A DNA stretch of 64,000 nucleotides, taken from Aquamicrobium lusatiense. Lineage in GTDB: Bacteria; Pseudomonadota; Alphaproteobacteria; Rhizobiales; Rhizobiaceae. The stretch is taken from contig NZ_JACHEU010000001.1 of assembly GCF_014201615.1 (NCBI RefSeq), forward strand, positions 701,631 through 765,630, read 5' to 3'. Numbering within the stretch: position 1 is the stretch's first letter; each line of letters opens with the position of its first letter. The notes beneath the pieces were generated by a model. The model made no database searches and was not told the origin of the DNA. It saw only the letters and a list, made by a program, of their open reading frames with translations. This document shows positions 1-64,000 of this stretch, in pieces. The translations under genes were made by a program, and so were the position numbers.

Positions 1-356
1 TCGTCTATCACCGTGCGCCCACGCGGGCCGCGCACCTGCAGCATGTCGCCCGCTGCCGCGCGACGTGCCCACTCCGGGGAAGGCGTGGTGCCATGCAGCA
101 CGAAGTCCATCGCAAGCTGTCGTTTCTTCCTGTCGAAGCTGCGGATGGTGTAATCGCGCCGACCGGTGCCGCCCTCCGGAAGAGGCATGGCCAGTACCAG
201 CGCCTGACCCGGCCGGTACGTCATCTCGTCCAGATTGTCGCCCGTGAACACCACCCGGCGCATGCGCGGCGTAACATCGAAGGCTTCGACCACGCTCAGC
301 GTCCATTCGGGCAGAGGAGGCCGCTTGCGTGGAGCCTGTTCAGTCTGTTGATCCAT
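1..356 (-). CDS. Siderophore-interacting protein (FAD-binding ferric reductase), 3' part outside window
   Basis: This is the N-terminal part (about 118 residues) of a siderophore-interacting protein of the ViuB/FhuF-unrelated SIP family, a flavin reductase that releases iron from imported ferric siderophores or haem in the cytoplasm. The visible segment has the family's beta-barrel pattern: VEAFDVTPRMRRVVFTG near residue 24, the FAD-contact region RDYTIRSFD near residue 66, and a following HG segment. The start is the ATG at 356 (MDQQTEQ). The gene lies 21 bp downstream of the O-methyltransferase and is probably the last or a late gene of the hmu-type operon. The C-terminal NAD(P)H domain is outside the window, so its length cannot be judged. 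Confidence 0.85.
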   Translation of the reverse strand, partial: MDQQTEQAPRKRPPLPEWTLSVVEAFDVTPRMRRVVFTGDNLDEMTYRPGQALVLAMPLPEGGTGRRDYTIRSFDRKKRQLAMDFVLHGTTPSPEWARRAAAGDMLQVRGPRGRTVID

Positions 357-377
357 GATATCTGCCTTATCCAGGTT

Positions 378-1040
378 TCAGGAAAGCACGAGCGACTGGC
401 TGGCCAGCCCCTTGTGGAAGCCGAGCAGCGTGGTGAGATAGCGCGGGCTGGAGTCACCGACATAGGCGAGGAAGCCTTCATCCGGCGGCAGATGATCGGC
501 ATTGTCGGCAATCACCAGCGCGCCGGGACGAAGCCTGTCTTCCAGCATTTTCAGGATTTCGATGTAGAGATCCTTTGCCCCGTCCAGGAAGAGCAGGTCG
601 ATGGGGCCTTGCACGTCGGCCAGCGTCTGCAGCGCATCGCCGGCGCGGATTTCGACGAGCGGAGCCAGCCCGGCATCGGCGAGATTGGCGCGTGCCTTTT
701 CCACCTTGTTTTCATGGAATTCCGAGCCGGTCACCCGCCCGCCCGTGTCAGCCGCGGCCGCCGCGAGGTACAGGGTGGAAATGCCGAAGGAGGTGCCGAA
801 CTCGACGATGTTGCGGGCATTGATCGCCCGCGCCGAGGCATAGAGAAAACGCCCCATGCGCGGCCCGATCGACAGGTAGTTCGTCTTGTGGCGTTCGGAG
901 GTGCGGAAATCCAGCGTGTGGACGGGAGGCGCACTGTCGTCGCGCGGTGCGGCCGCCTGTGCCTCGCGCATGGAGCGGGCAGCGGCGTGTTCGCGTGCGA
1001 GGATGGCCGCGACGTCGGCCCGGTGCAGAGTGCAGGTCAT
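378..1040 (-). CDS. Class I SAM-dependent O-methyltransferase (COMT/CCoAOMT-like)
   Basis: A 220-residue protein matching the small bacterial O-methyltransferase family (catechol/caffeoyl-CoA type). The SAM-binding motif VEFGTSFGIST is at residues 79-89, the FLDGAK motif with the likely metal-binding Asp at 151-156, and an ADNAD motif near 178-182. Such enzymes transfer methyl from SAM to a hydroxyl, often a catechol, using a divalent metal. It sits 16 bp after hmuV and 21 bp before the siderophore-interacting reductase, so it is co-transcribed with an iron uptake system. A role in modifying a catecholate ligand is inference only; the substrate cannot be read from sequence. Confidence 0.85.
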   Translation of the reverse strand: MTCTLHRADVAAILAREHAAARSMREAQAAAPRDDSAPPVHTLDFRTSERHKTNYLSIGPRMGRFLYASARAINARNIVEFGTSFGISTLYLAAAAADTGGRVTGSEFHENKVEKARANLADAGLAPLVEIRAGDALQTLADVQGPIDLLFLDGAKDLYIEILKMLEDRLRPGALVIADNADHLPPDEGFLAYVGDSSPRYLTTLLGFHKGLASQSLVLS

Positions 1041-1056
1041 GGGAAGCTCCTTGGTT

Positions 1057-1809
1057 TCAGGTGGTGAGCACGACCGGGCAGCCGCGCACCGGATGTTCCA
1101 GTATCCGCACCGCCTGCCGGTAGACGTTTTCGATCAGGTCCTGACGCAGCACCTCCCATGGCGGACCATCCGCTGCGACGCGGCCCTGCGACAGGAGCAC
1201 GATCTTGTCGGCATGGGCGGCGGCCAGATTGAGGTCATGGAGAACGGCCACGACGGTCGCGCCACCGGCTGCCATCTCGCGCGCCATGGCCAGAACCCGC
1301 TCCTGATGGCGCAGGTCGAGTGCGGCGGTCGGCTCATCCAGCAGCACGACCGGTGTCGCCTGCGCCATGACGCGTGCGAAGGTGGTGCGCGCCTGTTCGC
1401 CGCCGGACAGCGTCTGGGCGTTGCGGAACGCCATGTCCCGGACCTCGGAGCCGTTCATGGCGGCAAGCACGGCGCGCTCGTCCTCATCGGGCGGCAGGTC
1501 GCGAAAGGCGCGGCCCATGGCGACCACCTCCTCGACGGTGTAGCCGAAGCGGATCACCGACCCCTGCGGAAAGACCGAACGGACCTGCGCCAGCTCACGC
1601 ACCGAATGGGCGTGAACCGCCTTGCCCGCCAGCTCGACCGATCCCTTGTCCGGCTTGCGATCGCCGGCGATGACGGAGAGCAGGGTGGACTTGCCGGCGC
1701 CGTTGGGTCCGACAAGCGCTGTCAGCGTGCCGGGTTCGCAGCGGGCAGACACGTCTTCCAGCAGATTGCGGGTACCGACCGTAACGGTGATGTCGAAGAT
1801 GTCGATCAT
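1057..1809 (-). CDS. hmuV: Haem/siderophore ABC transporter ATP-binding protein, HmuV-like
   Basis: A 250-residue ABC ATPase that powers import of haem or a ferric chelate through the adjacent FecCD-type permease. Walker A GPNGAGKS is at 34-41, the signature is LSGGEQ at 134-139 (the Glu-Gln variant is common in HmuV), and Walker B VVLLDEP is at 154-160, followed by the H-loop LHDLN. The ATG at 1809 overlaps the stop of the permease gene (ATGA), indicating translational coupling. The haem assignment comes from family resemblance and gene order T-U-V; a siderophore substrate is not excluded, given the STN receptor and SIP reductase in the same operon. Confidence 0.85.
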   Translation of the reverse strand: MIDIFDITVTVGTRNLLEDVSARCEPGTLTALVGPNGAGKSTLLSVIAGDRKPDKGSVELAGKAVHAHSVRELAQVRSVFPQGSVIRFGYTVEEVVAMGRAFRDLPPDEDERAVLAAMNGSEVRDMAFRNAQTLSGGEQARTTFARVMAQATPVVLLDEPTAALDLRHQERVLAMAREMAAGGATVVAVLHDLNLAAAHADKIVLLSQGRVAADGPPWEVLRQDLIENVYRQAVRILEHPVRGCPVVLTT

Positions 1810-2909
1810 GTCGGCGCGATCCCGAACCTGCGGCTGCGGTAGATCATCCACAGGAAGAACGGCCCGCCCAGCGACCCCATGATCACCCCGATCGGCACTT
1901 CGGAAGGCGGGTCGAGCGTGCGCGCGGCAAGGTCCGCCAGCATCACCAGCAGCGCGCCGCCGGCGGCGGAGAAAGGAATGAGCAGCCGGTGCGCCGGGCC
2001 GATCATCAGCCGGAACAGATGCGGCACGACGAGGCCGACGAAGCCGATGGTGCCGTTGAAGGAGACGGCAGCCGCCACCAGCAGGGCGGTGACGAAGATG
2101 AGCTTGCGGCGCAGCAGGGTAACGTCGACGCCGAGATGGCGGGCCTGCCGCTCCCCCAGCGCGAGAAGATCCAGCGGACGTGCCCAGCGGCAGAGCAGGG
2201 CGATGCCGATGATCGTGGGCGGAGCGGATATGGCGACGGTCAGCCACTTTGCGCTCGACAGCGAGCCCATTGACCAGAAGGTGAGGCTCTGCAGCTGATC
2301 GGCGGTGGCGAGATAGGTCAGGTAGCCGGCAAAGGCGCCGCCGATGGCGTTGACGGCAATGCCGACCAGCAGCAGTTTCGAATTGTCGCTGCCTTCCTGT
2401 CCGGGCCGCGCCAGCGCGTAGATCAGGAAGGTGGTGCCAACGCCCGCGAGAAATGCTCCGACCGGCAGGGTCCACATGCCGAAGGTGGAAATCTGGAGAA
2501 CCACGACCATGATGGCGCCGAGCGAGGCTCCGCTGGAGACGCCGACGATGCCGGGATCCGCGAGCGGGTTGCCGAACAGCCCCTGCATGGCGGCGCCGCA
2601 GGTGGCAAGGCTTGCCCCGACGATGACGGCGGTCAGCACGCGCGCCAGCCGCAGATCCCAGACCACGGCCTGATTGAGAGCGGCTGTCTGGTCGAGCGGA
2701 GCCGAGCTGAAGCGCGAGACGACGGCGTCGAACACATCGCCCGGCGACAGGGAAACGGCACCGATGGCAATCGAGGCGAAGAAGGCAAGGACCAGGCAGG
2801 CCCCCATGCACAGCGCGATCAGCGGCGTGCGGTCGGCAGGCCGCGCCAGTTGGTCGGCCGGTCGGTTGGCCAGTTGGTCGGCCAGTCGGTTGGTTCGCGT
2901 GTTGCTCAC
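1806..2909 (-). CDS. hmuU: Haem/siderophore ABC transporter permease, FecCD family (HmuU-like)
   Basis: A 367-residue polytopic inner-membrane permease of the BtuC/FecCD family. The conserved block GAAMQGLFGNPLADPG near residue 105 and GFVGLVVPH near residue 290 are typical. The start is taken as GTG at 2909, which overlaps the TGA of hmuT (GTGA); the open frame runs much further upstream but inside hmuT. The N-terminus carries an unusual tandem repeat, NRLADQLA followed by NRPADQLA, just before the first membrane segment. It couples HmuT to HmuV in the periplasmic-binding-protein-dependent importer. Confidence 0.85.
   Translation of the reverse strand: MSNTRTNRLADQLANRPADQLARPADRTPLIALCMGACLVLAFFASIAIGAVSLSPGDVFDAVVSRFSSAPLDQTAALNQAVVWDLRLARVLTAVIVGASLATCGAAMQGLFGNPLADPGIVGVSSGASLGAIMVVVLQISTFGMWTLPVGAFLAGVGTTFLIYALARPGQEGSDNSKLLLVGIAVNAIGGAFAGYLTYLATADQLQSLTFWSMGSLSSAKWLTVAISAPPTIIGIALLCRWARPLDLLALGERQARHLGVDVTLLRRKLIFVTALLVAAAVSFNGTIGFVGLVVPHLFRLMIGPAHRLLIPFSAAGGALLVMLADLAARTLDPPSEVPIGVIMGSLGGPFFLWMIYRSRRFGIAPT
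2846..2893. repeat. Two tandem 24-bp repeats in the 5' end of hmuU
   Basis: Positions 2846-2869 and 2870-2893 are consecutive 24-bp units differing at one base. They encode the in-frame octapeptide duplication NRLADQLA/NRPADQLA in the cytoplasmic N-terminal tail of HmuU, with a partial third unit after it. Confidence 0.9.
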
Positions 2910-3814
2910 GGGAACATCTTGTGCAGGGCGCGCGACAGCGCACGCGTCGCTATGCCTGAGGAGGCGGCATCCGCCCGCACATGCAGTTCGCGCATGATGA
3001 TGAGGTTGCGGTTGCGGCCCGCCGGGGTCAGGGCGACGCCCGGATAGGCATCCCAGATGCCGTCCAGATCGCCGAAGGCCGGCAGTTCCACCTCGGAAAT
3101 GAGGATGACATCCGGCGCCATGAGAACCATGCCCTCGGGAGTGACGGGCCTGTAGCGGTCGCGGCCGACCTCGGCTGCTGCATTGACGGCGCCCACCCGC
3201 AGGATCAGATTGTGGACGGCCGTTTCCGCGCCGCCGGCCGTGAAGCTGGTGCCCGCCCCCATCTTCGAGGCATGGACGATGCGCAGGGGGCGCCCTTCGA
3301 CGGAAACAGGCTCCATGGCCTTGTAGTCGGCTTCCATGGCGGCAATCAGTTTTTCGCCGCGCTCCTCCAGGCCGAGCAGAGCGGCAAGCCGGGAGACCTT
3401 TTCCGTAGCCGGCAGGGTGCGGTCGATCAGGTCGGTGCGGATGCCAAGTCCGGCCAGCCCGTCCAGCAGACGCTGGTTGATGACCGTGGAGCCGATCACC
3501 AGCTGCGGGCGCATGGCCAGCACACCTTCCACACCTGCCCATTCGCGCACCTTGTGGGGAGTGTCTTCGATGCCGGGAAGATCGATGTCGGCCGGGCGGG
3601 CCAGAATGCGGTTCGCCGCGCCGAGCGCGACCGAGATCTCGACCAGATCGGCGCCCAGCAGCACCACATGGCGCCCTTCCATTGCCGTCCCGCCGGGTTC
3701 CGCTGGCTGGTAAAGTTGCGGATAGGGCTGTTCGCCGGACAGGTCGACAGTGGTGGCCGAAGCATTTCCCGCAAGCAGCGCGGACATCAGGCAGGCCAGC
3801 AGGGCAAAACGCAT
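2906..3814 (-). CDS. hmuT: Periplasmic haem/siderophore-binding protein, HmuT-like
   Basis: A 302-residue binding protein of the BtuF/FepB fold. It begins with a Sec signal peptide (MRFALLACLMSALLAGNASA). The core has the usual layout: RHVVLLGADLVEISVALGA near residue 50, a LAMRPQLVIGS strand near 100 and a long linker helix. The ATG at 3814 is preferred over the GTG at 3823 because AAAGGTG lies 8 bases upstream of the ATG. The stop overlaps hmuU's GTG start. It delivers ligand from the outer-membrane receptor encoded just upstream (57 bp) to HmuUV. Haem versus siderophore is unresolved. Confidence 0.82.
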   Translation of the reverse strand: MRFALLACLMSALLAGNASATTVDLSGEQPYPQLYQPAEPGGTAMEGRHVVLLGADLVEISVALGAANRILARPADIDLPGIEDTPHKVREWAGVEGVLAMRPQLVIGSTVINQRLLDGLAGLGIRTDLIDRTLPATEKVSRLAALLGLEERGEKLIAAMEADYKAMEPVSVEGRPLRIVHASKMGAGTSFTAGGAETAVHNLILRVGAVNAAAEVGRDRYRPVTPEGMVLMAPDVILISEVELPAFGDLDGIWDAYPGVALTPAGRNRNLIIMRELHVRADAASSGIATRALSRALHKMFP

Positions 3815-3870
3815 GACTATCACCTTTGAAGGGCGGCAGGGGTACGTGACCGCATGCCGCCGGTCATTCT

Positions 3871-6276
3871 TCAGAATGTGGTGCGCGCACCGAGCCAGAA
3901 GCGCCTGCCGTCTTCGATATACTGGTAGGAACCGGTGCGGTCGGGATCATAGTTGGTCTTGTCGGTCAGATTATAGACAGCACCGTTGAGAGTGAAGCTG
4001 TCATTCACCTGCCAGGAGAAGCCAACATCGAAGGTCAGCAGATCGCCGGCGCTCTTGTTCATGGGATTGCTGCCGCCGCCCCAGTTGACGCCCTGATTGT
4101 CCTTGCCCCGGTAATTGGCGCGCACATAAGTGGCCAGCGTCTCGTAAGCCTGCCAGTCGAGCCGCAGGCTGGCGGCGTGACGGGGGGTGGAAACCGGAGC
4201 CAGCCCGTCGGCCTGCCCGAGCGGGAAGCCGTAGACGCTGATGCCGTCGGTCTTCATCTTGGAATCGGTGTAGGTATAGTTGCCGCTCAGCGTGAAGGGG
4301 TCATCGATATTCCAGCGCCCCGCAAGCTCCACGCCCTGAATGATGGCTTCGGGTACATTGAAGTACACGCTCATCGGGCGCCCGTCCGGGCCGCTCCAGC
4401 AACCATTGCCGTCGGATGGCTGTCCCGACGGCGCGTTGAGGCAGCGCGATCCAGTATTGGCGATCTTGTCGTCGTAGTCGGTATGGAAATAGGTGATGTT
4501 GGCCGAGAAATTGCTCAGATTGTCGTAGTAGAGGCCGATCTCCTTGTTGAGGCTGGTTTCCGGCTTCAGCTCGGGATTGCCCCAGGTCGTCGCGCCGCCG
4601 CGCTGGCCATTGCCGATATAGGGCACATACTCCTTCATCGTGGGCGGCACGAAACCTGTCGCGACGCCGCCCTTGATGGCCCAGTTCTCGTTCGGCCGCC
4701 AGTTGCCGTAGAGGCGTGGGGAGATGTGGTCGCTGAAGATGGAGTTGTTGTCGTAGCGGATGCCGCCCGTCAGGGAGAAGGTATCCGTCATCTTCCACTC
4801 GTCCTCGGCGAACAGCGCCCACTGGTCCACTTCGGCCGAAAGCTGGCCGGTTGCCGGGGTGCCGTCCGGCAGCGGCGGCAGTTGTCCGTTGCGCATGCCG
4901 CCGATGTCGAGAATCTGGCGACGCCACTGGCCGCCAAAGCTGAGCGTGTGCCGGTCTCCCAGCGGCGCGACGAAGCTGCCGTCAATGGTGTGGTTGGCAA
5001 GGTCGGGCATCCATGTGTCGGGAGCGCCTGCGGTGAACGTGTCCCGCGAAGCGGTGTCATACACATAGGAGAACTGGGAGGTGCCAAAATCCCACCGCCC
5101 CGTATGGGCAAGCGTGTAGCTCTCCCTGTCATAGTCCCGGTAGACGTCGGACGTTCCGGTGGAGCTGTTTCCGGCAGTTTCCCAGTAGCGCTGATGGCTC
5201 TTGTGCGCCTCGAACAGGATGTCGTGGTCGGGCGTTGGCGTGAACCACAGCCGTGCGGTTCCGTTGAGATTGTCGCTCTCGTTGAAGCCGCCCGGAATCT
5301 GGTCCTCGTCGCGGGCGGTCTTGTATCCCCAGACCTGAAGGCCAAGAAGTTCGGGCACGATCGGACCGGTCAGGTAGAAATCGCCGAGATAGGCATTTCC
5401 CGCACGGGAATTGCCCTGCAGCGTCACATCCGCCCCGACCGAGCCTGACCACTCCTCGGCGACCTTGCGTGTGATGATGTTGATGACGCCGCCCATGGCG
5501 TCGGAGCCGTAGCGCGACGACATCGGCCCGCGCACGACCTCGATGCGGTCCACGGCCCCGATCGGCGGCATCCAGTTGTCTTCGACGGAGTTGCCGCTCT
5601 TGGGGTTCAGTTCGCGGGTGCTGTTCTGGCGGCGGCCATCGACCATGATCAGCGTACCGGCGGGCGGCATGCCGCGAATGGAAATGTCGCCATTGTCGCC
5701 GCCCACCATGGTCACGCCTTCGACATGGCGCACGGCATCCATCAGCGAGCGATAGGGCTTCGTCTCAAGCTCTTCGCGCGGAATGAGGGTGATGCTTGCC
5801 GGCGCTTCGACAAGGGCCTGGGCAAACCCGCCTGCGGTGACGGTGATGGCATCGAGAACGAGGGCTCCTTCGGTGTCCGGCGGAAGCGTGCCGGTGCTGT
5901 CCGGCAGACCGATGACGGCGGTGCGGTCGGCGTTGATGCGGAAGGGTATGCCGGTTCCCTGCAGCAACTGGCTCAGGGCCTGCTGTGGCGTGAGCGTGCC
6001 TTTGACGGCCCGTGAGGTGACGCCATCCGACGTCGACGAAGCAAGCGTTACCTGCAATCCGGATTGCCTGCCGAACGTGTTGAGCGCGCTGGCGAGGGAT
6101 TGGGCGGGAATATCGAAGGCGCGGGCGGCAGCGACTTCGCCCGACTGGGCGCCGGCATGCTGGACGTGAAGCAGGGGAGCCGCGAAACCGATCAGCGCGG
6201 ATGTGGCCAGCAGCCGTCCGGCAAGCGCGATGCGGATACGGGTGGTGTGTTTGCGGCGATGTGCGTGCACGCCCAT
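3871..6276 (-). CDS. TonB-dependent outer-membrane receptor with N-terminal STN signalling domain
   Basis: An 801-residue FecA-class transducer/receptor. After a long signal peptide comes an STN (secretin/TonB N-terminal) domain with FDIPAQSLASALNTFGRQSG near residues 54-73. A TonB-box-like DAITVTA follows, then a plug domain with IRGMPPAGTLIMVDGRR and YGSDAMGGVINIITRKV, and a 22-strand-type barrel ending in the C-terminal Phe typical of outer-membrane proteins. The barrel resembles FepA/CirA-type receptors. The open frame starts at 6309, but ATG 6276 has a CCGGAG ribosome site 8 bases upstream. The STN domain lets ligand binding signal to FecR and hence FecI, both encoded directly upstream. 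It is a paralogue of the receptor at 21.4-23.5 kb. Confidence 0.9.
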   Translation of the reverse strand: MGVHAHRRKHTTRIRIALAGRLLATSALIGFAAPLLHVQHAGAQSGEVAAARAFDIPAQSLASALNTFGRQSGLQVTLASSTSDGVTSRAVKGTLTPQQALSQLLQGTGIPFRINADRTAVIGLPDSTGTLPPDTEGALVLDAITVTAGGFAQALVEAPASITLIPREELETKPYRSLMDAVRHVEGVTMVGGDNGDISIRGMPPAGTLIMVDGRRQNSTRELNPKSGNSVEDNWMPPIGAVDRIEVVRGPMSSRYGSDAMGGVINIITRKVAEEWSGSVGADVTLQGNSRAGNAYLGDFYLTGPIVPELLGLQVWGYKTARDEDQIPGGFNESDNLNGTARLWFTPTPDHDILFEAHKSHQRYWETAGNSSTGTSDVYRDYDRESYTLAHTGRWDFGTSQFSYVYDTASRDTFTAGAPDTWMPDLANHTIDGSFVAPLGDRHTLSFGGQWRRQILDIGGMRNGQLPPLPDGTPATGQLSAEVDQWALFAEDEWKMTDTFSLTGGIRYDNNSIFSDHISPRLYGNWRPNENWAIKGGVATGFVPPTMKEYVPYIGNGQRGGATTWGNPELKPETSLNKEIGLYYDNLSNFSANITYFHTDYDDKIANTGSRCLNAPSGQPSDGNGCWSGPDGRPMSVYFNVPEAIIQGVELAGRWNIDDPFTLSGNYTYTDSKMKTDGISVYGFPLGQADGLAPVSTPRHAASLRLDWQAYETLATYVRANYRGKDNQGVNWGGGSNPMNKSAGDLLTFDVGFSWQVNDSFTLNGAVYNLTDKTNYDPDRTGSYQYIEDGRRFWLGARTTF

Positions 6277-6329
6277 TTTCTCGGTCTCCGGCATATGACG
6301 CACAGTCAAGGCGTGCGTTTCCGGAGATA

Positions 6330-6357
6330 CAGACGATCGGCTCGCGATTTTTTTTCA
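6330..6357 (-). promoter_or_regulatory. Candidate ECF (FecI-type) promoter of the STN receptor gene
   Basis: On the minus strand a -35-like TGAAAA (6352-6357) and a -10-like CGTCTG (6330-6335) are separated by 16 bases. A CGTC-type -10 element is typical of ECF sigma factors of the FecI/PvdS group. The predicted transcript would start about 45 bases before ATG 6276. Spacing and context fit; the sigma specificity is inferred. Confidence 0.4.
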
Positions 6358-6391
6358 TCTGACGGCATTTTTTTTGCCGCCGGAAGAAATT

Positions 6392-7390
6392 TCACAGGCG
6401 CGACAGGATCCGCAGGTAAGGGGAGACGGCGCGCACCCGGCCGCCGTAGGGCTCGACAAGCGCGCGCAACGCACGGTCGGGATCGCGCAGGTCATAGAGG
6501 CCCGTAACGCGCCTTGCCGCCAGATCGCGGTCCGGAACGCTGATCCAGGCCGGGTGATAGCGCTGCAATTGTTCGGCCACGAAACCGATCGTGGCATCGC
6601 TCACGAACAGGTAGCCATTGCGCCATGCCGCAATATCGTCCTTCGCGATGGGATTGCGCGACATTTCGCCAGTCTGCCGGTCGACGCGCATCATCTCGCC
6701 CGGAGCAAGATGCGCGTTGCCGCTTGTGCCTTCCCGGCTGTAGCCGACATCGACAGAGCCATGTTCGAGCTGCACGGTTGCGGTGCTGGTGGTAAGCTGG
6801 ACGTCGAAGGCTGTTCCCAGAACCGCGACGGTGACTTCTCCAGCCTTCACGGTGAACGGACGCGCAACGTCGCGCCTCACTTCAAAGAAAGCCTCGCCGG
6901 CCAGCAATGTGACGCTGCGCTCATGGCTGCTGACAGTCGCGGCAATGGCGCTGTCTGCGCCAAGCGTCACGGTCGAGCCATCCGCGAGGGTGATCACCCG
7001 GCTTTCCGCCGTGCCTGTCAGATGGTCTGCCTGCAACCGCAGCATGAACGAGGGGGCTGACAGTGCAAGAAACGCCACGCAGGCTGTGGCAACGGCAATG
7101 CCGGCAATCCTGCGCCATCCGCCTGATACGGAATGTCCGCTCCGCGAAAGGCGCCTTCGGCTCCGCGTTCTCTGCTTCCAGGCCGCCTCGTGCGTGGGTG
7201 CTACTTCGCCGATCAGCCGCCAGGATCTGCCGATGCTGGCCCATGCGCGCGCATGTTCGGGAGAACGCGCAAGCCACGTCTCGAATTCTTCTGCTGTGCG
7301 GGCATCGCGCGGCGCTTCCTGAAGCCGCAGGAGCCAGTCGGCCGCTTCATCCAGCAAGGGGTCTGTGTGGTTTTCGTCGCCCAAGGTCAT
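6392..7390 (-). CDS. fecR: FecR-family anti-sigma/sigma regulator
   Basis: A 332-residue inner-membrane regulator. The N-terminal cytoplasmic domain (DUF4880-like, residues about 14-55, with the conserved EFETWLARSPEHARAW) binds the ECF sigma factor. A single membrane span lies at about 95-113. The periplasmic FecR domain (about 130-225, ADGSTVTLGADSAI) is followed by a C-terminal STN-binding part. It relays receptor occupancy from the STN domain to FecI. It lies 111 bp downstream of fecI and 115 bp upstream of the receptor gene. Confidence 0.92.
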   Translation of the reverse strand: MTLGDENHTDPLLDEAADWLLRLQEAPRDARTAEEFETWLARSPEHARAWASIGRSWRLIGEVAPTHEAAWKQRTRSRRRLSRSGHSVSGGWRRIAGIAVATACVAFLALSAPSFMLRLQADHLTGTAESRVITLADGSTVTLGADSAIAATVSSHERSVTLLAGEAFFEVRRDVARPFTVKAGEVTVAVLGTAFDVQLTTSTATVQLEHGSVDVGYSREGTSGNAHLAPGEMMRVDRQTGEMSRNPIAKDDIAAWRNGYLFVSDATIGFVAEQLQRYHPAWISVPDRDLAARRVTGLYDLRDPDRALRALVEPYGGRVRAVSPYLRILSRL

Positions 7391-7501
7391 CTCTGTCGCG
7401 GTCTTTCGGTGCCGCCGTACCTGTTCGCACCCGGTTCATATCCCCCGGTTCATATCCAAAGACGACCGGGACAGGAATTTTTTTCATTGGGGGTCGCTGT
7501 C

Positions 7502-8008
7502 TCAGGAGCGATCGAGTTGCGCAGCCACTTTCACCATGGCGGTGCGAATGTGGCGATGGGCCGTGGCCACTGAAATATCGAGATGGGCGGCGACTTCCTC
7601 CAGCGTGAAACCGCCGAAGCGATACATCTCCACCGCCACCCGCATCTCGTCCGGCAAGGTGGCCAGCACATGCGACACGACACGGATCTGATCGCAGAAC
7701 AGCAGGGACTGCTCCGGTGTGTGTGCATCGCGCGGCGCTGCCCAGAAGGGGGCATTCCTGCCGCCTTCACGCTGTTCGATCTTGCGACGCTTGAGCACAT
7801 CGAAAGCAAGGTTGCGTACGATACGGTAAAGATAGGCAAGCGTCAGTTCCGGCGCGCCGAGCTGGGCTCTGGCGGGAGAGAACCGCAAAAACGCATCCTG
7901 AACGATATCTTCCGCCGCATCCCGCGAGCCGAGAATCGGCGTGGCATAGTCGATCAGGGCGACACGATGGGTAAGATAGAGGAGATGGCGGTCTTCTGAC
8001 TCCGTCAT
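7502..8008 (-). CDS. fecI: ECF sigma factor, FecI family
   Basis: A 168-residue extracytoplasmic-function sigma factor. Region 2 includes DAAEDIVQDAFLRF and YLYRIVRNLAFDVLKRR; region 4 includes LPDEMRVAVEMYRFGGFTLEEVAAHLDIS, a helix-turn-helix for the -35 element. The start is the ATG at 8008 (MTESED); the frame stays open to 8125 but the extra residues are Cys/Arg-rich and not sigma-like. It is expected to direct transcription of the STN receptor and uptake operon, under FecR control. Confidence 0.92.
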   Translation of the reverse strand: MTESEDRHLLYLTHRVALIDYATPILGSRDAAEDIVQDAFLRFSPARAQLGAPELTLAYLYRIVRNLAFDVLKRRKIEQREGGRNAPFWAAPRDAHTPEQSLLFCDQIRVVSHVLATLPDEMRVAVEMYRFGGFTLEEVAAHLDISVATAHRHIRTAMVKVAAQLDRS

Positions 8009-8505
8009 CGGGCTTAAGCTCTTGCAAGGGCCGCAGATATGACTTCTGGCTGCCCGCGCCCGAAGACGTTTTCTCTCTCCCGGACAACAGAGCATCCGGT
8101 CATCTAATATGAACACATGGCTCAACTTTTCCTAGCAGGGCCGGATGGCCTCTGCAATAGGCAGGGCGAGCCCGAAACAGGTGCTTTTCATAGGGTGTTG
8201 CGAGATGCGCGCCTGCATGAACGCCACGCACATGAGCCGGCCCTGTCGGCTGTCCCGTTGGCGACGACCCGAGCCGGGGCCGGCTGACAGGGATGCGTCC
8301 TCATGGACAATACTGGTTCGGCTGAGCGGTCACGGAAATCTGCGGCCAGCAAGCGCGGTGCCTGCGGGCAGCCGCCAGAAGAAAACTTCTCCCTGCCGGG
8401 AAGGCCGAAACTATCGCGAAGGGGGGAGTGCCAGCCGCACCTTAATGAGGGGCTGGCCGCCAGTTTGCCGGGCATACGGCAAACTGGCTGACTGGCAGGA
8501 GGGCT
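8009..8505. other. 497-bp stretch without a convincing gene, rich in inverted repeats
   Basis: Open frames here lack ribosome sites and family features. The part next to 8008 should hold the fecI promoter. Two strong inverted repeats are visible: AGCCGGCCC (8235-8243) with GGGCCGGCT (8277-8285), and the perfect 11-bp arms at 8460-8487. A small RNA is possible but unsupported. Confidence 0.5.
8460..8487. terminator. Perfect 11-bp stem-loop downstream of the small gene at 8.5 kb
   Basis: CCAGTTTGCCG (8460-8470) and CGGCAAACTGG (8477-8487) flank a 6-base loop. The hairpin lies 19 bp past the stop of the minus-strand gene that ends at 8506. No T-tract follows on either strand, so termination would be non-classical; it may instead stabilise a 3' end. 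Confidence 0.4.
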
Positions 8506-8739
8506 CTACGAGGCCGAGTATTTCACCGATACGCCACGCTGGCGAAAATATGCCTGCATGAGCTTTCTTCCGGAGCGGTTGTTCTGCGCCAGTCTGGCCG
8601 GGTCGAAAACGGCTTCCTTCAGGTCTTCCCGCTTCAGTGCCGCCTTGAGGTCTGCGATATGAATATCGAGATCGAGATTGTCGGCCTTGAGAGATTCATA
8701 GATGCGGTTGGTGATGTCTTCCACGGTCGCTTCGCTCAC
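8506..8739 (-). CDS. Small hypothetical protein, 77 residues
   Basis: An acidic-then-basic 77-residue protein, predicted mostly helical. It begins VSEATVEDITNRIYESLKAD and ends with a basic RQRGVSVKYSAS tail. The GTG at 8739 is the likely start; the frame continues upstream to 8814 but those residues look like intergenic translation. The composition and the helix-friendly segment DLDIHIADLKAALKREDLKEAVF argue for a real protein. I do not recognise the family. It stands alone between the fec locus and the AraC gene, with a strong hairpin after its stop. Confidence 0.6.
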   Translation of the reverse strand: MSEATVEDITNRIYESLKADNLDLDIHIADLKAALKREDLKEAVFDPARLAQNNRSGRKLMQAYFRQRGVSVKYSAS

Positions 8740-8947
8740 CGGCTTGTTCCTTTTTATGGTCTGGTGGCGCTTGCCACATTGTTCGGCCTGCGTCCCGCTT
8801 CGGAAAGCCGGCATGCTGCCGGATCAGCGGGAATCGATCTGATATCGGCCCTTTAATGCCATCGCGCTGAAATTACCATTCGGGACTTTTTACCCGGGTG
8901 CTTCAGTCCCATGTTGCATGCATAGCCAGCGCAAATCGGTTTGCCAA

Positions 8948-9736
8948 TCAGCCGTGGTTGCCGCCTGTTGAGCGGGAGCCGGCTATGTACCGTCGGGGTG
9001 TCTGGCCCGTCATCTGCCGAAAGAACGCGACGAAGGCACTGTCGCTGGCGAAGCCGAGATCGAAGGCGACTCTGGTTACGCTTTGCCCGCAGGCCAGCAG
9101 ATCCACTGCCCGCAAAAGCCGCCAGCTTTGCCGCCATGTCTGGTAGGTCATGCCCGTCTCGCGCCGGAAGATGCGCGTGATCGTGCGGGTGCTGGCGCCA
9201 ACATTGTGCGCCAGGGTTTCGAGATCGGGAGGAAGCTCTTCGGGATCAAGCCGGGCGAGTCGCGGGTCCGACGGCACTGGCAGCAACATCGGTTCGTGCG
9301 GTGCGGCCCGCAGTTCATCCATGCACACCGCCAGCATGTTGCGCGCAGCCCCTTGCGTCCAGTCGGTCTGGAAAGGCTGAAAGCTGATGCGCTCGAACAC
9401 CTCGCGCAGCAGAGGCGTCATGGTGACGATGGCGCAGCCGTGGAAGGGGGACGCAATGCGTGTCTGGTCGAGATAGATCGACCGGTACTCCACCTCGCTG
9501 CGGATGCGGACGCGATGCAGGGTTTGTGGCGGAATCCATGCCACGCGGATCGGAGGCAGGATCGAGATGGCGCCCGGCAGCGTGATCCGGATCGACCCGG
9601 AATAGGCAAAGAGCAACTGCCCGCGCCCATGGCGGTGCCAGCCGGAATCGTGCTGCATCAGCCGCGAGGCAATCCCTACGACCGGCGCCTCCATCAGGTC
9701 GGCATCAAAGGGATCGGAGGGAGCGAGCCAGACCAC
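8948..9736 (-). CDS. AraC-family transcriptional regulator (cupin-type sensor, NimR-like)
   Basis: A 262-residue regulator with an N-terminal cupin sensor (HRHGRGQLLFAYSGSIRITLPG near residues 34-55) and a C-terminal double helix-turn-helix (LETLAHNVGASTRTITRIFRRETGMTYQTW and the following SVTRVAFDLGFASDSAFVAFFRQMTGQTP). This architecture is that of the NimR/YeaM subgroup, which usually controls an adjacent efflux gene. It is divergent from the MFS gene at 9843, with a 106-bp shared promoter region. GTG at 9736 is the start used here. Confidence 0.9.
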   Translation of the reverse strand: MVWLAPSDPFDADLMEAPVVGIASRLMQHDSGWHRHGRGQLLFAYSGSIRITLPGAISILPPIRVAWIPPQTLHRVRIRSEVEYRSIYLDQTRIASPFHGCAIVTMTPLLREVFERISFQPFQTDWTQGAARNMLAVCMDELRAAPHEPMLLPVPSDPRLARLDPEELPPDLETLAHNVGASTRTITRIFRRETGMTYQTWRQSWRLLRAVDLLACGQSVTRVAFDLGFASDSAFVAFFRQMTGQTPRRYIAGSRSTGGNHG

Positions 9737-9842
9737 AGTTCATCCCGATTGTCCGATTTCCGATATAAATTGTCATTATGTTTGTAACAGGCAAAACGGG
9801 ACAGCGATAGAGCAGGAGCCTCACCAGAAAGCTGAGGCATCC

Positions 9843-10976
9843 ATGTTCCGCCATCCACCCCTTCCGCTCGTCATTCTGCTGCTGAGTTTCCCTCAGATCG
9901 TGGAAACCATCTACAGCCCGGCCCTGCCGATGATCGCCTCAGCCTATCGTGCCTCGCCGCAGCAGGCGGCACAGACGCTCTCCCTGTGGTTCGTCGCATT
10001 CGCCTTCGGCGTTGTTGCCTGGGGACGCCTTTGCGATATTGCCGGGCGTCGTCCGGCACTGCTCGGCGGGCTGGCGCTTTACGCGCTGGGCTCTGTCTGG
10101 GCGATGATGGCCGGGGATTTTGGCCAGCTTCTCACGGCGCGGCTGATTTCAGCCTTCGGTGCGGCAGTCGGCTCGATCGTCACGCAGACGGCGCTGCGCG
10201 ACAGCTATCGGGGCACTGACCTCGCCCGCGTTTTTTCCCTGCTTGGAATGGCGCTGGCGATCAGTCCGGCCATTGGCATGTTCGCCGGGCAGGAGATCGC
10301 AAAGCTTGCCGGTCATCAGGGCGTTTTCGCTGCACTGGGCCTGCTGGCGATCGCTCTTCTCGGGCTCAGCCTTGTATTCTGGCCGGAAACCCGTCCGGCC
10401 GGCGCTCGGGCGGCACGCCTTCTGCTGACGCTGAATGATATGTTGCGGGATCGCGATATCTGGCTCAACGCCGCGCTGATTGCGATCTTCAACCTCACCA
10501 TTTTCGCCTATTACCAGATGGGACCCTTCCTGTTTGAAGCGCTGAAGACGCGCTGGTTTGAATTCGGGGAAAGTGGCCTCGTTCTGGCCGCCGCATCCCT
10601 GGCTGGTGCGCTGGCAAACTCCGCCTTGCTGCGGCGGGGATGGAGCGCCGGTCACCTTGTCAGGCTTGGAGTCGCCCTTCTGGCCGCTGGCGCGGGGATT
10701 GTGTTCATCTGGTCGTCCAGCCCGGTTTTCATGGCCGGGATGGCGGTGATCGCCACGGCTTATGCTCTTGCGATCCCGAACATCCTCGCCGGAGCCTTGC
10801 GCAATTACACGGATCGCCCCGGAACCGCGGGAGCCGTGCTCAGCCTGCTCTATTACAATCTGCTTGGGCTGGGGCTGGTGGCTGCCGGGTTTGGCCAGAG
10901 GCTGGATCTTGTGCTCGTCGCCTGCGCCATGTGCGCAGCCCTCCTCATGGTGATCGGCCCTATGATCCGCCGATAG
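9843..10976 (+). CDS. MFS efflux transporter, Bcr/CflA-like
   Basis: A 377-residue, 12-span major facilitator transporter. The segment WGRLCDIAGRRPALLGGLALY (motif A, loop 2-3) near residue 60 and the Bcr/CflA-like RLISAFGAAVGSIVTQTALRD near 100 indicate a drug or metabolite/H+ antiporter. GAGG lies 5 bases before the ATG. It is divergent from an AraC regulator that probably controls it. The substrate is unknown. Confidence 0.88.
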   Translation: MFRHPPLPLVILLLSFPQIVETIYSPALPMIASAYRASPQQAAQTLSLWFVAFAFGVVAWGRLCDIAGRRPALLGGLALYALGSVWAMMAGDFGQLLTARLISAFGAAVGSIVTQTALRDSYRGTDLARVFSLLGMALAISPAIGMFAGQEIAKLAGHQGVFAALGLLAIALLGLSLVFWPETRPAGARAARLLLTLNDMLRDRDIWLNAALIAIFNLTIFAYYQMGPFLFEALKTRWFEFGESGLVLAAASLAGALANSALLRRGWSAGHLVRLGVALLAAGAGIVFIWSSSPVFMAGMAVIATAYALAIPNILAGALRNYTDRPGTAGAVLSLLYYNLLGLGLVAAGFGQRLDLVLVACAMCAALLMVIGPMIRR

Positions 10977-10995
10977 CAGGCCGGGCCGGCGGGCT

Positions 10996-11661
10996 TCACA
11001 ATGAAGCGGGTTTCTGATGACTGCGGGTGGTGGCTTCAATGCGGTCCGCCACCCGCACCAGCTCGGCCAGAGTGCGCACCTCCAGCTTGCGCATGACATG
11101 GCCGCGCCGCACCTTGACGGTGATTTCGCTGAGGCCGAGTTCGCCGGCGATCTGCTTGTTGAGAAGCCCCTGCGCCACCAGCCGCGCGACATCGCGCTCG
11201 CCCTGCGAAAGCCTTGCCCACCGCTTTTGCAGTTCCGATGCCTGCGCCTCCAGCGTCCGGCGCGCGCGGTCGGTCTCGATGCCGTGATGGATGGCGTCGA
11301 GCAGGTCCTGATCGCGGAACGGCTTGGTGAGAAATTCGATCGCGCCGTCCTTCATGGCCTTCACGCCCATGGCGATGTCGCCATGTCCGGTGATCATGAT
11401 GGTGGGCATATGCAGGCCGAGTTCCTGCATATGGGACAGGAAATCCATGCCGCTCTGGCCGGGCATGCGCACATCCAGAACCATGCAGGCGGGAGCATCC
11501 GCCACATCCTGATCGAGAAATTCCTGCACCGAGCCGAAAACGCGGGCCTCAAGCGCTACGGAGGCCAGAAGGTCCTCCACGGCCTCGCGCACCGAGCGGT
11601 CGTCGTCGATGACATAGACGACGGCCTTTTCCGGTTCGCCGTCGCTGTTTTGCCTGTTCAT
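10996..11661 (-). CDS. Two-component response regulator, FixJ/NarL-type
   Basis: A 221-residue response regulator. The receiver domain has the acidic pair D20-D21, phosphoacceptor D63 (MVLDVRMPG) and K113 (LTKPF). A LuxR-type helix-turn-helix follows (LSQGERDVARLVAQGLLNKQIAGELGLSEITVK split over about 151-182). It overlaps the histidine kinase gene by 4 bp, so the pair is co-translated. The target genes are not evident; the convergent MFS gene ends 20 bp away and is not obviously linked. Confidence 0.92.
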   Translation of the reverse strand: MNRQNSDGEPEKAVVYVIDDDRSVREAVEDLLASVALEARVFGSVQEFLDQDVADAPACMVLDVRMPGQSGMDFLSHMQELGLHMPTIMITGHGDIAMGVKAMKDGAIEFLTKPFRDQDLLDAIHHGIETDRARRTLEAQASELQKRWARLSQGERDVARLVAQGLLNKQIAGELGLSEITVKVRRGHVMRKLEVRTLAELVRVADRIEATTRSHQKPASL

Positions 11662-12728
11662 GAAACGGTCTCCGCAGCGGCGGGCAGGCTCACCAGAAAC
11701 ATGGCGCCACCCTCTTCATTGTTCTGCGACCAGATGCGCCCGCCATTGGTTTCCACGATGGAACGGCAGATGGTGAGACCGAGCCCGACCCCGTCCTTCT
11801 TGGTGGTCCAGAAGGCATCGAACAGATGGTCCGCTTCGCCCGGACGGAAGCCCGGCCCCTTGTCGGCGACACGGAAGCGGACAAATCCGGGCCCGTCCAC
11901 CTCGGCGATGAGGTCCAGTTCGCGCGCTTTCCCGGTGGAGACGGCCATCGCCTCGATGGCGTTGATGAGCAGGTTTCCCACCACCTGCCCGATCTGGATG
12001 CGATCCGCCATCACCGGCGGCAGGCTTTCCTGAAGATAGAGCCTGAGATGGATGTCGTGGCGCTCGATCTGGTCGCGCGCCATGGCGACGATTTCATGCA
12101 CCAGCGCATTGAAATCGAAGGCGCTCTTCTGGGGCGGCTTGCCGCTGGCCAGTCCGCGCACGCGCGCGATCACCGCGCTTGCGCGCTCCGTCTGTTCCAC
12201 CATCCGGTCTGCGGCGCGGATGGCCTTGTCGATTGCCGGCGGTTCCTGCTCCAGCCATCTGCGGCAGGCCCCGGCGCTGGTTGCAGCCGCCGCCAGCGGC
12301 TGGTTAACCTCATGAGCGATCGAGGCGGTCAGTTCGCCGAGGCTGGTGACGCGCGCCATACGCAGAAGCCGTTCGCGGCTTTCATGGGCGGCCGCCTCCG
12401 CCGCCACCAGTCTCAGCGACAGATATGTTGTGACGCCTATGGCAACGATGCTGATGCCGGTGTTGACGATGCCGACATCATAGCTGCCGGAGCGGGTCAG
12501 CGCGAAGCTCAGCACCGTCAGCGCCACGCAGGCGACGGCCAGAATGACGACCAGACGCGGCGGCAGGATGCGGGCGGCAATGAGAATGACGGCGGTGTGG
12601 AAGACCGCCGCGGCAATGGCGTAATCCGTGACCGTATCGGCAATGAAGATTGCCACCATCACCCCCGCAAGTGCGGCAAGGGTAAGGGTCTGGCTGTAGC
12701 GGAGCGGGGTGGAAAGCCTGAACGTCAT
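11658..12728 (-). CDS. Membrane sensor histidine kinase (FixL/DctB-like HATPase core)
   Basis: A 356-residue kinase with four or so hydrophobic segments in residues 15-110 and no large periplasmic domain. The H-box SLGELTASIAHEVNQPLAAAA has the phosphorylated His at 139. The catalytic domain shows NLLINAIEAM (N box), VADKGPGF (G1) and GVGLGLTI (G2). The HEVNQPL form is typical of the FixL/NtrB-like HPK4 group. It phosphorylates the response regulator encoded immediately downstream. The sensed signal is probably membrane- or redox-linked, but this is inference. Confidence 0.92.
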   Translation of the reverse strand: MTFRLSTPLRYSQTLTLAALAGVMVAIFIADTVTDYAIAAAVFHTAVILIAARILPPRLVVILAVACVALTVLSFALTRSGSYDVGIVNTGISIVAIGVTTYLSLRLVAAEAAAHESRERLLRMARVTSLGELTASIAHEVNQPLAAAATSAGACRRWLEQEPPAIDKAIRAADRMVEQTERASAVIARVRGLASGKPPQKSAFDFNALVHEIVAMARDQIERHDIHLRLYLQESLPPVMADRIQIGQVVGNLLINAIEAMAVSTGKARELDLIAEVDGPGFVRFRVADKGPGFRPGEADHLFDAFWTTKKDGVGLGLTICRSIVETNGGRIWSQNNEEGGAMFLVSLPAAAETVS

Positions 12729-12738
12729 GTCATCCGGT

Positions 12739-12842
12739 GGCTAAAGCAATTCCGGCAAAAGTGCGCAGTGGTTTCGCGTTTGGAATTGCGTCGAAACAAT
12801 GTGTCAGAGCGTTTCCTGCCGTTCGGAGAAATGCAGAAATGA
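12739..12842. repeat. Palindromic intergenic repeat resembling rhizobial dispersed elements
   Basis: The element starts with CTAAAGCAATTCCGGCAAAA and contains the opposing half TTTGGAATTGCGTCGAAAC, then AGAGCGTTTC and GAGAAATGCAG. Its form resembles a dispersed palindromic repeat I know from Rhizobiales genomes (AAAGCAATTCC...GGAATTGCG...AGCGTTTC). It sits between the histidine kinase start and the end of mgtC. Confidence 0.6.
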
Positions 12843-12905
12843 TCCGGGTCCGGCCCATTATACACGCCTCAGGGCAAAGCGCATGGCCTGTCCGGCGGGT
12901 GGCGG

Positions 12906-13622
12906 TCAGTCGCGGGTGCTGCCATCCCAGCTTGCGTCGGAAACCCCCTTCTGCTGTTCCAGATAGCTGGTCACCGCTTCTATCTCGTGCGGATCGACGG
13001 CGGTTGAAACCAGTGTCGCCACGATCTCGACGGTGTTGTTGCCCCGGTCGGTTATCTCCACATCGCTGACCGGATAGTCGGCAGCTTCCAGACGTTCCAC
13101 CAGAAGATCGCGCATCTGGGGCATGGCCTCGCGGCTGGAAATGACGCTGACTTCATAGGTGGCCTCGGTGGAGCGGTCATCGATGGGAATGCGGTTGATC
13201 ATATTGACCAGCGGCCGCAGCAATGTGTTGCCGGCGAGAACGAAGCAGGTCAGCAGCGTGGCCTCGGCCACCATGCCGGTTCCGGTGCAGGCGCCCACGG
13301 CAGCGGAGCACCACAGGGTTGCTGCGGTGTTGAGGCCGCGCACGTTCATGCCTTCCTTCATGATGACGCCGGCGCCGAGAAAGCCGATGCCGGACACCAC
13401 ATAGGAGATCACCCGCACCGCTTCCGCATCGCCCGCGACACGCTGGCCGAGATCGACGAAGGCAGCTGCGCCCACCGCCACCAGCACATTGGTGCGAAGA
13501 CCCGCAGTCCGCTGGCGATATTGCCGCTCGACGCCGATCAGCGTTCCCAGAATGAAAGCCGCCGCAAAGGCCACAAAGGTGTCGGCAAAGGCTGTCAGCT
13601 CGAAGGTGGCCAGGGCTTTCAT
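12906..13622 (-). CDS. mgtC: MgtC/SapB-family inner-membrane protein
   Basis: A 238-residue protein. The N-terminal four- to five-span MgtC domain carries the family hallmark GTLIGVERQYRQRTAGLRTN and GIGFLGAGVIMKEG. The C-terminal cytoplasmic domain (about 150-238, beginning near RSTEATYEVSVISS) is ACT-like, as in full-length MgtC. MgtC proteins act in adaptation to low magnesium and, in intracellular bacteria, modulate the F1Fo ATPase. The start is ATG 13622 (MKALATFEL); residues from the upstream frame to 13682 look non-native. It is the last gene of a magnesium locus with mgtB and a small membrane protein. Confidence 0.9.
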   Translation of the reverse strand: MKALATFELTAFADTFVAFAAAFILGTLIGVERQYRQRTAGLRTNVLVAVGAAAFVDLGQRVAGDAEAVRVISYVVSGIGFLGAGVIMKEGMNVRGLNTAATLWCSAAVGACTGTGMVAEATLLTCFVLAGNTLLRPLVNMINRIPIDDRSTEATYEVSVISSREAMPQMRDLLVERLEAADYPVSDVEITDRGNNTVEIVATLVSTAVDPHEIEAVTSYLEQQKGVSDASWDGSTRD

Positions 13623-13740
13623 CTGCGCATTCTCTGTTGGATCGTGCCGGCAATGAAGCCGGTTCATGTAATCACACGACATGCCTTAGCAGCGAAAACC
13701 TGCGCCAGCATGACGGTTTCCGGGCGGGTGCGGCAGGGGG

Positions 13741-14037
13741 TCACCATTGCCCTCGGCGCAGGAGCCACGACGCGCGGGCGTGAAGCGCCGAAGAGCAGCG
13801 GGCCAGCGCGCACCATTGCCGGCGGCTGATGAAGTCCTGCCGGAACAGCACCGAGGCCTGCCGCAGGAGCATGGTGCCAAGCAGCACGAGACACAGGCAC
13901 AGGAGCCTCAACGGCAGGCCGCGTAATTTCGGATTTCTGCGAGGTCCGCGAATTCCGCTCTGGCGGCGGGCTGGACCGGACGTGCCGAAATGGCCATCGG
14001 GGGCGAAAAACAGTATCGGAAGTTCATTGCGGGTCAT
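13741..14037 (-). CDS. Small single-span membrane protein between mgtB and mgtC
   Basis: A 98-residue protein with an excellent ribosome site (AGGAG, 7 bases before the ATG at 14037). The N-terminus is hydrophilic and rich in Arg/Gly. One hydrophobic helix runs from about residue 43 to 60 (LRLLCLCLVLLGTMLL), and the tail is basic with several Cys and Trp residues. The gene lies 96 bp after mgtB and 118 bp before mgtC on the same strand. I do not recognise the family. The position recalls Salmonella mgtCBR, where the small MgtR peptide controls MgtC stability, but no homology is claimed. Confidence 0.6.
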   Translation of the reverse strand: MTRNELPILFFAPDGHFGTSGPARRQSGIRGPRRNPKLRGLPLRLLCLCLVLLGTMLLRQASVLFRQDFISRRQWCALARCSSALHARASWLLRRGQW

Positions 14038-14133
14038 GGCATTTCTCCTGTCTTGGGGAACAAGGACGGGCGGCTCGTGCCGCCCGACTGACTTGCAGGT
14101 TGTGGGGAGCGCGTCAGCGCTGCGCCTCGCCCG

Positions 14134-16848
14134 TCAGAACCACTGTCCGAAGCGGCGGATGTAGATGGTCTTCATGCCCTGCGCGACGACGCAGTAGGCA
14201 AGCAGCGTGGCGATAAGCCAGGGGAAGTACTCCCACGGCAGCGGCTGCAGGCCGACCATCGCACCAAAGGCCGAGAAGGGGATGTAGATGCCGGTCACGC
14301 ACACCAGCACGGTCATCACCATGACCGGCAACGAGGCGGTGCTCTGGATGAAGGGGATTTTCTGGGTGCGCAGCATATGCACGACCAGCGTCTGCGACAG
14401 CAGCCCCTCGATGAACCAGCCCGACTGGAACAGCGACTGCTGATCCGGCGAATTGGCCCCGAACACGTACCACATCAGCGCAAAGGTGGTGATGTCGAAG
14501 ATGGAGGAGGTCGGCCCGATCCAGATCATGAAGCGGCCGATGTTCTTCGCATCCCATTTGCGTGGCTTGCGCAGGAACTCCTTGTCCATCCTGTCCCATG
14601 GCAGGGCAAGCTGCGAGATATCGTACATCAGGTTCTGGATGAGCAGGTGTATGGCCATCATCGGCAGGAAGGGGATGAAGGCGCTTGCCACCAGCACCGA
14701 GAACACATTGCCGAAGTTCGAGCTTGCGGTCATGTTCAGGTATTTGATGATGTTGCCGAAGGTTTCGCGGCCGCTGATCACGCCTTCTTCCAGAACCATC
14801 AGGCTCTTTTCGAGCAGGATGATGTCGGCCGATTCCCTCGCGATGTCGGTGCCGCTGTCGACGGAGATGCCGACATCGGCGTCGCGCAGGGCGGGCGCAT
14901 CGTTGATGCCGTCGCCGAGAAAACCGACCGTGTGGCCGTTCGCCTGCAAGGCTTTCAGCACCCGCGATTTCTGCAGGGGGGTGAGCTTGGCGAAGACGGT
15001 GCGTTCCTCGACCAGTTCGCGCAGAACCTCCTCATCCATCGCCTCGATGTCGCGCCCAAGCACCGGCAGGCCGGGTTCGAGGCCGACTTCGCGGCAGATC
15101 CTGGCGGTGATCACCTCATTGTCGCCGGTCAGAACCTTGACCGCCACGCCATAGTCGGCAAGTGCCGCGATGGCTGCCCGCGCCGTTTCCTTCGGCGGAT
15201 CGAGGAAGGTGAGGAAGCCCTGCACCACCAGATCGCGCTCGTCGGCGACGCCATAGCTGGCTCGCGACTGGACACCCGGTATCTCGCGGGTTGCGACGAC
15301 GAGGACGCGGAAGCCATCGGCGTTGCAGCCCCGGGCCAGATGGGCGAGGCGGGCGCGGCCGTTTTCGTCCAGTTCGCGCACGGTGTCTCCGTCCCGCACA
15401 TGGGTGGATATGGCCAGCATCTCCTCCACCGCGCCTTTGCAGATGAGCAGGTGCTCGCCACCATCGCCTTCGACCACGACCGAGAGCCGCCGGCGCACGA
15501 AGTCGAACGGAAGCTCGTCGATCTTGCTGTAGGAGGCGGCCTGCCGCACCACATCGGGCGTACCCGCCGCGAACTGGAGGACCGCCTGATCCATCAGGTT
15601 TCTGACGCCGCTCTGGTGATGGCTGTTCAGCCATGCCAGCCGCAGTACCCTCTCGTCGGGCGTGCCGGTGGGATCGAGGTGGCGTTCCAGAATGATGCGG
15701 TCCTGCGTCAGGGTTCCGGTCTTGTCGGTGCACAGAACATCCATGGCGCCGAAATTCTGTATGGCGTTGAGGCGCTTCACCACGACCTTGCGCCGCGCCA
15801 TCGCCACCGCACCCTTGGCAAGATTGGATGACACGATCATCGGCAGCATTTCGGGGGTGAGGCCGACAGCCACCGCCAGTGCGAACAGAAAGGCTTCCGT
15901 CCAGTCGCCCTTGGTGAAGCCGTTGATGAACAGCACAATCGGCACCATCACCAGCATGAAGCGGATGAGCAGCCAGCTCACGCTGTTGACGCCACGGTCG
16001 AAGGAGGTTTCGGTGCGCGAGCCGACGATCGCTTTCGCCAGCGAGCCGAAATAGGTGCGTGCGCCGGTGGCCACCACCACGGCGGTGGCGGTGCCGCTGA
16101 CGACATTGGTGCCCATGAAGCAGATGTTGGGCAGCTCCAGAAGATCCATCTGGTCACCTGCCACCGCGTCTGCCGATTTTCCGGCGACGGAGCCCAGCGT
16201 GTCGTATTTCTCGACCGGCAAGGCTTCGCCGGTCAGGGCGGCCTGGCTGACGAACAGGTCGCGCGATTCCAGCAGCCTGATGTCGGCGGGGATCATGTCG
16301 CCGGCCGAAAGTCTGATGACATCGCCCACCACGATCCCGGCCATTGGGACCTCCTGCAGGGCGGGCGCTGCCGCCGGCTCCGCGCGCCGCTGCACGGTGG
16401 CCGTGGTGCGGACCATGGCTTTGAGCGCATCGGCGGCGCGGCCGGACCGGTATTCCTGCCAGAACCGCAGCAGGGCGCTCAGCACCACCATGGTGACGAT
16501 GATGCCGACGCCGGTGTAGTCGGCTGCCTCGCCGTCGCGCAGCGGCAGCACGATGTCGGTGACGGCGCTGACTGCCGCCAGAGCGGCGAGAACGGCGATG
16601 AATGGGTTCTGAAATGCCTGCAGGAACTGGATGAAGGCGGATGGGCGCTTGTCATGCGCAACCTGGTTCGGACCATCCTCGACAAGGCGGATGCGGGCTT
16701 CGGCTTCCGTCAGACCCTGCAGACTGCCTCTGGTGTTGGCGAGCGTGGTCTCGATGCTGTTCTGCGCTTCGCGCACCGCTCGCATCGAAAGTTTTCGATC
16801 TTCCTTGCGTGTGGTCGCGGCCGGTGGCCGCTTGTTGATCATGTTCAT
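14134..16848 (-). CDS. mgtB: Magnesium-importing P-type ATPase, MgtA/MgtB type
   Basis: A 904-residue P3B-type ATPase that imports Mg2+ across the inner membrane. The actuator TGEA is at about 206-209, the phosphorylation motif DKTGTLT has D375, and the hinge GDGINDAPALRDADVGISVD is present. Ten membrane spans are expected, with the C-terminal spans after NMTASSNFGNVFSVL. The length matches MgtA/MgtB (about 900). The ATG at 16848 is followed by an in-frame ATG at 16842 (MINKRP), whose spacing from AGG is equally good. A 175-nt leader with strong hairpins and a small ORF precede it. Confidence 0.93.
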   Translation of the reverse strand: MNMINKRPPAATTRKEDRKLSMRAVREAQNSIETTLANTRGSLQGLTEAEARIRLVEDGPNQVAHDKRPSAFIQFLQAFQNPFIAVLAALAAVSAVTDIVLPLRDGEAADYTGVGIIVTMVVLSALLRFWQEYRSGRAADALKAMVRTTATVQRRAEPAAAPALQEVPMAGIVVGDVIRLSAGDMIPADIRLLESRDLFVSQAALTGEALPVEKYDTLGSVAGKSADAVAGDQMDLLELPNICFMGTNVVSGTATAVVVATGARTYFGSLAKAIVGSRTETSFDRGVNSVSWLLIRFMLVMVPIVLFINGFTKGDWTEAFLFALAVAVGLTPEMLPMIVSSNLAKGAVAMARRKVVVKRLNAIQNFGAMDVLCTDKTGTLTQDRIILERHLDPTGTPDERVLRLAWLNSHHQSGVRNLMDQAVLQFAAGTPDVVRQAASYSKIDELPFDFVRRRLSVVVEGDGGEHLLICKGAVEEMLAISTHVRDGDTVRELDENGRARLAHLARGCNADGFRVLVVATREIPGVQSRASYGVADERDLVVQGFLTFLDPPKETARAAIAALADYGVAVKVLTGDNEVITARICREVGLEPGLPVLGRDIEAMDEEVLRELVEERTVFAKLTPLQKSRVLKALQANGHTVGFLGDGINDAPALRDADVGISVDSGTDIARESADIILLEKSLMVLEEGVISGRETFGNIIKYLNMTASSNFGNVFSVLVASAFIPFLPMMAIHLLIQNLMYDISQLALPWDRMDKEFLRKPRKWDAKNIGRFMIWIGPTSSIFDITTFALMWYVFGANSPDQQSLFQSGWFIEGLLSQTLVVHMLRTQKIPFIQSTASLPVMVMTVLVCVTGIYIPFSAFGAMVGLQPLPWEYFPWLIATLLAYCVVAQGMKTIYIRRFGQWF

Positions 16849-16959
16849 CGCCTGTGGTCCTCAATGAATGCCCGGGCAATGGCGAGGCGGCGCACGAAGC
16901 CGCCCGCGCCACGCACTGTGCGGGCCGGTTGGTTGAATCGAAAAATGGACGGCTTGCCG

Positions 16960-16986
16960 GCGGCGACGGAGCGCGTCCGTCGCCGC
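16960..16986 (-). promoter_or_regulatory. Perfect 11-bp hairpin in the mgtB leader
   Basis: GCGGCGACGGA (16960-16970) and TCCGTCGCCGC (16976-16986) enclose a 5-base loop between the upstream small ORF and mgtB. On the plus strand it is followed by TTATTTT, like an intrinsic terminator facing away from mgtB. In the mgtB mRNA it lies about 110 bases before the start. A second, weaker stem (GGCGGC/GCCGCC) lies between it and the ATG. Confidence 0.5.
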
Positions 16987-17023
16987 TTATTTTCAGCCTG
17001 GCGGGCGTTGCGCGGACATGGTG

Positions 17024-17278
17024 TCAGCCCCGCTGTATTTCATGGAGTGGGGCTGGCGTGGTGTCGCCCGCCGTCGCCCGGGCTGCCCCCGGCGCGTTGG
17101 CGATCACTGTCCAGCGGCATTCCAGCCGGCCGGTTGCCGGATTGACCCGCCAGCGCACAACCGGGCGAAACGGATCATGTGGCTTTGCCTTTCGCTGGAA
17201 GCGCACGATCTGCGCGCTGCGGGCGGGCACAGCCGGAAGGGCTCCGGCGCGAAAACGGAAGAATTTCGTGATGTTCAT
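17024..17278 (-). CDS. Small basic protein or leader ORF upstream of mgtB
   Basis: An 84-residue reading frame with a good ribosome site (GAGG, 6 bases before the ATG at 17278). It starts MNITKFFRFRAG, is strongly basic and contains nine prolines. A motif VVRWRVNPATGRLECRW lies at about 40-56, of a type I associate with short uncharacterised proteins in Rhizobiales. There is no signal peptide or membrane span. It precedes mgtB by 175 bp on the same strand. It may be a free-standing protein or a translated leader affecting mgtB; the sequence alone does not decide. Confidence 0.5.
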   Translation of the reverse strand: MNITKFFRFRAGALPAVPARSAQIVRFQRKAKPHDPFRPVVRWRVNPATGRLECRWTVIANAPGAARATAGDTTPAPLHEIQRG

Positions 17279-17515
17279 GTCTCACCTCGCTGACGCCGCC
17301 GCAGCGTGTCACGGGTGAGACGGCAGGGTCAGACCCGTTCCTGTGGCCGCGACGGCCTTCTCTGTCGACTACTGTCGCTCGGCATGTTTCGGGTTCCTTC
17401 TGGTGCGGGCGCGGGCTGATCGAAGCTCTGCGGCCGACAGCTGTCTGATTAGCCGCAGCAGCCCCGAAACGCCACAAGGCTGTGAGGCGGTATTGGTATA
17501 TTCTGGCATCGCACG

Positions 17516-17561
17516 GATATACGAAAGTATACCGCCCGGCTCACGCAGCGCACTGCGTGAG
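17516..17561 (-). terminator. Two stem-loops after the siderophore ABC operon
   Basis: CTCACGCAG (17540-17548) pairs with CTGCGTGAG (17553-17561) around a 4-base loop, 10 bp past the ATPase stop. A second hairpin around GAAA (17516-17533) follows on the minus strand. Neither has a clear T-tract, so a Rho-dependent end or 3'-end stabilisation is equally possible. The rest of 17279-17571 shows no gene. Confidence 0.45.
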
Positions 17562-17571
17562 TTGCAGGACG

Positions 17572-18330
17572 TCATCTGTAATACAGGGCGTAAATGCCGG
17601 TTTCTTCCCGGAAGATCGAAACGTCGATGCCGAAAATGCTGCGGATGATACCGCTTTCCATGATCTCTTCGGGAGCGCCCTGTGCAGCCACTCTGCCGTC
17701 GCGCATGGCGACGATGTGATCGGAATAGCAGGAAGCGAAATTGATGTCGTGCAGCACCACCACGACGGTCTTTCCCAGTTCGTCCGCCGCGCGCCGCAGC
17801 AGCCGCATCATGCCTGCGGCATGTTTCATGTCCAGATTGTTGAGCGGCTCGTCCAGCAGCACATAATCGGTATCCTGACACAGCACCATGGCGACGAAGG
17901 CGCGCTGGCGCTGTCCTCCGGAAAGCTCGTCGAGAAAGCGGTCGGCAAGCGCATGCAGATCCAGAAACTCAAGCGCCTGCCGGATGTGGCGGTCGTCCTC
18001 GGCGGTGATCCTGCCGCGCGAATGGGGAAAGCGGCCGAAGGCGACCAGATCGCGCACGGTCAGCTTGGCCATCAGCTGATTGTCCTGCCGCAGCACCGAC
18101 AGGCGCTTGGCCAGAACGTCGCTCGGCGTTCTTGTGACGTCCATGCCGTCGACCGTCACCGAGCCGGCGCTCATCGGCATCAGCCGGCTGATCATGGACA
18201 GCAGCGTCGATTTGCCGGCTCCGTTCGGCCCGATCACGGACACGATGCCACCGGCAGGAAGCGACAACGTCACGCCATCCACCACCAGCTTGCCGCTATA
18301 GTCCTTGGAAACGTCGCGGATCTCGATCAT
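17572..18330 (-). CDS. Siderophore ABC transporter ATP-binding protein (FatE/YclP-like)
   Basis: A 252-residue ABC ATPase of the iron-chelate uptake family. It shows Walker A GPNGAGKST (about 34-42), the signature LSGGQRQR (about 137), Walker B YVLLDEPLNNLD and an H-loop VVLHDINFASCYSD. The C-terminal SIFREETGIYALYYR resembles the YclP/FatE group. The start ATG 18330 overlaps the permease stop (ATGA). It energises the two-permease importer encoded upstream. Confidence 0.9.
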   Translation of the reverse strand: MIEIRDVSKDYSGKLVVDGVTLSLPAGGIVSVIGPNGAGKSTLLSMISRLMPMSAGSVTVDGMDVTRTPSDVLAKRLSVLRQDNQLMAKLTVRDLVAFGRFPHSRGRITAEDDRHIRQALEFLDLHALADRFLDELSGGQRQRAFVAMVLCQDTDYVLLDEPLNNLDMKHAAGMMRLLRRAADELGKTVVVVLHDINFASCYSDHIVAMRDGRVAAQGAPEEIMESGIIRSIFGIDVSIFREETGIYALYYR

Positions 18331-19295
18331 CGCTTCACACCTTTGACGAGCAGGAACAGGAACACCAGCCCGCCGACGAATTCGATGACGATGCTGAGGG
18401 CGGAATTGAAGGAGAAGACCCGTTCCAGAATGGTCTGGCCCGCAACCAGAAAGATGATGCCGAGCATCACGGCCACGGGCAGCACTGTGACATGACGTCC
18501 GCCCGGCACCAGCTGGTAGGCAAGGCTGGCAACGAGCAGGCCGAAGAAGGTGACGGGACCGACCAGCGCGGTCGAAACCGAAACCAGAATGGCGACGACG
18601 ATGAGCACCGCAGACACGGTCCTGCGATAATCGACGCCGAGATTGACGGCGATGTCGTGGCCGAGCGCCAGCACGTCGAGCTTTGGCAGCATGCGCCAGC
18701 CGATCACCGAGGCGATGAGGACGAGGAGTGCCGAGGTGATCAGCAAGTGCTGGTCGACGACGTTGAAGGATGCAAACAAGCGGTCCTGCAGCACCACGAA
18801 TTCGTTGGGATCGATGATGCGCTGCATGAAGTTCGACAGGCTGCGGAACAGCACGCCGAACACCACGCCGACCAGCATCAGCAGATGCAGGCTGCGCGCG
18901 GTTCTGGCAAACAGCCAGCGATAAAGCGCCATCGAAAACGCCACCATCAGTGCGACCTCGATCAGGAACATCAGTCGCGGGTCGAGCGTGGAGACGCGGG
19001 CGGCGCCCAGCGTGAAGACGAGCACCGTCTGGATCAGCACGTAAAAGGCATCGAAGCCCATGATCGACGGGGTGAGGATGCGGTTTGCGGCAACGGTCTG
19101 GAACAGCACCGTCGACACGCCGATGGCATAGGCGACCAGCACCAGCGCGGCGAGTTTCCGGCCCCTGAACGGCAGCACGAAATCCCAGCGGCCCTTTGCG
19201 CCGATGGTCATGAACACGGCGATGGCCGCGCACATCACTCCGGCGAGGGCGAGCAGGACAAAGAGGTTGCGCCGGGAAAGCCGCTCAGAAGACAC
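18327..19295 (-). CDS. Siderophore ABC transporter permease (FatC/YclO-like)
   Basis: A 322-residue FecCD-family permease with about nine spans. LVLVAYAIGVSTVLFQTVAANRILTP and the conserved LVGPVTFFGLLVASLAYQL are visible. It overlaps the upstream permease gene by 11 bp and the ATPase gene by 4 bp, giving a tightly coupled triad. It forms a heterodimeric channel with the product of 19285-20253. Confidence 0.9.
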   Translation of the reverse strand: MSSERLSRRNLFVLLALAGVMCAAIAVFMTIGAKGRWDFVLPFRGRKLAALVLVAYAIGVSTVLFQTVAANRILTPSIMGFDAFYVLIQTVLVFTLGAARVSTLDPRLMFLIEVALMVAFSMALYRWLFARTARSLHLLMLVGVVFGVLFRSLSNFMQRIIDPNEFVVLQDRLFASFNVVDQHLLITSALLVLIASVIGWRMLPKLDVLALGHDIAVNLGVDYRRTVSAVLIVVAILVSVSTALVGPVTFFGLLVASLAYQLVPGGRHVTVLPVAVMLGIIFLVAGQTILERVFSFNSALSIVIEFVGGLVFLFLLVKGVKR

Positions 19296-20253
19296 GGGCG
19301 TTTCTCCTCAGCAGCAGATAGAGGAAGGCCGCGCTGCCGAACACGCCGACCACCGTTCCGATCGGGATCTCGAACGGATAGAGCACGATGCGTCCGATGA
19401 TGTCGCAGGCCAGCACGATGCCGGAGCCGAGGACGGCCACCCATGGCAACGAACGCCTCAGATTGTCGCCGACGATCATGGAGACGATGTTGGGCACGAT
19501 CAGCCCCAGAAACGGGATCATGCCCACGGTGACCACGACAACTGCCGTGACCACCGAGACGATAGATAGCCCGAACAGCGCGACGCGGCGATAGTTCAGC
19601 CCGACATTGGTGGTGAAATCCTCGCCCATGCCGGCGACAGTCAGGCGGTCGGCGGCGAAATAGGCGAGGCAGGTGAGGCCGAAGGCGATCCACAGGAGTT
19701 CATAGCGGCCCCTCAGCACGGCAGAGAAATCGCCGGTGGTCCATGCGCCCAGCGATTGCAGCATGTCGAAGCGGTAGGCGAGGAAGGAGGTGACGGCGCT
19801 GATCACGCCGCCAAGCATGATGCCGACCAGCGGCACCATCAGGGTGGAGCGCAGCGGAATGCGGCGCAGTATGGCGAGAAACAGCATCGTGCCGGCCAGC
19901 GCGAACAGGGCCGCAACCGCCATGCGTCCGATAACCGGCAGCCCCGGCGCCACCAGCACGATGACGAGAAAGCCGAGGCTGGCGGATTCGACCGTGCCCG
20001 CCGTCGAAGGTTCGACGAAGCGGTTACGCACCAGCATCTGCATGATGGTTCCGCACACCGCCATGGCGGATCCCGCCAGAATGAGCGCAACCGTGCGCGG
20101 CAGGCGGCTTGCCAGCAGCACATGCAGCGCCCTGCCATCGGCTTCGCCCGAAAAAAGCGTCGCCAGCGAAACATCGCTGACGCCGACGAACAGGCTGGCA
20201 ACGGCGAGCACGAGGACCAGAAGCGCGGAAAATGCGAGGCCGGAGGCTTTCAT
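19285..20253 (-). CDS. Siderophore ABC transporter permease (FatD/YclN-like)
   Basis: A 322-residue FecCD-family permease. Family segments include SRLPRTVALILAGSAMAVCG, NRFVEPSTAGTVESASLG and VTVGMIPFLGLIVPNIVSM. The start is ATG 20253 (MKASGLAF); the longer frame to 20463 overlaps the binding-protein gene and an intercistronic hairpin. It pairs with the second permease. Confidence 0.9.
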   Translation of the reverse strand: MKASGLAFSALLVLVLAVASLFVGVSDVSLATLFSGEADGRALHVLLASRLPRTVALILAGSAMAVCGTIMQMLVRNRFVEPSTAGTVESASLGFLVIVLVAPGLPVIGRMAVAALFALAGTMLFLAILRRIPLRSTLMVPLVGIMLGGVISAVTSFLAYRFDMLQSLGAWTTGDFSAVLRGRYELLWIAFGLTCLAYFAADRLTVAGMGEDFTTNVGLNYRRVALFGLSIVSVVTAVVVVTVGMIPFLGLIVPNIVSMIVGDNLRRSLPWVAVLGSGIVLACDIIGRIVLYPFEIPIGTVVGVFGSAAFLYLLLRRNARVF

Positions 20254-20275
20254 GGCACCGAACTTGTAAAACGGA

Positions 20276-20335
20276 CGATGCAGCGCCCCAAATAAATGAA
20301 GCGCTGCATCGACAGGATGAAGGGCAAAAACCCTG
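20276..20335 (-). terminator. Intercistronic hairpins between binding-protein and permease genes
   Basis: CGATGCAGCGC (20276-20286) and GCGCTGCATCG (20301-20311) form a perfect 11-bp stem with a 14-base loop. A second small stem AGGG/CCCT lies at 20321-20334. They lie just after the binding-protein stop. Such structures commonly cause binding protein to be made in excess over the permeases through mRNA stabilisation or partial termination. Confidence 0.6.
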
Positions 20336-20345
20336 TTGCGGGGGC

Positions 20346-21272
20346 TTATTCCTTGCGCAACGCCTTTGCAATCTGATCGGCGCTGGCGCTCAGCGCGGTG
20401 ATGCCGCCGCCGACCAGATACCAGTTCACCGGGTCGAGATAGACCACATGCCCGTTCTTCCACGCATTGGTCTGGCCGACGAGATCATTGTCGAGCATCT
20501 GCTGCGCGGCCGATCCTTCGCGGCCGATCGCCGCGTCGCGGTCGATGACGAACAGCCAGTCGGGATTGGCCTCAAGGATGAACTCGAAGGAAATCGCCTG
20601 ACCGTGATTGCCGGCCTGCAGGTCTGCGCGCGCCGGCTCGACGCCGAACACCGAATGCAGCATGCCAAAACGCGAGCCCGGGCCATAGGCGCTCATCTTA
20701 CCGCCGGTGGTCAGGATCAGCAGGCCCTTGCCGGCGCCGCTGGCGGCCTCGCGCGCGGCGGCGATGGATGCATCGAGCGCCGCGATCTTGTCCGCGGCTT
20801 CCTTTTCCCTGTCGAACACTTTGCCCAGCAGTGACACGTTCGACTTCACGCTGTCGACAAGGTTGGTGTTGTCGACGGTCAGGTCGATGGTCGGCGCGAT
20901 CTTCGACAGTTCGGCGAATTTGGCGCTGGAACGGCCGCCGACGATGATCAGGTCGGCATCGGCGGCATTGACGGCTTCCAGATCGGGCTCGAACAGCGAT
21001 CCGATCTTCGCATATTCGTCGCCCGCATACTTCGCCAGATAGGGCGGGAAGTTGGACGCCGGGACGCCCGCGATCTCCACACCCAGCGCATCGAGCGTAT
21101 CGATCGAGGCCATGTCGAAGACAAGAACCGTCTTCGGGGCCGCGGGCAGCGAAATCTCGCCCTGCGTGTGCTTGACGGTGATGTCCTGTGCAACGGCAAC
21201 CACAGGAGCCATTTGCAGGGAAAGCGCACCAAGCGCGAGTGAGAACAATATAGAACGTCTGTCCAGCTTCAT
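20346..21272 (-). CDS. Siderophore-binding protein, FatB/CeuE/YclQ family
   Basis: A 308-residue periplasmic binding protein for a ferric siderophore. The signal peptide is MKLDRRSILFSLALGALSL to about residue 29 (AVAQ). The mature part has VKHTQGEISLPAAPKTVLVFD, DTLDALGVEIAGVP and ADLIIVGGRSSAKFAELSKIAPTIDL, typical of the FatB/CeuE/YclQ group that binds petrobactin or catecholate-type ligands. The start is ATG 21272; the frame extends upstream to 21332 without family similarity. It lies between the TonB receptor gene (104 bp upstream) and the permeases. Confidence 0.88.
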   Translation of the reverse strand: MKLDRRSILFSLALGALSLQMAPVVAVAQDITVKHTQGEISLPAAPKTVLVFDMASIDTLDALGVEIAGVPASNFPPYLAKYAGDEYAKIGSLFEPDLEAVNAADADLIIVGGRSSAKFAELSKIAPTIDLTVDNTNLVDSVKSNVSLLGKVFDREKEAADKIAALDASIAAAREAASGAGKGLLILTTGGKMSAYGPGSRFGMLHSVFGVEPARADLQAGNHGQAISFEFILEANPDWLFVIDRDAAIGREGSAAQQMLDNDLVGQTNAWKNGHVVYLDPVNWYLVGGGITALSASADQIAKALRKE

Positions 21273-21376
21273 CCCGAGTTCCCGTTCAAATGATACAAAG
21301 CTGGCCCGGACACGTTTTCGTGCCCGGACCATGTGTCTTCACTGCCACAAAAGCAGCCGTTTCAGAGCTCCGACGC

Positions 21377-23524
21377 TCAGAAGTTCGTGGTCAGGCTGAC
21401 CCACAGGCGGCGGCCTTCCATGGTGGTGTTGTAGTCGGTCGCCTCCACCTTCTTGTCGAAGAGGTTGTAGACCGCACCCTTCAGCACGACATTTTCATTG
21501 AAGGCGTAGGATGCACCGAAATCGACCGTTGCATAGTCGCCGTACTTGCGCCCCGTCTTGCCGTTGATGACCACCGGCGTTCCGTTGCTTCCGATACGCG
21601 CGCCGGAGGCGATTTCAGAACCATGGTAGTTGACCGAGGCCCACGTCGCCAGACCGTCGATCGGCGTGACCCAGTCGGCGCGCACGTTTGCCATGTGCTC
21701 GGGCGTGCGGGCCAGCGGGAAGTCCTTGTAGTCACCGGTCTTCTGCTTGGAGTCGGTATAGGTATAGCTGCCGCGGAAGGTCAGGGTCGGCGTTGCTTCC
21801 CATGTGGCCGTCAGCTCGATGCCCTGAATGACAGCGTCATCGATGTTGTAATTGTACCAGAGGCGGTAGTTGGGATCTTCAGACCAGCGTTCCGGATCGC
21901 CGTTGGCATCGAGAACAAGGGCGTTGGCAATCTTGTCCTTGAAATCTGTATAGAAATACGTCGCGCCCATCGACAGGCCGCTGTAATTGTCCCAGATCGC
22001 GCCGATTTCGTAGCTGGTGCTCTTCTCGGGCTTGAGATTGGGATCGCCGATGATGACGCCGCAAGTTCCGTTGGGACCGTAGCTGCAGCCGGCGCCGCCG
22101 GTGGTGTAGGCATAACCGGGGGCGATCGAACGCACGTCGGGTGCACGGAAACCGGTTGAAACGCCGCCCTTGACCGTCAGCTGCTCGGTCGCGTTCCAAA
22201 CGCCGTAGAGGCGGGGGCTGTAATGTGCGCCATAGATTTCATGATGGTCCATGCGCAGACCACCCGTCAGGGCGAAGACATCGCTGATCTTCCACTCGTC
22301 CTCGACGAAAAGGGCCCACTGTTCGATCTGGAACTTCTCGTCCTGGCCCGTACGACGTCCGGGGTTCTGGTCGGTCAGCGTCGCATCGAAATACTGACCG
22401 CCGACCACCATGGTATGCAGGCCGCCGAGTTCGAACGGCGTCGTGAACTTGGCATCCAGAACCGAGTTGCGGATTTCCGGAGAGCGGGCATTTTCGACGA
22501 AAGCACTCTGGGCGGGCGTCCACGCGAAGCTCGTGCGCTCGGCCCATTCCTGAGAGAACGAGATTTCGGAGGTCGTCCAGCCCCAGCGCCCGACATGTGT
22601 CAGCGACCAGTGATCCCTGTCGTTGTAATTGTAGGTTCCGTTCGCCGTTGCGGCGAGTGTTTCGCCAGCGGTCGCCTCGCGCCTGACGCGGGTACGCCCT
22701 GCTTCGAGGATGATGTCGTGATCTTCATTGGGCGTGAAGGTCAGGCGACCCGCAATATCCCCCTCCTTGGCATCGGTGACGCCGCCGAGGAAACTATCTT
22801 CTCCGCGCTTCAGGCCCCGGCCCCAGATCTGCAGGCCGAGTTTGTCCTGAATGACGGGTCCGCTGCCATAGAAGGAAACTTGTCCGGAATTTCCGAACTG
22901 CGAGTGCTGCTGGAGCGTGCCGTCGACCGTCACCGACCCCGACCACACGTCGGCGACCTTGCGGGTGATGATGTTGATGACGCCGCCCATCGCGTCCGAC
23001 CCATAGAGGGAGGACATCGGACCACGTACGACCTCGATGCGCTCGATGGCGCTGATCGGCGGAATGAAGCTCTGCTCGAAGCCTGAATTGCCGTTGGTTC
23101 GCGCGTCACGCGTGCTCTGGCGCTTTCCGTCGACGAGGATCAGCGTGTAGGTGCCCGGCAGGCCGCGGATATAAATATCCTTCTCGTTGGCAACGCCGGT
23201 CACCGCCACGCCCTGAACCTCGCGCAGCGCATCGGTCAGGTCGCGGAACGAACCTTTTTCCAGTTCTTCGCGGGAAACCACGGTGATGCTTGCAGGGGCG
23301 TCCTTGACGTTCTGCTCGAAGCCGGTGGCCGTGATCACGATCTGCTTGAGAACGGTAACGCCGTTCTCCTCATCTTCCGCAGTCTGTGCGAAAGCGGTGC
23401 CCGGAGCACTGAGTGCGCCGGCCGCAACAAGGCAGGAACACGCTGCAAGAGCCCGTTTCCAGCGCATCACCGAGCCCGCAGCATTGCCCTCGCAACTGCG
23501 TTCTGTCGAACCCTCTCGCCACAT
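21377..23524 (-). CDS. TonB-dependent siderophore receptor (FepA/CirA-like)
   Basis: A 715-residue outer-membrane receptor without an STN domain. The signal peptide ends near AQ at residues 46-47, the TonB-box-like KQIVITATG is at about 61-69, and the plug includes DIYIRGLPGTYTLILVDGKRQ and SLYGSDAMGGVINIITRKV. The barrel ends in LTTNF with terminal Phe. It shares long segments with the STN receptor at 3.9-6.3 kb, so the two are paralogues. AAGGGG lies 8 bases before ATG 23524. It is the first gene of the second iron operon. Iron repression is expected, but no confident Fur/RirA/Irr site was identified. Confidence 0.92.
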   Translation of the reverse strand: MWREGSTERSCEGNAAGSVMRWKRALAACSCLVAAGALSAPGTAFAQTAEDEENGVTVLKQIVITATGFEQNVKDAPASITVVSREELEKGSFRDLTDALREVQGVAVTGVANEKDIYIRGLPGTYTLILVDGKRQSTRDARTNGNSGFEQSFIPPISAIERIEVVRGPMSSLYGSDAMGGVINIITRKVADVWSGSVTVDGTLQQHSQFGNSGQVSFYGSGPVIQDKLGLQIWGRGLKRGEDSFLGGVTDAKEGDIAGRLTFTPNEDHDIILEAGRTRVRREATAGETLAATANGTYNYNDRDHWSLTHVGRWGWTTSEISFSQEWAERTSFAWTPAQSAFVENARSPEIRNSVLDAKFTTPFELGGLHTMVVGGQYFDATLTDQNPGRRTGQDEKFQIEQWALFVEDEWKISDVFALTGGLRMDHHEIYGAHYSPRLYGVWNATEQLTVKGGVSTGFRAPDVRSIAPGYAYTTGGAGCSYGPNGTCGVIIGDPNLKPEKSTSYEIGAIWDNYSGLSMGATYFYTDFKDKIANALVLDANGDPERWSEDPNYRLWYNYNIDDAVIQGIELTATWEATPTLTFRGSYTYTDSKQKTGDYKDFPLARTPEHMANVRADWVTPIDGLATWASVNYHGSEIASGARIGSNGTPVVINGKTGRKYGDYATVDFGASYAFNENVVLKGAVYNLFDKKVEATDYNTTMEGRRLWVSLTTNF

Positions 23525-23663
23525 GCGGATAACCCCTTTATAAAATATGAGCGTAATAGTCCTATTCAGAATTGGCGCTCACAGGGTCAATGCCGATGTT
23601 TTTGAACGATACTAAATTCAGAAAAACGCAATTTGGGGAGGGACCGCGCGGACGTGCGCAAAT

Positions 23664-25169
23664 ATGGGCGCTTTCGGGAGCAGGGTCATAGGAAATTCAA
23701 CGACAAAATCGGCTAAAATTAGGCGCCCTCCAGGCAATCGGACGTCTTCCGCAAAGGAAGCACAGGCCGAGGCGCCTCTGGGCAGGTTGCGGCTGATCCT
23801 TGCGCTCGATGCGCTGCTTGTTGAAAAATCCGTGAACGGGGCGGCTGCGCGCCTCGGGCTGGGCGCTCCGGCCATGAGCCGGCTGCTCAAGCAGATTCGC
23901 GAGCTGTATGGCGACCAGATTCTTGTCAGGACGGCGCAGGGCATGATCCCCACGCCTTTCGCGGAATCGCTGCGCCTGCGGGTGCGGGCTGTCGCTTCCG
24001 AGGCGGAAGACCTGACCAGCCCTGTCACGGAACGTCCGTTGCGGCAGATCCCGGAGTGGAAAGCCGTGCCGATCGTCGATGTGGTTCCTCTCGGTTATCG
24101 GCCGAAAAACCGTCTGGAAGGCCAGCCCCTGCCCATCCACCATGCCCGCCGTCTGGCGAGCATCGGGCATAACGCCGATCCGATGCAAAGACTGGCCAAA
24201 CATATTGCCACGACCGCGGCGGGCGTCGGAAGTTCACGTCCGCTTGACGCCGAGGAGGCGCAGGAAGCGTTTTCCATTATCCTTGAGGGTGACGCGGACC
24301 CGGCCCAGACGGGCGCGCTGCTGGCAACGATGCACTATCGCGGCCTGACCGCCGGAGAACTGGCAGGTTTCGTGCGGGCCAGTCGCCAGCATATCGATGC
24401 GCCCGATGTGGGCGCGGGTATCGTGGATCTGGACCTGCCGATCTATTTGTCGCCGCGCTCCACTGCCATGCCCTGGCTCATGCAGGCGGGAAAGCTGCTC
24501 GCGCAATCGGGCATTCGCGTGCTGCTGCACGGCTTTGGCAAAGAAATTGATCAGGGCAAGCTGGAAGCTGCCGCCAGTGGCATCGGCATTCCTGTCTGCA
24601 CTTCCATGGAGGCGGCGCCGCAGGTGGTGGAAACGCATGGCATCGGTTTCATGCCTTTGACGGCCATGACGCAGCGTATGCCGCATCTGCCTTTGCTTTA
24701 CCGGCTTTTCCAGATGCGCACGCCGGTGAACCTCATGCTGCATCTCCTCAATCCGCTTGGAGCCCCCGCCAGCCTGCTCGGCGTTGCGCAGCCGGCCAAC
24801 CAGTTGCTGCATCGCGATACGGCACATGCCGCCGGATTGCCGAATCTTGCCATTCTCGGCAGTGTTCGTGATGTTGGCGAGTTCAATCCTTACAGGCCAA
24901 CGACGATATACCGGCTTGTCGATGGCAAGCCTTCAGAAGTTTTCGTTCCATCCGTTCCCGAACCCCGGCTCGATGGTTCGACCGGTCTGACCAGTCTGGA
25001 ATACTGGCAGGGCGTTTGGGAAAACCGGGTGCGGGATGAGCGGCCACGGCAAATCGTCATCGACACCGCCGCTGCCGCTCTGCTGAGCATGCGCCCGCAA
25101 CACACTGCCTTCGATGACCTGCGAGATGAAGCCGCAGCACTTTGGCGCCGGCGCAGGATAAAGGGATGA
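23664..25169 (+). CDS. Fusion of a LysR-type HTH with a TrpD2/YbiB-like glycosyltransferase-family-3 domain
   Basis: A 501-residue two-domain protein. Residues about 42-115 form a LysR-type winged helix (LDALLVEKSVNGAAARLGLG, then APAMSRLLKQIRELYGDQIL and LVRTAQGMIPTP). Residues about 160-490 match the anthranilate-phosphoribosyltransferase-like YbiB/TrpD2 fold: the N-terminal helical domain (PLDAEEAQEAFSIILEGDAD) and PIYLSPRSTAMPW in place of the glycine-rich phosphoribosyl-pyrophosphate loop of true TrpD. TrpD2 proteins bind nucleic acids and are not tryptophan enzymes. No trp gene is nearby. The LysR effector-binding domain is absent. It is divergent from the siderophore receptor (139 bp apart). 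Function unknown. Confidence 0.85.
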   Translation: MGAFGSRVIGNSTTKSAKIRRPPGNRTSSAKEAQAEAPLGRLRLILALDALLVEKSVNGAAARLGLGAPAMSRLLKQIRELYGDQILVRTAQGMIPTPFAESLRLRVRAVASEAEDLTSPVTERPLRQIPEWKAVPIVDVVPLGYRPKNRLEGQPLPIHHARRLASIGHNADPMQRLAKHIATTAAGVGSSRPLDAEEAQEAFSIILEGDADPAQTGALLATMHYRGLTAGELAGFVRASRQHIDAPDVGAGIVDLDLPIYLSPRSTAMPWLMQAGKLLAQSGIRVLLHGFGKEIDQGKLEAAASGIGIPVCTSMEAAPQVVETHGIGFMPLTAMTQRMPHLPLLYRLFQMRTPVNLMLHLLNPLGAPASLLGVAQPANQLLHRDTAHAAGLPNLAILGSVRDVGEFNPYRPTTIYRLVDGKPSEVFVPSVPEPRLDGSTGLTSLEYWQGVWENRVRDERPRQIVIDTAAAALLSMRPQHTAFDDLRDEAAALWRRRRIKG

Positions 25170-25214
25170 GGGGAAGGGGGGCCTGAGTTCCCGGAGCCGC
25201 ACGAGGGCAGGTCG

Positions 25215-25931
25215 TCAGCTTTCGCGTGCCCGCTCCAGCGCGGCCAGTTTCGCCGTGCCATAGGTTTTCAGGAACATATCGACGCCGGCACTTGCGATCC
25301 GCTCGACCTCCTCCTGTGTGGGGGCGTCGGGACGGAAGCCGAACAGACGCTGCCGCGCAAGGCCCGCCAGACACAGCTCTGTCAACTGATAGGCTGCCAG
25401 CGTGACGTCCCTGATGTCGAGCAGGTCCCGCTCCACCGCCTTCGACAGGAAGGCGACCAGACGCTCATGTCCGTGCTTGGGGCCTCTCTCATAAAAACGC
25501 CGGCCAAGCTCGGGAATGCGGTCGGCCGCGCCGATGACGACGCGCTGTGCGAGGATCACCTTGTTGGAGGTGATCCTGAGCGCGAGCCCGGTTCCGAAAC
25601 GCGTCAGCGTGCTGCGCAGATCGCCCGGATTGTCCAGCGTCTCATAGAGATTGCGGAAGATGGCGGTGCGTTCTTCCTCGACCAGCGCTTCGAACAGCTC
25701 TTCCTTGCTGGCGAAGTAGACATAGATGGTGCCCTTGGAAACGCCTGCTTCGCGGGTAATGTCGTTCATAGAGGCGGCATCGAAGCCCAGCCTCATGAAC
25801 ACGCGCCGCGCGCCGTCGATGATCTGCTGGCGCTTGACCGGATCGTTTCCCGCTGAGGGACGGCGACGGTTCGTCGCGGCATCAGAACTATACTGCCCGG
25901 TTCTGTCCTTGTTCGAGGTGGCCCCGCTCAT
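25215..25931 (-). CDS. TetR/AcrR-family repressor of the adjacent efflux pair
   Basis: A 238-residue regulator. The TetR helix-turn-helix lies at about 33-80 (IIDGARRVFMRLGFDAASMNDI, split, then TREAGVSKGTIYVYFASKEELF). The C-terminal ligand domain is of the AcrR/TetR_C type. It is divergent from emrA, and two inverted repeats in the 155-bp shared region are likely operators. An N-terminal tail of about 30 polar residues precedes the HTH, so a later start is possible. Confidence 0.9.
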   Translation of the reverse strand: MSGATSNKDRTGQYSSDAATNRRRPSAGNDPVKRQQIIDGARRVFMRLGFDAASMNDITREAGVSKGTIYVYFASKEELFEALVEEERTAIFRNLYETLDNPGDLRSTLTRFGTGLALRITSNKVILAQRVVIGAADRIPELGRRFYERGPKHGHERLVAFLSKAVERDLLDIRDVTLAAYQLTELCLAGLARQRLFGFRPDAPTQEEVERIASAGVDMFLKTYGTAKLAALERARES

Positions 25932-25988
25932 CTCTTCGCGTGAATGTCCCTTATGCCGTCTCGGCCGTTTGCCGGCGCATGATAAGAA

Positions 25989-26008
25989 ATCGAACCGATG
26001 AGTTCGAT
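25989..26008. promoter_or_regulatory. Candidate TetR operator 1
   Basis: Inverted repeat ATCGAAC (25989-25995), 6-base spacer, GTTCGAT (26002-26008). It lies just upstream of a -35-like TTGATA (26015-26020) for the emrA promoter and between the divergent genes. It shares ATCGAACCG with operator 2. Confidence 0.6.
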
Positions 26009-26049
26009 TTTCTCTTGATATGGGCTTTTGGGAGCGCTAAGTCAACATC

Positions 26050-26063
26050 GAACCGAACGGTTC
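26050..26063. promoter_or_regulatory. Candidate TetR operator 2
   Basis: A perfect 14-bp palindrome GAACCGAACGGTTC, preceded by ATC as in operator 1. It lies 24 bp before the emrA start, downstream of the predicted promoter, where binding would block transcription. Confidence 0.6.
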
Positions 26064-26086
26064 AGTTCTATTTGGAGAGATGATCC

Positions 26087-27259
26087 ATGTCGTCCAGCTC
26101 AGCATCCTCCGAGGCTGAAGTTCATCCTTTCCCGACCACCCGCGCCGCACCTGCGGGCGAAGCGCCGCATCACGCGGAGGCCCCGGCGCAGGCGCAGCCT
26201 TCCGCCGCGCCGCGCAGGCGTTCGGCTCGTTCCATGCTGTTGCCGATCATCGGTGCGCTGCTTTTCGGCGCCGGCGCCTGGTACGGCTATGGCTACTGGA
26301 CGGATGGCCGCTTCATGATCTCGACCGACGATGCCTATGTGCAGGCAGACATGGCGTTCATATCGCCGAAGATTTCGGGCTATATCGCCGAGGTGAAGGT
26401 CGCCGAGAACCAGCATGTGAAGGCAGGCGATCCGCTCTTCGTGGTCGATGACGGCGACTATAAAATCGCTGTCGCGCAGGCGGAGGCCGAGATCGCCACC
26501 CATTCGCGGACGCTGGAGCGCATCGACGCGCAGATCGTGGCCGCTCACGCCTCCCTTCAGCAGGCCGAAGCGCAAAAAGCCTCGGCGCAGGCAGCCTTCG
26601 ACAATGCGGTGCGCACGCAGGATCGCGCCACGCAACTGCTCAGGACCCGTGTGGCCACGCAGGCACAGCTCGACGACGCCAGCGCCGCAGCGGAACAGGC
26701 CAAAGCCGCCCTGGCCGGATCAGAGGCGCAGATTGCCGCCGCAAAAGCCAATGTCGGCGTTCTCGAAGCCCAGAAGGCCGAAACGGCGAGCACGCTCGCG
26801 TCGCTGGAACTTGCCCGGCAAAAGGCCGGGCGCGACCTTGGCTTCACCGTCATGCGCGCGCCCTATGACGGCGTGGTCGGCAATCGTTCGGTCGAAAAGG
26901 GAGATCTCGTCAGCCCCGGCCAGAAGCTTGCTGTGGTGGTGCCGGTGAACCGTCTCCATATCATCGCCAATTTCAAGGAAACCCAGCTCGCCGCACTGGT
27001 GCCCGGCCAGAAGGTCCACATCGCCGTTGACGCGATGGGTGGTGAAGGTTTCGAGGGCTCGGTGTCGTCGCTGGCGCCGGCTTCAGGCGCGGTCTTCTCC
27101 ATGCTGCCGCCGGAAAACGCCACCGGCAACTTCACCAAGGTGGTGCAGCGCGTGCCGGTTCGCATCGATCTTCCGCCGCAGGTGCTGGAAGGCGGCAAGC
27201 TGCGCGCGGGGCTTTCGGTGGTGGTCGACGTCGACAGCCGCACGGCCCCGGCAAGCTGA
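26087..27259 (+). CDS. emrA: HlyD/EmrA-family membrane fusion protein
   Basis: A 390-residue periplasmic adaptor. A Pro/Ala-rich cytoplasmic tail is followed by a membrane anchor at about 50-70. The first lipoyl half-motif is ISGYIAEVKVAENQHVKAGDPLF. An Ala/Gln-rich coiled coil covers about 125-245, and the second lipoyl half is MRAPYDGVVGNRSVEKGDLV. It links the EmrB-type transporter encoded downstream to an outer-membrane channel. GGAGAG lies 6 bases before the ATG. Expected to be repressed by the divergent TetR protein. Confidence 0.92.
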   Translation: MSSSSASSEAEVHPFPTTRAAPAGEAPHHAEAPAQAQPSAAPRRRSARSMLLPIIGALLFGAGAWYGYGYWTDGRFMISTDDAYVQADMAFISPKISGYIAEVKVAENQHVKAGDPLFVVDDGDYKIAVAQAEAEIATHSRTLERIDAQIVAAHASLQQAEAQKASAQAAFDNAVRTQDRATQLLRTRVATQAQLDDASAAAEQAKAALAGSEAQIAAAKANVGVLEAQKAETASTLASLELARQKAGRDLGFTVMRAPYDGVVGNRSVEKGDLVSPGQKLAVVVPVNRLHIIANFKETQLAALVPGQKVHIAVDAMGGEGFEGSVSSLAPASGAVFSMLPPENATGNFTKVVQRVPVRIDLPPQVLEGGKLRAGLSVVVDVDSRTAPAS

Positions 27260-27325
27260 GCCGCGCCCTGCCCGGGATCGCCATGCGTCCCTTCGGCCGC
27301 ACAAGTCGCAATCTGAACTATTGAT

Positions 27326-27372
27326 GGAGCATCGGTCCGAAAGCCGGAATTCACTTTTCGATCCGATGCTCC
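27326..27372. repeat. Palindromic intergenic repeat between emrA and emrB
   Basis: GGAGCATCGG (27326-27335) and CCGATGCTCC (27363-27372) flank a core with CCGAAAGCCGGAATTCACTT. The GAGCATCG...CGAAAA.TGG...CGATGCTC pattern resembles a dispersed rhizobial palindrome, here acting as an intercistronic hairpin. Confidence 0.6.
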
Positions 27373-27388
27373 GGCGGGAGCCTTCCAG

Positions 27389-28966
27389 ATGTCAGGTGCA
27401 GCGATCACCGCCGGCGAAAGGCCTGCCGATCATATAGAGCCGCGCCGCATCATCGCCTTTCTGGCGATGGTGTTCGGTATGTTCATGGCCATCCTGGACA
27501 TCCAGATCGTGTCGGCGTCCCTGGCCGAGATTCAGGCGGGCCTTGGCGCGAGTTCCGACGAAATTCCATGGGTGCAGACCTCCTACCTGATCGCGGAGGT
27601 CATCATGATCCCGCTGTCGGGCTTCCTGTCGCGGATGCTGTCGACGCGGGTTCTGTTCACCACGGCAGCAGCCGGTTTCACCGCCGCCTCGGCGCTGGCC
27701 GCCACCGCCACCAATATCGACCAGATGATCGTCTATCGGGCGATACAGGGGTTCATCGGCGGCGGCATGATCCCCAGCGTGTTCGCAGCCGCCTTCACCA
27801 TCTTCCCGCCATCGCGCCGCGCGGTCGTCTCGCCGATGATCGGTCTGGTGGCGACGCTGGCGCCCACCATCGGCCCGACGGTCGGCGGCTATATCAGCCA
27901 TGCGATGTCGTGGCACTGGCTGTTCCTCGTCAACATCGTGCCCGGCATTCTGGTGGCAAGTGCCGCCTGGACGCTGATCGATTTCGACAAGCCCAACCTG
28001 TCCCTGTGGAAGAAGTTCGACTGGTGGGGGCTTGCCGGCATGGCCGCTTTTCTCGGCTCGCTCGAATATGTGCTGGAGGAAGGCCCCGGCAATGACTGGA
28101 TGCAGGATGAGACGGTGTTCGTCTTCACCGTGGTGATGGTGGTGGGCGCGGTGCTGTTCTTCTGGCGCGCCTTCCGGGCGGAAGAGCCGATCGTCGACCT
28201 GCGGGCCTTCACCAACGTCAATTTCGCGTTCGGCTCGCTGTTTTCCTTCGTCATCGGCATTGGCCTTTACGGGCTGACCTATCTCTATCCGATCTATCTG
28301 GGCCGCATTCGCGGCTATGATTCCATGATGATCGGCGAAGCGCTGTTCGTCAGCGGACTGGCCATGTTCTTCACCGCGCCGATCTCGGGCATGCTGTCGC
28401 GCAGGATGGACCCGAGGGTGATGATGATGATCGGGTTTCTCGGCTTTGCCGCAGGCACCTGGCAGATGACGAACCTGACGGCGGACTGGGATTTCTGGGA
28501 GCTGTTCGTGCCGCAGATCCTGCGCGGCGTATCGATGATGCTGTGCATGGTGCCGATCAACAACATCGCGCTCGGCACACTGCCGCCCGAGAGGCTGAAG
28601 AACGCGTCCGGCCTGTTCAACCTGACGCGCAATCTGGGGGGCGCGGTGGGACTTGCCATCATCAACACCATGCTCACGCACCGCAACGCCTTCCACTATG
28701 CGCGCCTGTCGGAACATGTGCAGTGGGGCAATCCTGCCGCCACCGAAAAGCTCGAAAGCCTGTCCCGGAATTTCGAGACGCATGGCGGCATCGACGGCTC
28801 GGCGGCGGCTCTTTCAAGGCTTTCGGCGATGGTGCACCAGCAGGCGGCCCTGCTCTCCTTCATGGATGTGTTCTACCTGCTGACGGTGCTGTTTGCCTCG
28901 CTGGCAATCTTCGCCCTGTTCATCCGCAAGCCGCCCGCGACGGTTGGCGGCGGCGGGGGACACTGA
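27389..28966 (+). CDS. emrB: MFS drug efflux transporter, DHA2/EmrB family
   Basis: A 525-residue, 14-span H+ antiporter. LDIQIVSASLAEIQAGLG near residue 30, the motif AIQGFIGGGMIPSVF near 117 and the antiporter motif C segment MIGLVATLAPTIGPTVGGY near 155 are visible. It works with the EmrA-type adaptor in a tripartite pump; the outer-membrane channel gene is not in the window. GGGAG lies 9 bases upstream of the start. Likely exports hydrophobic toxic compounds. Confidence 0.92.
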   Translation: MSGAAITAGERPADHIEPRRIIAFLAMVFGMFMAILDIQIVSASLAEIQAGLGASSDEIPWVQTSYLIAEVIMIPLSGFLSRMLSTRVLFTTAAAGFTAASALAATATNIDQMIVYRAIQGFIGGGMIPSVFAAAFTIFPPSRRAVVSPMIGLVATLAPTIGPTVGGYISHAMSWHWLFLVNIVPGILVASAAWTLIDFDKPNLSLWKKFDWWGLAGMAAFLGSLEYVLEEGPGNDWMQDETVFVFTVVMVVGAVLFFWRAFRAEEPIVDLRAFTNVNFAFGSLFSFVIGIGLYGLTYLYPIYLGRIRGYDSMMIGEALFVSGLAMFFTAPISGMLSRRMDPRVMMMIGFLGFAAGTWQMTNLTADWDFWELFVPQILRGVSMMLCMVPINNIALGTLPPERLKNASGLFNLTRNLGGAVGLAIINTMLTHRNAFHYARLSEHVQWGNPAATEKLESLSRNFETHGGIDGSAAALSRLSAMVHQQAALLSFMDVFYLLTVLFASLAIFALFIRKPPATVGGGGGH

Positions 28967-28997
28967 GCACCGGCCGCCCGCGCCGGCGTCAGGATTA

Positions 28998-29027
28998 TAC
29001 AAGACTTCCTTCCGGATCGTACAAGAC
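28998..29027 (+). promoter_or_regulatory. AraC-style direct-repeat operator upstream of the monooxygenase gene
   Basis: TACAAGAC occurs at 28998-29005 and again at 29020-29027 in the same orientation, 22 bp apart, about two helical turns. This is the classic half-site layout for AraC-family activators. A -10-like TAGCTT lies near 29048. Two AraC genes flank the adjacent cluster; the one at 30837-31721 is the nearest candidate. Confidence 0.6.
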
Positions 29028-29123
29028 CGTGACGGCACCCTTCTCCTAGCTTTTCTGCGAGGGAGCGCAGGCTCCCCGGCGGGGAGGAGGAACCCTCGCG
29101 ATCCGAAAGGGAGGAATGCCACT

Positions 29124-30773
29124 ATGAATATCGCCGTTCAGGGCGCGCTTCGCCGTGCGCCGTCAGATAAACCGGAAGTGCTGGATGCACTGATCATCGG
29201 CGCCGGCGTGGCCGGCATGTATCAGCTTCACCAGCTGCGTAAACATGGACTGAAGGTTCAGGCCGTGGACGCCGCCACCGATGTGGGCGGAACCTGGTAC
29301 TGGAACCGTTATCCCGGCGCCAAATTCGATTCCGAGAGCTACATCTACCAGTATCTGTTCGACGAAGCCCTCTACAAGGACTGGACGTGGAGCGAGCGCT
29401 TTCCCGCCCAGCCCGAAATCGAGCGCTGGATGCACTACATCGCCGACCGGCTGGAACTGCGCCCGGATATCCTGTTCGGCACGACGGTGACGTCCGCCGA
29501 ATATGACGAAAAACGCGGCCGCTGGACGGTGCACACGGATCGTGGCGATACGTTTGACACGCAGTTCCTGATCGGCTGCTGCGGCATGCTCTCGGCACCG
29601 CTGGAAAACCGTTTCCCCGGCCAGTCCACTTTCCGGGGCCGGATCTTCCACACGGCGCGGTGGCCGCGCGAGCCGCTTGATCTGGAAGGCAAGCGTGTCG
29701 GCGTGGTTGGCATCGGCGCCACCGGCATTCAGGTCATCCAGACCATTGCCGACAAGGTAGGCGAGCTGAAAGTCTTCATCCGCACCCCGCAATATGTGCT
29801 GCCGATGAAGAACCCGAAATACGGCCCCGAGGAAGCGAAGGCCTACAAGGCGCGTTTTGACGAGCTGCGCCAGAACCTGCCCCACACATTCAGCGGCTTC
29901 GAATATGACTTCACGAAGAAATGGGCGGAGCTCACCCCGGACGAACGCCTTGCCGTGATGGAGGAAATTTATGCCGACGGTTCGCTCAAGCTGTGGCTGG
30001 CCTCCTTCTCCGAAATGTTCTTCGAGGAGGATGTGTCGCGCGAGATTTCGGAGTTCGTGCGCGGCAAGATGATAGCCCGCCTGAAAGACCCGGAGCTGAT
30101 CGACCTTCTGGTTCCCAATGCCGATGACTATGGCTTCGGCACCCACCGCGTGCCGCTGGAGACCAACTATCTGGAGGTCTACCATCGCGACAATGTCGAG
30201 CCGGTCAGCGTGCGCGACAATCCGATCGCCGAGGTCGTGCCGGAAGGCATCCGGCTGGAAGACGGAACCGTGCACGAGCTGGACGTCATCATTCTGGCAA
30301 CCGGCTTCGATGCGGGCTCCGGTGCGCTGACGCGCATCGACATCAAGGGCAAGGGTGGCCGCACGCTGAAGGATGACTGGAGCCGTGATATCCGCACCGC
30401 CTACGGCACCATGGTGCACGGCTATCCGAACCTGCTGATCACCGGCTCGCCGCTGTCGCCCTCGGCCGCACTGTGCAACATGACGACCTGCCTGCAACAG
30501 CAGACCGAGTGGATTTCGGCGCTGGTGTCTCACATGCGCGCCGCCGGCAAGACGGTTATGGAGGCGTCAGCGGAGCTGGAGGAGGAATGGGTTCAGCACC
30601 ATGACGAAACGGCCAACGCCACGCTGATCGCCCGCACCAATTCCTGGTATGTCGGCTCCAACATTCCGGGCAAGCCGCGCAGGGTTCTGTCCTATACGGG
30701 CGGCGTCGGCACCTATCGCCAGAAATGTGACGAGCTTGCAGGCTCCGGCTATCAGGGCGTGCAAATGGCGTGA
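29124..30773 (+). CDS. Baeyer-Villiger flavin monooxygenase (cyclohexanone monooxygenase type)
   Basis: A 549-residue type I Baeyer-Villiger monooxygenase that inserts oxygen next to a ketone carbonyl to give an ester or lactone, using FAD and NADPH. The FAD Rossmann motif GAGVAG is at 26-31, GGTWYWNRYPGAKFD at about 55-69, the diagnostic FxGxxxHTxxW as FRGRIFHTARW at 170-180, and the NADPH motif GIGATG at 196-201. GGGAGGA precedes ATG 29124; the open frame begins earlier but inside the promoter region. A terminator follows. The convergent cluster includes an esterase that could cleave the product. Confidence 0.94.
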   Translation: MNIAVQGALRRAPSDKPEVLDALIIGAGVAGMYQLHQLRKHGLKVQAVDAATDVGGTWYWNRYPGAKFDSESYIYQYLFDEALYKDWTWSERFPAQPEIERWMHYIADRLELRPDILFGTTVTSAEYDEKRGRWTVHTDRGDTFDTQFLIGCCGMLSAPLENRFPGQSTFRGRIFHTARWPREPLDLEGKRVGVVGIGATGIQVIQTIADKVGELKVFIRTPQYVLPMKNPKYGPEEAKAYKARFDELRQNLPHTFSGFEYDFTKKWAELTPDERLAVMEEIYADGSLKLWLASFSEMFFEEDVSREISEFVRGKMIARLKDPELIDLLVPNADDYGFGTHRVPLETNYLEVYHRDNVEPVSVRDNPIAEVVPEGIRLEDGTVHELDVIILATGFDAGSGALTRIDIKGKGGRTLKDDWSRDIRTAYGTMVHGYPNLLITGSPLSPSAALCNMTTCLQQQTEWISALVSHMRAAGKTVMEASAELEEEWVQHHDETANATLIARTNSWYVGSNIPGKPRRVLSYTGGVGTYRQKCDELAGSGYQGVQMA

Positions 30774-30792
30774 TGCGTTTCTGACTGAAACA

Positions 30793-30826
30793 GGGGGCGC
30801 GGACCTGCGTCTGCGGCCCCTTTTTT
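30793..30826 (+). terminator. Intrinsic terminator after the monooxygenase gene
   Basis: A GC-rich stem beginning GGGGGCGC and closing GCGGCCCC is followed by six T (30821-30826), 20 bp after the stop codon. It separates the monooxygenase from the convergent AraC gene. Confidence 0.8.
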
Positions 30827-30836
30827 GCGCGGCACC

Positions 30837-31721
30837 CTATTGAGCGCTGCGGCGGAAGGCGGCGGGGGTGGTGCCGTAGGAGCGCGCGAAAAGCCGGGTC
30901 AGATGCGCCTGATCGGTGAAGCCGCAGGAGGCCGCGATCTCCTTGATCGGAAGCGTCGTGGTGGCCAGCATATGCCGCGCGCAGGCAAGCCGCCTGTCGA
31001 TGACATGGGCATAGGGCGGCTTGCCGAAACTGTGCCTGAACTGGCGCGCGAACAGGCAGGGCGTCAACCCGAGTTCCGCAGCCATCTGGCTGAGATCGAG
31101 CGATTGCCCGAGGTTGGAGGCGATGAAATCCTCGATGCGGCGCATCTGGCCGGGCGCCAGTCCACTGGAAGAAGACACCGGTCTGGTGCGGATCGAGGCG
31201 TAGCGGCGCAGAAGGTGAACGCTGAGTGCCCGCGCCACCGATTCCACATAGAGCGCTCCGCCCATCGCCTGATGGCGGGCTTCTTCGGAAATGGCGTGCA
31301 TGGCCGCCGTCATCACCGGGTCGTCGGTGCGCAGCACGTCGGCGAGCTGAACGTCGGAAACGTGGCAGTCCATAACCTCCGAGGCGACGGAAGCCACCAG
31401 TGCGCCGGACAGATAGACATGGGTGACGTCGATCGGCTCGGTCCATGTCCAGTGCGCTTTTTGGGCCCGGGTGAGCAGCGAGGCCGCGCCGGGACCCAGC
31501 CGGTCGCGGCTCCAGCGTCCCTCGAAGCGGCGTTGCATGGGCGTGTCGCCGGCCTGATAGCCGACCAGCATGAAATCGCGCATGGCCGGAACGATCACGT
31601 CCTGACCATGGTAGTGATAGGCGCGCAGCGCCACATGGCGCCAGCCAAGCTTGTCGCTGGCCAGCAGGATGCGTCCCGGCACCCAGTCGGGCAACTGTTC
31701 GGGAGGCAAAAGGTCCGTCAT
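30837..31721 (-). CDS. AraC-family regulator near the monooxygenase
   Basis: A 294-residue regulator. The N-terminal sensor is about 170 residues without a recognised ligand pocket motif. The C-terminal AraC DNA-binding domain shows FIASNLGQSLDLSQMAAELG, FARQFRHSFGKPPYAHVIDRR and IKEIAASCGFTDQAHLTRLFARSYGTTPAAFR in pieces across about 195-292. ATG 31721 has GGAG 8 bases upstream; the longer frame to 31772 covers the intergenic hairpin. Likely activates the monooxygenase and/or the esterase gene upstream of it. Confidence 0.9.
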   Translation of the reverse strand: MTDLLPPEQLPDWVPGRILLASDKLGWRHVALRAYHYHGQDVIVPAMRDFMLVGYQAGDTPMQRRFEGRWSRDRLGPGAASLLTRAQKAHWTWTEPIDVTHVYLSGALVASVASEVMDCHVSDVQLADVLRTDDPVMTAAMHAISEEARHQAMGGALYVESVARALSVHLLRRYASIRTRPVSSSSGLAPGQMRRIEDFIASNLGQSLDLSQMAAELGLTPCLFARQFRHSFGKPPYAHVIDRRLACARHMLATTTLPIKEIAASCGFTDQAHLTRLFARSYGTTPAAFRRSAQ

Positions 31722-31749
31722 TGCATCAACTCCTTTCGGTGCCGAAAGG

Positions 31750-31770
31750 GCCGGGGCGGAATGCCCCGGC
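31750..31770 (-). terminator. GC-rich stem-loop between esterase and AraC genes
   Basis: GCCGGGGC (31750-31757) and GCCCCGGC (31763-31770) flank a 5-base loop. No T-tract follows, so it may lower rather than stop read-through from the esterase gene into araC. Confidence 0.45.
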
Positions 31771-31803
31771 ACGTCAGTGCGTCAGCGGTTGCGGGCCTGC
31801 CTG

Positions 31804-32997
31804 TCAGGCCGCCCGCGCGGAGGCCACGGTTTGATAGACAGCGGTCTCGAAGTCGAGATAGCCGCCTAAGGAGACCGGGTCGCCAAAGGGCAGGATCTGC
31901 GTTGCCCAGTAGCCGCCGACGCCATTCTGGCGATCGATCCAGTAGAAGCTGTTGGCCAATCCCGCCCAGCCGATGGCGCCCGCCGGGCGACCCGTCGGCG
32001 CCTCCTCGTCATTGACCATGAAAGTGTAGGACCACGATTTTTTGAGGCCGGGGAAGAACTCCGCATCGTTCGACAGGGAAGCGATGACGCCCGGCAGCAT
32101 GCCCACTTTCTGGTGCTCCTGCAGGCCGTTTTTGACCGCCCAGGCCACGGTTTCCGGCTTCAGCACGCGGCCATTGGGACCGTCGCCGTCGTTCAGCCAC
32201 ATGCGGATGAACTTCATGTATTCCGGGATCGTCGCATAGAGGCCGTGCCCGCCCATGTCGACTTCGGGATTGTCGGGCAGTTCGAAGCCGTCCATGGGGC
32301 TGAGGCCGCCATCGGCGGTGCGGGCATGGATGGTGGCCGAACGCTCCTTCATCGAAGGCGTGCGGGTGAAGGCGATCTCCTGCATGCCGAGCTGGGCAAA
32401 GATGCGCTCCCGCATCACCTCGCCAAGACGCTTGCCGCGAATGGCCTCGACCACCTGACCCACCCAGTCGATGTTCGAACCATATTCCCACTTCTCGCCC
32501 GGATCGAACAGAAGCGGTGTTTCGATGGCGGCACGCGTGGCGGCCACGATGCTTGGCTGGCCATGTTCCTCGGCCATGCGCCTGTATTTCTCGTTGAAGA
32601 AGTCATAGCCGAAGCCGCCGGTGTGCAGCATCAGCTGGCGGGTGGTCACATCCGATTTCGGCGCGCGCAGCATGGGCTTGCCGGCGCTGTCGAAGCCATC
32701 GAGGACCTGCAACTTGCCGATGGCCGGAACATAGTCGCGCGCCGGCGCATCGAGATCGAGAAGGCCTTCTTCCACGCATTGCAGAGCGGTGGTGCCGGCG
32801 ATCGCCTTGGTGGTCGAGAAAATGGCGAAGACGGTGTCCTCGCTCATCGCGTCGTCGCCGAGGCGCCGGTCGCCTGCCGCGCCTGAATAGATGTCCTGCT
32901 TGCGGTCCGTGACCATGGCGACGACGCCCGGAACACGGCTCTCGCCCTGCGTGACCCGCGACAGCACCGCATCACAGGCCGATTTCAACTCACCCAT
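31804..32997 (-). CDS. Serine hydrolase of the beta-lactamase/family VIII esterase type
   Basis: A 397-residue protein of the class C beta-lactamase fold. The nucleophile motif SxxK is STTK at 61-64 and the second motif is YGSN with Tyr172. Lack of a signal peptide points to a cytoplasmic esterase (EstB-like) rather than a penicillinase. Placed next to a Baeyer-Villiger monooxygenase, it plausibly hydrolyses the ester product. It is transcribed with the AraC gene downstream (82 bp). Substrate specificity is inference. Confidence 0.88.
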
Positions 32998-33099
32998 GCC
33001 TATCCTCCCTTGGCAACACGAATGTTATCGCGAGAATGCGGCCTGCCGAAAGCGCCTGCTATCCGTCATCGGCATTGGTTGTCCGCAATCGGAAGCGGA

Positions 33100-34116
33100 T
33101 CAGTGGCGCGATCTGGCGAAGGCCAGCGTCTGCGAAGGCAATTCTCCGAACCTTTCCCTGTAGGTTCCGGCCATGGCTCCGAAATTCACATAGCCCCACT
33201 CGGCGGCGATGGAGGTGACGGTCTCTTCGGGCCGGGCATTGCGCAGCGCATTGCGCAAACCTTCCAGTCGCCGCTCGCGCAGAAAATCCCTTGGCGAGAT
33301 GCCGCGGAACTGCCTGAAACCACCCGAAAGCGTGCGCACCGACACGCCAAGCCGGCTGGCGATTTCGCCGATGGTGGGCGGATCCTGCGCCATCTCTGTC
33401 ATGATGGCCTCGGCCTCGCGCACATAGTGCGGCGCGGCCGACCGCGCCCCGTCCTTCAGCGACACACCGGCACCCTGCGCCCACAGCATCAGCAGTTCGG
33501 CGCAGATCAGCTCTTCCAGATGCCGCCCCATGATGCCGTTGTCCGCAACCTGCCCGTTGGCCTGTATCGACTGGCAGGCATAGTTGAGCAGCGCCTGCCA
33601 GCGCGACCCATCGCCGCCGAAGGCGACGCGCCGGGTCCACAGCCGGTCGTCGGGAATGAAGCCGAACCAGCGATGCGCCACCTCCGCCATCACGTCATGG
33701 GGAATGGTGAGGTTGAGCTGCATGTGTTCGGCATCGCCGTCCAGCCAGTATTCGGTGCGGCTGCAATCCACGACGAAACTTTCGCCGGGACCCGTCATGG
33801 CATCCGCCTCAGCCGTATATTTGTGACGCAGCGCACCGCGCAGCGTGTTCAGCACCAGAATATTGCCGGCGGCGGGATCGAACTCATCGAGATGGATCGG
33901 CACGCCATAGGAAAAACGCGTGAGCGTGATGCGCCTTATATTGGCGCGCCGCATCGTGGCGTCGGGGTTGAGCAGATGACCCAGCGGCCTGACCCGATAG
34001 GGCATGTAAACGCGGCGGCAGAAATCCTGCACCTCGTCCCAGTCCTGAGACGTGGTGCGTCCATGCTGGACGATCGGCCGCCCCGCCATGTCGTATAACA
34101 GCGCTTTGTCGAGCAT
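33100..34116 (-). CDS. AraC-family regulator with AraC-binding-like N-terminal domain (FeaR-like layout)
   Basis: A 338-residue regulator. The N-terminal sensor of about 200 residues includes GHLLNPDATMRRANIRRITL and LTIPHDVMAEVAHRWFG, resembling the AraC_binding_2/FeaR-type domain. The C-terminal HTH has PTIGEIASRLGVSVRTLSGGF and VTSIAAEWGYVNFGAMAGTYRERFG split across about 245-325. It lies 102 bp upstream of the esterase gene on the same strand and probably controls this cluster. Confidence 0.9.
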   Translation of the reverse strand: MLDKALLYDMAGRPIVQHGRTTSQDWDEVQDFCRRVYMPYRVRPLGHLLNPDATMRRANIRRITLTRFSYGVPIHLDEFDPAAGNILVLNTLRGALRHKYTAEADAMTGPGESFVVDCSRTEYWLDGDAEHMQLNLTIPHDVMAEVAHRWFGFIPDDRLWTRRVAFGGDGSRWQALLNYACQSIQANGQVADNGIMGRHLEELICAELLMLWAQGAGVSLKDGARSAAPHYVREAEAIMTEMAQDPPTIGEIASRLGVSVRTLSGGFRQFRGISPRDFLRERRLEGLRNALRNARPEETVTSIAAEWGYVNFGAMAGTYRERFGELPSQTLAFARSRH

Positions 34117-34481
34117 GACCGACTCCTCCTTCAGTCACAGCACGCACACATAATGGCATGAGGAAACCGCTCTTGCATCAATTCGATTCAGCCGGGGCAC
34201 AGGCTTCGGTTCCATGTCGGAAGAGGGAAATCCGGTCGCGCATCTGCGCCGGCACCGTCTTCATCCTGCTGTCTCTGTTCCGTTGGCAGGATGGCAGTAC
34301 CGAGGGACTGACCGGGTTCGATACGGCTGCGCTTCGGCAAATGATTTATGACTGCGAATATTATCCGGATATGGGTAAGTACAGATAGATAAAGACTGCC
34401 TGTTTTGCCGACTGTTTCGGATTTAATTCGCCTTAAGATAAATTGTTAGCGTGGCACCTTGCATTCATCACAATTGCATCA
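34117..34481. other. Gene-free stretch upstream of cspA
   Basis: No reading frame here has a ribosome site or family features. It should hold the promoter of the minus-strand AraC gene at its left end and, at its right end, the cspA promoter. The last 100 bp are AT-rich compared with the flanks. Confidence 0.5.
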
Positions 34482-34487
34482 TATGTA
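34459..34487 (+). promoter_or_regulatory. Candidate cspA promoter with long leader
   Basis: TTGCAT (34459-34464), 17-base spacer, TATGTA (34482-34487). The transcript would have a leader of about 130 nt before ATG 34626, a length typical of cold-shock genes whose leaders regulate mRNA stability. Confidence 0.5.
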
Positions 34488-34625
34488 TTGAGCATCGATC
34501 TTGCTGACGAAGTTTGTTTTCGCGCAGAAGCGCTCTGACGATATTCCCCTCTCAATTTCGACGACTGCGACGTTCGGCATGCGGCCGGGCGTTGGATTTC
34601 TGTGCCGATTGATAAGGAGATCGTC

Positions 34626-34835
34626 ATGACTATTGGAACCGTAAAGTTCTTCAACAGCACCAAGGGCTATGGGTTTATTGCACCTGAGGATGGCAGCACG
34701 GATGTGTTCGTCCATATCTCTGCCGTCGAGCGCGCCGGCATGCATACCATCGCCGAAGGCCAGAAGCTGAGCTTCGACGTTGTGAGAGACAATCGCAGCG
34801 GCAAGAGCGCGGCTGAAAACCTGCAGGCTGCCTGA
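34626..34835 (+). CDS. cspA: Cold-shock protein, CspA family
   Basis: A 69-residue single OB-fold RNA/DNA chaperone. RNP1 is KGYGFIAPED (about 15-24) and RNP2 is VFVHIS (about 30-35). ATG 34626 has AAGGAG 6 bases upstream and is preferred over the earlier in-frame codon at 34602. A terminator lies about 65 bp after the stop, before a second small gene. Confidence 0.95.
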   Translation: MTIGTVKFFNSTKGYGFIAPEDGSTDVFVHISAVERAGMHTIAEGQKLSFDVVRDNRSGKSAAENLQAA

Positions 34836-34898
34836 TGAATGACGCCTCTGGTCTTTGACCACGGATGTACTGGCACTGACCATTGAGGCGGACAGGAG

Positions 34899-34924
34899 AA
34901 GGTCGGGATTTCCCGGCCTTTTTC
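34899..34924 (+). terminator. Intrinsic terminator after cspA
   Basis: AAGGTCGGGA pairs with TCCCGGCCTT around TT, followed by TTT. It lies 22 bp before the next small gene, so that gene may be expressed by read-through or its own promoter. Confidence 0.7.
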
Positions 34925-34946
34925 GTTTTCGTAAAGGAGTACCGAA

Positions 34947-35183
34947 ATGAACCATGATGCGGTCAACGCTGTTTTCAGGCCCGCTCTCACGAAGATGGAG
35001 ACGAAGGCAGATATATCGGCCCGCGTGGCGCGCCAGATCATTGACACCGAGGTTGCGAAGCGAAACGCCAAGACAGAGCGCCTGAAGGCCGCACGTCTGG
35101 AGATGGAGGCCATCGAGGCGGGGAAGCCGGAAGAAAATGCGGTGCCGCAAAAGAAGCGCAGGCCATCCGTGAAAGCGAAATGA
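34947..35183 (+). CDS. Small basic Ala/Lys/Glu-rich protein downstream of cspA
   Basis: A 78-residue, highly charged, predicted helical protein. AAAGGAG lies 8 bases before the ATG. The central helix is ISARVARQIIDTEVAKRNAK, and the tail KKRRPSVKAK is strongly basic. Small charged proteins are often encoded next to cspA in Rhizobiales. The function is unknown; the tail would suit nucleic-acid binding. Confidence 0.75.
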   Translation: MNHDAVNAVFRPALTKMETKADISARVARQIIDTEVAKRNAKTERLKAARLEMEAIEAGKPEENAVPQKKRRPSVKAK

Positions 35184-35321
35184 CAGACGGCGCAAATCAG
35201 CGCCATTTCTCGTCTTCAGTCACCTTCATTTACGGGCTTGCGGCCGGAAGCTCTCCGTTTTCGTGGGGATGAGCCGAGTTCTGTCCGTATGCGCTCAGCG
35301 GCGGTTGCGGAGCCGATGGGC

Positions 35322-36158
35322 TTACCTGCCGCCACCTTCGCCCGCATAGCGGATTTTTCGCACCGCCTCGACCATGCGCGGACCGATGTCGTTTTCCAGC
35401 CTCTCCCGCGGCAGCAGATAGGCCGGCCCGCCGCAGTTCAGGGCGAGGATCGGCCCGCTGCCATGCAGGGGCGGCAGCGGCACGCCCACCGAATTGACAT
35501 CGGCTTGCCATTCGCCGGAATTCAGGCAGAAACCACGCGTGTTGATTTCCTCGATCGCCCGCAGGATCTCGGACTGAAGCTGGGGCCATCGCTCCTTGTC
35601 TGTGCGGGCCTCGATGCCGCGCAGGATTGCCTCCCGCTCCTGCGGGGCGGCCGCCGCGAGATAGGCGCGGCCCATGCTGGACCGGGCCAGTGAAATGCGT
35701 GAGCCGACATTCAGCTGCAGCGATACGATGCCTTCCGAACGTGCGCACGCGACATATATCATGCTGAACTGGTCGCGCCCGCCCATGGCGACCAGCAGGC
35801 CGTTGCCGGCGTGCTGTGCCAGTTCGTCCAGATAGGGCTGTGCCACTTCGCGCACCTTCAGGCCGCTGAGGCAGGCATAGCCGAGGCCGAGCACCGGTAC
35901 GCCCACACGATATTTGCCGATGTCTTCAAGGTAGACGAGATAGCCGAGCTTCGACAGCGTATAGGTCAGGCGCGAGACGGTGGAATTGGGCAGGCCGCAA
36001 CGCTGTGCAAGTTCCTGATTGCCGAGCGCGCCGTCGGTGGGACGAAAGCAGCGCAGAATATCCAGCCCGCGCTGCAGCGCGGTCACGAACTGGCGGTCCC
36101 CGGAGGCGGAGGCATCAGGCTCGGTGCCGGCATCCGTCTGTTTGGCGCGCTTCTTCAA
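35322..36158 (-). CDS. IclR-family transcriptional regulator 1
   Basis: A 278-residue regulator. The winged HTH is at about 24-85 (ALQRGLDILRCF, NQELAQRCGLPNSTVSRLTYTL) and the IclR effector domain at about 95-275 (SSMGRAYLAAAAPQERE; NTRGFCLNSGEW). The start is TTG at 36158 with GGAGAG 4-5 bases upstream. It lies 103 bp downstream of the second IclR gene. Probably controls part of the catabolic region to its right. Confidence 0.9.
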   Translation of the reverse strand: MKKRAKQTDAGTEPDASASGDRQFVTALQRGLDILRCFRPTDGALGNQELAQRCGLPNSTVSRLTYTLSKLGYLVYLEDIGKYRVGVPVLGLGYACLSGLKVREVAQPYLDELAQHAGNGLLVAMGGRDQFSMIYVACARSEGIVSLQLNVGSRISLARSSMGRAYLAAAAPQEREAILRGIEARTDKERWPQLQSEILRAIEEINTRGFCLNSGEWQADVNSVGVPLPPLHGSGPILALNCGGPAYLLPRERLENDIGPRMVEAVRKIRYAGEGGGR

Positions 36159-36261
36159 CTATCTCTCCACGAACCCGCCCGCAGAGGGCGGCAAGCTGCC
36201 TGCCGCAGGGCTGAACCCGCCCCCGACCGCGCGATGCGGAAGAGCCTTTGTCCCTGCGGCC

Positions 36262-37053
36262 TCAGGGCCTTGGGGCTGTTCCCATGGCAGAAGCGACGTT
36301 ATGGACCAGCTCGACCATGCGCGGGCCGATCTCCTTACGGAGACGATCTTCCTCTATCGTGTAGCCGATGCCCGAGCAACTGAAGCTGAAGGTCCGTCCG
36401 GTTCTGGGGTCGATAAAGGGCAGGCCGACGGCGGAAACATCCGGCCGCCAGGTGCCGATCGCGGTGCAGAAGCCATATGTGGCGATCTCTTCCATCGCAC
36501 GCTGGATTCTGGCTTCGACCTGCGGCCAGTCTGCGCCATATTTCATCTTCAGCCGCGCCAGGACCTGCTCGCGCTCCAGCGGCATGAAGGCGGAGATCGC
36601 GGCAAGGCCGCCGGCGGTCTTCTCGATCGGCATGCGGCTGCCGAGCTCGGTCGCCAGCACCACGGACCCGCTTTTGCGCGACACCTCGAAATAGAGCATC
36701 TCGTCGCCATGGGCGAGCGCGAGATCGACCATCAGGCCGGTGTCGTCGCTGATGGTGCGCATGAAGGGCGCCGCGACCCTGCGAATGTCGATGCTGGAAA
36801 ACTTGCGCAGGCCGAGCCTGAGTGCGGCCGTCCCCAGCTCGAAACCCTGGCCGTTGGAAAGAGGGGCAAGATAGCCCAGCTCGCACAGGTCCAGCGCCAG
36901 CCGCGAGGCGGTCGACCGGGAAAGGCCCACCTGCACGGCGATCTGCTGGCCGGTCAGCGGCCCGTCGGCGTCTGCCACCTCTTCGAGGATGGCCAGCGCC
37001 TTGCGCAGCGAAGTGGCTACGGATCTGTCTGGCTTGTCTGCCTTAGCGTTCAT
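36262..37053 (-). CDS. IclR-family transcriptional regulator 2
   Basis: A 263-residue regulator with HTH at about 12-75 (SLRKALAILEEVADADGPLTG, split from QQIAVQVGLSRSTASRL) and an effector domain showing EKTAGGLAAISAFMPLER and TYGFCTAIGTWRPD. It shares layout but limited identity with the neighbouring IclR, so this is not a recent duplication. It is 107 bp downstream of the acyl-CoA ligase gene on the same strand and may be read through from that operon. Confidence 0.9.
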   Translation of the reverse strand: MNAKADKPDRSVATSLRKALAILEEVADADGPLTGQQIAVQVGLSRSTASRLALDLCELGYLAPLSNGQGFELGTAALRLGLRKFSSIDIRRVAAPFMRTISDDTGLMVDLALAHGDEMLYFEVSRKSGSVVLATELGSRMPIEKTAGGLAAISAFMPLEREQVLARLKMKYGADWPQVEARIQRAMEEIATYGFCTAIGTWRPDVSAVGLPFIDPRTGRTFSFSCSGIGYTIEEDRLRKEIGPRMVELVHNVASAMGTAPRP

Positions 37054-37160
37054 GTGCGCACCGGTTCATGGCCGGCTGTTCCCCTTGCGTGACCTTGCAG
37101 AATGCGTTTCCCACGAAGGACGCCGTGTTTCAAGACAAGGGATGAACCGCCGCGCCGGCT

Positions 37161-38852
37161 TCAGTGCCCTTCCCATTCCCGCGCCTGAAGCTCCCGCCAC
37201 AATATCTTGCCCGTTGAAGAGCGCGGCAGTGCGTCGAGAAACTCGATATGGCGCGGGCATTTGTAGCTCGCCATGTTCTGGCGACACCAGTCCGAAATCT
37301 GCTGTGCACTCATCTTGCCATGATGATCGCGGCGCAGGACGACGAGCGCCTTTACGCTTTCACCGCGCCTTTCGTCCGGCATGGAGATGATGCAGGCCTC
37401 GGCTATTGCCGGATGGCGCAGCATCAGCGTTTCCACTTCCGAGGGCCATACCTTGAAGCCGGATGCATTGATCATGCGCTTGGAACGGTCGACAATGAAG
37501 AAATAGCCGTCCTCGTCCCGATAGCCGATGTCTCCGGTGCGGAAGAAGCGTTTGCCGCCGGCTTCGACGAAAGCCGCCTGCGTCGCCTGCGGGTTCTGCC
37601 AGTAGCCTTTGAAAAGCTGCGGCGCGTCCATGACGATCTCGCCGACTTCGCCATCGGGCAGGAATGCGCCGCTGTCCACATCGAGAATGCGGCAGTCGAC
37701 TCCCCAGACCGGAATGCCGAGGCAGCGGGGTTTGGGGCGCTGGGTCGGGTTGATGTGGGTGGCTGCCATGGCTTCCGAGAGGCCATAGCCTTCGATATAG
37801 GCAAGCCCCGTCTTTTCGCGCAGCTTCGTCGCCACGGTTTCCGGCATGGGGGCACCACCGCCGCCGATATAGCGAAGGCTGGAAAGATCGTAACCGTCGT
37901 AATCCGGATCGTTGACCAGATCGATGGCCATGGTGCTGATCAGCCGCCAGCGCTCGACCCGGTGGCGGCGCACCAGCTCGGCCGCCACCTTGCGGTCCCA
38001 TCTTGGCATGATGACCAGCGTTCCGGCTGCATAGATCGGGATATTCATGGAGTTCTGCATGCCGGTGACGTGGAAATGGGGCAGGGTGGCGAGGTTCACC
38101 GCGCCGACCGAAGCCGGCATCCAGCGCACTCCGCCGACCAGCGTGACCATCACGGTGCGGTGCGTGTGCATGCAGCCCTTCGGGTTGCCGGTGGTGCCGG
38201 ACGTGTAGGGCAAAAGGGCGAGATCGTCGGGTCCGGCAAGCGAAGGGGCGGCAAAGTGGCCGGCCGAAAGCGCATCGCGCCATGCCGTCATGCGTTCGGG
38301 AAGCGGGGCCGGGTCGGGCGCGGCAGCAAAAGGCAGCGGCAGGTCGAAGCCTGGCGCCACATAGTCCGCATAGTCGGCGACCACCACATGGTCGATCAGC
38401 CCGGCCTCGACCAGCGGCAGGATCAACGGCACCAGATCGCGCGCCACAACGGCAATGCGGGCCCCGGTGTCGCCCACCAGATGCTCGATCTCGAACGCCT
38501 TGCTCATCGGGTTGACCGGAACCACCACGGCGTCGGCGCGCAATATGCCGTAATAGCCGATCACGAATTGCGGGCTGTTCTGCAGGCAAAGCAGCACCCG
38601 CTCGCCCCGCGCCAGATGAAATTCGCTCTGCAGGAAGCCGGCGAGGTTCTCCACTTTCCGCTGCACGTCGCCATAGGTGAGATGAACGCCGCAGAAGATC
38701 AGGCAGTCGAGGTCGGGATAGCGCTTCGCAGATACTTCCAGATTGTAGTGGACGGTCGTTTCGGGAACGTGCAGATCCGCAGGCAATCCGGGCGGCCAGT
38801 GGCGAAGCCAGCTTGCATGGGCGGTGTCTTGCGGGGGAGTGAGATGTGCCAT
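37161..38852 (-). CDS. AMP-forming acyl-CoA ligase
   Basis: A 563-residue adenylate-forming ligase that activates a carboxylate to its CoA thioester with ATP. The P-loop is LPYTSGTTGNPKG (about 213-225), with GYGLSEAMAATHINPT, the TGDIGYRDEDGYFFIVDR motif and the C-terminal SSTGKILWR with catalytic Lys. ATG 38852 is the start; the frame continues to 39074 but into the intergenic region. It is the last gene of the aminotransferase-ABC-dehydrogenase run. Substrate unknown. Confidence 0.9.
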   Translation of the reverse strand: MAHLTPPQDTAHASWLRHWPPGLPADLHVPETTVHYNLEVSAKRYPDLDCLIFCGVHLTYGDVQRKVENLAGFLQSEFHLARGERVLLCLQNSPQFVIGYYGILRADAVVVPVNPMSKAFEIEHLVGDTGARIAVVARDLVPLILPLVEAGLIDHVVVADYADYVAPGFDLPLPFAAAPDPAPLPERMTAWRDALSAGHFAAPSLAGPDDLALLPYTSGTTGNPKGCMHTHRTVMVTLVGGVRWMPASVGAVNLATLPHFHVTGMQNSMNIPIYAAGTLVIMPRWDRKVAAELVRRHRVERWRLISTMAIDLVNDPDYDGYDLSSLRYIGGGGAPMPETVATKLREKTGLAYIEGYGLSEAMAATHINPTQRPKPRCLGIPVWGVDCRILDVDSGAFLPDGEVGEIVMDAPQLFKGYWQNPQATQAAFVEAGGKRFFRTGDIGYRDEDGYFFIVDRSKRMINASGFKVWPSEVETLMLRHPAIAEACIISMPDERRGESVKALVVLRRDHHGKMSAQQISDWCRQNMASYKCPRHIEFLDALPRSSTGKILWRELQAREWEGH

Positions 38853-38925
38853 GTGTGGTCCTGAACGCTCACGGCACTCCTGAACATGCAGGAGCGCCGG
38901 GCGTGAATCCGGGAGCGATGTCGCC

Positions 38926-40137
<1,212 letters not shown>

Positions 40138-40154
40138 GTTTCCTCCTCGTGATT

Positions 40155-40949
40155 CTATTGATCGGCGGGGCGCCGTTGCGTCCATCGGGCAAGCAACTGG
40201 AGCAACAGGCCGAGCAACGCCGACAGCAGCAGCATAAGCACGGTGACGGCGACCACCGAGGGATCGAGCCTGTCACGCAGATTGGCGAACAGCACCCGCG
40301 GCACGGTGTTCTGTTCCGGCCCGGCGATGAACATGGTGACGATCACCTCATCGAACGAATTCAGGAACGCCAGGATGAAGCCGGCAAGGATGGCCGGATA
40401 GAGCATCGGCACCAGCACGCTCAGGAAGATCATCCGCCATCCCGCACCAAGGCTCTGGGCGGCGCGGATGACGACCAGATCGGTGGTGGCCAGACTTGCC
40501 CCGACGACCACCATCACCAGCGGGAAGGAGATGGTGGCATGAGCGAGGATAAGGCCCGTATAGGTCGAGAGCAGCCCGGCGCGGGCGAGGAGGAAATAGA
40601 GCCCCAGTCCCAGAACGACCGAGGGAATGGCAACCGGCAGCATCAGCAGGCCGCGCAGGGCGCGCGCCTGTCGCGGCGCTGCCTGCACAAGGCCGACGGC
40701 GGCCAGCGTGCCGAAAAGGGTCGCGAGCATGGCCGAACCCAGCGCGATGAAGATGCTGTTGGCGAGTGCTTCACGCCAGCCCGGATGAAGAGCGACCTGG
40801 CTCAGCCAGCGCAGCGACAGGCCGGGCAGCGGATAGCTGATGTAATCGCCGGAAGAGAGCGCGATCGGCAGGATGGTGACGATCGGCATCAGCAGGAAAA
40901 GCAGGGCGCCGGCGGCAAGCAGCCCCATGATGGCGTTGACCTGTTTCAT
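40155..40949 (-). CDS. ABC transporter permease, polyamine/opine type (PotC-like)
   Basis: A 264-residue, six-span permease of the spermidine/putrescine (PotC/YdcV) family. The EAA-type cytoplasmic loop [20 protein letters not shown] is near residue 165, and the segment [21 protein letters not shown] is diagnostic of the group. The start is ATG 40949, 5 bp after the stop of the partner permease. Confidence 0.92.
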
Positions 40950-40954
40950 CGTGC

Positions 40955-42154
40955 TCAGGCCCCCAGAAGCAGCAGGCGGCGCAGCAGATGCACGGCCAGA
41001 TGGATGGCAAGGGCGCCGATCAGCATGGTCAGGATGAGCAGCGCGGCGAGCGTGCTTGCCATGCCCGCATCGCCGATCTTGAGGGTGATTTCGGAGACCA
41101 TGTAGCTCAGCATCTGGTCCGCCGGCCCGCCGACCAGCGCGGGCGTGAGGTAGAAGCCCATAGACAGGACGAAGACCAGAGTGGCGCCGGCCGCGACCCC
41201 GCCCAGGGTTTGCGGCAGGAACACGATGCGGAAGCTGCGCCAGCCGGAAGCGCCGAGCGACAGGGCGGCGGTGACGTGATTGCGCGGGATGTTGGCCATG
41301 GCCGAGTAGCACGGATAGACGAAGCACGGCAGCAGCACATGGGTCATGGCGATGTAGACGCCGGCGCGCGAATAAAGCAGGCCGAGCGGCTCGCTGGCGA
41401 GGCCGAGCGTCTGCGCCACCGTGTCCACCACGCCGTTTTTCTGCAGCAGAATGACCCATGCCGCCGCGCGTCCGAGCAGCGACATCCACAGCGGAATGAA
41501 GCTGAGCAGGAACAGCGGACGTTTGAGGCCGGGCGGGGCGAAGGTCAGCGTATAGGCCAGCGGATAGCCGATCAGAATGGTCAGCAGGGTGACGCCGAGA
41601 CTGATGGTGAGCGTGCGCACCAGCATGTCCCCGTAAACGCCGATGGTCCGCGCCGCGCCGTCGGCAGCTGGGACTGAAGGGGCAAAGACGCGGCCGAGAT
41701 TGACGAGGCTGAACGGCTTTCCGGCCGCCTGTATGGTCGCCCAGATTTGTGGCTCGGCCCAGAGCGGCGAGCTTTGCTGAAGCGTTGCCGCGATGTCTGT
41801 GCCGTCCCCACGCGCCAGACGCCGGGCGGTGCCCATGATCACCGAGCGCAGGCCACTGCTGCGTTCGTTGAGCTTGGTGGCGGCGCCGGCAAGCGTCTGG
41901 TCCGCATAGGCGCTCTTCAGGTCGTGAGCGAGGGCGTCGGGCGCACTGTCCGGGAGTCGTGCCGAAGCCTCCCAGCCGGCCAGCGCCTCAAGCGTTTGCG
42001 GAAAGGCGTCGCGCACCTGTGTGTCGTAGAAGGCTTTTGACAACACCAGAGCGAGCGGCAGGGCCGCCAGCAGCAGCGCGGCGACGATCGCGGGAATGAG
42101 GAAGCCGGTCGCCGCCAGCGGATTGGCGGAAAATGGCGAGCGGTGGCCGTTCAT
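40955..42154 (-). CDS. ABC transporter permease, polyamine/opine type (PotB-like) with enlarged periplasmic loop
   Basis: A 399-residue permease. The C-terminal 250 residues are a standard PotB domain (YPLAYTLTFAPPGLKRPLFL; LSLGASGWRSFRIVFLPQT loop). Between the first membrane span (about 16-38) and the second (about 180) lies a hydrophilic region of about 140 residues, much longer than in PotB itself (about 275 residues in total). It forms a heterodimer with the PotC-like protein. Confidence 0.92.
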   Translation of the reverse strand: MNGHRSPFSANPLAATGFLIPAIVAALLLAALPLALVLSKAFYDTQVRDAFPQTLEALAGWEASARLPDSAPDALAHDLKSAYADQTLAGAATKLNERSSGLRSVIMGTARRLARGDGTDIAATLQQSSPLWAEPQIWATIQAAGKPFSLVNLGRVFAPSVPAADGAARTIGVYGDMLVRTLTISLGVTLLTILIGYPLAYTLTFAPPGLKRPLFLLSFIPLWMSLLGRAAAWVILLQKNGVVDTVAQTLGLASEPLGLLYSRAGVYIAMTHVLLPCFVYPCYSAMANIPRNHVTAALSLGASGWRSFRIVFLPQTLGGVAAGATLVFVLSMGFYLTPALVGGPADQMLSYMVSEITLKIGDAGMASTLAALLILTMLIGALAIHLAVHLLRRLLLLGA

Positions 42155-42174
42155 CGCGATCGTCCCAGGTGATT

Positions 42175-43236
42175 TCAGTTGGAGGAAATCCAGGCGTTCC
42201 AGCGTTCGAGCAGCGACGGATAGTTGTCGAGCCAGAAATTCAGGGCTTCCGTGTTGGAGGAGAAGAGATGCGTCTTCAGCCTGCCGACCGTCGGAACCAT
42301 CTCACGCTTTTCCGGTGTGAGCAGATCTTCCGCACCGCGTGCGGTAGGCCCGTAATTGGTCCTCTTCACGAACTCCGCCTGCCGCTCGTCATCGGCATAG
42401 AAGTTGAGGAAGCTGTAGGCCGCTTCCGCGTCCTTCGTTCCGGCCGGGACTGCCCAGTAGTCCATCGAATAGGTGCCCTTGTCCCAGATCGCATCGATCG
42501 GTCGGCCATCTTCCCTGGCGACGGCGAAGCGTCCGTTATAGGCGATGGACATGACGACGGAGCCGCCGGAAACCATGTCGATTGGCTGCGCGCCCGCTTC
42601 CCAGGTAACAAGCTCGCTCTTGATCTCGTCCAGCTTGCTGAATGCGAGATCCAGCCCTTCGGGCGTGCTCAGCGTCTTGTAGATGTCGTTGAGGTCGATG
42701 CCTGCCGCCATCAGCGCATATTCGAGATTGATCTTCGGTCCTTTGCGGATGCCACGCTTGCCGGGGAACTTTTCCAGATCGAAGAAGTCCGTCATCTTCT
42801 GTGGCGGTGTGGCGAACGCGCCGGTATTGTAGATGATGATGGAGCCGATGGTGACGACGCCGAGGCCGCATTCGCCTTTCGCTTCAGGGATAAGCTTGTC
42901 CGAATTCGGGATCTTCGACCAGTCGAGCTTCAGAAAAACACCTTCCTCGCAGCCGCGCAGCAATTCGGGACCTTCCGTCTGCACCACATCCCACTTGTAG
43001 GTGCCGGTGTCAGCCATGGCCTGAAAAGGAGCCCAGCCGCCAAGGTAGTTGTCTTCACGGATGGCGATGCCCGTTTCGGCAGTGAAGGGGGTGAACAGAA
43101 CCTCCTTCTGGTTTTCCTGATATGTGCCGCCCCATGAGGCGATGGTGAGTTGCTGCTGGGCCGCGGCCGGCATGGCCGAAACAGCGGTGACGCCGGCAAT
43201 GGCGGCTGTGAGCCAGCTTGCGAATGAGAACTTCAT
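42175..43236 (-). CDS. ABC transporter substrate-binding protein, PotD/PotF family
   Basis: A 353-residue periplasmic protein. The signal peptide ends near MPAAAQ (residue 26). The mature start LTIASWGGTYQENQKEVLFTPF is typical of family-1 extracellular proteins for polyamines, opines or mannopine. EFVKRTNYGPTARGAEDLL near the C-terminus is also characteristic. ATG 43236 follows AGGGAGGA with 5-6 bases spacing. A strong promoter lies at 43297-43325. The exact amine or opine ligand cannot be read. Confidence 0.9.
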   Translation of the reverse strand: MKFSFASWLTAAIAGVTAVSAMPAAAQQQLTIASWGGTYQENQKEVLFTPFTAETGIAIREDNYLGGWAPFQAMADTGTYKWDVVQTEGPELLRGCEEGVFLKLDWSKIPNSDKLIPEAKGECGLGVVTIGSIIIYNTGAFATPPQKMTDFFDLEKFPGKRGIRKGPKINLEYALMAAGIDLNDIYKTLSTPEGLDLAFSKLDEIKSELVTWEAGAQPIDMVSGGSVVMSIAYNGRFAVAREDGRPIDAIWDKGTYSMDYWAVPAGTKDAEAAYSFLNFYADDERQAEFVKRTNYGPTARGAEDLLTPEKREMVPTVGRLKTHLFSSNTEALNFWLDNYPSLLERWNAWISSN

Positions 43237-43296
43237 GACTTCCTCCCTGAGTGGGCGAACGTGGGCTTTTGCCATTTTTCTACCGTCCGGTTGATT

Positions 43297-43325
43297 TTAA
43301 TACTATTTGGAAAGTTATATTTCAA
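43297..43325 (-). promoter_or_regulatory. Promoter of the polyamine-type ABC operon with degenerate 24-bp operator
   Basis: On the minus strand TTGAAA (43320-43325), 17-base spacer, TATTAA (43297-43302). Within it, plus-strand TACTATTTGGAAAGTTAT (43301-43318) resembles the TACCATTTGGTAAGTTAA operator found at 48.0 and 55.6 kb, with three mismatches in 18. It overlaps the end of the thioesterase gene. Confidence 0.5.
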
Positions 43326-43846
43326 GTGCGGACTTCCCGTCCTGCTCCCTCGCTGCTCTGCTCAGGGGCGGGATGGGAAGCGGGCAGCGCCTGCCTTATG
43401 GGCTGAGGCAAGGGCGCCCCGCGCCCGGAAGACTGATCGGTCAGAACCCAGACGATCAGACCCCGGGCTCTCACGTCCTGCCGGCTGCTGCCGGAAATGA
43501 CCGTCCGGAAGGTGATGGAAGACGTTCCGACGCGCTCCGGCTGGATGGCGACGTCGATCTCCTCATCATGCCGGATCGGCCGGACATAATCCGTGCTGGC
43601 ATGCACGACGTGAAACTCATGATCCTGCGGGAGCAGGGACCGGATGCCGTGCGCCCGGCTGAATTCGGTCAGCGCGACATCGAAATAAGTGAAATAGTTT
43701 CCGAAGAAGACGACCTTCTGGGCATCCACTTCCGAAAAGCGGACCCGCAGACGGTGGCAAAAAACCATGCCCCCGGGCTTCGGCCACGACCCTGCCGGAT
43801 CGTGGGCCTCTGGCGGGGCATGGAAAGTGGCGGATCGCTTTTCCAA
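43322..43846 (-). CDS. Hotdog-fold acyl-CoA thioesterase (4-hydroxybenzoyl-CoA thioesterase/YbgC family)
   Basis: A hotdog thioesterase releasing CoA from a short acyl-CoA. The motif RVRFSEVDAQKVVFFGNY holds the catalytic Asp typical of the 4HBT family, followed by YFDVALTEFSRAHG. The TTG at 43846 is chosen because AAGGAGG lies 4-5 bases upstream (174 residues); the ATG at 43768 would give 148 residues with a poorer ribosome site. It lies 35 bp after the aminotransferase gene. A thioesterase in a CoA-dependent catabolic operon may act as a safety valve or release an acyl intermediate. Confidence 0.8.
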   Translation of the reverse strand: MEKRSATFHAPPEAHDPAGSWPKPGGMVFCHRLRVRFSEVDAQKVVFFGNYFTYFDVALTEFSRAHGIRSLLPQDHEFHVVHASTDYVRPIRHDEEIDVAIQPERVGTSSITFRTVISGSSRQDVRARGLIVWVLTDQSSGRGAPLPQPIRQALPASHPAPEQSSEGAGREVRT

Positions 43847-43881
43847 CAGGCCTCCTTGTGTGCGGCGTGGACAATCCGGTT

Positions 43882-45192
43882 TCAGTGCATCGCCCTGAGC
43901 GCTTCCTTGCTGGCTGCGATCATCGCATCGATGTCTTCCGGCGTGACGGCGGTGGACAGGCAGCCGAGCCCTGAAGGAATGATGTGGAAGCCGCGCGTGG
44001 CCAGCGCGTCGACGAAATCCGCGGTGACCTTGCGTTGCGCCACGTCCACCCAGGCCGACCGGTAGTCGCGGACTTCGCTGCGCCCCAGATGGAACTTGAA
44101 CAGCGAACCGGCGCCGGTCACGCAGGCCTCGATGCCGCTGGCGCGCATCCACTCGTTCATCTCGTCGCGAAGCCTGTCGCCAAGCGCATTGGTGCGGGCG
44201 ACTTCCTGCCGTCCATAGAGATCGAGCGCGACCAGACCCGCCGTCATGCTGATCGGATTGGCGGCAAACGTGCCGCCAAAGAACACCTTCGGGCGGCCAC
44301 TTTCGGGATTGAAGACGTCCATCACGTCGACGCGTCCGGCAAGCGCGCCGATAGGGAAGCCGCCGCCGATGATCTTGCCGAGGCACGAAAGGTCGGGCGT
44401 GACGCCGAAATACTCTTCGACACCGCCATAGGCGAGGCGGAAGGACATCACCTGATCGAAGATCAGCAAGGCTCCGGAGCGGGTGCAGAAATCGCGCAGC
44501 CCCTGCAGATAGTCGGCCTGAGCCGGCGCCAGGCCGGCACGGCTCGGCACCGGATCGACGAGAACGCAGGCGAGCCGGTCACCGACGTCGTTGAGGATCG
44601 ACAGGGCCTTTTCCAGATCGTTGAAGGGCAGCACCACCACATTGTCCAGAACCGCCTGCGGGGCGCCGATGCTGTAGGGCACCGAGGCGGGTGCCGTTTC
44701 GCCCCAGGCGTCGGGTTCCGGCGCGACGCTGACCTCGGCGAAATCGGACAGGCCGTGATAGCAGCCCTCCACCTTGGCGACGAGCGTGCGGCCGGTATAG
44801 GCGCGCGCCGCCTTCAGTGCGAACAGCACCGCCTCGGTGCCGGTGTTGGCAAAGCAGATGCGCTCGAAGCTGGGCGCGCGCTCCTGCAGGGCCGCGCTCA
44901 TCGCAATCTCGGACTCGGTCGACATCGAGAAGCATGTGCCGCGCGCCAGCTGCGCCGAAACCGCTTCGATGATGCGGGGATTCGCATGGCCGTGGATCAG
45001 CGACATGAAGTTGTTGGCCAGATCCAGATAGCGGTTGCCGTCGGCATCCCAGATGTAAGCGCCTTCGCCATGGCTGACATAAAACGGGTGAGGCTTGCGG
45101 AACAGGGTGGCGCGCGTCGAACCGCCGGGCAGGAAGGATTTTGCCTGCTCATAAAGAGCAGCGGAGGTTTTGAGCGAAAGACCTGCACCCAT
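43882..45192 (-). CDS. Class III PLP-dependent aminotransferase (glutamate-1-semialdehyde aminotransferase-like)
   Basis: A 436-residue fold-type I aminotransferase. FLPGGSTRATLFRKPHPFYV opens the domain; CFANTGTEAVLFALKAAR (about 113-130), FDQV with D246 and the PLP lysine K273 in LGKIIGGGFPIGALAG are visible. The usual DEV/DEI motif reads DQV. The housekeeping GSA aminotransferase HemL is unlikely given the catabolic context and divergence; transamination of an imported amino compound is more plausible. It heads the minus-strand run towards the PotD-like transporter. Confidence 0.88.
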   Translation of the reverse strand: MGAGLSLKTSAALYEQAKSFLPGGSTRATLFRKPHPFYVSHGEGAYIWDADGNRYLDLANNFMSLIHGHANPRIIEAVSAQLARGTCFSMSTESEIAMSAALQERAPSFERICFANTGTEAVLFALKAARAYTGRTLVAKVEGCYHGLSDFAEVSVAPEPDAWGETAPASVPYSIGAPQAVLDNVVVLPFNDLEKALSILNDVGDRLACVLVDPVPSRAGLAPAQADYLQGLRDFCTRSGALLIFDQVMSFRLAYGGVEEYFGVTPDLSCLGKIIGGGFPIGALAGRVDVMDVFNPESGRPKVFFGGTFAANPISMTAGLVALDLYGRQEVARTNALGDRLRDEMNEWMRASGIEACVTGAGSLFKFHLGRSEVRDYRSAWVDVAQRKVTADFVDALATRGFHIIPSGLGCLSTAVTPEDIDAMIAASKEALRAMH

Positions 45193-45211
45193 TTTTCATT
45201 GTCCTGTATTT

Positions 45212-45226
45212 TGGGATTATGTCCCA
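45212..45226. promoter_or_regulatory. 15-bp dyad in the divergent aminotransferase/ATPase promoter region
   Basis: TGGGA (45212-45216), 5-base spacer, TCCCA (45222-45226), embedded in an AT-rich TATTTTGGGA/TCCCATATTTT context 20 bp from the aminotransferase start. The size and place suit an IclR-type operator; two IclR genes lie at 35-37 kb. Confidence 0.45.
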
Positions 45227-45365
45227 TATTTTGATAATGGCTTGACCGTATAGCAGCTTTATGCGAGATGCAAGTATCCGCGCTGCGCAAAATCCGGAGC
45301 CGGAAACAGGATCTGCGCCCGTCGTTGCGGGTGGTTGTGCTTTTCAATGTTTGTCTGGAGGACTG

Positions 45366-46481
45366 ATGGTTGCTGCGGCCACGCCACTTGTCGAATTCCG
45401 CGATGTGGCCAAGCGATATGGTGCCTTTACCGCACTGAGCGGGATCGACCTCGAAATCGGCAATGGCGAGTTCCTGACGCTGCTCGGCCCTTCTGGATCC
45501 GGCAAGACCACGGCGCTTATGCTGCTGGCGGGCTTCGACAAGCCAAGTGGCGGCTCGATCCTGTATCAGGGCAGGTCGGTCGAAAGCGTGCCGGCCAACC
45601 GCCGTAATTTTGGTGTCGTCTTCCAGAACTATGCCCTGTTTCCGCATCTCACCGTGGCGCAGAATGTGGCTTTTCCGCTGAAGGCGCGAAAATGCGCCTC
45701 GGCCGACATTGCCGGACGTGTGCGCAATGCGCTGCAACTGGTGCAGCTTGAGCAATATGCGCAACGTTATCCGGCTCAGCTTTCCGGCGGCCAGCAGCAG
45801 CGCGTGGCTCTGGCGCGGGCGCTGGTGTTCGATCCGGGGCTGGTGCTGATGGATGAGCCGCTGGCGGCGCTGGACAAGAACCTGCGCCATCACATGCAGT
45901 TCGAGATCAAGCGCCTGCAGCGCGAGCTGGGCGTCACCATGGTCTATGTCACCCATGATCAGGGTGAGGCGCTGTCGATGTCGGATCGCGTCGCGGTGTT
46001 CAATTCCGGCCGGCTGTTGCAGGTGGCGGATCCCGAAGCGCTCTACAATGACCCCGCCTCGCATTTTGTCGCCACCTTCATCGGCGAAACCAATTCTCTC
46101 GACGTGCGCATTTCGCAGGTCAGTGAGGGCGTGGCTCAGGCGCAGCTGGATGACGGCCAGACCGTGCGCGGCAATGCGCGCTGCAGCATCGCCCCCGGCG
46201 ATGAGGCCGTGCTGACGGTGCGCCCGGAGGCGCTGCGGATCGCCGGAGACAACAACAGCGCGGCTGCCCATGCCGATGAAAACCGCCTCAGAGTGGACAT
46301 CAGCGACGCGGTGTTCATGGGCGATCACCAGCGCGTCACCCTGCGGGTAGGGCCCCACAGCATGATCTGCAAGCTTCCTGCCGGGCAGGGCTTTGAAGCG
46401 GCCCGGCCGGGGCCGGCGGTGATCCGTTTCGACCCCGCCGCCGCCTTCGTCTATTCGAGAGCTGCGCGGGAGGCGCAATAG
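45366..46481 (+). CDS. ABC transporter ATP-binding protein, PotA-like
   Basis: A 371-residue ATPase with a C-terminal TOBE domain. It has Walker A GPSGSGKTT (about 42-50), signature LSGGQQQR, Walker B LVLMDEPLAALD and the H-loop YVTHDQGEALSMSDR. The TOBE segment (about 290-370, TVRPEALRIAG) is typical of the PotA/FbpC group. It is the likely energiser of the PotBCD-like proteins encoded divergently. ATG 45366 has GGAGG 4 bases upstream; the upstream frame from 45261 is intergenic. Confidence 0.92.
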   Translation: MVAAATPLVEFRDVAKRYGAFTALSGIDLEIGNGEFLTLLGPSGSGKTTALMLLAGFDKPSGGSILYQGRSVESVPANRRNFGVVFQNYALFPHLTVAQNVAFPLKARKCASADIAGRVRNALQLVQLEQYAQRYPAQLSGGQQQRVALARALVFDPGLVLMDEPLAALDKNLRHHMQFEIKRLQRELGVTMVYVTHDQGEALSMSDRVAVFNSGRLLQVADPEALYNDPASHFVATFIGETNSLDVRISQVSEGVAQAQLDDGQTVRGNARCSIAPGDEAVLTVRPEALRIAGDNNSAAAHADENRLRVDISDAVFMGDHQRVTLRVGPHSMICKLPAGQGFEAARPGPAVIRFDPAAAFVYSRAAREAQ

Positions 46482-46494
46482 CAGGATGGTGCGG

Positions 46495-46519
46495 GGACAC
46501 TCGCAGGCAGCCAGTGTCC
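46495..46519. terminator. Possible bidirectional stem-loop between convergent genes
   Basis: GGACACT (46495-46501) and AGTGTCC (46513-46519) form a perfect 7-bp stem between the convergent ATPase and oxidase genes. No clear T-tract. Confidence 0.35.
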
Positions 46520-46557
46520 TCTATCCAGCCAGTCTGCTCCGGCGCGGCTTTCCGATT

Positions 46558-47862
46558 TCAGCGGACCCGTTTCCGGTCCAGCCAGTCCCCGAGCTTGTAG
46601 ACGCCGCCGACCAGCGGCAGGAACAGGCGCGGATCGCCTCTGTAGAGCGGTCGGGTCGGGAAAGAGGGGCGCTCGAAGGCACCTGCGCTCGCGGCGCCGA
46701 GGATGCGCTCGGCGACCTTGCGCCCGAGCATGGTCATCATCGCCACGCCGCTGCCATTGCAGCCAAGGCAATAGTGCAGGCCGTCCTGCTCCCCCGCATG
46801 GGGGAGGAAGTCGAAGGTGAAGGCGACGTTTCCGCACCAGGCATGGGAGACGCGGAAGTCTTTGAGCTGAGGAAAGATCTCGCTCATGAAGCGGTGCAGG
46901 ACGGGCGCAGCTTCTTGCGGTGCCTGCGGCGTAAATCTGGCGCGGCCTCCGAACAGCATCCGGCTGCCATCCGGCGACATGCGCGCGAACCGCAGCACCC
47001 GCCGCGAGTCCGTCAGGGTCCGTCCATTGGGCAGCAGCGAAGCCGCGAGATCGGGCGGAAGGGTCTCGGTGGCGATCATGTAGCTTGCCACGGGAACGAC
47101 GCGCCGGCGCAGCCACGGCGTCAGCGTACCCGTATAGCCGTTTGTGGCGATGATCACCTCGCGCGCCCTGACCTTGCCGCGGCTCGTGGAAAGCTCGAAA
47201 TGGCCTCGCGCTCCTTCGATCGTCTGAACCACAGCATCCGAATGCAGGCTGGCGCCGGCCGCTTCCGCCGCGCGCAGCAAGCCATGCAGATAGAGGGCCG
47301 GGTGCAGCTTTCCCGTCCGGTTGACGATCATGCCGCCGCTATAGGCGTCGGTTGCGATTTCCGTGCGCTGTTTTTCACGCGGCAGCATGGAGGCCTCCGA
47401 ACCGGCGAAGCTGTTCAGCCGGTCGAGCGTCCCGGCAAGCGCCGTATAGTGGGCCGGCACCGCTGCCGCGACGACGCGGCCGGTGCGCTCATAGTGGCAT
47501 TCGATGCGCTCTGCGGCGATGATCTCCTCGACGAGGTCGAGCGCCCGGAAGGCCTCGCCCATCAGGGTTGCCGCCTCTGCCTCGGAAAGGCCCTTCAGCC
47601 CTTTGCCCAGATAGTTGCCGCCGCTTACCAGTCCCGCATTGCGGCTGGAAGCACCGGTGCCGAAGTCTCCGGCTTCCAGAACCGCGACCCGCGTGCCGCC
47701 GCCTGCCAGGCGCAGGGCGGCCGAAAGGCCTGCATAGCCTCCGCCCACCACGGCGACATCCGTCGTTTCCGGCGGCGGGACGTTGCGCTTCACAGGTGGT
47801 GCTGCGTCCCACCAATAGGGGCGGGATATGAAATTCTCATGGAAGATCTGCTTGCTGCGCAT
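46558..47862 (-). CDS. FAD-dependent amine/amino-acid oxidase (PuuB/DAO family) 1
   Basis: A 434-residue flavoprotein of the DadA/PuuB group. The N-terminal RPYWWDAAPP leads into the FAD motif DVAVVGGGYAGLSAALRLA (about 35-53), then FGTGASSRNAGLVSG. C-terminal LGCNGSGVAMMTMLG is the second FAD contact. Such proteins oxidise secondary amines such as gamma-glutamylputrescine or N-methylated amino acids. It is divergent from the amino-acid importer operon, and the 24-bp operator lies 41 bp upstream of its start. Confidence 0.88.
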   Translation of the reverse strand: MRSKQIFHENFISRPYWWDAAPPVKRNVPPPETTDVAVVGGGYAGLSAALRLAGGGTRVAVLEAGDFGTGASSRNAGLVSGGNYLGKGLKGLSEAEAATLMGEAFRALDLVEEIIAAERIECHYERTGRVVAAAVPAHYTALAGTLDRLNSFAGSEASMLPREKQRTEIATDAYSGGMIVNRTGKLHPALYLHGLLRAAEAAGASLHSDAVVQTIEGARGHFELSTSRGKVRAREVIIATNGYTGTLTPWLRRRVVPVASYMIATETLPPDLAASLLPNGRTLTDSRRVLRFARMSPDGSRMLFGGRARFTPQAPQEAAPVLHRFMSEIFPQLKDFRVSHAWCGNVAFTFDFLPHAGEQDGLHYCLGCNGSGVAMMTMLGRKVAERILGAASAGAFERPSFPTRPLYRGDPRLFLPLVGGVYKLGDWLDRKRVR

Positions 47863-47902
47863 AGGCGGTTTAATCCCGGTGTCGCAGCAATCGCTGCTTG
47901 CT

Positions 47903-47926
47903 TTAAGCTACCATATGGTAATTTAA
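47903..47926. promoter_or_regulatory. 24-bp operator copy 1 (perfect dyad) upstream of oxidase 1
   Basis: TTAA-N2-TACCATATGGTA-N2-TTAA, with perfect symmetry in all specified bases. It lies 41 bp before the minus-strand oxidase gene. The core recurs at 48028-48039 and 55627-55638. Confidence 0.7.
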
Positions 47927-48004
47927 CAACAAGAAGGATTTCGCCGTGGATTCATAATTTTAGGCTAATATCGCATTATTTCGCCAAATATGTGAAGAAT
48001 CCGG

Positions 48005-48045
48005 TTGACAGGAAACCGCTTTTCACCAACCATTTGGTAAGTTAA
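48005..48045 (+). promoter_or_regulatory. Promoter and 24-bp operator copy 2 for the amino-acid importer operon
   Basis: TTGACA (48005-48010), 17-base spacer, AACCAT (48028-48033) as -10. The operator core AACCATTTGGTA (48028-48039) with AG and TTAA (48042-48045) overlaps the -10, a typical repressor position. Confidence 0.65.
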
Positions 48046-48089
48046 CTTGCTGCATCGGGCAGAGAGATGGCTGGTCGGGAGGGAGGCCC

Positions 48090-48229
48090 CAACATCGTAG
48101 CGGGCGATGTTGCCTGCACCCGGCATCAGCAGGAAGCTGATCGCCTGAAGCGCGATGCGCTTCGCCGGTCATGATAAAAAGCCGTCAAAAGCGGCAGGGG
48201 AAGCGTGCGGGATCTTCCGGCGAGCCGGA
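48090..48229 (+). promoter_or_regulatory. Structured leader with four perfect hairpins
   Basis: Consecutive perfect inverted repeats: CAACATCG/CGATGTTG (48090-48112), ATCAGC/GCTGAT (48125-48141), GAAGCGC/GCGCTTC (48147-48163) and TCCGG/CCGGA (48216-48229). They fill the leader between the promoter at 48.0 kb and the binding-protein start at 48280. No ribosome-site-backed ORF is present. A riboswitch or attenuator is possible; I recognise no known class. Confidence 0.5.
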
Positions 48230-48279
48230 CAGCCGTCGCACGTCCTGAACAGTCACAAAAACAACATGGGAGAATGGAC

Positions 48280-49032
48280 GTGTTTGCCAAAAAAGCCTTC
48301 ATTGGTGCGATCCTGGCTTCGCTTTTGCATGTCTGTGCATCGGCTGCAGAGCCTGTTTACAAAGTCGGTTCCACCACAACCGGAAATCCCTTTACCTTCC
48401 TCGACATCAGCACCAACAAGATCGATGGCATGATGGTCGATCTGATGAACACGATCGCCGAGGATCAGGGCATCAAGGTCGACATTCAGCCGGTGCCGTT
48501 CGAGGCGCTGATACCTTCCCTTCAGGGTGGCAAGATCGATATCATGTCGGCCGCCGTGACCATCACGCCGGTGCGCGCCGAGATCGTCGATTTCTCCGAT
48601 CCGATCTTTCCCTACACCGATGCCGTCATCGTGAAAAAGGATGATGATACGCCTTACACGAAGGCGGCCGATTTCGCCGGCAAGACCATTGGCGTCCAGG
48701 GTGGAACAGCGTTCTACGATTATCTGGAAAAGCTCGGCGGCTTCACCGAAATCAAGACCTATACCGCAATTGCCGACATCATGCGCGACGTGGAGCTGGG
48801 GCGCATCGCAGCCGGCTTTGCGGATGAACCGATCATGCGACACCGGCTGAGCAAGAACGATGCGGCGACCATCAAGCTCGTCCCGACCTATGAGCCTTTC
48901 TATGTCGGGCAGGTGGCGCTGGCCGTGAAGAAGGGCAATTCGGAACTCCTCGAAAAGCTGAATGCCGGGATCGCGAAGATCAAGGAAAGCGGCAAGCTTG
49001 AGGAGCTGCAGACCAAGTGGGGCCTGCGCTAG
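48280..49032 (+). CDS. Polar amino-acid ABC transporter substrate-binding protein (family 3)
   Basis: A 250-residue periplasmic binding protein. The signal peptide ends near ASAAEP (about residue 22). GKIDIMSAAVTITPVRAEIVDFSDP and the TKAADFAGKTIGVQGGTAFYDYL segment are typical of family 3 solute-binding proteins. The GTG at 48280 is chosen because GGGAGA lies 6 bases upstream; the ATG at 48274 directly abuts that site. A strong hairpin follows the stop. Its permease and ATPase are encoded at 51.8-53.3 kb in the same operon. Confidence 0.9.
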   Translation: MFAKKAFIGAILASLLHVCASAAEPVYKVGSTTTGNPFTFLDISTNKIDGMMVDLMNTIAEDQGIKVDIQPVPFEALIPSLQGGKIDIMSAAVTITPVRAEIVDFSDPIFPYTDAVIVKKDDDTPYTKAADFAGKTIGVQGGTAFYDYLEKLGGFTEIKTYTAIADIMRDVELGRIAAGFADEPIMRHRLSKNDAATIKLVPTYEPFYVGQVALAVKKGNSELLEKLNAGIAKIKESGKLEELQTKWGLR

Positions 49033-49040
49033 CACCTCCA

Positions 49041-49066
49041 GCCGCCGGACGCGCGCGTCTGGCGGC
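49041..49066 (+). terminator. Intercistronic hairpin after the binding-protein gene
   Basis: GCCGCCGGACGCG and CGCGTCTGGCGGC pair over 13 bp with one mismatch, 8 bp past the stop and with almost no loop beyond the central bases. Without a T-tract it is more likely an mRNA-stabilising element or partial terminator, favouring binding-protein expression. Confidence 0.55.
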
Positions 49067-49202
49067 ACCCGCACGTGGTCGGAGTTGGCAATGAGGGCTT
49101 TTCTTACAAGGCCCGTCAATTGACCCGGGCGCACCGCGGCAGGTGCAGGCAGTTCCGGCCCCGTGCTCCCCCTATGGAATGTGACAGCGCAAGAGGTTGA
49201 TC

Positions 49203-50210
49203 ATGAGAGTTCTGCAGCTTGGATTTGGGGCGGTGGGGCGCGAGAATGTGCGCCAGCTCCTCGGCAAGCACCATCAGGTCGTGGGCATTGTCGATACGCA
49301 GGACGTGATCGACGCCATCGATCTCGGCGAATTTGATTTCGCGGAGGCCCCCCCGCCGGTACTGGCTACCGATCTGGTGGCGTGTCTTTCTCAGACGAAG
49401 CCCGACGTCATTCTTCAGGCAACCACGTTCGATGCCGGCAACATGGTCGACGTGGTCCGGGCGGCAGCTTCGGCAGGCGCCAATCTGATCACCATCAACG
49501 GCATTGTCGACACCGAAAAGCTGCAGCCGCAGCTTCATGCCGAAATCGAGGCCCTTGCCGGTGCCGCCGGCATCCGGGTTCTGGGCGTTGGCGCCATTCC
49601 CGGCTTTTTCAGCGATGTCGTTCCGCTGATGCTGACGGGCTGCTGCGCGCAGGTGCGCTCGATCGATTTCAGGCGCCGGGCCGACTACAGCGTCTGGGGC
49701 CCGGACGTGATAAAGCGCTACGGCTTCGGGCTCACCCCGCAGGCGTTCGATCAGGCGAACCAGGCCGGCCAGATCACCCTGTTCAAGGCGCTGTGGCAGT
49801 CTGCCTGGTTCGTTGCCCGCGAACTGCGCTGGGCGGTGACCGACCAGCATGAGGAAAAGCGCCCCATCATCTCCACGCGCGACCGGCAGGGCCGTCATGT
49901 GCGGGTGACGGCCGGAACGGTCGGCGGTTTCAGCCACCGCGTCACGCTGATCTGCGAAGAGGAGCGTCGGCTGACGCTCGGGGTCGACGGCTATCTTGAT
50001 CCGTTCGGCCCGGAGGAAGAGCCGGGAATGGTGACGGAACTCAGCGGCAATTCCAGTATGCGGGTCGAGATCAGCGGCGATGTGCTGACTGGCGCCGGCT
50101 CGATGACCAGCAGTTCGGCGCGCATGGTCAACAGCATCGGGCCGCTCGCCGCCGCCGCGCCGGGGCTCAGGTCCACGGCCGATCTTCCGCTCGTCGCCTG
50201 CCGCGCCTGA
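49203..50210 (+). CDS. NAD(P)-dependent dehydrogenase resembling 2,4-diaminopentanoate dehydrogenase
   Basis: A 335-residue Rossmann-fold oxidoreductase of the DapB/diaminopentanoate-dehydrogenase-like amine dehydrogenase group. The motif LGFGAVG (6-12) binds the dinucleotide; VGAIPGFFSDVVPLML near 138 and the following GLTPQAFDQANQAGQITLF are typical of the group. Members oxidatively deaminate or reduce amine carbons. ATG 49203 has AGAGG 6 bases upstream. It precedes the CoA ligase gene by 40 bp. The substrate is unknown. Confidence 0.75.
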   Translation: MRVLQLGFGAVGRENVRQLLGKHHQVVGIVDTQDVIDAIDLGEFDFAEAPPPVLATDLVACLSQTKPDVILQATTFDAGNMVDVVRAAASAGANLITINGIVDTEKLQPQLHAEIEALAGAAGIRVLGVGAIPGFFSDVVPLMLTGCCAQVRSIDFRRRADYSVWGPDVIKRYGFGLTPQAFDQANQAGQITLFKALWQSAWFVARELRWAVTDQHEEKRPIISTRDRQGRHVRVTAGTVGGFSHRVTLICEEERRLTLGVDGYLDPFGPEEEPGMVTELSGNSSMRVEISGDVLTGAGSMTSSSARMVNSIGPLAAAAPGLRSTADLPLVACRA

Positions 50211-50250
50211 AGCGGCCTGCATCAGATTTTTCTCGTCGGGGTTTTTCAGA

Positions 50251-51840
50251 ATGGCCGATTATTACGGCTCGGAATGCAATGTGGTTCATGTCCTGCGCGA
50301 CCAGTTGTCGAAAGACGCGCAGCGCGTCTGGATCGTCACGGAAGAAAGCCGGTTTTCGGTCGCCGACATGGACAGGCGCTCGTCGGTGCTGGCGCGCGGC
50401 CTGTCCGGCCTTGGCGTCTCGGCGGGCGATACGGTTCTGGTGATGCTGCCGAACTGCATCGAATTTATCGATTGCTGGCTGGCGCTGGCGAAGCTGCGGG
50501 CCATTCAGGTGCCGGTGAACACGGCCTATTTCGGCGCGATGCTGGAGCATCTGGTGCGCGATTCCGGGGCCACCCGCATCATCGTCCATGAAAGCTTTCG
50601 CCACGCCGTGACCGAAGCGCTCGGCGCGGCCGGCTCGAAGCTGGACACGCTGATCGTGGTTGGCAAGGAAGCTTCTGGGCCGCCCGGCAACGCTCAGCTG
50701 ATCGACTACGCATCCTTGCTTCAGGAGGCGGATAGTTCGCCGCTGAAGGAAGAGCCCGCCCCGGCCTACAACAGTATCGCCTCGATCATGTACACCTCGG
50801 GCACCACCGGCGCCTCGAAAGGGGTGATGGTGACGCATGCGCACGCCTATCAGTATGCGGCGGGCGGCAATTCGCTCCAGCTCGGTCCGGGCGATGTCTA
50901 CTATGCGCCCCTGCCGCTGTTCCACATCGCCGGCCAGTGGGCGGTCATCTACAACTGCCTCATTCGCGAGGCGACGGCGGTTCTGAAGCCGAAGTTCAGC
51001 ATCACCGATTTCTGGTCGGACGTGGAGCGGTTTGGCGTGACCACCACTTTCATGCTCGGCGCCATGGGCAGCATGCTGTTCCGCACCACTCCCGGGGAAA
51101 AGCGGACATCGCTGAAGAAGGTGCTGATGTCGCCGCTCATCCCTGAATATGTTCAGTTCTGCGACAAGTTCGGGGTGCAGGTGTGCACCTCCTATGCCTC
51201 CACCGAGGTCAATGGAGTCATCGGCACCGGCTTGTCTCCGCCCAACGCCTCGACATGCGGCATGGTGCGGACGGACCGCTATGACGTGCGGCTGGTGGAT
51301 GAACTGGACGAGGAAGTACCGGTCGGCGAGATCGGCGAACTCGTGGTGCGGCCGAAGCTGCCGTGGATCGTGATGGTCGGGTACTGGAACAGGCCGGCTG
51401 AAACGCAGGCGGCGTGGCGCAATCTGTGGCTCCACAGCGGAGATCTCTTTCGGCGCGACGCCGACGGTTACTACTATTTCGTCGACCGGCTGAAGGATTC
51501 CATCCGCCGCCGCGGGGAGAATATCTCCTCGGTAGAGGTCGAGAACGCCATCAACGCCATTCCCGAGGTTCTGGAATCGGCCGTTGTCGCCGTGCCCTCC
51601 GAACTCACCGAGCAGGAGGTGCTTGCCTGCGTGGTCTTCCGCCCGGGGCAGCATCTGGCCATGGAAGAACTGCATGCGCGCATCGCAGCGCTGCTGCCGA
51701 AGTTCATGGTGCCCCGCTACCTCACCGTCATCGATGCCGTGCCCAAGACACCCACCGGCAAGCCGCAGAAATTCAGGCTGAAGGATGAGGTCCGGCGGGA
51801 ACAGCTTTGGGATTCGCTTGGCGAAAGGGGCAGGGGATGA
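50251..51840 (+). CDS. AMP-forming acyl-CoA ligase, CaiC-like
   Basis: A 529-residue adenylate-forming ligase resembling carnitine/crotonobetaine-CoA ligases. The P-loop is MYTSGTTGASKG (about 180-191), with LPLFHIAGQWAVIYN, the motif WLHSGDLFRRDADGYYYFVDR, KDSIRRRGENISS and the terminal PTGKPQKFRL with catalytic Lys. It activates a carboxylate, perhaps an amino or deaminated acid, to CoA. Its TGA overlaps the permease ATG (ATGA). Confidence 0.9.
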   Translation: MADYYGSECNVVHVLRDQLSKDAQRVWIVTEESRFSVADMDRRSSVLARGLSGLGVSAGDTVLVMLPNCIEFIDCWLALAKLRAIQVPVNTAYFGAMLEHLVRDSGATRIIVHESFRHAVTEALGAAGSKLDTLIVVGKEASGPPGNAQLIDYASLLQEADSSPLKEEPAPAYNSIASIMYTSGTTGASKGVMVTHAHAYQYAAGGNSLQLGPGDVYYAPLPLFHIAGQWAVIYNCLIREATAVLKPKFSITDFWSDVERFGVTTTFMLGAMGSMLFRTTPGEKRTSLKKVLMSPLIPEYVQFCDKFGVQVCTSYASTEVNGVIGTGLSPPNASTCGMVRTDRYDVRLVDELDEEVPVGEIGELVVRPKLPWIVMVGYWNRPAETQAAWRNLWLHSGDLFRRDADGYYYFVDRLKDSIRRRGENISSVEVENAINAIPEVLESAVVAVPSELTEQEVLACVVFRPGQHLAMEELHARIAALLPKFMVPRYLTVIDAVPKTPTGKPQKFRLKDEVRREQLWDSLGERGRG

Positions 51841-52490
51841 CGCAGTTCTTTGAAGATGCATGGCAGTTCATGCCGATCCTCATGCAGGGCGCCTATGTCA
51901 CCATTCAGGTGGCTTTCCTGTCGCTCGCCCTGTCATCGGTGCTGGGACTGGCGCTGGCGCTGATGCGCATGTCGAGCCTGCCCGTCCTATATGTGCCGGC
52001 GGTGACCATCATCACCGGTCTGCGCGGCATCCCGATCATCGTGCAGCTGATGTACATCTATTTCGTGCTGCCGGAGATCGGTATCGATCTCAGCGCCTTT
52101 ACGGCCAGCGTGATCGGCCTCGGTGTCGCCTACAGCGCTTATCACGCCGAGAATTTCCGGGCCGCCATCCTTGCGGTGGACAAGGGCCAGTATGAGGCGG
52201 CGATGAGCATCGGCATGGGCAAGGCGCAGCTGATGCGCCGGATCATCCTGCCGCAGGCGGTGCGTATCGTGCTGCCGCCCTATGGCAACATCACCATCAT
52301 GATGCTGAAGGACTCGTCGCTTGCCTCCACCATCACGGTTTCGGAGATCACCCGCGCCGGCCAGCTTATCGCTTCATCGACCTTCAAGAACATGACTGTC
52401 TTCACGCTGGTCGCCTTCATCTATCTGGTCATGAGCTTGCCGCTGACAGCGCTGAACGCATGGCTGGAACGTCGATTTGCAGCGAAGTGA
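51837..52490 (+). CDS. Polar amino-acid ABC transporter permease (HisM/GlnP family)
   Basis: A 217-residue permease with about five spans. The conserved EAA-type loop [20 protein letters not shown] is near residue 125, followed by [20 protein letters not shown]. Only one permease gene is present, implying a homodimer. The start ATG 51837 overlaps the ligase stop. Confidence 0.92.
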
Positions 52491-52503
52491 GGGGCGAAAC
52501 CGG

Positions 52504-53262
52504 ATGATCGAAGTCAAAGAGGTTTCAAAATGCTTCGGGGCGCTCAGGGTCCTGAAGTCCATGTCCTTCACCGTGGCGCGCGGCGAGGTGGTTTGCCTGA
52601 TCGGCCCGTCGGGCTCGGGGAAATCGACCATGCTGCGCTGCGTGAACGGGCTCGAACGCCACGATTCCGGCACCATCTCCATCGACGGCATGACCGTGGA
52701 CACGACATCGAAGACGATCGGCTCCGTGCGGGCCGAGGTCGGCATGGTGTTCCAGCGCTTCAACCTGTTCCCGCACATGACTGCGCTGGGCAATATCATT
52801 GAAGGCCCCGTGCAGGTGCGCAGGCGACCGAAGGCGGCGGCAAAGGAAGAAGCCATGGCCCTGCTGCACAAGGTAGGGTTGGCAGACAAGGCCGACAGCT
52901 ACCCCTCCCAGCTTTCCGGCGGGCAGCAGCAGCGCATTGCCATCGCACGCGCGCTGGCCATGAAGCCGAGGGCCATGCTGTTCGACGAGCCGACCAGCGC
53001 ACTCGACCCCGAAACGGTCGGCGACGTTCTGGTGGTCATGGAAGATCTGGCGCGTGAGGGCATGACCATGCTGGTGGTGACCCATGAGATGGGGTTTGCG
53101 GCCGAGGTGGCGAACCGCGTCCTGTTCCTCGATCGCGGCGAAATTCTGGAGGAAGGCCCGCCGTCCGAATTGCTCCGGCGGCCGCAGAACGAGCGTACCC
53201 GCGACTTCCTGCAACGCGTGCTCCATCCCGGAGAAAAGGCGGCGCGCTATGACAATGGCTGA
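52504..53262 (+). CDS. Polar amino-acid ABC transporter ATP-binding protein (GlnQ/HisP family)
   Basis: A 252-residue ATPase. Walker [10 protein letters not shown] (about 34-42), [20 protein letters not shown], the signature LSGGQQQR, Walker [15 protein letters not shown] and the H-loop [16 protein letters not shown] are all typical of GlnQ. It lies 13 bp after the permease gene and overlaps the next gene by 14 bp. Confidence 0.93.
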
Positions 53263-54538
53263 ACGCGAGCGCCTGTTCTGGTCTACCGGTTTCGATCCTC
53301 TCGAAAGCGATACGATCTCTCCCGGCGAGGCCTTCGATGCGGTGGTGGTGGGAGCCGGTTATGGCGGCCTGAGCGCTGCGCTCGAACTGTCGCGGCAGGG
53401 CATGCATGTGCTCGTCGTCGATGCGCGCCGCATCGGTGACGGAGCCTCCTCACGGGCAGCAGGCTCGCTCGCCAATGTTCCGAAGGCGCGGCTGCACGAA
53501 CTCGCTGGCAGCTACGGAGAGGAGACGGCGCAAGCCGTCTATCGCGAAGCCGTTCTGGCGCGCGCCCATACGGAGCGCATCATCGCCGACCATGCGATCG
53601 GCTGCGATCTTCGCCGCTGCACGCGCGTCATGGCCGCTCACAGCGAAAAGTCGATGCGGCGCCTGCAATCGGAATTTCCGGCCATGAAGACGCGCATTCC
53701 CGAGGCCCGGCTGCTTTCGGCACAGGAACTGCGCGGCTTCATCGGCAGCGACGTCTACCGTGGCGGCATGCTGGTTCCGGATTCGGCCACCGTCAATCCG
53801 GCCGCCTATCAGTACGGGCTTGCCCGGGCGGCGCGGGCCCAGGCGGCCAAGCTGTTGCAGAACACCCGAATGATCGGCCTGAAGCCGGTTGCCGGAGGTG
53901 TAGAGGTAGAGCTTGAATCTCTGGGCAGGGTGACGGCTGCCCATGTCGTTCTGGCGACGAATGCCGAGACCGGGCCCGACACGCCCCTGTCGGCGCAATT
54001 GGCAAGATCGATCGCGGCGGTTCCGGCCTTTTGCGTCGTCACCGAGAAGCTGCCGCCCGATCGTCTGGCAAAGGTGATCCGCGGGGCGGAGATCTTCGGC
54101 GATACGCGCAAGGTGCTGAACTACATGGCGCTGTCGCCCTGCGGAACCAGACTGGTCTACAGCGCCCGCGCCGGATTTCAGGAAGGCAGCACCGCCGACA
54201 AGGCGCGACGCATCATGAAAGCCTTTGAACGACGGTTTCCGCAAACGCGGGGCCTCGCCATGGACTTCTTCTGGTCCGGGCGCTTTGCCATCACGGCCGA
54301 TCTCATTCCCCATACGGGCAACAGCGACAGGGTGCACTGGATGATCGGCTGCTGCGGCACCGGCATCACCATGTCGAGCTATCTCGGCCACAAGATTGCG
54401 CGCCGCATTCTGGGCGCGGCCGATGCCGATACCGTGTTCCGGCTTCCGCTGCCCTCCATGCCGGCATGGCAGAGGCGACCGGCGCTGCTGGGCGCGGCCA
54501 TCCGTGTTTACCGCGTCTACGACCGCTACATGAAATAG
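53249..54538 (+). CDS. FAD-dependent amine/amino-acid oxidase (PuuB/DAO family) 2
   Basis: A 429-residue flavoprotein paralogous to oxidase 1 at 46.6-47.9 kb. The FAD motif [19 protein letters not shown] is at about 28-46, [20 protein letters not shown] follows, and [20 protein letters not shown] is the C-terminal FAD contact. The ATG at 53249 (MTMAERE) overlaps the ATPase gene; the second ATG, 6 bases later, is an alternative. Location inside the importer operon implies that its substrate is the imported compound or a derivative. Confidence 0.88.
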
Positions 54539-54588
54539 GCCGGAGGGCCGTGCGGCCATTGCAGCGGACCGCAAAGGGAGGTTTGAAC

Positions 54589-55524
54589 ATGCTTGTGATG
54601 GACGATGCGGCGATTGCCGCACTTGGCGTGCGTGCAATCGATCTGGCGGGGCCGGTGTCCCGCGCGCTGGCCGCCCATGCGCTGGGTGAAATGCTGGTCG
54701 AACCGAAGCGGATGCAGTTGGCCGCTTCCGGCGCCTATGCCATCGGCACGCATGGCCTGTGGCAGGAACAGGACCGCGCCTTCTTTCACAATCTGGTCGG
54801 TCTGGACCGCGAGCCGGTCAAAGGCGCACGCTCCACCTATCGCTCGGCGCAGGTGCTGTTCCGGTCCAGCGATGCGATGCCTCTGCTGACCATCCACGGC
54901 AACATGATGAGCAGCGTGCTGCCGGTGGTGATGACCCTGATCGCCGCGCAGAAATTCGCGCCGCAAAGCGTGGAGGCCGTTTCCTTCATCGGTGCGGGAT
55001 TGCAGGCAAGGCTCCATCTCGATGCGCTGACAGCGATGTTTCCGCTGAAGCGGATCTTTTCGCATTCGCGCTCGCGCAACTCGTCGCAGGCGCTGGCCGA
55101 CTATGCAGCCGCGCGCGGCATCCCGACGGTCATCTGCGATGATCCGCAGGAAGCGGTGCGCGGCGGCGACATCGTCGTTTCCTCCATCTCGGAATCCTTC
55201 GGTGTCGAGCCTTTCCTGGAGACCGGATGGCTGAAGCCCGATGCCCTGCTTTCCTCGGTCGACATGCTGCGGCCATGGCGAGGGGCGCGCGAGCTGCTGG
55301 TGATCGCCGATGACGCCCTTCAGGCCCGGCAGATGATCGAGGCCGGCAGGGTGCCCGGCGTTTTCCCGATCGATCATGAGCTGGGTGGGCTGCTGGCCGG
55401 AGAAAAGCCGTCGCGCAAGGGCGAACCGGCACCTGTGGTCCTGTTCCATCCGGGCTGTTGCGCGGGGCTCTTCGGCATGGCCTCGGCCTTGCATGAAATC
55501 CATGAATTATCTACCGAAAGGTAA
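54589..55524 (+). CDS. Ornithine cyclodeaminase/mu-crystallin family protein, divergent
   Basis: A 311-residue protein of the OCD/mu-crystallin NAD(P)-binding family. The dinucleotide motif VSFIGAGLQARLHLDAL is near 131-147, after EPKRMQLAASGAYAIGTHG. The SPGK-type segment with the catalytic Asp of true ornithine cyclodeaminases is replaced by SSVDMLRPWRGARELLVIADD. Relatives act as cyclodeaminases, ketimine reductases or alanine dehydrogenases, so the reaction is open. AAGGGAGG precedes ATG 54589 by 8 bases. Last gene of the operon. Confidence 0.82.
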   Translation: MLVMDDAAIAALGVRAIDLAGPVSRALAAHALGEMLVEPKRMQLAASGAYAIGTHGLWQEQDRAFFHNLVGLDREPVKGARSTYRSAQVLFRSSDAMPLLTIHGNMMSSVLPVVMTLIAAQKFAPQSVEAVSFIGAGLQARLHLDALTAMFPLKRIFSHSRSRNSSQALADYAAARGIPTVICDDPQEAVRGGDIVVSSISESFGVEPFLETGWLKPDALLSSVDMLRPWRGARELLVIADDALQARQMIEAGRVPGVFPIDHELGGLLAGEKPSRKGEPAPVVLFHPGCCAGLFGMASALHEIHELSTER

Positions 55525-55527
55525 TTT
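55512..55527. promoter_or_regulatory. Weak operator-like copy at the end of the OCD gene
   Basis: TACCGAAAGGTAATTT overlaps the stop codon. It matches the outer bases of the operator core (TACC-N4-GGTA) but not the CA/TG steps and lacks the flanking TTAA on the left. Confidence 0.3.
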
Positions 55528-55564
55528 GCGTGCTTGCAGAACTCTCGTTAAACCTCTGAAGACG

Positions 55565-55593
55565 GGAAAAATCCTTTAATTTGGAGTTTTTCC
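55565..55593 (+). terminator. Probable terminator of the importer operon
   Basis: GGAAAAATCC pairs with GGAGTTTTTCC (one bulged G) across an 8-base AT loop, 40 bp after the OCD stop. The stem's 3' arm carries the T-run, so it could end the plus-strand operon. Confidence 0.5.
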
Positions 55594-55603
55594 AAAAAGC
55601 TGG

Positions 55604-55644
55604 TTGATTGAGACGTTTGTTTATTCTACCATTTGGTAAGTTAA
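55604..55644 (+). promoter_or_regulatory. Promoter and 24-bp operator copy 3 for the enoyl-CoA hydratase operon
   Basis: TTGATT (55604-55609), 17-base spacer, TACCAT (55627-55632). The operator TTAT-N2-TACCATTTGGTA-N2-TTAA (55621-55644) overlaps the -10 exactly as copy 2 does, and it matches copy 2 in 11 of the 12 core bases and in the right flank. Confidence 0.65.
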
Positions 55645-55802
55645 TAAGGTGAGGAATTAACCGGGAGGAGTGGGGGAGGCCGGGCGCTCCGTGCGCAGAG
55701 GCTTTTCAGATAGCTCCGCGATTTTCCAGAATTTGAGACGCTTCGCGACCCGGAGAGCGGGCGGGTGTTCTCAGGCATCAGACCAACGGAGACAGAAAGA
55801 CC

Positions 55803-56585
55803 ATGTCGGACAAGACCTACATCACGATGGAGCGCCGCGATCGCGTCGGCTATGTGACCCTCAACCGGCCGGACAAGCTGAACGCCATGCCCCGCAAGAT
55901 GTATCAGGAGATTTCGGCCGGCCTGCAGGAATATGATGCGGACGACGACATCTGGGTGATCGTGGTGCGTGGCGCGGGCGATCGCGCTTTCTCCGCCGGT
56001 GCGGATCTTGAGCTCCTGCATGGCTCGCTGACGACGGGCCCGTTTGAATGGAAGCCGTTCAAGGCAGACCGCTTCGACATGGGGCTGCAGGTGTCCAAGC
56101 CGGTGATCGCGGCCGTGCATGGCTTCTGTCTCGCCGGCGGCATGGAACTGGCGATGAGCTGCGACATCCGCATCGCCGCGGACAATGCGATGTTTGCCGC
56201 GCCGGAGGTGAAGTGGAGCGTGCTGCATGGCTTCGGTGCGCTGGTGATGCCACGCTCGGCGCCGCTTGGAGCGGTGATGGAGCTGCTGATGACCGGCCGC
56301 CGCTTCGATGCGCAGGAGGCCTATCGGCTTGGCATCGTCAATCGCGTGGTTCCGGTCGCCGATCTTCAGAAGACGGTCGACGATCTGGCCGACGAGATCT
56401 GCCGCAATGGGCCGCTGGCGGTGCGTATGACCAAGGAGATCGTTCTGCGCGGTCGCGAACTGCCGCTCAACGATGGCTTGCGCATCTATCGCGAGCTGAA
56501 CAAGCTCATCCATCTGACCGAGGATTCGACGGAAGGTGCCAAGGCCTGGGCGGAGCGCCGTCCGGCGCGTTACGCTGCCCGCTGA
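55803..56585 (+). CDS. Enoyl-CoA hydratase/isomerase (crotonase family)
   Basis: A 260-residue crotonase. The oxyanion-hole segments are SAGADLE (64-70) and GFCLAGGMELAMSCD (107-121). E115 and E135 (APEVKW) are at the two catalytic-Glu positions of hydratases. It hydrates a 2-enoyl-CoA. It is the first gene after operator copy 3 and heads a plus-strand group with a TetR regulator, an SDR and an APH-like kinase. Confidence 0.9.
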   Translation: MSDKTYITMERRDRVGYVTLNRPDKLNAMPRKMYQEISAGLQEYDADDDIWVIVVRGAGDRAFSAGADLELLHGSLTTGPFEWKPFKADRFDMGLQVSKPVIAAVHGFCLAGGMELAMSCDIRIAADNAMFAAPEVKWSVLHGFGALVMPRSAPLGAVMELLMTGRRFDAQEAYRLGIVNRVVPVADLQKTVDDLADEICRNGPLAVRMTKEIVLRGRELPLNDGLRIYRELNKLIHLTEDSTEGAKAWAERRPARYAAR

Positions 56586-56617
56586 GCCTTTCCTTCTATG
56601 GGGAAAGTGCCCATAAA

Positions 56618-56629
56618 AACCGGCCGGTT
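56618..56629. promoter_or_regulatory. 12-bp palindrome upstream of the TetR gene
   Basis: AACCGGCCGGTT lies between the hydratase stop and the TetR start. It is small and GC-rich; a role as a TetR autoregulatory site is possible but weakly supported. Confidence 0.3.
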
Positions 56630-56720
56630 CTGTTCATAGTCTTTCACTGTGGATACTGTGCCGGTTCACAGGAAGAAGCAGCCCCGCCAAGGGGCTGCCG
56701 GAAGGTCGGGAACCAGGAAC

Positions 56721-57614
56721 ATGGCCACAAACGCCGGGAAGGCAGAGCAGCCGGCTCCAAAGCCAAGGCGTCGCCTCAGGGCTGAGGAACGATGGGAGCA
56801 GATTCTCACTGTCTCCGCCGAGCTTTTTTCGTCCAAGGGCTATCACGGGGCTTCGCTTGATGACATCGGCGAGCGGCTTGGCATCCAGAAGGCTGCGCTC
56901 TACCACTATGTCCGCAGCAAGGAGGACATACTGGTCGAGATCTACGACCGGATGTTGACCAAAGCCGAGGCCGAGGTGCTGCCGATCGCGGATGAGGCTT
57001 TCTCGCCCGATGAGCGGCTGCGTCGCATGGTTTCCAGCTATATCGGGCTGATGATCGAGCAGGCCGATATGTGGTCGCTGATCCACTTCCAGCAGAATGC
57101 GCTGCCTGCCGCCAACTATGAGGCAACGCTGCGCCGCAAACGGACCTTTGAAAAGAAATTCGAGGCGGTGGTGCGTGAAGGTCAGGCATCCGGCCTGTTC
57201 AAGCCGATGCCGACGCGCCTCATGGTGCTGTCGCTGTTCGGCATGTGCAACTATGTCCATCACTGGATAAAGTTCGCGCCTTTCCCTAAGGACGAAATCA
57301 CGGGAGTGGTCTGCGAGATTCTGGAGCGCGGTTTCATCGATGACGGCAGCAGGCGCGTCGGTGCCTGGCCCCGATATGTGGAAACCACCGACGCCATGGC
57401 CGAGACCGCTGCCCGCCTGGATGCGCTGAACGAGCAGGTCAGGGAATTGCAGGGCGCCTTCGAGCGCGACCGCCACAGGCTGATCGACGGCTTTGCCGGT
57501 TCCATGGCGAATGAAGGCGCTGGGCAGCAAAAGCCGGATAAGGCCGGCGCTGCTCCGCCGCCGGGACGGAAATCGTCTTCCACAAAATCTGAAAATAAAA
57601 AGCCGGCTAAGTAA
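56721..57614 (+). CDS. TetR-family regulator with C-terminal extension
   Basis: A regulator of about 297 residues from ATG 56721 (321 if the upstream codon at 56649 is used). The TetR HTH is near 22-70 (RWEQILTVSAELFSSKGYHG, split from DIGERLGIQKAALYHYVRSKEDIL). The ligand domain follows. After residue 210 there is a coiled-coil-like segment (ARLDALNEQVRELQGAF) and a Lys/Pro/Ser-rich disordered tail, unusual for TetR proteins of about 200 residues. It sits inside the beta-oxidation group and is a candidate reader of the 24-bp operator. Confidence 0.88.
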   Translation: MATNAGKAEQPAPKPRRRLRAEERWEQILTVSAELFSSKGYHGASLDDIGERLGIQKAALYHYVRSKEDILVEIYDRMLTKAEAEVLPIADEAFSPDERLRRMVSSYIGLMIEQADMWSLIHFQQNALPAANYEATLRRKRTFEKKFEAVVREGQASGLFKPMPTRLMVLSLFGMCNYVHHWIKFAPFPKDEITGVVCEILERGFIDDGSRRVGAWPRYVETTDAMAETAARLDALNEQVRELQGAFERDRHRLIDGFAGSMANEGAGQQKPDKAGAAPPPGRKSSSTKSENKKPAK

Positions 57615-57693
57615 GACGCTGATTTTTTATCCGGGTTGAACCGGCGCACCGAGCGCCGATGGATAAAACACACCCCAACGATGCAGGAACATC

Positions 57694-58449
57694 ATGATTG
57701 ATCTGAATGGGAAAGTTGCCGTCATCACGGGGTCGAGCCGGGGCATCGGCAAGGCGATCGCAGAGGCGTATGCGAAGGCTGGAGCTTCCGTTGTGGTCTC
57801 CAGCCGCAAGGCCGATGCATGCGAGGAGGTGGCTGCCGCGCTGCGTGCTGAGGGGCATAAGGCGTTTGCCCATGCGTGTCATATCGGACGCAAGGAGGAT
57901 CTGCGGGGTCTGGCAGACGCCACCGAGGCGCATTTCGGACCCATCGACATTCTCGTCTGCAACGCGGCGGTCAATCCCGTCTACGGCACCATGGGCGAGC
58001 TGAGCGACGCGGCCTTCGACAAGATCATGGACGCCAATGTGAAGGGCACATTCTGGCTGTGCAACATGGTCATCCCGCAGATGGCGCAGCGCGGCGGCGG
58101 ATCTGTCATCCTGCTGTCGAGCATTGCCGGTTTGCGCGGCACCACCACTATCGGCTGCTACGGCATGTCAAAGGCGGCCGAGGCAGCTCTGGCGCGCAAT
58201 CTGGCGCTGGAATGGGGGCCGTCGAATGTCCGCGTCAACGCCATCGCGCCGGGGCTGATCGCCACCGATTTCGCCAGAGCGCTGATCGAGGATCCGGAGC
58301 GGCTGGCGCGGGTCGAGAGCCGCACGCCGCTGCGTCGCATCGGCCGCCCGGAAGAAATAGCCGGCGTCGCTCTGTTCCTCGCCTCCGACCTGTCATCCTA
58401 TGTCACGGGGCAGGTTCTGGTGGCTGACGGCGGCGAAATGGCGTCCTGA
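57694..58449 (+). CDS. Short-chain dehydrogenase/reductase (SDR)
   Basis: A 251-residue classical SDR. The cofactor motif TGSSRGIG is at 12-19, NAAV at 90-93, catalytic Ser at 142-143 and Y156-x3-K160. The R residues after the glycine motif (SSRKAD) suggest NADP preference. The terminal YVTGQVLVADGG is typical. It likely oxidises a hydroxyacyl-CoA or related alcohol in the same pathway. The kinase-like gene starts 3 bp after its stop. Confidence 0.93.
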   Translation: MIDLNGKVAVITGSSRGIGKAIAEAYAKAGASVVVSSRKADACEEVAAALRAEGHKAFAHACHIGRKEDLRGLADATEAHFGPIDILVCNAAVNPVYGTMGELSDAAFDKIMDANVKGTFWLCNMVIPQMAQRGGGSVILLSSIAGLRGTTTIGCYGMSKAAEAALARNLALEWGPSNVRVNAIAPGLIATDFARALIEDPERLARVESRTPLRRIGRPEEIAGVALFLASDLSSYVTGQVLVADGGEMAS

Positions 58450-58451
58450 CC

Positions 58452-59498
58452 ATGTCATTGCTTGTCGATCCACTACCCTCTCATCGCTTCGACGAGGCAG
58501 CGCTGCAGGACTATCTTGCCGCAAACCTCCCTGAAGCCTCCGGCCCGTTCCGTATTCTGCAATTTCAGGGTGGCCAGTCCAACCCGACCTTTCTGCTGGA
58601 AGGCGAGAGCTGGCGCATGGTGCTGCGCAAGAAGCCGTCCGGGACGCTGCTGAAATCGGCCCATCAGGTGGAGCGCGAGTACCGCGTCATCAGCGCCCTG
58701 CAAGGCTCGGCTGTGCCGGTGCCGCGCAGTTTCCTGCTGTGCGAGGATGAAGGGGTCATCGGCACGCCCTTCTATCTGATGGACTATGTCGAGGGTCGTG
58801 TCTTCGATCTCCCGCATATGCCCGACAGTTCACCACATGAGCGCACCGCCTGCTATCAGGCGATGATTTCTACCATGGCCGCCCTTCACAATGTCGACTG
58901 GGCGGCGGCGGGGCTGGCCGATTTCGGCCGGCCGGGCAATTACATCGTGCGCCAGCTCGACAGATGGTCGAAGCAATATCGCGATTCTGCCGCGGGTGAT
59001 GCCGATCCGCTGGTCGAGGACATCATCGTCTGGCTGGAGAAGAACCTGCCGGCGGAGGCGAGAACCACGCTGGCCCATGGCGATTTCCGGCTGGGCAATC
59101 TGGTGTTCGACCGGCACGAGCCGGTTGTGCGCGCCGTGCTCGACTGGGAGCTTTCGACGCTTGGCGATCCGCTGGGCGATCTTGCCTATTGCTGCCTGCC
59201 GTATCACCTGCCGGCAGATGGAGAAAATGCAAAGGGTCTGCTGGGGCTCGACCTGAAGGAACTTGGCATTCCCCGTGAGGAAGAATTGCTAGCCACATAT
59301 GGAGCGGCGACAGGGCGAAGTGGGATCAACGACTGGACCTTCTACCTCGTCTTTTCGCTGTTTCGGCTGATCGCCATTCTGCAGGGTGTCTATGCACGCG
59401 CGCTGCAGGGCAATGCCAGCTCGGCCAATGCCATCTCCGTTGCCGGCCGCCGCAAGGTGCTGGCCAGAACCGCTGCCGACATGATAGCCGGCAAATAA
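58452..59498 (+). CDS. APH-family phosphotransferase (ACAD10/11 N-terminal-like kinase)
   Basis: A 348-residue aminoglycoside-phosphotransferase-fold kinase. The Brenner motif HGDFRLGN has HGD at 209-211, the metal-binding DWE starts at D231, and the sequence continues STLGDPLGDLAY. The N-terminal QFQGGQSNPTFLL is the nucleotide loop. This family occurs with acyl-CoA dehydrogenases, and in mammalian ACAD10/11 the two domains are fused and degrade 4-hydroxy acids by phosphorylation. Here the kinase is convergent with two acyl-CoA dehydrogenase genes. Confidence 0.9.
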   Translation: MSLLVDPLPSHRFDEAALQDYLAANLPEASGPFRILQFQGGQSNPTFLLEGESWRMVLRKKPSGTLLKSAHQVEREYRVISALQGSAVPVPRSFLLCEDEGVIGTPFYLMDYVEGRVFDLPHMPDSSPHERTACYQAMISTMAALHNVDWAAAGLADFGRPGNYIVRQLDRWSKQYRDSAAGDADPLVEDIIVWLEKNLPAEARTTLAHGDFRLGNLVFDRHEPVVRAVLDWELSTLGDPLGDLAYCCLPYHLPADGENAKGLLGLDLKELGIPREEELLATYGAATGRSGINDWTFYLVFSLFRLIAILQGVYARALQGNASSANAISVAGRRKVLARTAADMIAGK

Positions 59499-59522
59499 TC
59501 CGGGTTGCAGCCAAAAAGAAGC

Positions 59523-59552
59523 GCAGGAGTTCACCTCCTGCCCTTTTCCTTT
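59523..59552. terminator. Terminator between convergent operons
   Basis: GCAGGAG (59523-59529) and CTCCTGC (59535-59541) flank a 5-base loop and are followed by CCTTTTCCTTTG on the plus strand. It separates the kinase gene from the convergent acyl-CoA dehydrogenase. Confidence 0.65.
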
Positions 59553-59568
59553 GCGCCTGCCCGCTGAA

Positions 59569-60723
59569 TTATTGCGTCAGTTCACGCACCATGTTGCGGG
59601 CGATGACGATCTGCTGGATCTGCGTCGTGCCCTCATAGATGCGGAACAGGCGCACGTCGCGATAGAAGCGCTCGATGCCGTAGTCCGCGATATAGCCGGC
59701 GCCGCCATGCACCTGCACGGCCCGGTCAGCCACCCGCCCTACCATTTCCGAGGCGAACATCTTGCAGCAGGCCGCATCGGTGGAGACGTCCTGCCCGGCA
59801 TCCTTGCGGCGCGCCGTTTCCATCACCATGCACTCGGCGGCGTAGGACTCCGCACGGCTGTCGGCAAGCATCGCCTGCACGAGCTGGAATTCAGCGATCG
59901 GCTTGCCGAACTGACGCCGCTCGGCCGCATAGCGCAGGCTATCGTCGATAAGGCGTTTGGAGGCCCCCACGCATACCGCCGAAATGTGCAGGCGTCCGCG
60001 ATCGAGCACTTTCATGGCCGTTTTGAAGCCCTGTCCTTCCCTGCCGCCCAGAACGGCGTCGGCCGGAATGCGGCAATCCTCGAAGATGACGTCGCAGGTA
60101 TGAGCGCCCTTCTGGCCCATCTTGCGGTCGGGCGGGCCGAAGGACAGGCCGGGCGTTCCGGCCTCGACGAGAAAGGCGCTGACGCCGCGCGCATCCGTGC
60201 TGGCGGGATCGGTGCGGGCGAACACCGTGAACAGCCCGGCCACCGGCGCATTGGTGATGAAGCGCTTGGTGCCGTTCAGCACGTAGAAGTCGCCGTCGCG
60301 CCGTGCCGAGGTGCGCAGAGAGCCCGCGTCGGAACCGGCTTCCGGCTCGGTCAGCGCGAAGGATCCGACCAGTTCGCCGCTGGCCAGACGAGGCAGATAT
60401 TTGCGCTTCTGCTCCTCGGTGCCGTCGATGACGATGCCCTGCGAGCCGATGCCGTTGTTGGTGCCGATCAGCGAGCGGAAGGCTGGCGAGGTGCGCCCGA
60501 GCTCAAAGGCGACGCACACCTCCTCTTCCATCGACAGGCCGAGGCCGCCATGTTCTTCCGGGATCGACAGGCCAAACAGCCCCATCTCGCGCATGGCCGT
60601 GATGATTTCGGCCGGAATGGCATCATTCTCGGCTACCTGATGTTCGAGCGGCACCAGCCGCTCGCGCACGAAGCGCCTGATCGTTTCGAGCAGCTGGTCG
60701 AGTGTTTCGCTGTCCAGAGCCAT
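59569..60723 (-). CDS. Acyl-CoA dehydrogenase (short/medium-chain type)
   Basis: A 384-residue acyl-CoA dehydrogenase. FALTEPEAGSDAGSLRTSA, FYVLNGTKRFITNAPVA, the VQVHGGAGYIADYGIERFYRD segment and the C-terminal EGTTQIQQIVIARNM are all typical; E of the YEGT motif is the catalytic base in this family. GGGAG lies 6 bases before ATG 60723. It lies 30 bp after the larger dehydrogenase gene in a minus-strand beta-oxidation operon. Confidence 0.94.
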   Translation of the reverse strand: MALDSETLDQLLETIRRFVRERLVPLEHQVAENDAIPAEIITAMREMGLFGLSIPEEHGGLGLSMEEEVCVAFELGRTSPAFRSLIGTNNGIGSQGIVIDGTEEQKRKYLPRLASGELVGSFALTEPEAGSDAGSLRTSARRDGDFYVLNGTKRFITNAPVAGLFTVFARTDPASTDARGVSAFLVEAGTPGLSFGPPDRKMGQKGAHTCDVIFEDCRIPADAVLGGREGQGFKTAMKVLDRGRLHISAVCVGASKRLIDDSLRYAAERRQFGKPIAEFQLVQAMLADSRAESYAAECMVMETARRKDAGQDVSTDAACCKMFASEMVGRVADRAVQVHGGAGYIADYGIERFYRDVRLFRIYEGTTQIQQIVIARNMVRELTQ

Positions 60724-60753
60724 CGGGGTCTCCCGTGAGAAGTGTTTTCGGGG

Positions 60754-62568
60754 TCAGTGGAACCAGTCGTCGGGCATGGCCGACCATGTGTCGTCACCCG
60801 CTTCGAGCCTGTCGAACTGCGGGCTGATGCGCGGCAGTTCCCATCGCATGAAGTAGCGGCAGGCATGCAGCTTGCCGTTGAGAGCCGCCTGCCGGGGGTC
60901 GCCCGCATCCAGAAGCTTCCGGGCACAGAGTGCCTGATCGAGCCAGATCCACGCGACCACGACATGGCCCAGCGCCTCCAGATAGACCGAGGCGTTGGCG
61001 AGCACTTCGGCACGCTTGCCGTCGGCCATCTGCCGGGTGAGGTGCGCGGTTACGGCGCGCACGCGCGCCAGCGCCTCCACCAGCGCCCGGCCTTCCTCCG
61101 CCAGTGCCGGGGTGCCAATGGCGCGGTTGGCGCTTGCGGAAATGCGCGCGCACAGAAGCTCGAAGGCGCGGCCGTCGTTCATCACCACCTTGCGCCCGAG
61201 CAGGTCCATGCCCTGAATGCCGTGCGTGCCTTCGTGAATGGCGTTGAGGCGGTTTTCCCGGTAAAGCTGCTCGACCGGATATTCGCGGGTGTAGCCGTAG
61301 CCGCCATGCACCTGTATCGCCAGCGAGATGGTCTCCTGCGACCACTGGCTGGGCCAGCTCTTGACGATCGGGGTCAGGATTTCGAGCAGGTCTTCGGCGT
61401 CCTTTCGTGCAGCTTCCGAGGCTGCCGTGTGCTTGTCGTCGATCAGCGTCGCTGCAAACATGCACAGCGCTACAGCACCTTCGGCATAGGCCTTCTGGGC
61501 CAGCAGCATGCGGCGTATGTCGGCATGCTCGATGATCGGCACCTGCGGCTGCGTGGCGTCCTTCGCCTCGACCGGCCGGCCCTGCCGGCGTTCGCGCGCA
61601 TAATCCAGCGCATGGCGGTAGGCGGCATAGCCGAGCGCGGCCGCGCCGCTGCCGACATTGATGCGGGCCTCGTTCATCATGTGGAACATGTAGACCAGCC
61701 CGCGGTTGGGCTCGCCGACGAGATAGCCGGTCGCACCGCCTTTTTCGCCGAAGTTCAACATGGCGGAAGTGGTGCCGCGCCAGCCCATCTTGTGGATCAG
61801 CCCGGCCAGCGCCACATCGTTGCGCTCGCCCGGCGTGCCGTCCTGATTGACCAGCGTCTTCGGCACGATGAACAGCGAGATGCCACGCACGCCGGCCGGC
61901 GCATCGGGCAGGCGCGCCAGCACGAGATGGACGATGTTCTCGCCCATCTCGTGGTCGCCGCCGGAGATGAAGATCTTGTTGCCGCAGATGCGGTAGGTGC
62001 CATCACCGGCCGGCGTCGCCGTGGTGCGCACATCGGCCAGCGAGGAGCCGGCCTGCGGCTCGGTCAGCACCATGGTGCCGAAATAGCGGCCCTCGCGCAT
62101 TGGCCGCTCGAACAGCCGCTTCTGATCCGGCGTGCCGAAGGAAGCGATGATGTTGGCGGCCGCCGCCGTCAGCGAGGTGTAGCTCTTGGTGGCGATGTTG
62201 GAGGCGGCAAACAGCGCCCCGGCACCCATATGCACCGCGAACGGCAATTGCATGCCGCCGTCCTCGTAATCGGCGGTCGCGGCGGAAAAGCCGGCTTCGG
62301 CGAAATGGCGCAGCGCCTCCTTCACTTCCGGGATCACCACCGCCTTGCCATTCTCGAAACGCGGCTCGTTCTCGTCGCTCTTGCGGGCATGAGGGGCGAA
62401 GTGCTGGCCGGCCACATCCCGTGCTGTACGCAGCACGGCGGCGAAGGTTTCGCGCGAATGGTCGGCAAAGCGCGGCCGCTCCGTCAACTTCTGCACGTCG
62501 AGCAGGTCGAACAGCAGGAATTCGAGTTCATCGGCCATGACGGCCAGTGCATTTTCCTGAAGGGCCAT
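60754..62568 (-). CDS. Large acyl-CoA dehydrogenase with C-terminal extension (DmdC/FadE-like)
   Basis: A 604-residue dehydrogenase. An N-terminal segment (RPRFADHSRETFAAVLRTAR) precedes the catalytic core: MVLTEPQAGSSLADVRTTA, FISGGDHEMGENIVHLVLAR, HGGYGYTREYPVEQLYRENR and IHEGTHGIQGMDLLGRKV. The C-terminal 110 residues form the extra helical domain typical of DmdC (methylmercaptopropionyl-CoA dehydrogenase) relatives. Most members are general beta-oxidation enzymes, so a DMSP role is not claimed. Confidence 0.92.
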   Translation of the reverse strand: MALQENALAVMADELEFLLFDLLDVQKLTERPRFADHSRETFAAVLRTARDVAGQHFAPHARKSDENEPRFENGKAVVIPEVKEALRHFAEAGFSAATADYEDGGMQLPFAVHMGAGALFAASNIATKSYTSLTAAAANIIASFGTPDQKRLFERPMREGRYFGTMVLTEPQAGSSLADVRTTATPAGDGTYRICGNKIFISGGDHEMGENIVHLVLARLPDAPAGVRGISLFIVPKTLVNQDGTPGERNDVALAGLIHKMGWRGTTSAMLNFGEKGGATGYLVGEPNRGLVYMFHMMNEARINVGSGAAALGYAAYRHALDYARERRQGRPVEAKDATQPQVPIIEHADIRRMLLAQKAYAEGAVALCMFAATLIDDKHTAASEAARKDAEDLLEILTPIVKSWPSQWSQETISLAIQVHGGYGYTREYPVEQLYRENRLNAIHEGTHGIQGMDLLGRKVVMNDGRAFELLCARISASANRAIGTPALAEEGRALVEALARVRAVTAHLTRQMADGKRAEVLANASVYLEALGHVVVAWIWLDQALCARKLLDAGDPRQAALNGKLHACRYFMRWELPRISPQFDRLEAGDDTWSAMPDDWFH

Positions 62569-62669
62569 GAAGGGTCTCGCTGGCGCACCTTGGCGCGAGT
62601 TCGGGTTCCGGGTTGTCGCGTGGGGAGAAGGGGCAGGCCGTGAAGCCTGCCCACATGATTAGCCGGCTG

Positions 62670-63851
62670 TCATGCGACTTCGAACAAACCCGCCGCGCCC
62701 ATGCCGCCGCCCACGCACATGGTGACGACCGCATAGCGGGCGTTGCGACGCCTGCCCTCGATCAGCACATGGCCGACCTGACGCGAGCCGGTGGCGCCGT
62801 AGGGATGGCCGATGGCGATGGAGCCGCCATTGACGTTGAGCTTTTCCATCGGAATGCCGAGCGTGTCGCGGCAGTAAACGACCTGGCTGGCGAAGGCTTC
62901 GTTGAGCTCCCACAGGTCGATGTCGTCGATCGTCAGGCCGTTGCGCTCCAGAAGGCGGGGGACCGCATAGACGGGGCCGATGCCCATTTCGTCCGGCTTG
63001 CAGCCGGCGACGGCGAAGCCGCGGAAGATGCCGAGTGGTTGCAAGCCGCGCTTCTCGGCAAGCTTCGCGTCCATCACCACGCAGGCCGATGCGCCATCGG
63101 ACAGCTGGCTGGCATTGCCGGCAGTGATGAATTTTTCGGGCCCTCTCACCGGCTCCAGCTTTGCAAGGCCCTCGATGGTCGTGTCTGGGCGGTTGCACTC
63201 GTCCTGATGGAGCATGACCTCCTGCTGCGACGTGGTCCCGGTCGCCTTGTCGAACACCAGCTTGGTGGTGGCGAGCGGCACGATCTCGTCGTCGAAGCGC
63301 CCGGCCTGCTGCGCGGCTGCCGTGCGCTGCTGGCTGAACAGGGCGTATTCGTCCTGAGCCTGCCGGCTTACGCCATAGCGCTCGGCGACGATGTCGGCGG
63401 TTTCGATCATCGGCAGATAGACGTCCGGCCGGTGCTTGCCGAGCCACGGCTCGATGCCGAGATGCTTGTTGACGTCGTTCTGGATGAGGCTGATCGAGTC
63501 CAGCCCGCCGGCGACCATCACCGGTACCTTGTCGACGATGATGCGCTGGGCGGCGATGGCGATGGCCTGCAGGCCAGACGAGCAGAAGCGGTTGATGCTG
63601 AGCCCGGAAACGGTATCGGGCAGTCCGGCGCGCAGGGCGCACAGCCGCGCCATGTTCTTGCCCTGCGGCCCCTCATGGAAGGTGGCGCCGAGAACGAGGT
63701 CCTCGACCTCATCCTTGTCGATGCCGGCCCGTGCCACGGCATTGCCGACGACATGCGCGCCCAGTTCGAGGCTGTGGGTGTTGTTGAACGCGCCCCGGAA
63801 CGACTTGGCGAGCGGGGTGCGGGCGGTGGAAACGACGACGGCTTCGGTCAT
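62670..63851 (-). CDS. Acetyl-CoA acetyltransferase (thiolase)
   Basis: A 393-residue thiolase. The nucleophile is C90 in [13 protein letters not shown]. The active-site His is in [13 protein letters not shown] (about 346-358) and the second Cys in [14 protein letters not shown] near the end. It cleaves 3-ketoacyl-CoA to acetyl-CoA in beta-oxidation, or condenses in reverse. It lies between the large dehydrogenase gene (102 bp) and a 3-hydroxyacyl-CoA dehydrogenase gene (21 bp). Confidence 0.95.
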
Positions 63852-63872
63852 GGCAAGTGGCTCCGGCGAGGG

Positions 63873-64000
63873 TTACAGCGAGGCGAAGGTCTGGCCGGCT
63901 TTCGCCAGCCGCTCCAGCAGGGGCGATGGCTTCCAGTGCGGCTCGCCGGTCTTGTCATGCAGCGCCACAAGCGTGTCATGGATCTTGCCGAGACCCACCT
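63873..64000 (-). CDS. 3-hydroxyacyl-CoA dehydrogenase/FadB-type protein, C-terminal fragment
   Basis: Only the last 42 residues are in the window, ending in LLERLAKAGQTFASL followed by TAA (stop at 63873). The ending HWKPSPLLERLA is typical of FadB/FadJ-type multifunctional beta-oxidation proteins. The rest lies beyond the right edge. It is the gene upstream of the thiolase, giving the usual fadB-fadA order. Confidence 0.75.
   Translation of the reverse strand, partial: VGLGKIHDTLVALHDKTGEPHWKPSPLLERLAKAGQTFASL

Follow-up and report, generated by a model that had tools for sequence, protein, structure and literature searches.

A conserved 24-bp dyad as the probable operator of a local TetR regulator in a rare catabolic island of Aquamicrobium lusatiense

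A 64,000-nucleotide stretch of the Aquamicrobium lusatiense genome (contig NZ_JACHEU010000001.1, positions 701,631 to 765,630; here called the window) carries copies of one 24-bp dyad near several metabolic operons, which raises the question of whether a single regulator governs them and which protein this would be. A first-pass annotation of the sequence had proposed one coordinating repressor and named the TetR protein encoded from position 56721 as the nearest candidate. Our computational analysis makes it likely that the dyad is the operator of this TetR protein and that the latter acts as a local, autoregulated repressor of the island (Table 1).

Table 1. Operator copies and genes of the island (coordinates in the window unless a genome or locus is named)
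Feature	Position	Strand	Remarks
Operator copy 1, TTAAGCTACCATATGGTAATTTAA	47903-47926		perfect dyad, 20/20, 0 mismatches to TTAANNTACCATATGGTANNTTAA
Operator copy 2	48022-48045		3 mismatches/20; covers -10 position of amino-acid importer operon
Weak operator copy 3	55506-55529		7/20 mismatches; added by the present analysis
Operator copy 4	55621-55644		2 mismatches/20; covers -10 position of enoyl-CoA hydratase-TetR operon
Degenerate operator copy	43295-43318		6/20 mismatches to full dyad; promoter of polyamine-type ABC operon
fadJ operator-like site	G000:C1:767757-767780 = L009:12127-12150		3 mismatches; 2.1 kb past window end
TetR regulator, putative operator binder	56721..57614	+	TetR_N, TetR_C_24, long C-terminal helix
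FAD-dependent oxidase, DAO family	46558..47862	-	best NCBIfam match L-pipecolate oxidase, far below cut-off
Importer/ligase operon	48205..55524	+	amino-acid binding protein, DAP_DH_C dehydrogenase, acyl-CoA ligase, permease, ATPase, second DAO oxidase, ornithine cyclodeaminase-like
Enoyl-CoA hydratase	55803..56585	+
SDR dehydrogenase and APH-type phosphotransferase	57694..59498	+	taken as TetR operon members (shared direction)
Two acyl-CoA dehydrogenases and thiolase	59569..63851	-	distal part of likely fadJ operon
Polyamine-type substrate-binding protein	42175..43275	-	first gene of ABC operon
Two IclR regulators	35322-36158, 36262-37053	-

Results

The full-dyad pattern, which has 20 defined positions, recovered the exact dyad and both near-copies (copies 2 and 4) at the coordinates and with the sequences given by the first-pass annotation, while at up to three mismatches 100 shuffles yielded no match (0.00 expected). 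The relaxed core TACCNNNNGGTANNTTA matched 12 times in the window at up to two mismatches, against 1.23 expected. Copy 1 lies upstream of the FAD oxidase gene, which is divergent and starts 40 bp away. Copy 3, at 115 bp upstream of copy 4, straddles the stop codon of the gene for the ornithine cyclodeaminase-like protein. The operators are paired in two regions, the oxidase/importer region and that of the 55506 and 55621 sites. A further site, outside the window, stands upstream of the fadJ-thiolase-acyl-CoA dehydrogenase operon. The consensus of 17 aligned sites was TTAAcCTACCATTTGGTAAGTTAa; since these sites were selected both for where they stand in homologous promoters and for their score, the bit total of the alignment is flattering. 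L015:10175 and its copy L028:1404, which came up in the site scans, were left out of the operator count because they overlap another dyad at fadJ.

Good copies proved to be almost confined to the island genome-wide. The consensus pattern at up to three mismatches gave six matches at five places in the own genome, all inside 57 kb and with the degenerate ABC-operon copy among them, compared with one match for the control; the 48022 and 55506 sites exceed the mismatch limit of this search and are hence absent from its matches. The half pattern at up to two mismatches gave eight matches versus four in the reversed control, and these fell at three places in the window, at the fadJ place and at one stray position. 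The scatter of copies over the genome that would have spoken against a regulator site was thus not seen in these scans.

Conservation in relatives pointed the same way. In a Mesorhizobium metagenome-assembled genome (MAG) and in MAG PRO1, sites stood at matching places despite diverged flanks, and the four sites of the two regions, including copies 1 and 3, were all found in the loci of these relatives, L017 and L016, where gene order is kept; loss of the dyad from an otherwise preserved locus, the other sign against a regulator site, was therefore not encountered in these two. Across the oxidase/importer region, 36 of 48 alignment columns were identical within the sites versus 83 of 294 outside them (Fisher P = 9e-10). 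The corresponding test of the hydratase region took in the 55621 site only, and there the stretch directly ahead of the start codon was conserved equally with the site. The fadJ site was present, in degenerate form, in two relatives, and a sequence like the ABC-operon copy occurred at the homologous promoter of one (L039:3883-3906). The repeats do stand in AT-rich promoters, and the loose half pattern gives control matches as well, as expected if they were chance promoter sequence without a dedicated regulator. Such an origin is hardly credible given the outcome of the shuffles and, above all, the dyad halves kept at homologous places in three genomes, which speak strongly against chance.

We then considered where the sites lie relative to promoters. 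The core had been placed exactly at the -10 position of two promoters, and the 17-base spacing indeed holds, both after TTGACA (48005-48010, core at 48028) in the importer promoter and after TTGATT (55604-55609, core at 55627) in the hydratase-TetR promoter; TTGACA and TTGAT are kept across three genomes. The hexamers at the -10 position, AACCAT and TACCAT, respectively, are however poor compared with TATAAT, and a consensus promoter scan called neither promoter. The degenerate relative reported at the ABC operon was supported too: on the minus strand, 43295-43318 takes up the whole 17-base spacer that separates TTGAAA from TATTAA and also overlaps the latter. By contrast with these usual repressor positions, the fadJ site is separated from the likely -35 element downstream of it by 94 bp in the own genome and by 106 bp in two relatives, a position at which simple blocking is not expected. 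This location, together with that of the 55506 site upstream of the main operator, would suit a TetR protein acting as an activator, or as both activator and repressor, at some promoters, which we regard as unlikely because the sites cover the -10 position at two promoters and the spacer and -10 element at a third. The idea of a single repressor over several units thus held as far as a shared regulator site is concerned, on the grounds of specificity and conservation, whereas repression itself is proposed and does not fit the fadJ position in its simple form.

Which protein would bind the sites? The two IclR proteins adjoin the ABC operon with its degenerate site and accompany this operon in the Mesorhizobium MAG, and one or both of them might be the binders. 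PRO1 (taken as G862, 94% complete), however, keeps four sites and the TetR gene yet contains no match to the first IclR protein (IclR35) at E 1e-15, although the same search also recovered the second one (IclR36) at about 1e-43 in two other genomes. Sites therefore occur where a relative of neither IclR protein is found at this threshold. Moreover, the fadJ promoter carries a different dyad, which we take to be IclR-like. Collectively, these data render IclR binders highly improbable and leave the TetR protein as the best candidate, as the first-pass annotation had suspected.

Operators may also stand far from the gene of their regulator, and a regulator that is common in the genus but unlinked to the sites would then be conceivable. 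Among 99 sampled genomes of the genus, sites were found at three places in the own genome (G000), at two in G308 (three matches) and at one each in G331 and G341, with none in the remaining 95 and no control matches. A TetR relative at E 1e-40 was present in G000 and G308 only, the same two genomes that have more than one site place. With at most one place in 97 of the 99 genomes, an unlinked regulator is improbable. G308 and the genome of L017 are identical, so that G308 adds no further witness, and because the TetR gene and the sites travel with the whole cluster, their co-occurrence disfavors an unlinked housekeeping regulator more than another cluster-borne one.

In a half-pattern search of G308, G394 and the genomes of L015 to L017, the control equaled or exceeded the matches except in PRO1 and, by a single match, in G308/L017. 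A. defluvii keeps a TetR protein of 83% identity, yet its locus shows the degenerate fadJ site only, and its genome gave five matches against five in the control; the insert at the junction in A. defluvii resembled a transposase on visual inspection, but Pfam assigned it no family, and it was not accepted as one. G394 encodes a 38%-identical TetR protein beside a hydratase with CCATATGG upstream. Conservation of the core in distant TetR relatives was considered and rejected: CCGACCATATGGACGG lies upstream of the hydratase in G394 and CCGACTAGTCAGGCGG in G480, whose TetR protein is a 69% relative of that of G394, and since G480 lacks the core, the latter is not common to the wider family. The Nocardioides locus L018 showed no such site, and a plasmid search with the TetR protein returned 22 records, all below 60% identity and none covering 80% of the query.

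The candidate regulator has 297 residues, and its annotated start agrees with its homologues. Matches to PF00440 (8.7e-14) and PF17932, TetR_C_24 (6.2e-20), that is, a TetR_N and a helical ligand domain, place it in the TetR family, and its structural model resembles solved TetR proteins, the nearest being PfmR, 3dcf and the isovaleryl-CoA-binding AibR. It scored 47.7, 49.6 and 58.3 bits against the FadR (Bacillus), FasR and SACE_7040 equivalogs, below their NCBIfam cut-offs of 200, 330 and 250. A CoA thioester is probably its inducer, as the resemblance in fold and domains suggests. Its C-terminal helix of about 42 residues could conceivably act as a coiled coil linking one dimer on the DNA to another, so that operator pairs 106-119 bp apart would be bridged and repression would work by looping, an arrangement that we consider doubtful. 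Helical phasing of the pairs (119, 118, 115, 115, 106 and 117 bp, spacings that are not independent) was not significant (Rayleigh, about 0.08; simulation, 0.086).

As to the genes themselves, the operon limits drawn across the island are putative, and the permease and ATPase of the importer operon were named by reading their translations. The dyad at 55621 had been assigned to a beta-oxidation operon; the site is sound, but the unit behind it is enoyl-CoA hydratase-TetR-SDR-phosphotransferase, and a fuller one for beta-oxidation is the convergent operon of fadJ, thiolase and two acyl-CoA dehydrogenases. The island is rare: a relative of the ligase at E 1e-150 occurred in 2 of 394 sampled family genomes. 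Solved relatives of the binding proteins were of the glutamine/arginine and GABA/polyamine/agropine types, matches too broad to name the substrate. The oxidase had no solved relative at E 1e-15, and three further searches for solved relatives pointed to no substrate.

Discussion

The dyad precedes the gene run that contains the TetR gene, and the circuit that we infer is as follows. A TetR dimer on the dyad would obstruct three promoters, those of the FAD oxidase, of the importer/ligase operon and of the hydratase-TetR operon, the last block amounting to autoregulation, and would block the polyamine-type ABC operon more weakly; the dyad also marks the region ahead of the fadJ operon. An imported amine or amino acid would be oxidized and then ligated to CoA, and the resulting CoA thioester would bind the C-terminal domain of TetR and release it from DNA, so that uptake and degradation of one nitrogen-containing compound would rise together.

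Five transcription units are thereby brought together in what is probably a single pathway for a nitrogen-containing acid, which narrows the search for its substrate, and a rare catabolic island gains a candidate operator along with a regulator that can be tested. Whether a TetR protein can loop DNA may also be tested concretely here, given the paired sites and the long tail helix. In the literature searched, by core strings and by TetR, acyl-CoA and beta-oxidation terms, we found no description of the operator sequence and nothing on an Aquamicrobium TetR regulator of beta-oxidation; for TetR looping by a coiled coil, the search gave nucleoid-protein work only. The type of circuit is familiar; the individual switch, like its DNA site, does not seem to have been described.

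Several known regulators invite comparison. PfmR of Thermus thermophilus, which reportedly has a role with fatty-acid genes, shares a common fold with the present protein (PDB 3vpr; about 180 residues, TM score of 0.87 by target length) but only 28% identity, and ours is about 100 residues longer, with the extended C-terminal helix. AibR of Myxococcus xanthus (PDB 5k7z), a TetR fold solved with isovaleryl-CoA and operator DNA, is 24% identical, its solved chain having 185 residues. DarR belongs to the same structural neighborhood at 21-25% identity; it binds DNA as a dimer of dimers with inter-dimer contacts and its ligands are cyclic nucleotides (PMC10636190). MbdR of Azoarcus sp. CIB (PDB 4uds) matches the present TetR weakly in sequence (E 9.6e-9), and its operator, ATACN10GTAT, differs from the TTACC-N4-GGTAA found here (PMC4424350), as did TTAAcCTACCATTTGGTAAGTTAa when compared by eye. 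MbdR represses several promoters of one catabolic cluster, its own included, through palindromes over promoter elements, and is induced by a CoA thioester of the pathway (PMC4424350); a multi-promoter TetR repressor of a catabolic cluster, with palindromes over promoter elements, is the arrangement that we propose here.

Putative operator sites and the units behind them

The first-pass annotation had described an operator shared by several metabolic units, a finding that proved real: on re-inspection, its three dyads were exact in sequence and position. The first dyad is perfect, matching all 20 defined positions, and in the second and third the 12-bp core begins exactly 17 bases past TTGACA and TTGATT, respectively. 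As −10 elements, the hexamers of these two (AACCAT and TACCAT) are poor, and neither promoter came up in a strict promoter scan; conservation of TTGACA and TTGAT extends over three genomes. With a relaxed core pattern, the window gave 12 matches where 1.23 were expected, among them the three dyads, the site at 55506, the degenerate one near 43301, and two places with a weaker match (8869 and 43281). The 43295 and 55506 sites differ from the full dyad at 6 and 7 of its 20 positions, respectively, and so are supported by where they lie and by their conservation, not by score.

Operator sites and transcription units in the window
Feature	Position	Strand	Operator
First dyad	47903-47926
Second dyad	48022-48045
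Third dyad	55621-55644
55506 site	55506-55529
43295 site	43295-43318
DAO-family oxidase	46558-47862	minus	in front
Importer operon with CoA ligase, second oxidase, and ornithine cyclodeaminase-like protein	48205-55524		in front
Hydratase-TetR-SDR-phosphotransferase run	55803-59498		in front
Polyamine-type ABC operon	from 43275	minus	in front

Specificity in the genome

We searched the whole genome (4.39 Mb, 13 contigs) with two patterns. Allowing ≤2 mismatches, the half pattern recovered the three dyads, a place 2.1 kb outside the window (C1:767757-767780), and, on a different contig, a single stray; as it gave 8 matches against 4 for the reversed control, this search alone is not decisive. 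The consensus pattern (≤3 mismatches) gave 6 matches at 5 places, all from C1:710499 to C1:767780, and its control gave 1. Two of the five places were absent from the list used to build the pattern, namely window 8869-8891 and the ABC operon site, the latter already known at that time as the degenerate site of the first annotation. The 8869-8891 match is weak (3 mismatches) and far from the other sites; it is flanked by a small open reading frame and one that we take, from its reading, to be AraC-like.

The site outside the window precedes fadJ; the likely fadJ operon reaches back into the window with a thiolase and then two acyl-CoA dehydrogenases. The site is located 94 bp (own genome) or 106 bp (both relatives) upstream of the −35 element of the likely fadJ promoter, TTGACG-17-TATAGA, a position at odds with plain repression. 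In the own genome, a GMC oxidoreductase lies on the side of the site away from fadJ; it was not seen beside fadJ in loci L015 (Aquamicrobium defluvii) or L031. A second, unrelated dyad, GCGGAATTTAATTCCGC, occurs 4 bp upstream of the likely −35 (L009:12037-12053; G000:C1:767667-767683) and is reminiscent of IclR-type operators; in two relatives it is replaced by GCAGAATTAAATTCTGC, with both arms changed in a matching way. Within the window, copies of this second dyad are no more frequent than chance predicts (2 at 3 mismatches against 2.57 expected). A third dyad, CGGTTC...GAACCG (L009:12000-12020), lies over the −10 region and is largely retained in two relatives; the fadJ promoter may thus respond to several regulators.

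Conservation in relatives

A search with the TetR alignment, using one genome per species, returned four loci, three of them with close relatives: A. defluvii (83 %), the metagenome-assembled genome (MAG) PRO1 (80 %), and Mesorhizobium MAG bin 2 (84 %). The order oxidase, importer operon, hydratase, TetR, SDR, phosphotransferase is retained in both MAGs, and each has exactly four sites, all at the expected places (≤6/20 mismatches). In the three-genome alignment, identical columns amounted to 36/48 within sites against 83/294 outside in the oxidase/importer region, and to 18/24 per site against 76/249 outside in the hydratase region, where the stretch ahead of the start codon equals the site in conservation. 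The Mesorhizobium MAG has degenerate copies, with 6 mismatches each, of both the fadJ site and the ABC operon site; A. defluvii has one of the fadJ site, likewise with 6. Neither a site (6 mismatches) nor a cluster gene (E value of 1e-10) was found in the initial 20 kb of the Mesorhizobium contig (oxidase side). In PRO1, the block past the phosphotransferase contains only distant ABC-gene relatives (25-50 %) and no site within 6/20 mismatches. Next to the PRO1 block of polyamine-type ABC and CoA ligase genes lies a second TetR_C_24 regulator (L016:13035-13607), as if each such module brought its own TetR.

In A. defluvii DSM 11603, the window genes between the regulator gene IclR36 and the hydratase gene (37-56 kb) are missing from this locus: a cut IclR36 gene and a cut hydratase gene are separated by about 500 bp of other sequence (L015:2740-3250), with TetR next. 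Here the import block and operators are both absent; TetR and the degenerate fadJ site are still there, the thiolase matched in pieces only, and one acyl-CoA dehydrogenase was not seen at the locus. Elsewhere in this genome the search covered the half pattern, IclR35, and fadJ only; the half pattern gave 5 matches against 5 in the control.

The candidate regulator

PRO1, 94 % complete if it is genome G862, contains no relative of the window's IclR proteins at an E value of 1e-15, so that, of the cluster's regulators, only TetR was seen in each of the three site-bearing genomes. Among 99 sampled genomes of the genus, a TetR relative occurs in two, the own genome and that of the Mesorhizobium MAG; at ≤1 mismatch these have three and two site places, two others have one each, and 95 have none. 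Of 394 genomes sampled from the family, two have a relative of the CoA ligase (the own and G862). Other family and order samples gave TetR matches in 1/297 and 2/397 genomes (in the latter, the own and distant G394). Sampling here was sparse: these samples missed both the Mesorhizobium MAG and PRO1, and they scored only 6-7 candidates per genome. Another family of the order has a TetR relative at 38 % (L024:4953-8285 and L026) that likewise lies behind a hydratase gene, which faces a CoA ligase 43 % identical to that of the window, suggesting that the TetR-hydratase-ligase association is old, with a differing operator.

The protein has TetR_N and TetR_C_24 domains and does not reach the cut-off of any of the named models FadR, FasR, and SACE_7040. 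The closest folds to its structure model (mean pLDDT 74, pTM 0.59) are PfmR, a Thermobifida TetR (3dcf), and AibR. After the TetR domain, the model places a helix (222-263) whose heptad positions are invariant (M226, L233, L243, L254) or nearly so (T229, L236, F247, D250) in 16 aligned sequences (the own among them), a pattern suggestive of a coiled coil. This putative coiled coil and the 106-119 bp spacing of the operator pairs invite a looping model; a helical phasing test on the pairs was not significant.

Proposed mechanism and known systems

The earlier reading of one shared regulator with TetR as candidate was largely right, and position and conservation favor its degenerate ABC site. 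A TetR dimer would keep the promoters off until imported substrate, once oxidized and ligated to CoA, yields a thioester that would release it; since the TetR gene sits behind one operator, the loop would be self-limiting. A literature text search with the operator core strings returned, judged by title, nothing on a bacterial regulator, and to that extent the operator was nowhere found described. The system most probably represents a TetR regulon specific to this cluster and familiar in kind. Thioester release is proposed by analogy with MbdR of Azoarcus, which is released by 3-methylbenzoyl-CoA (PMC4424350); the operator here is unlike the MbdR operator.
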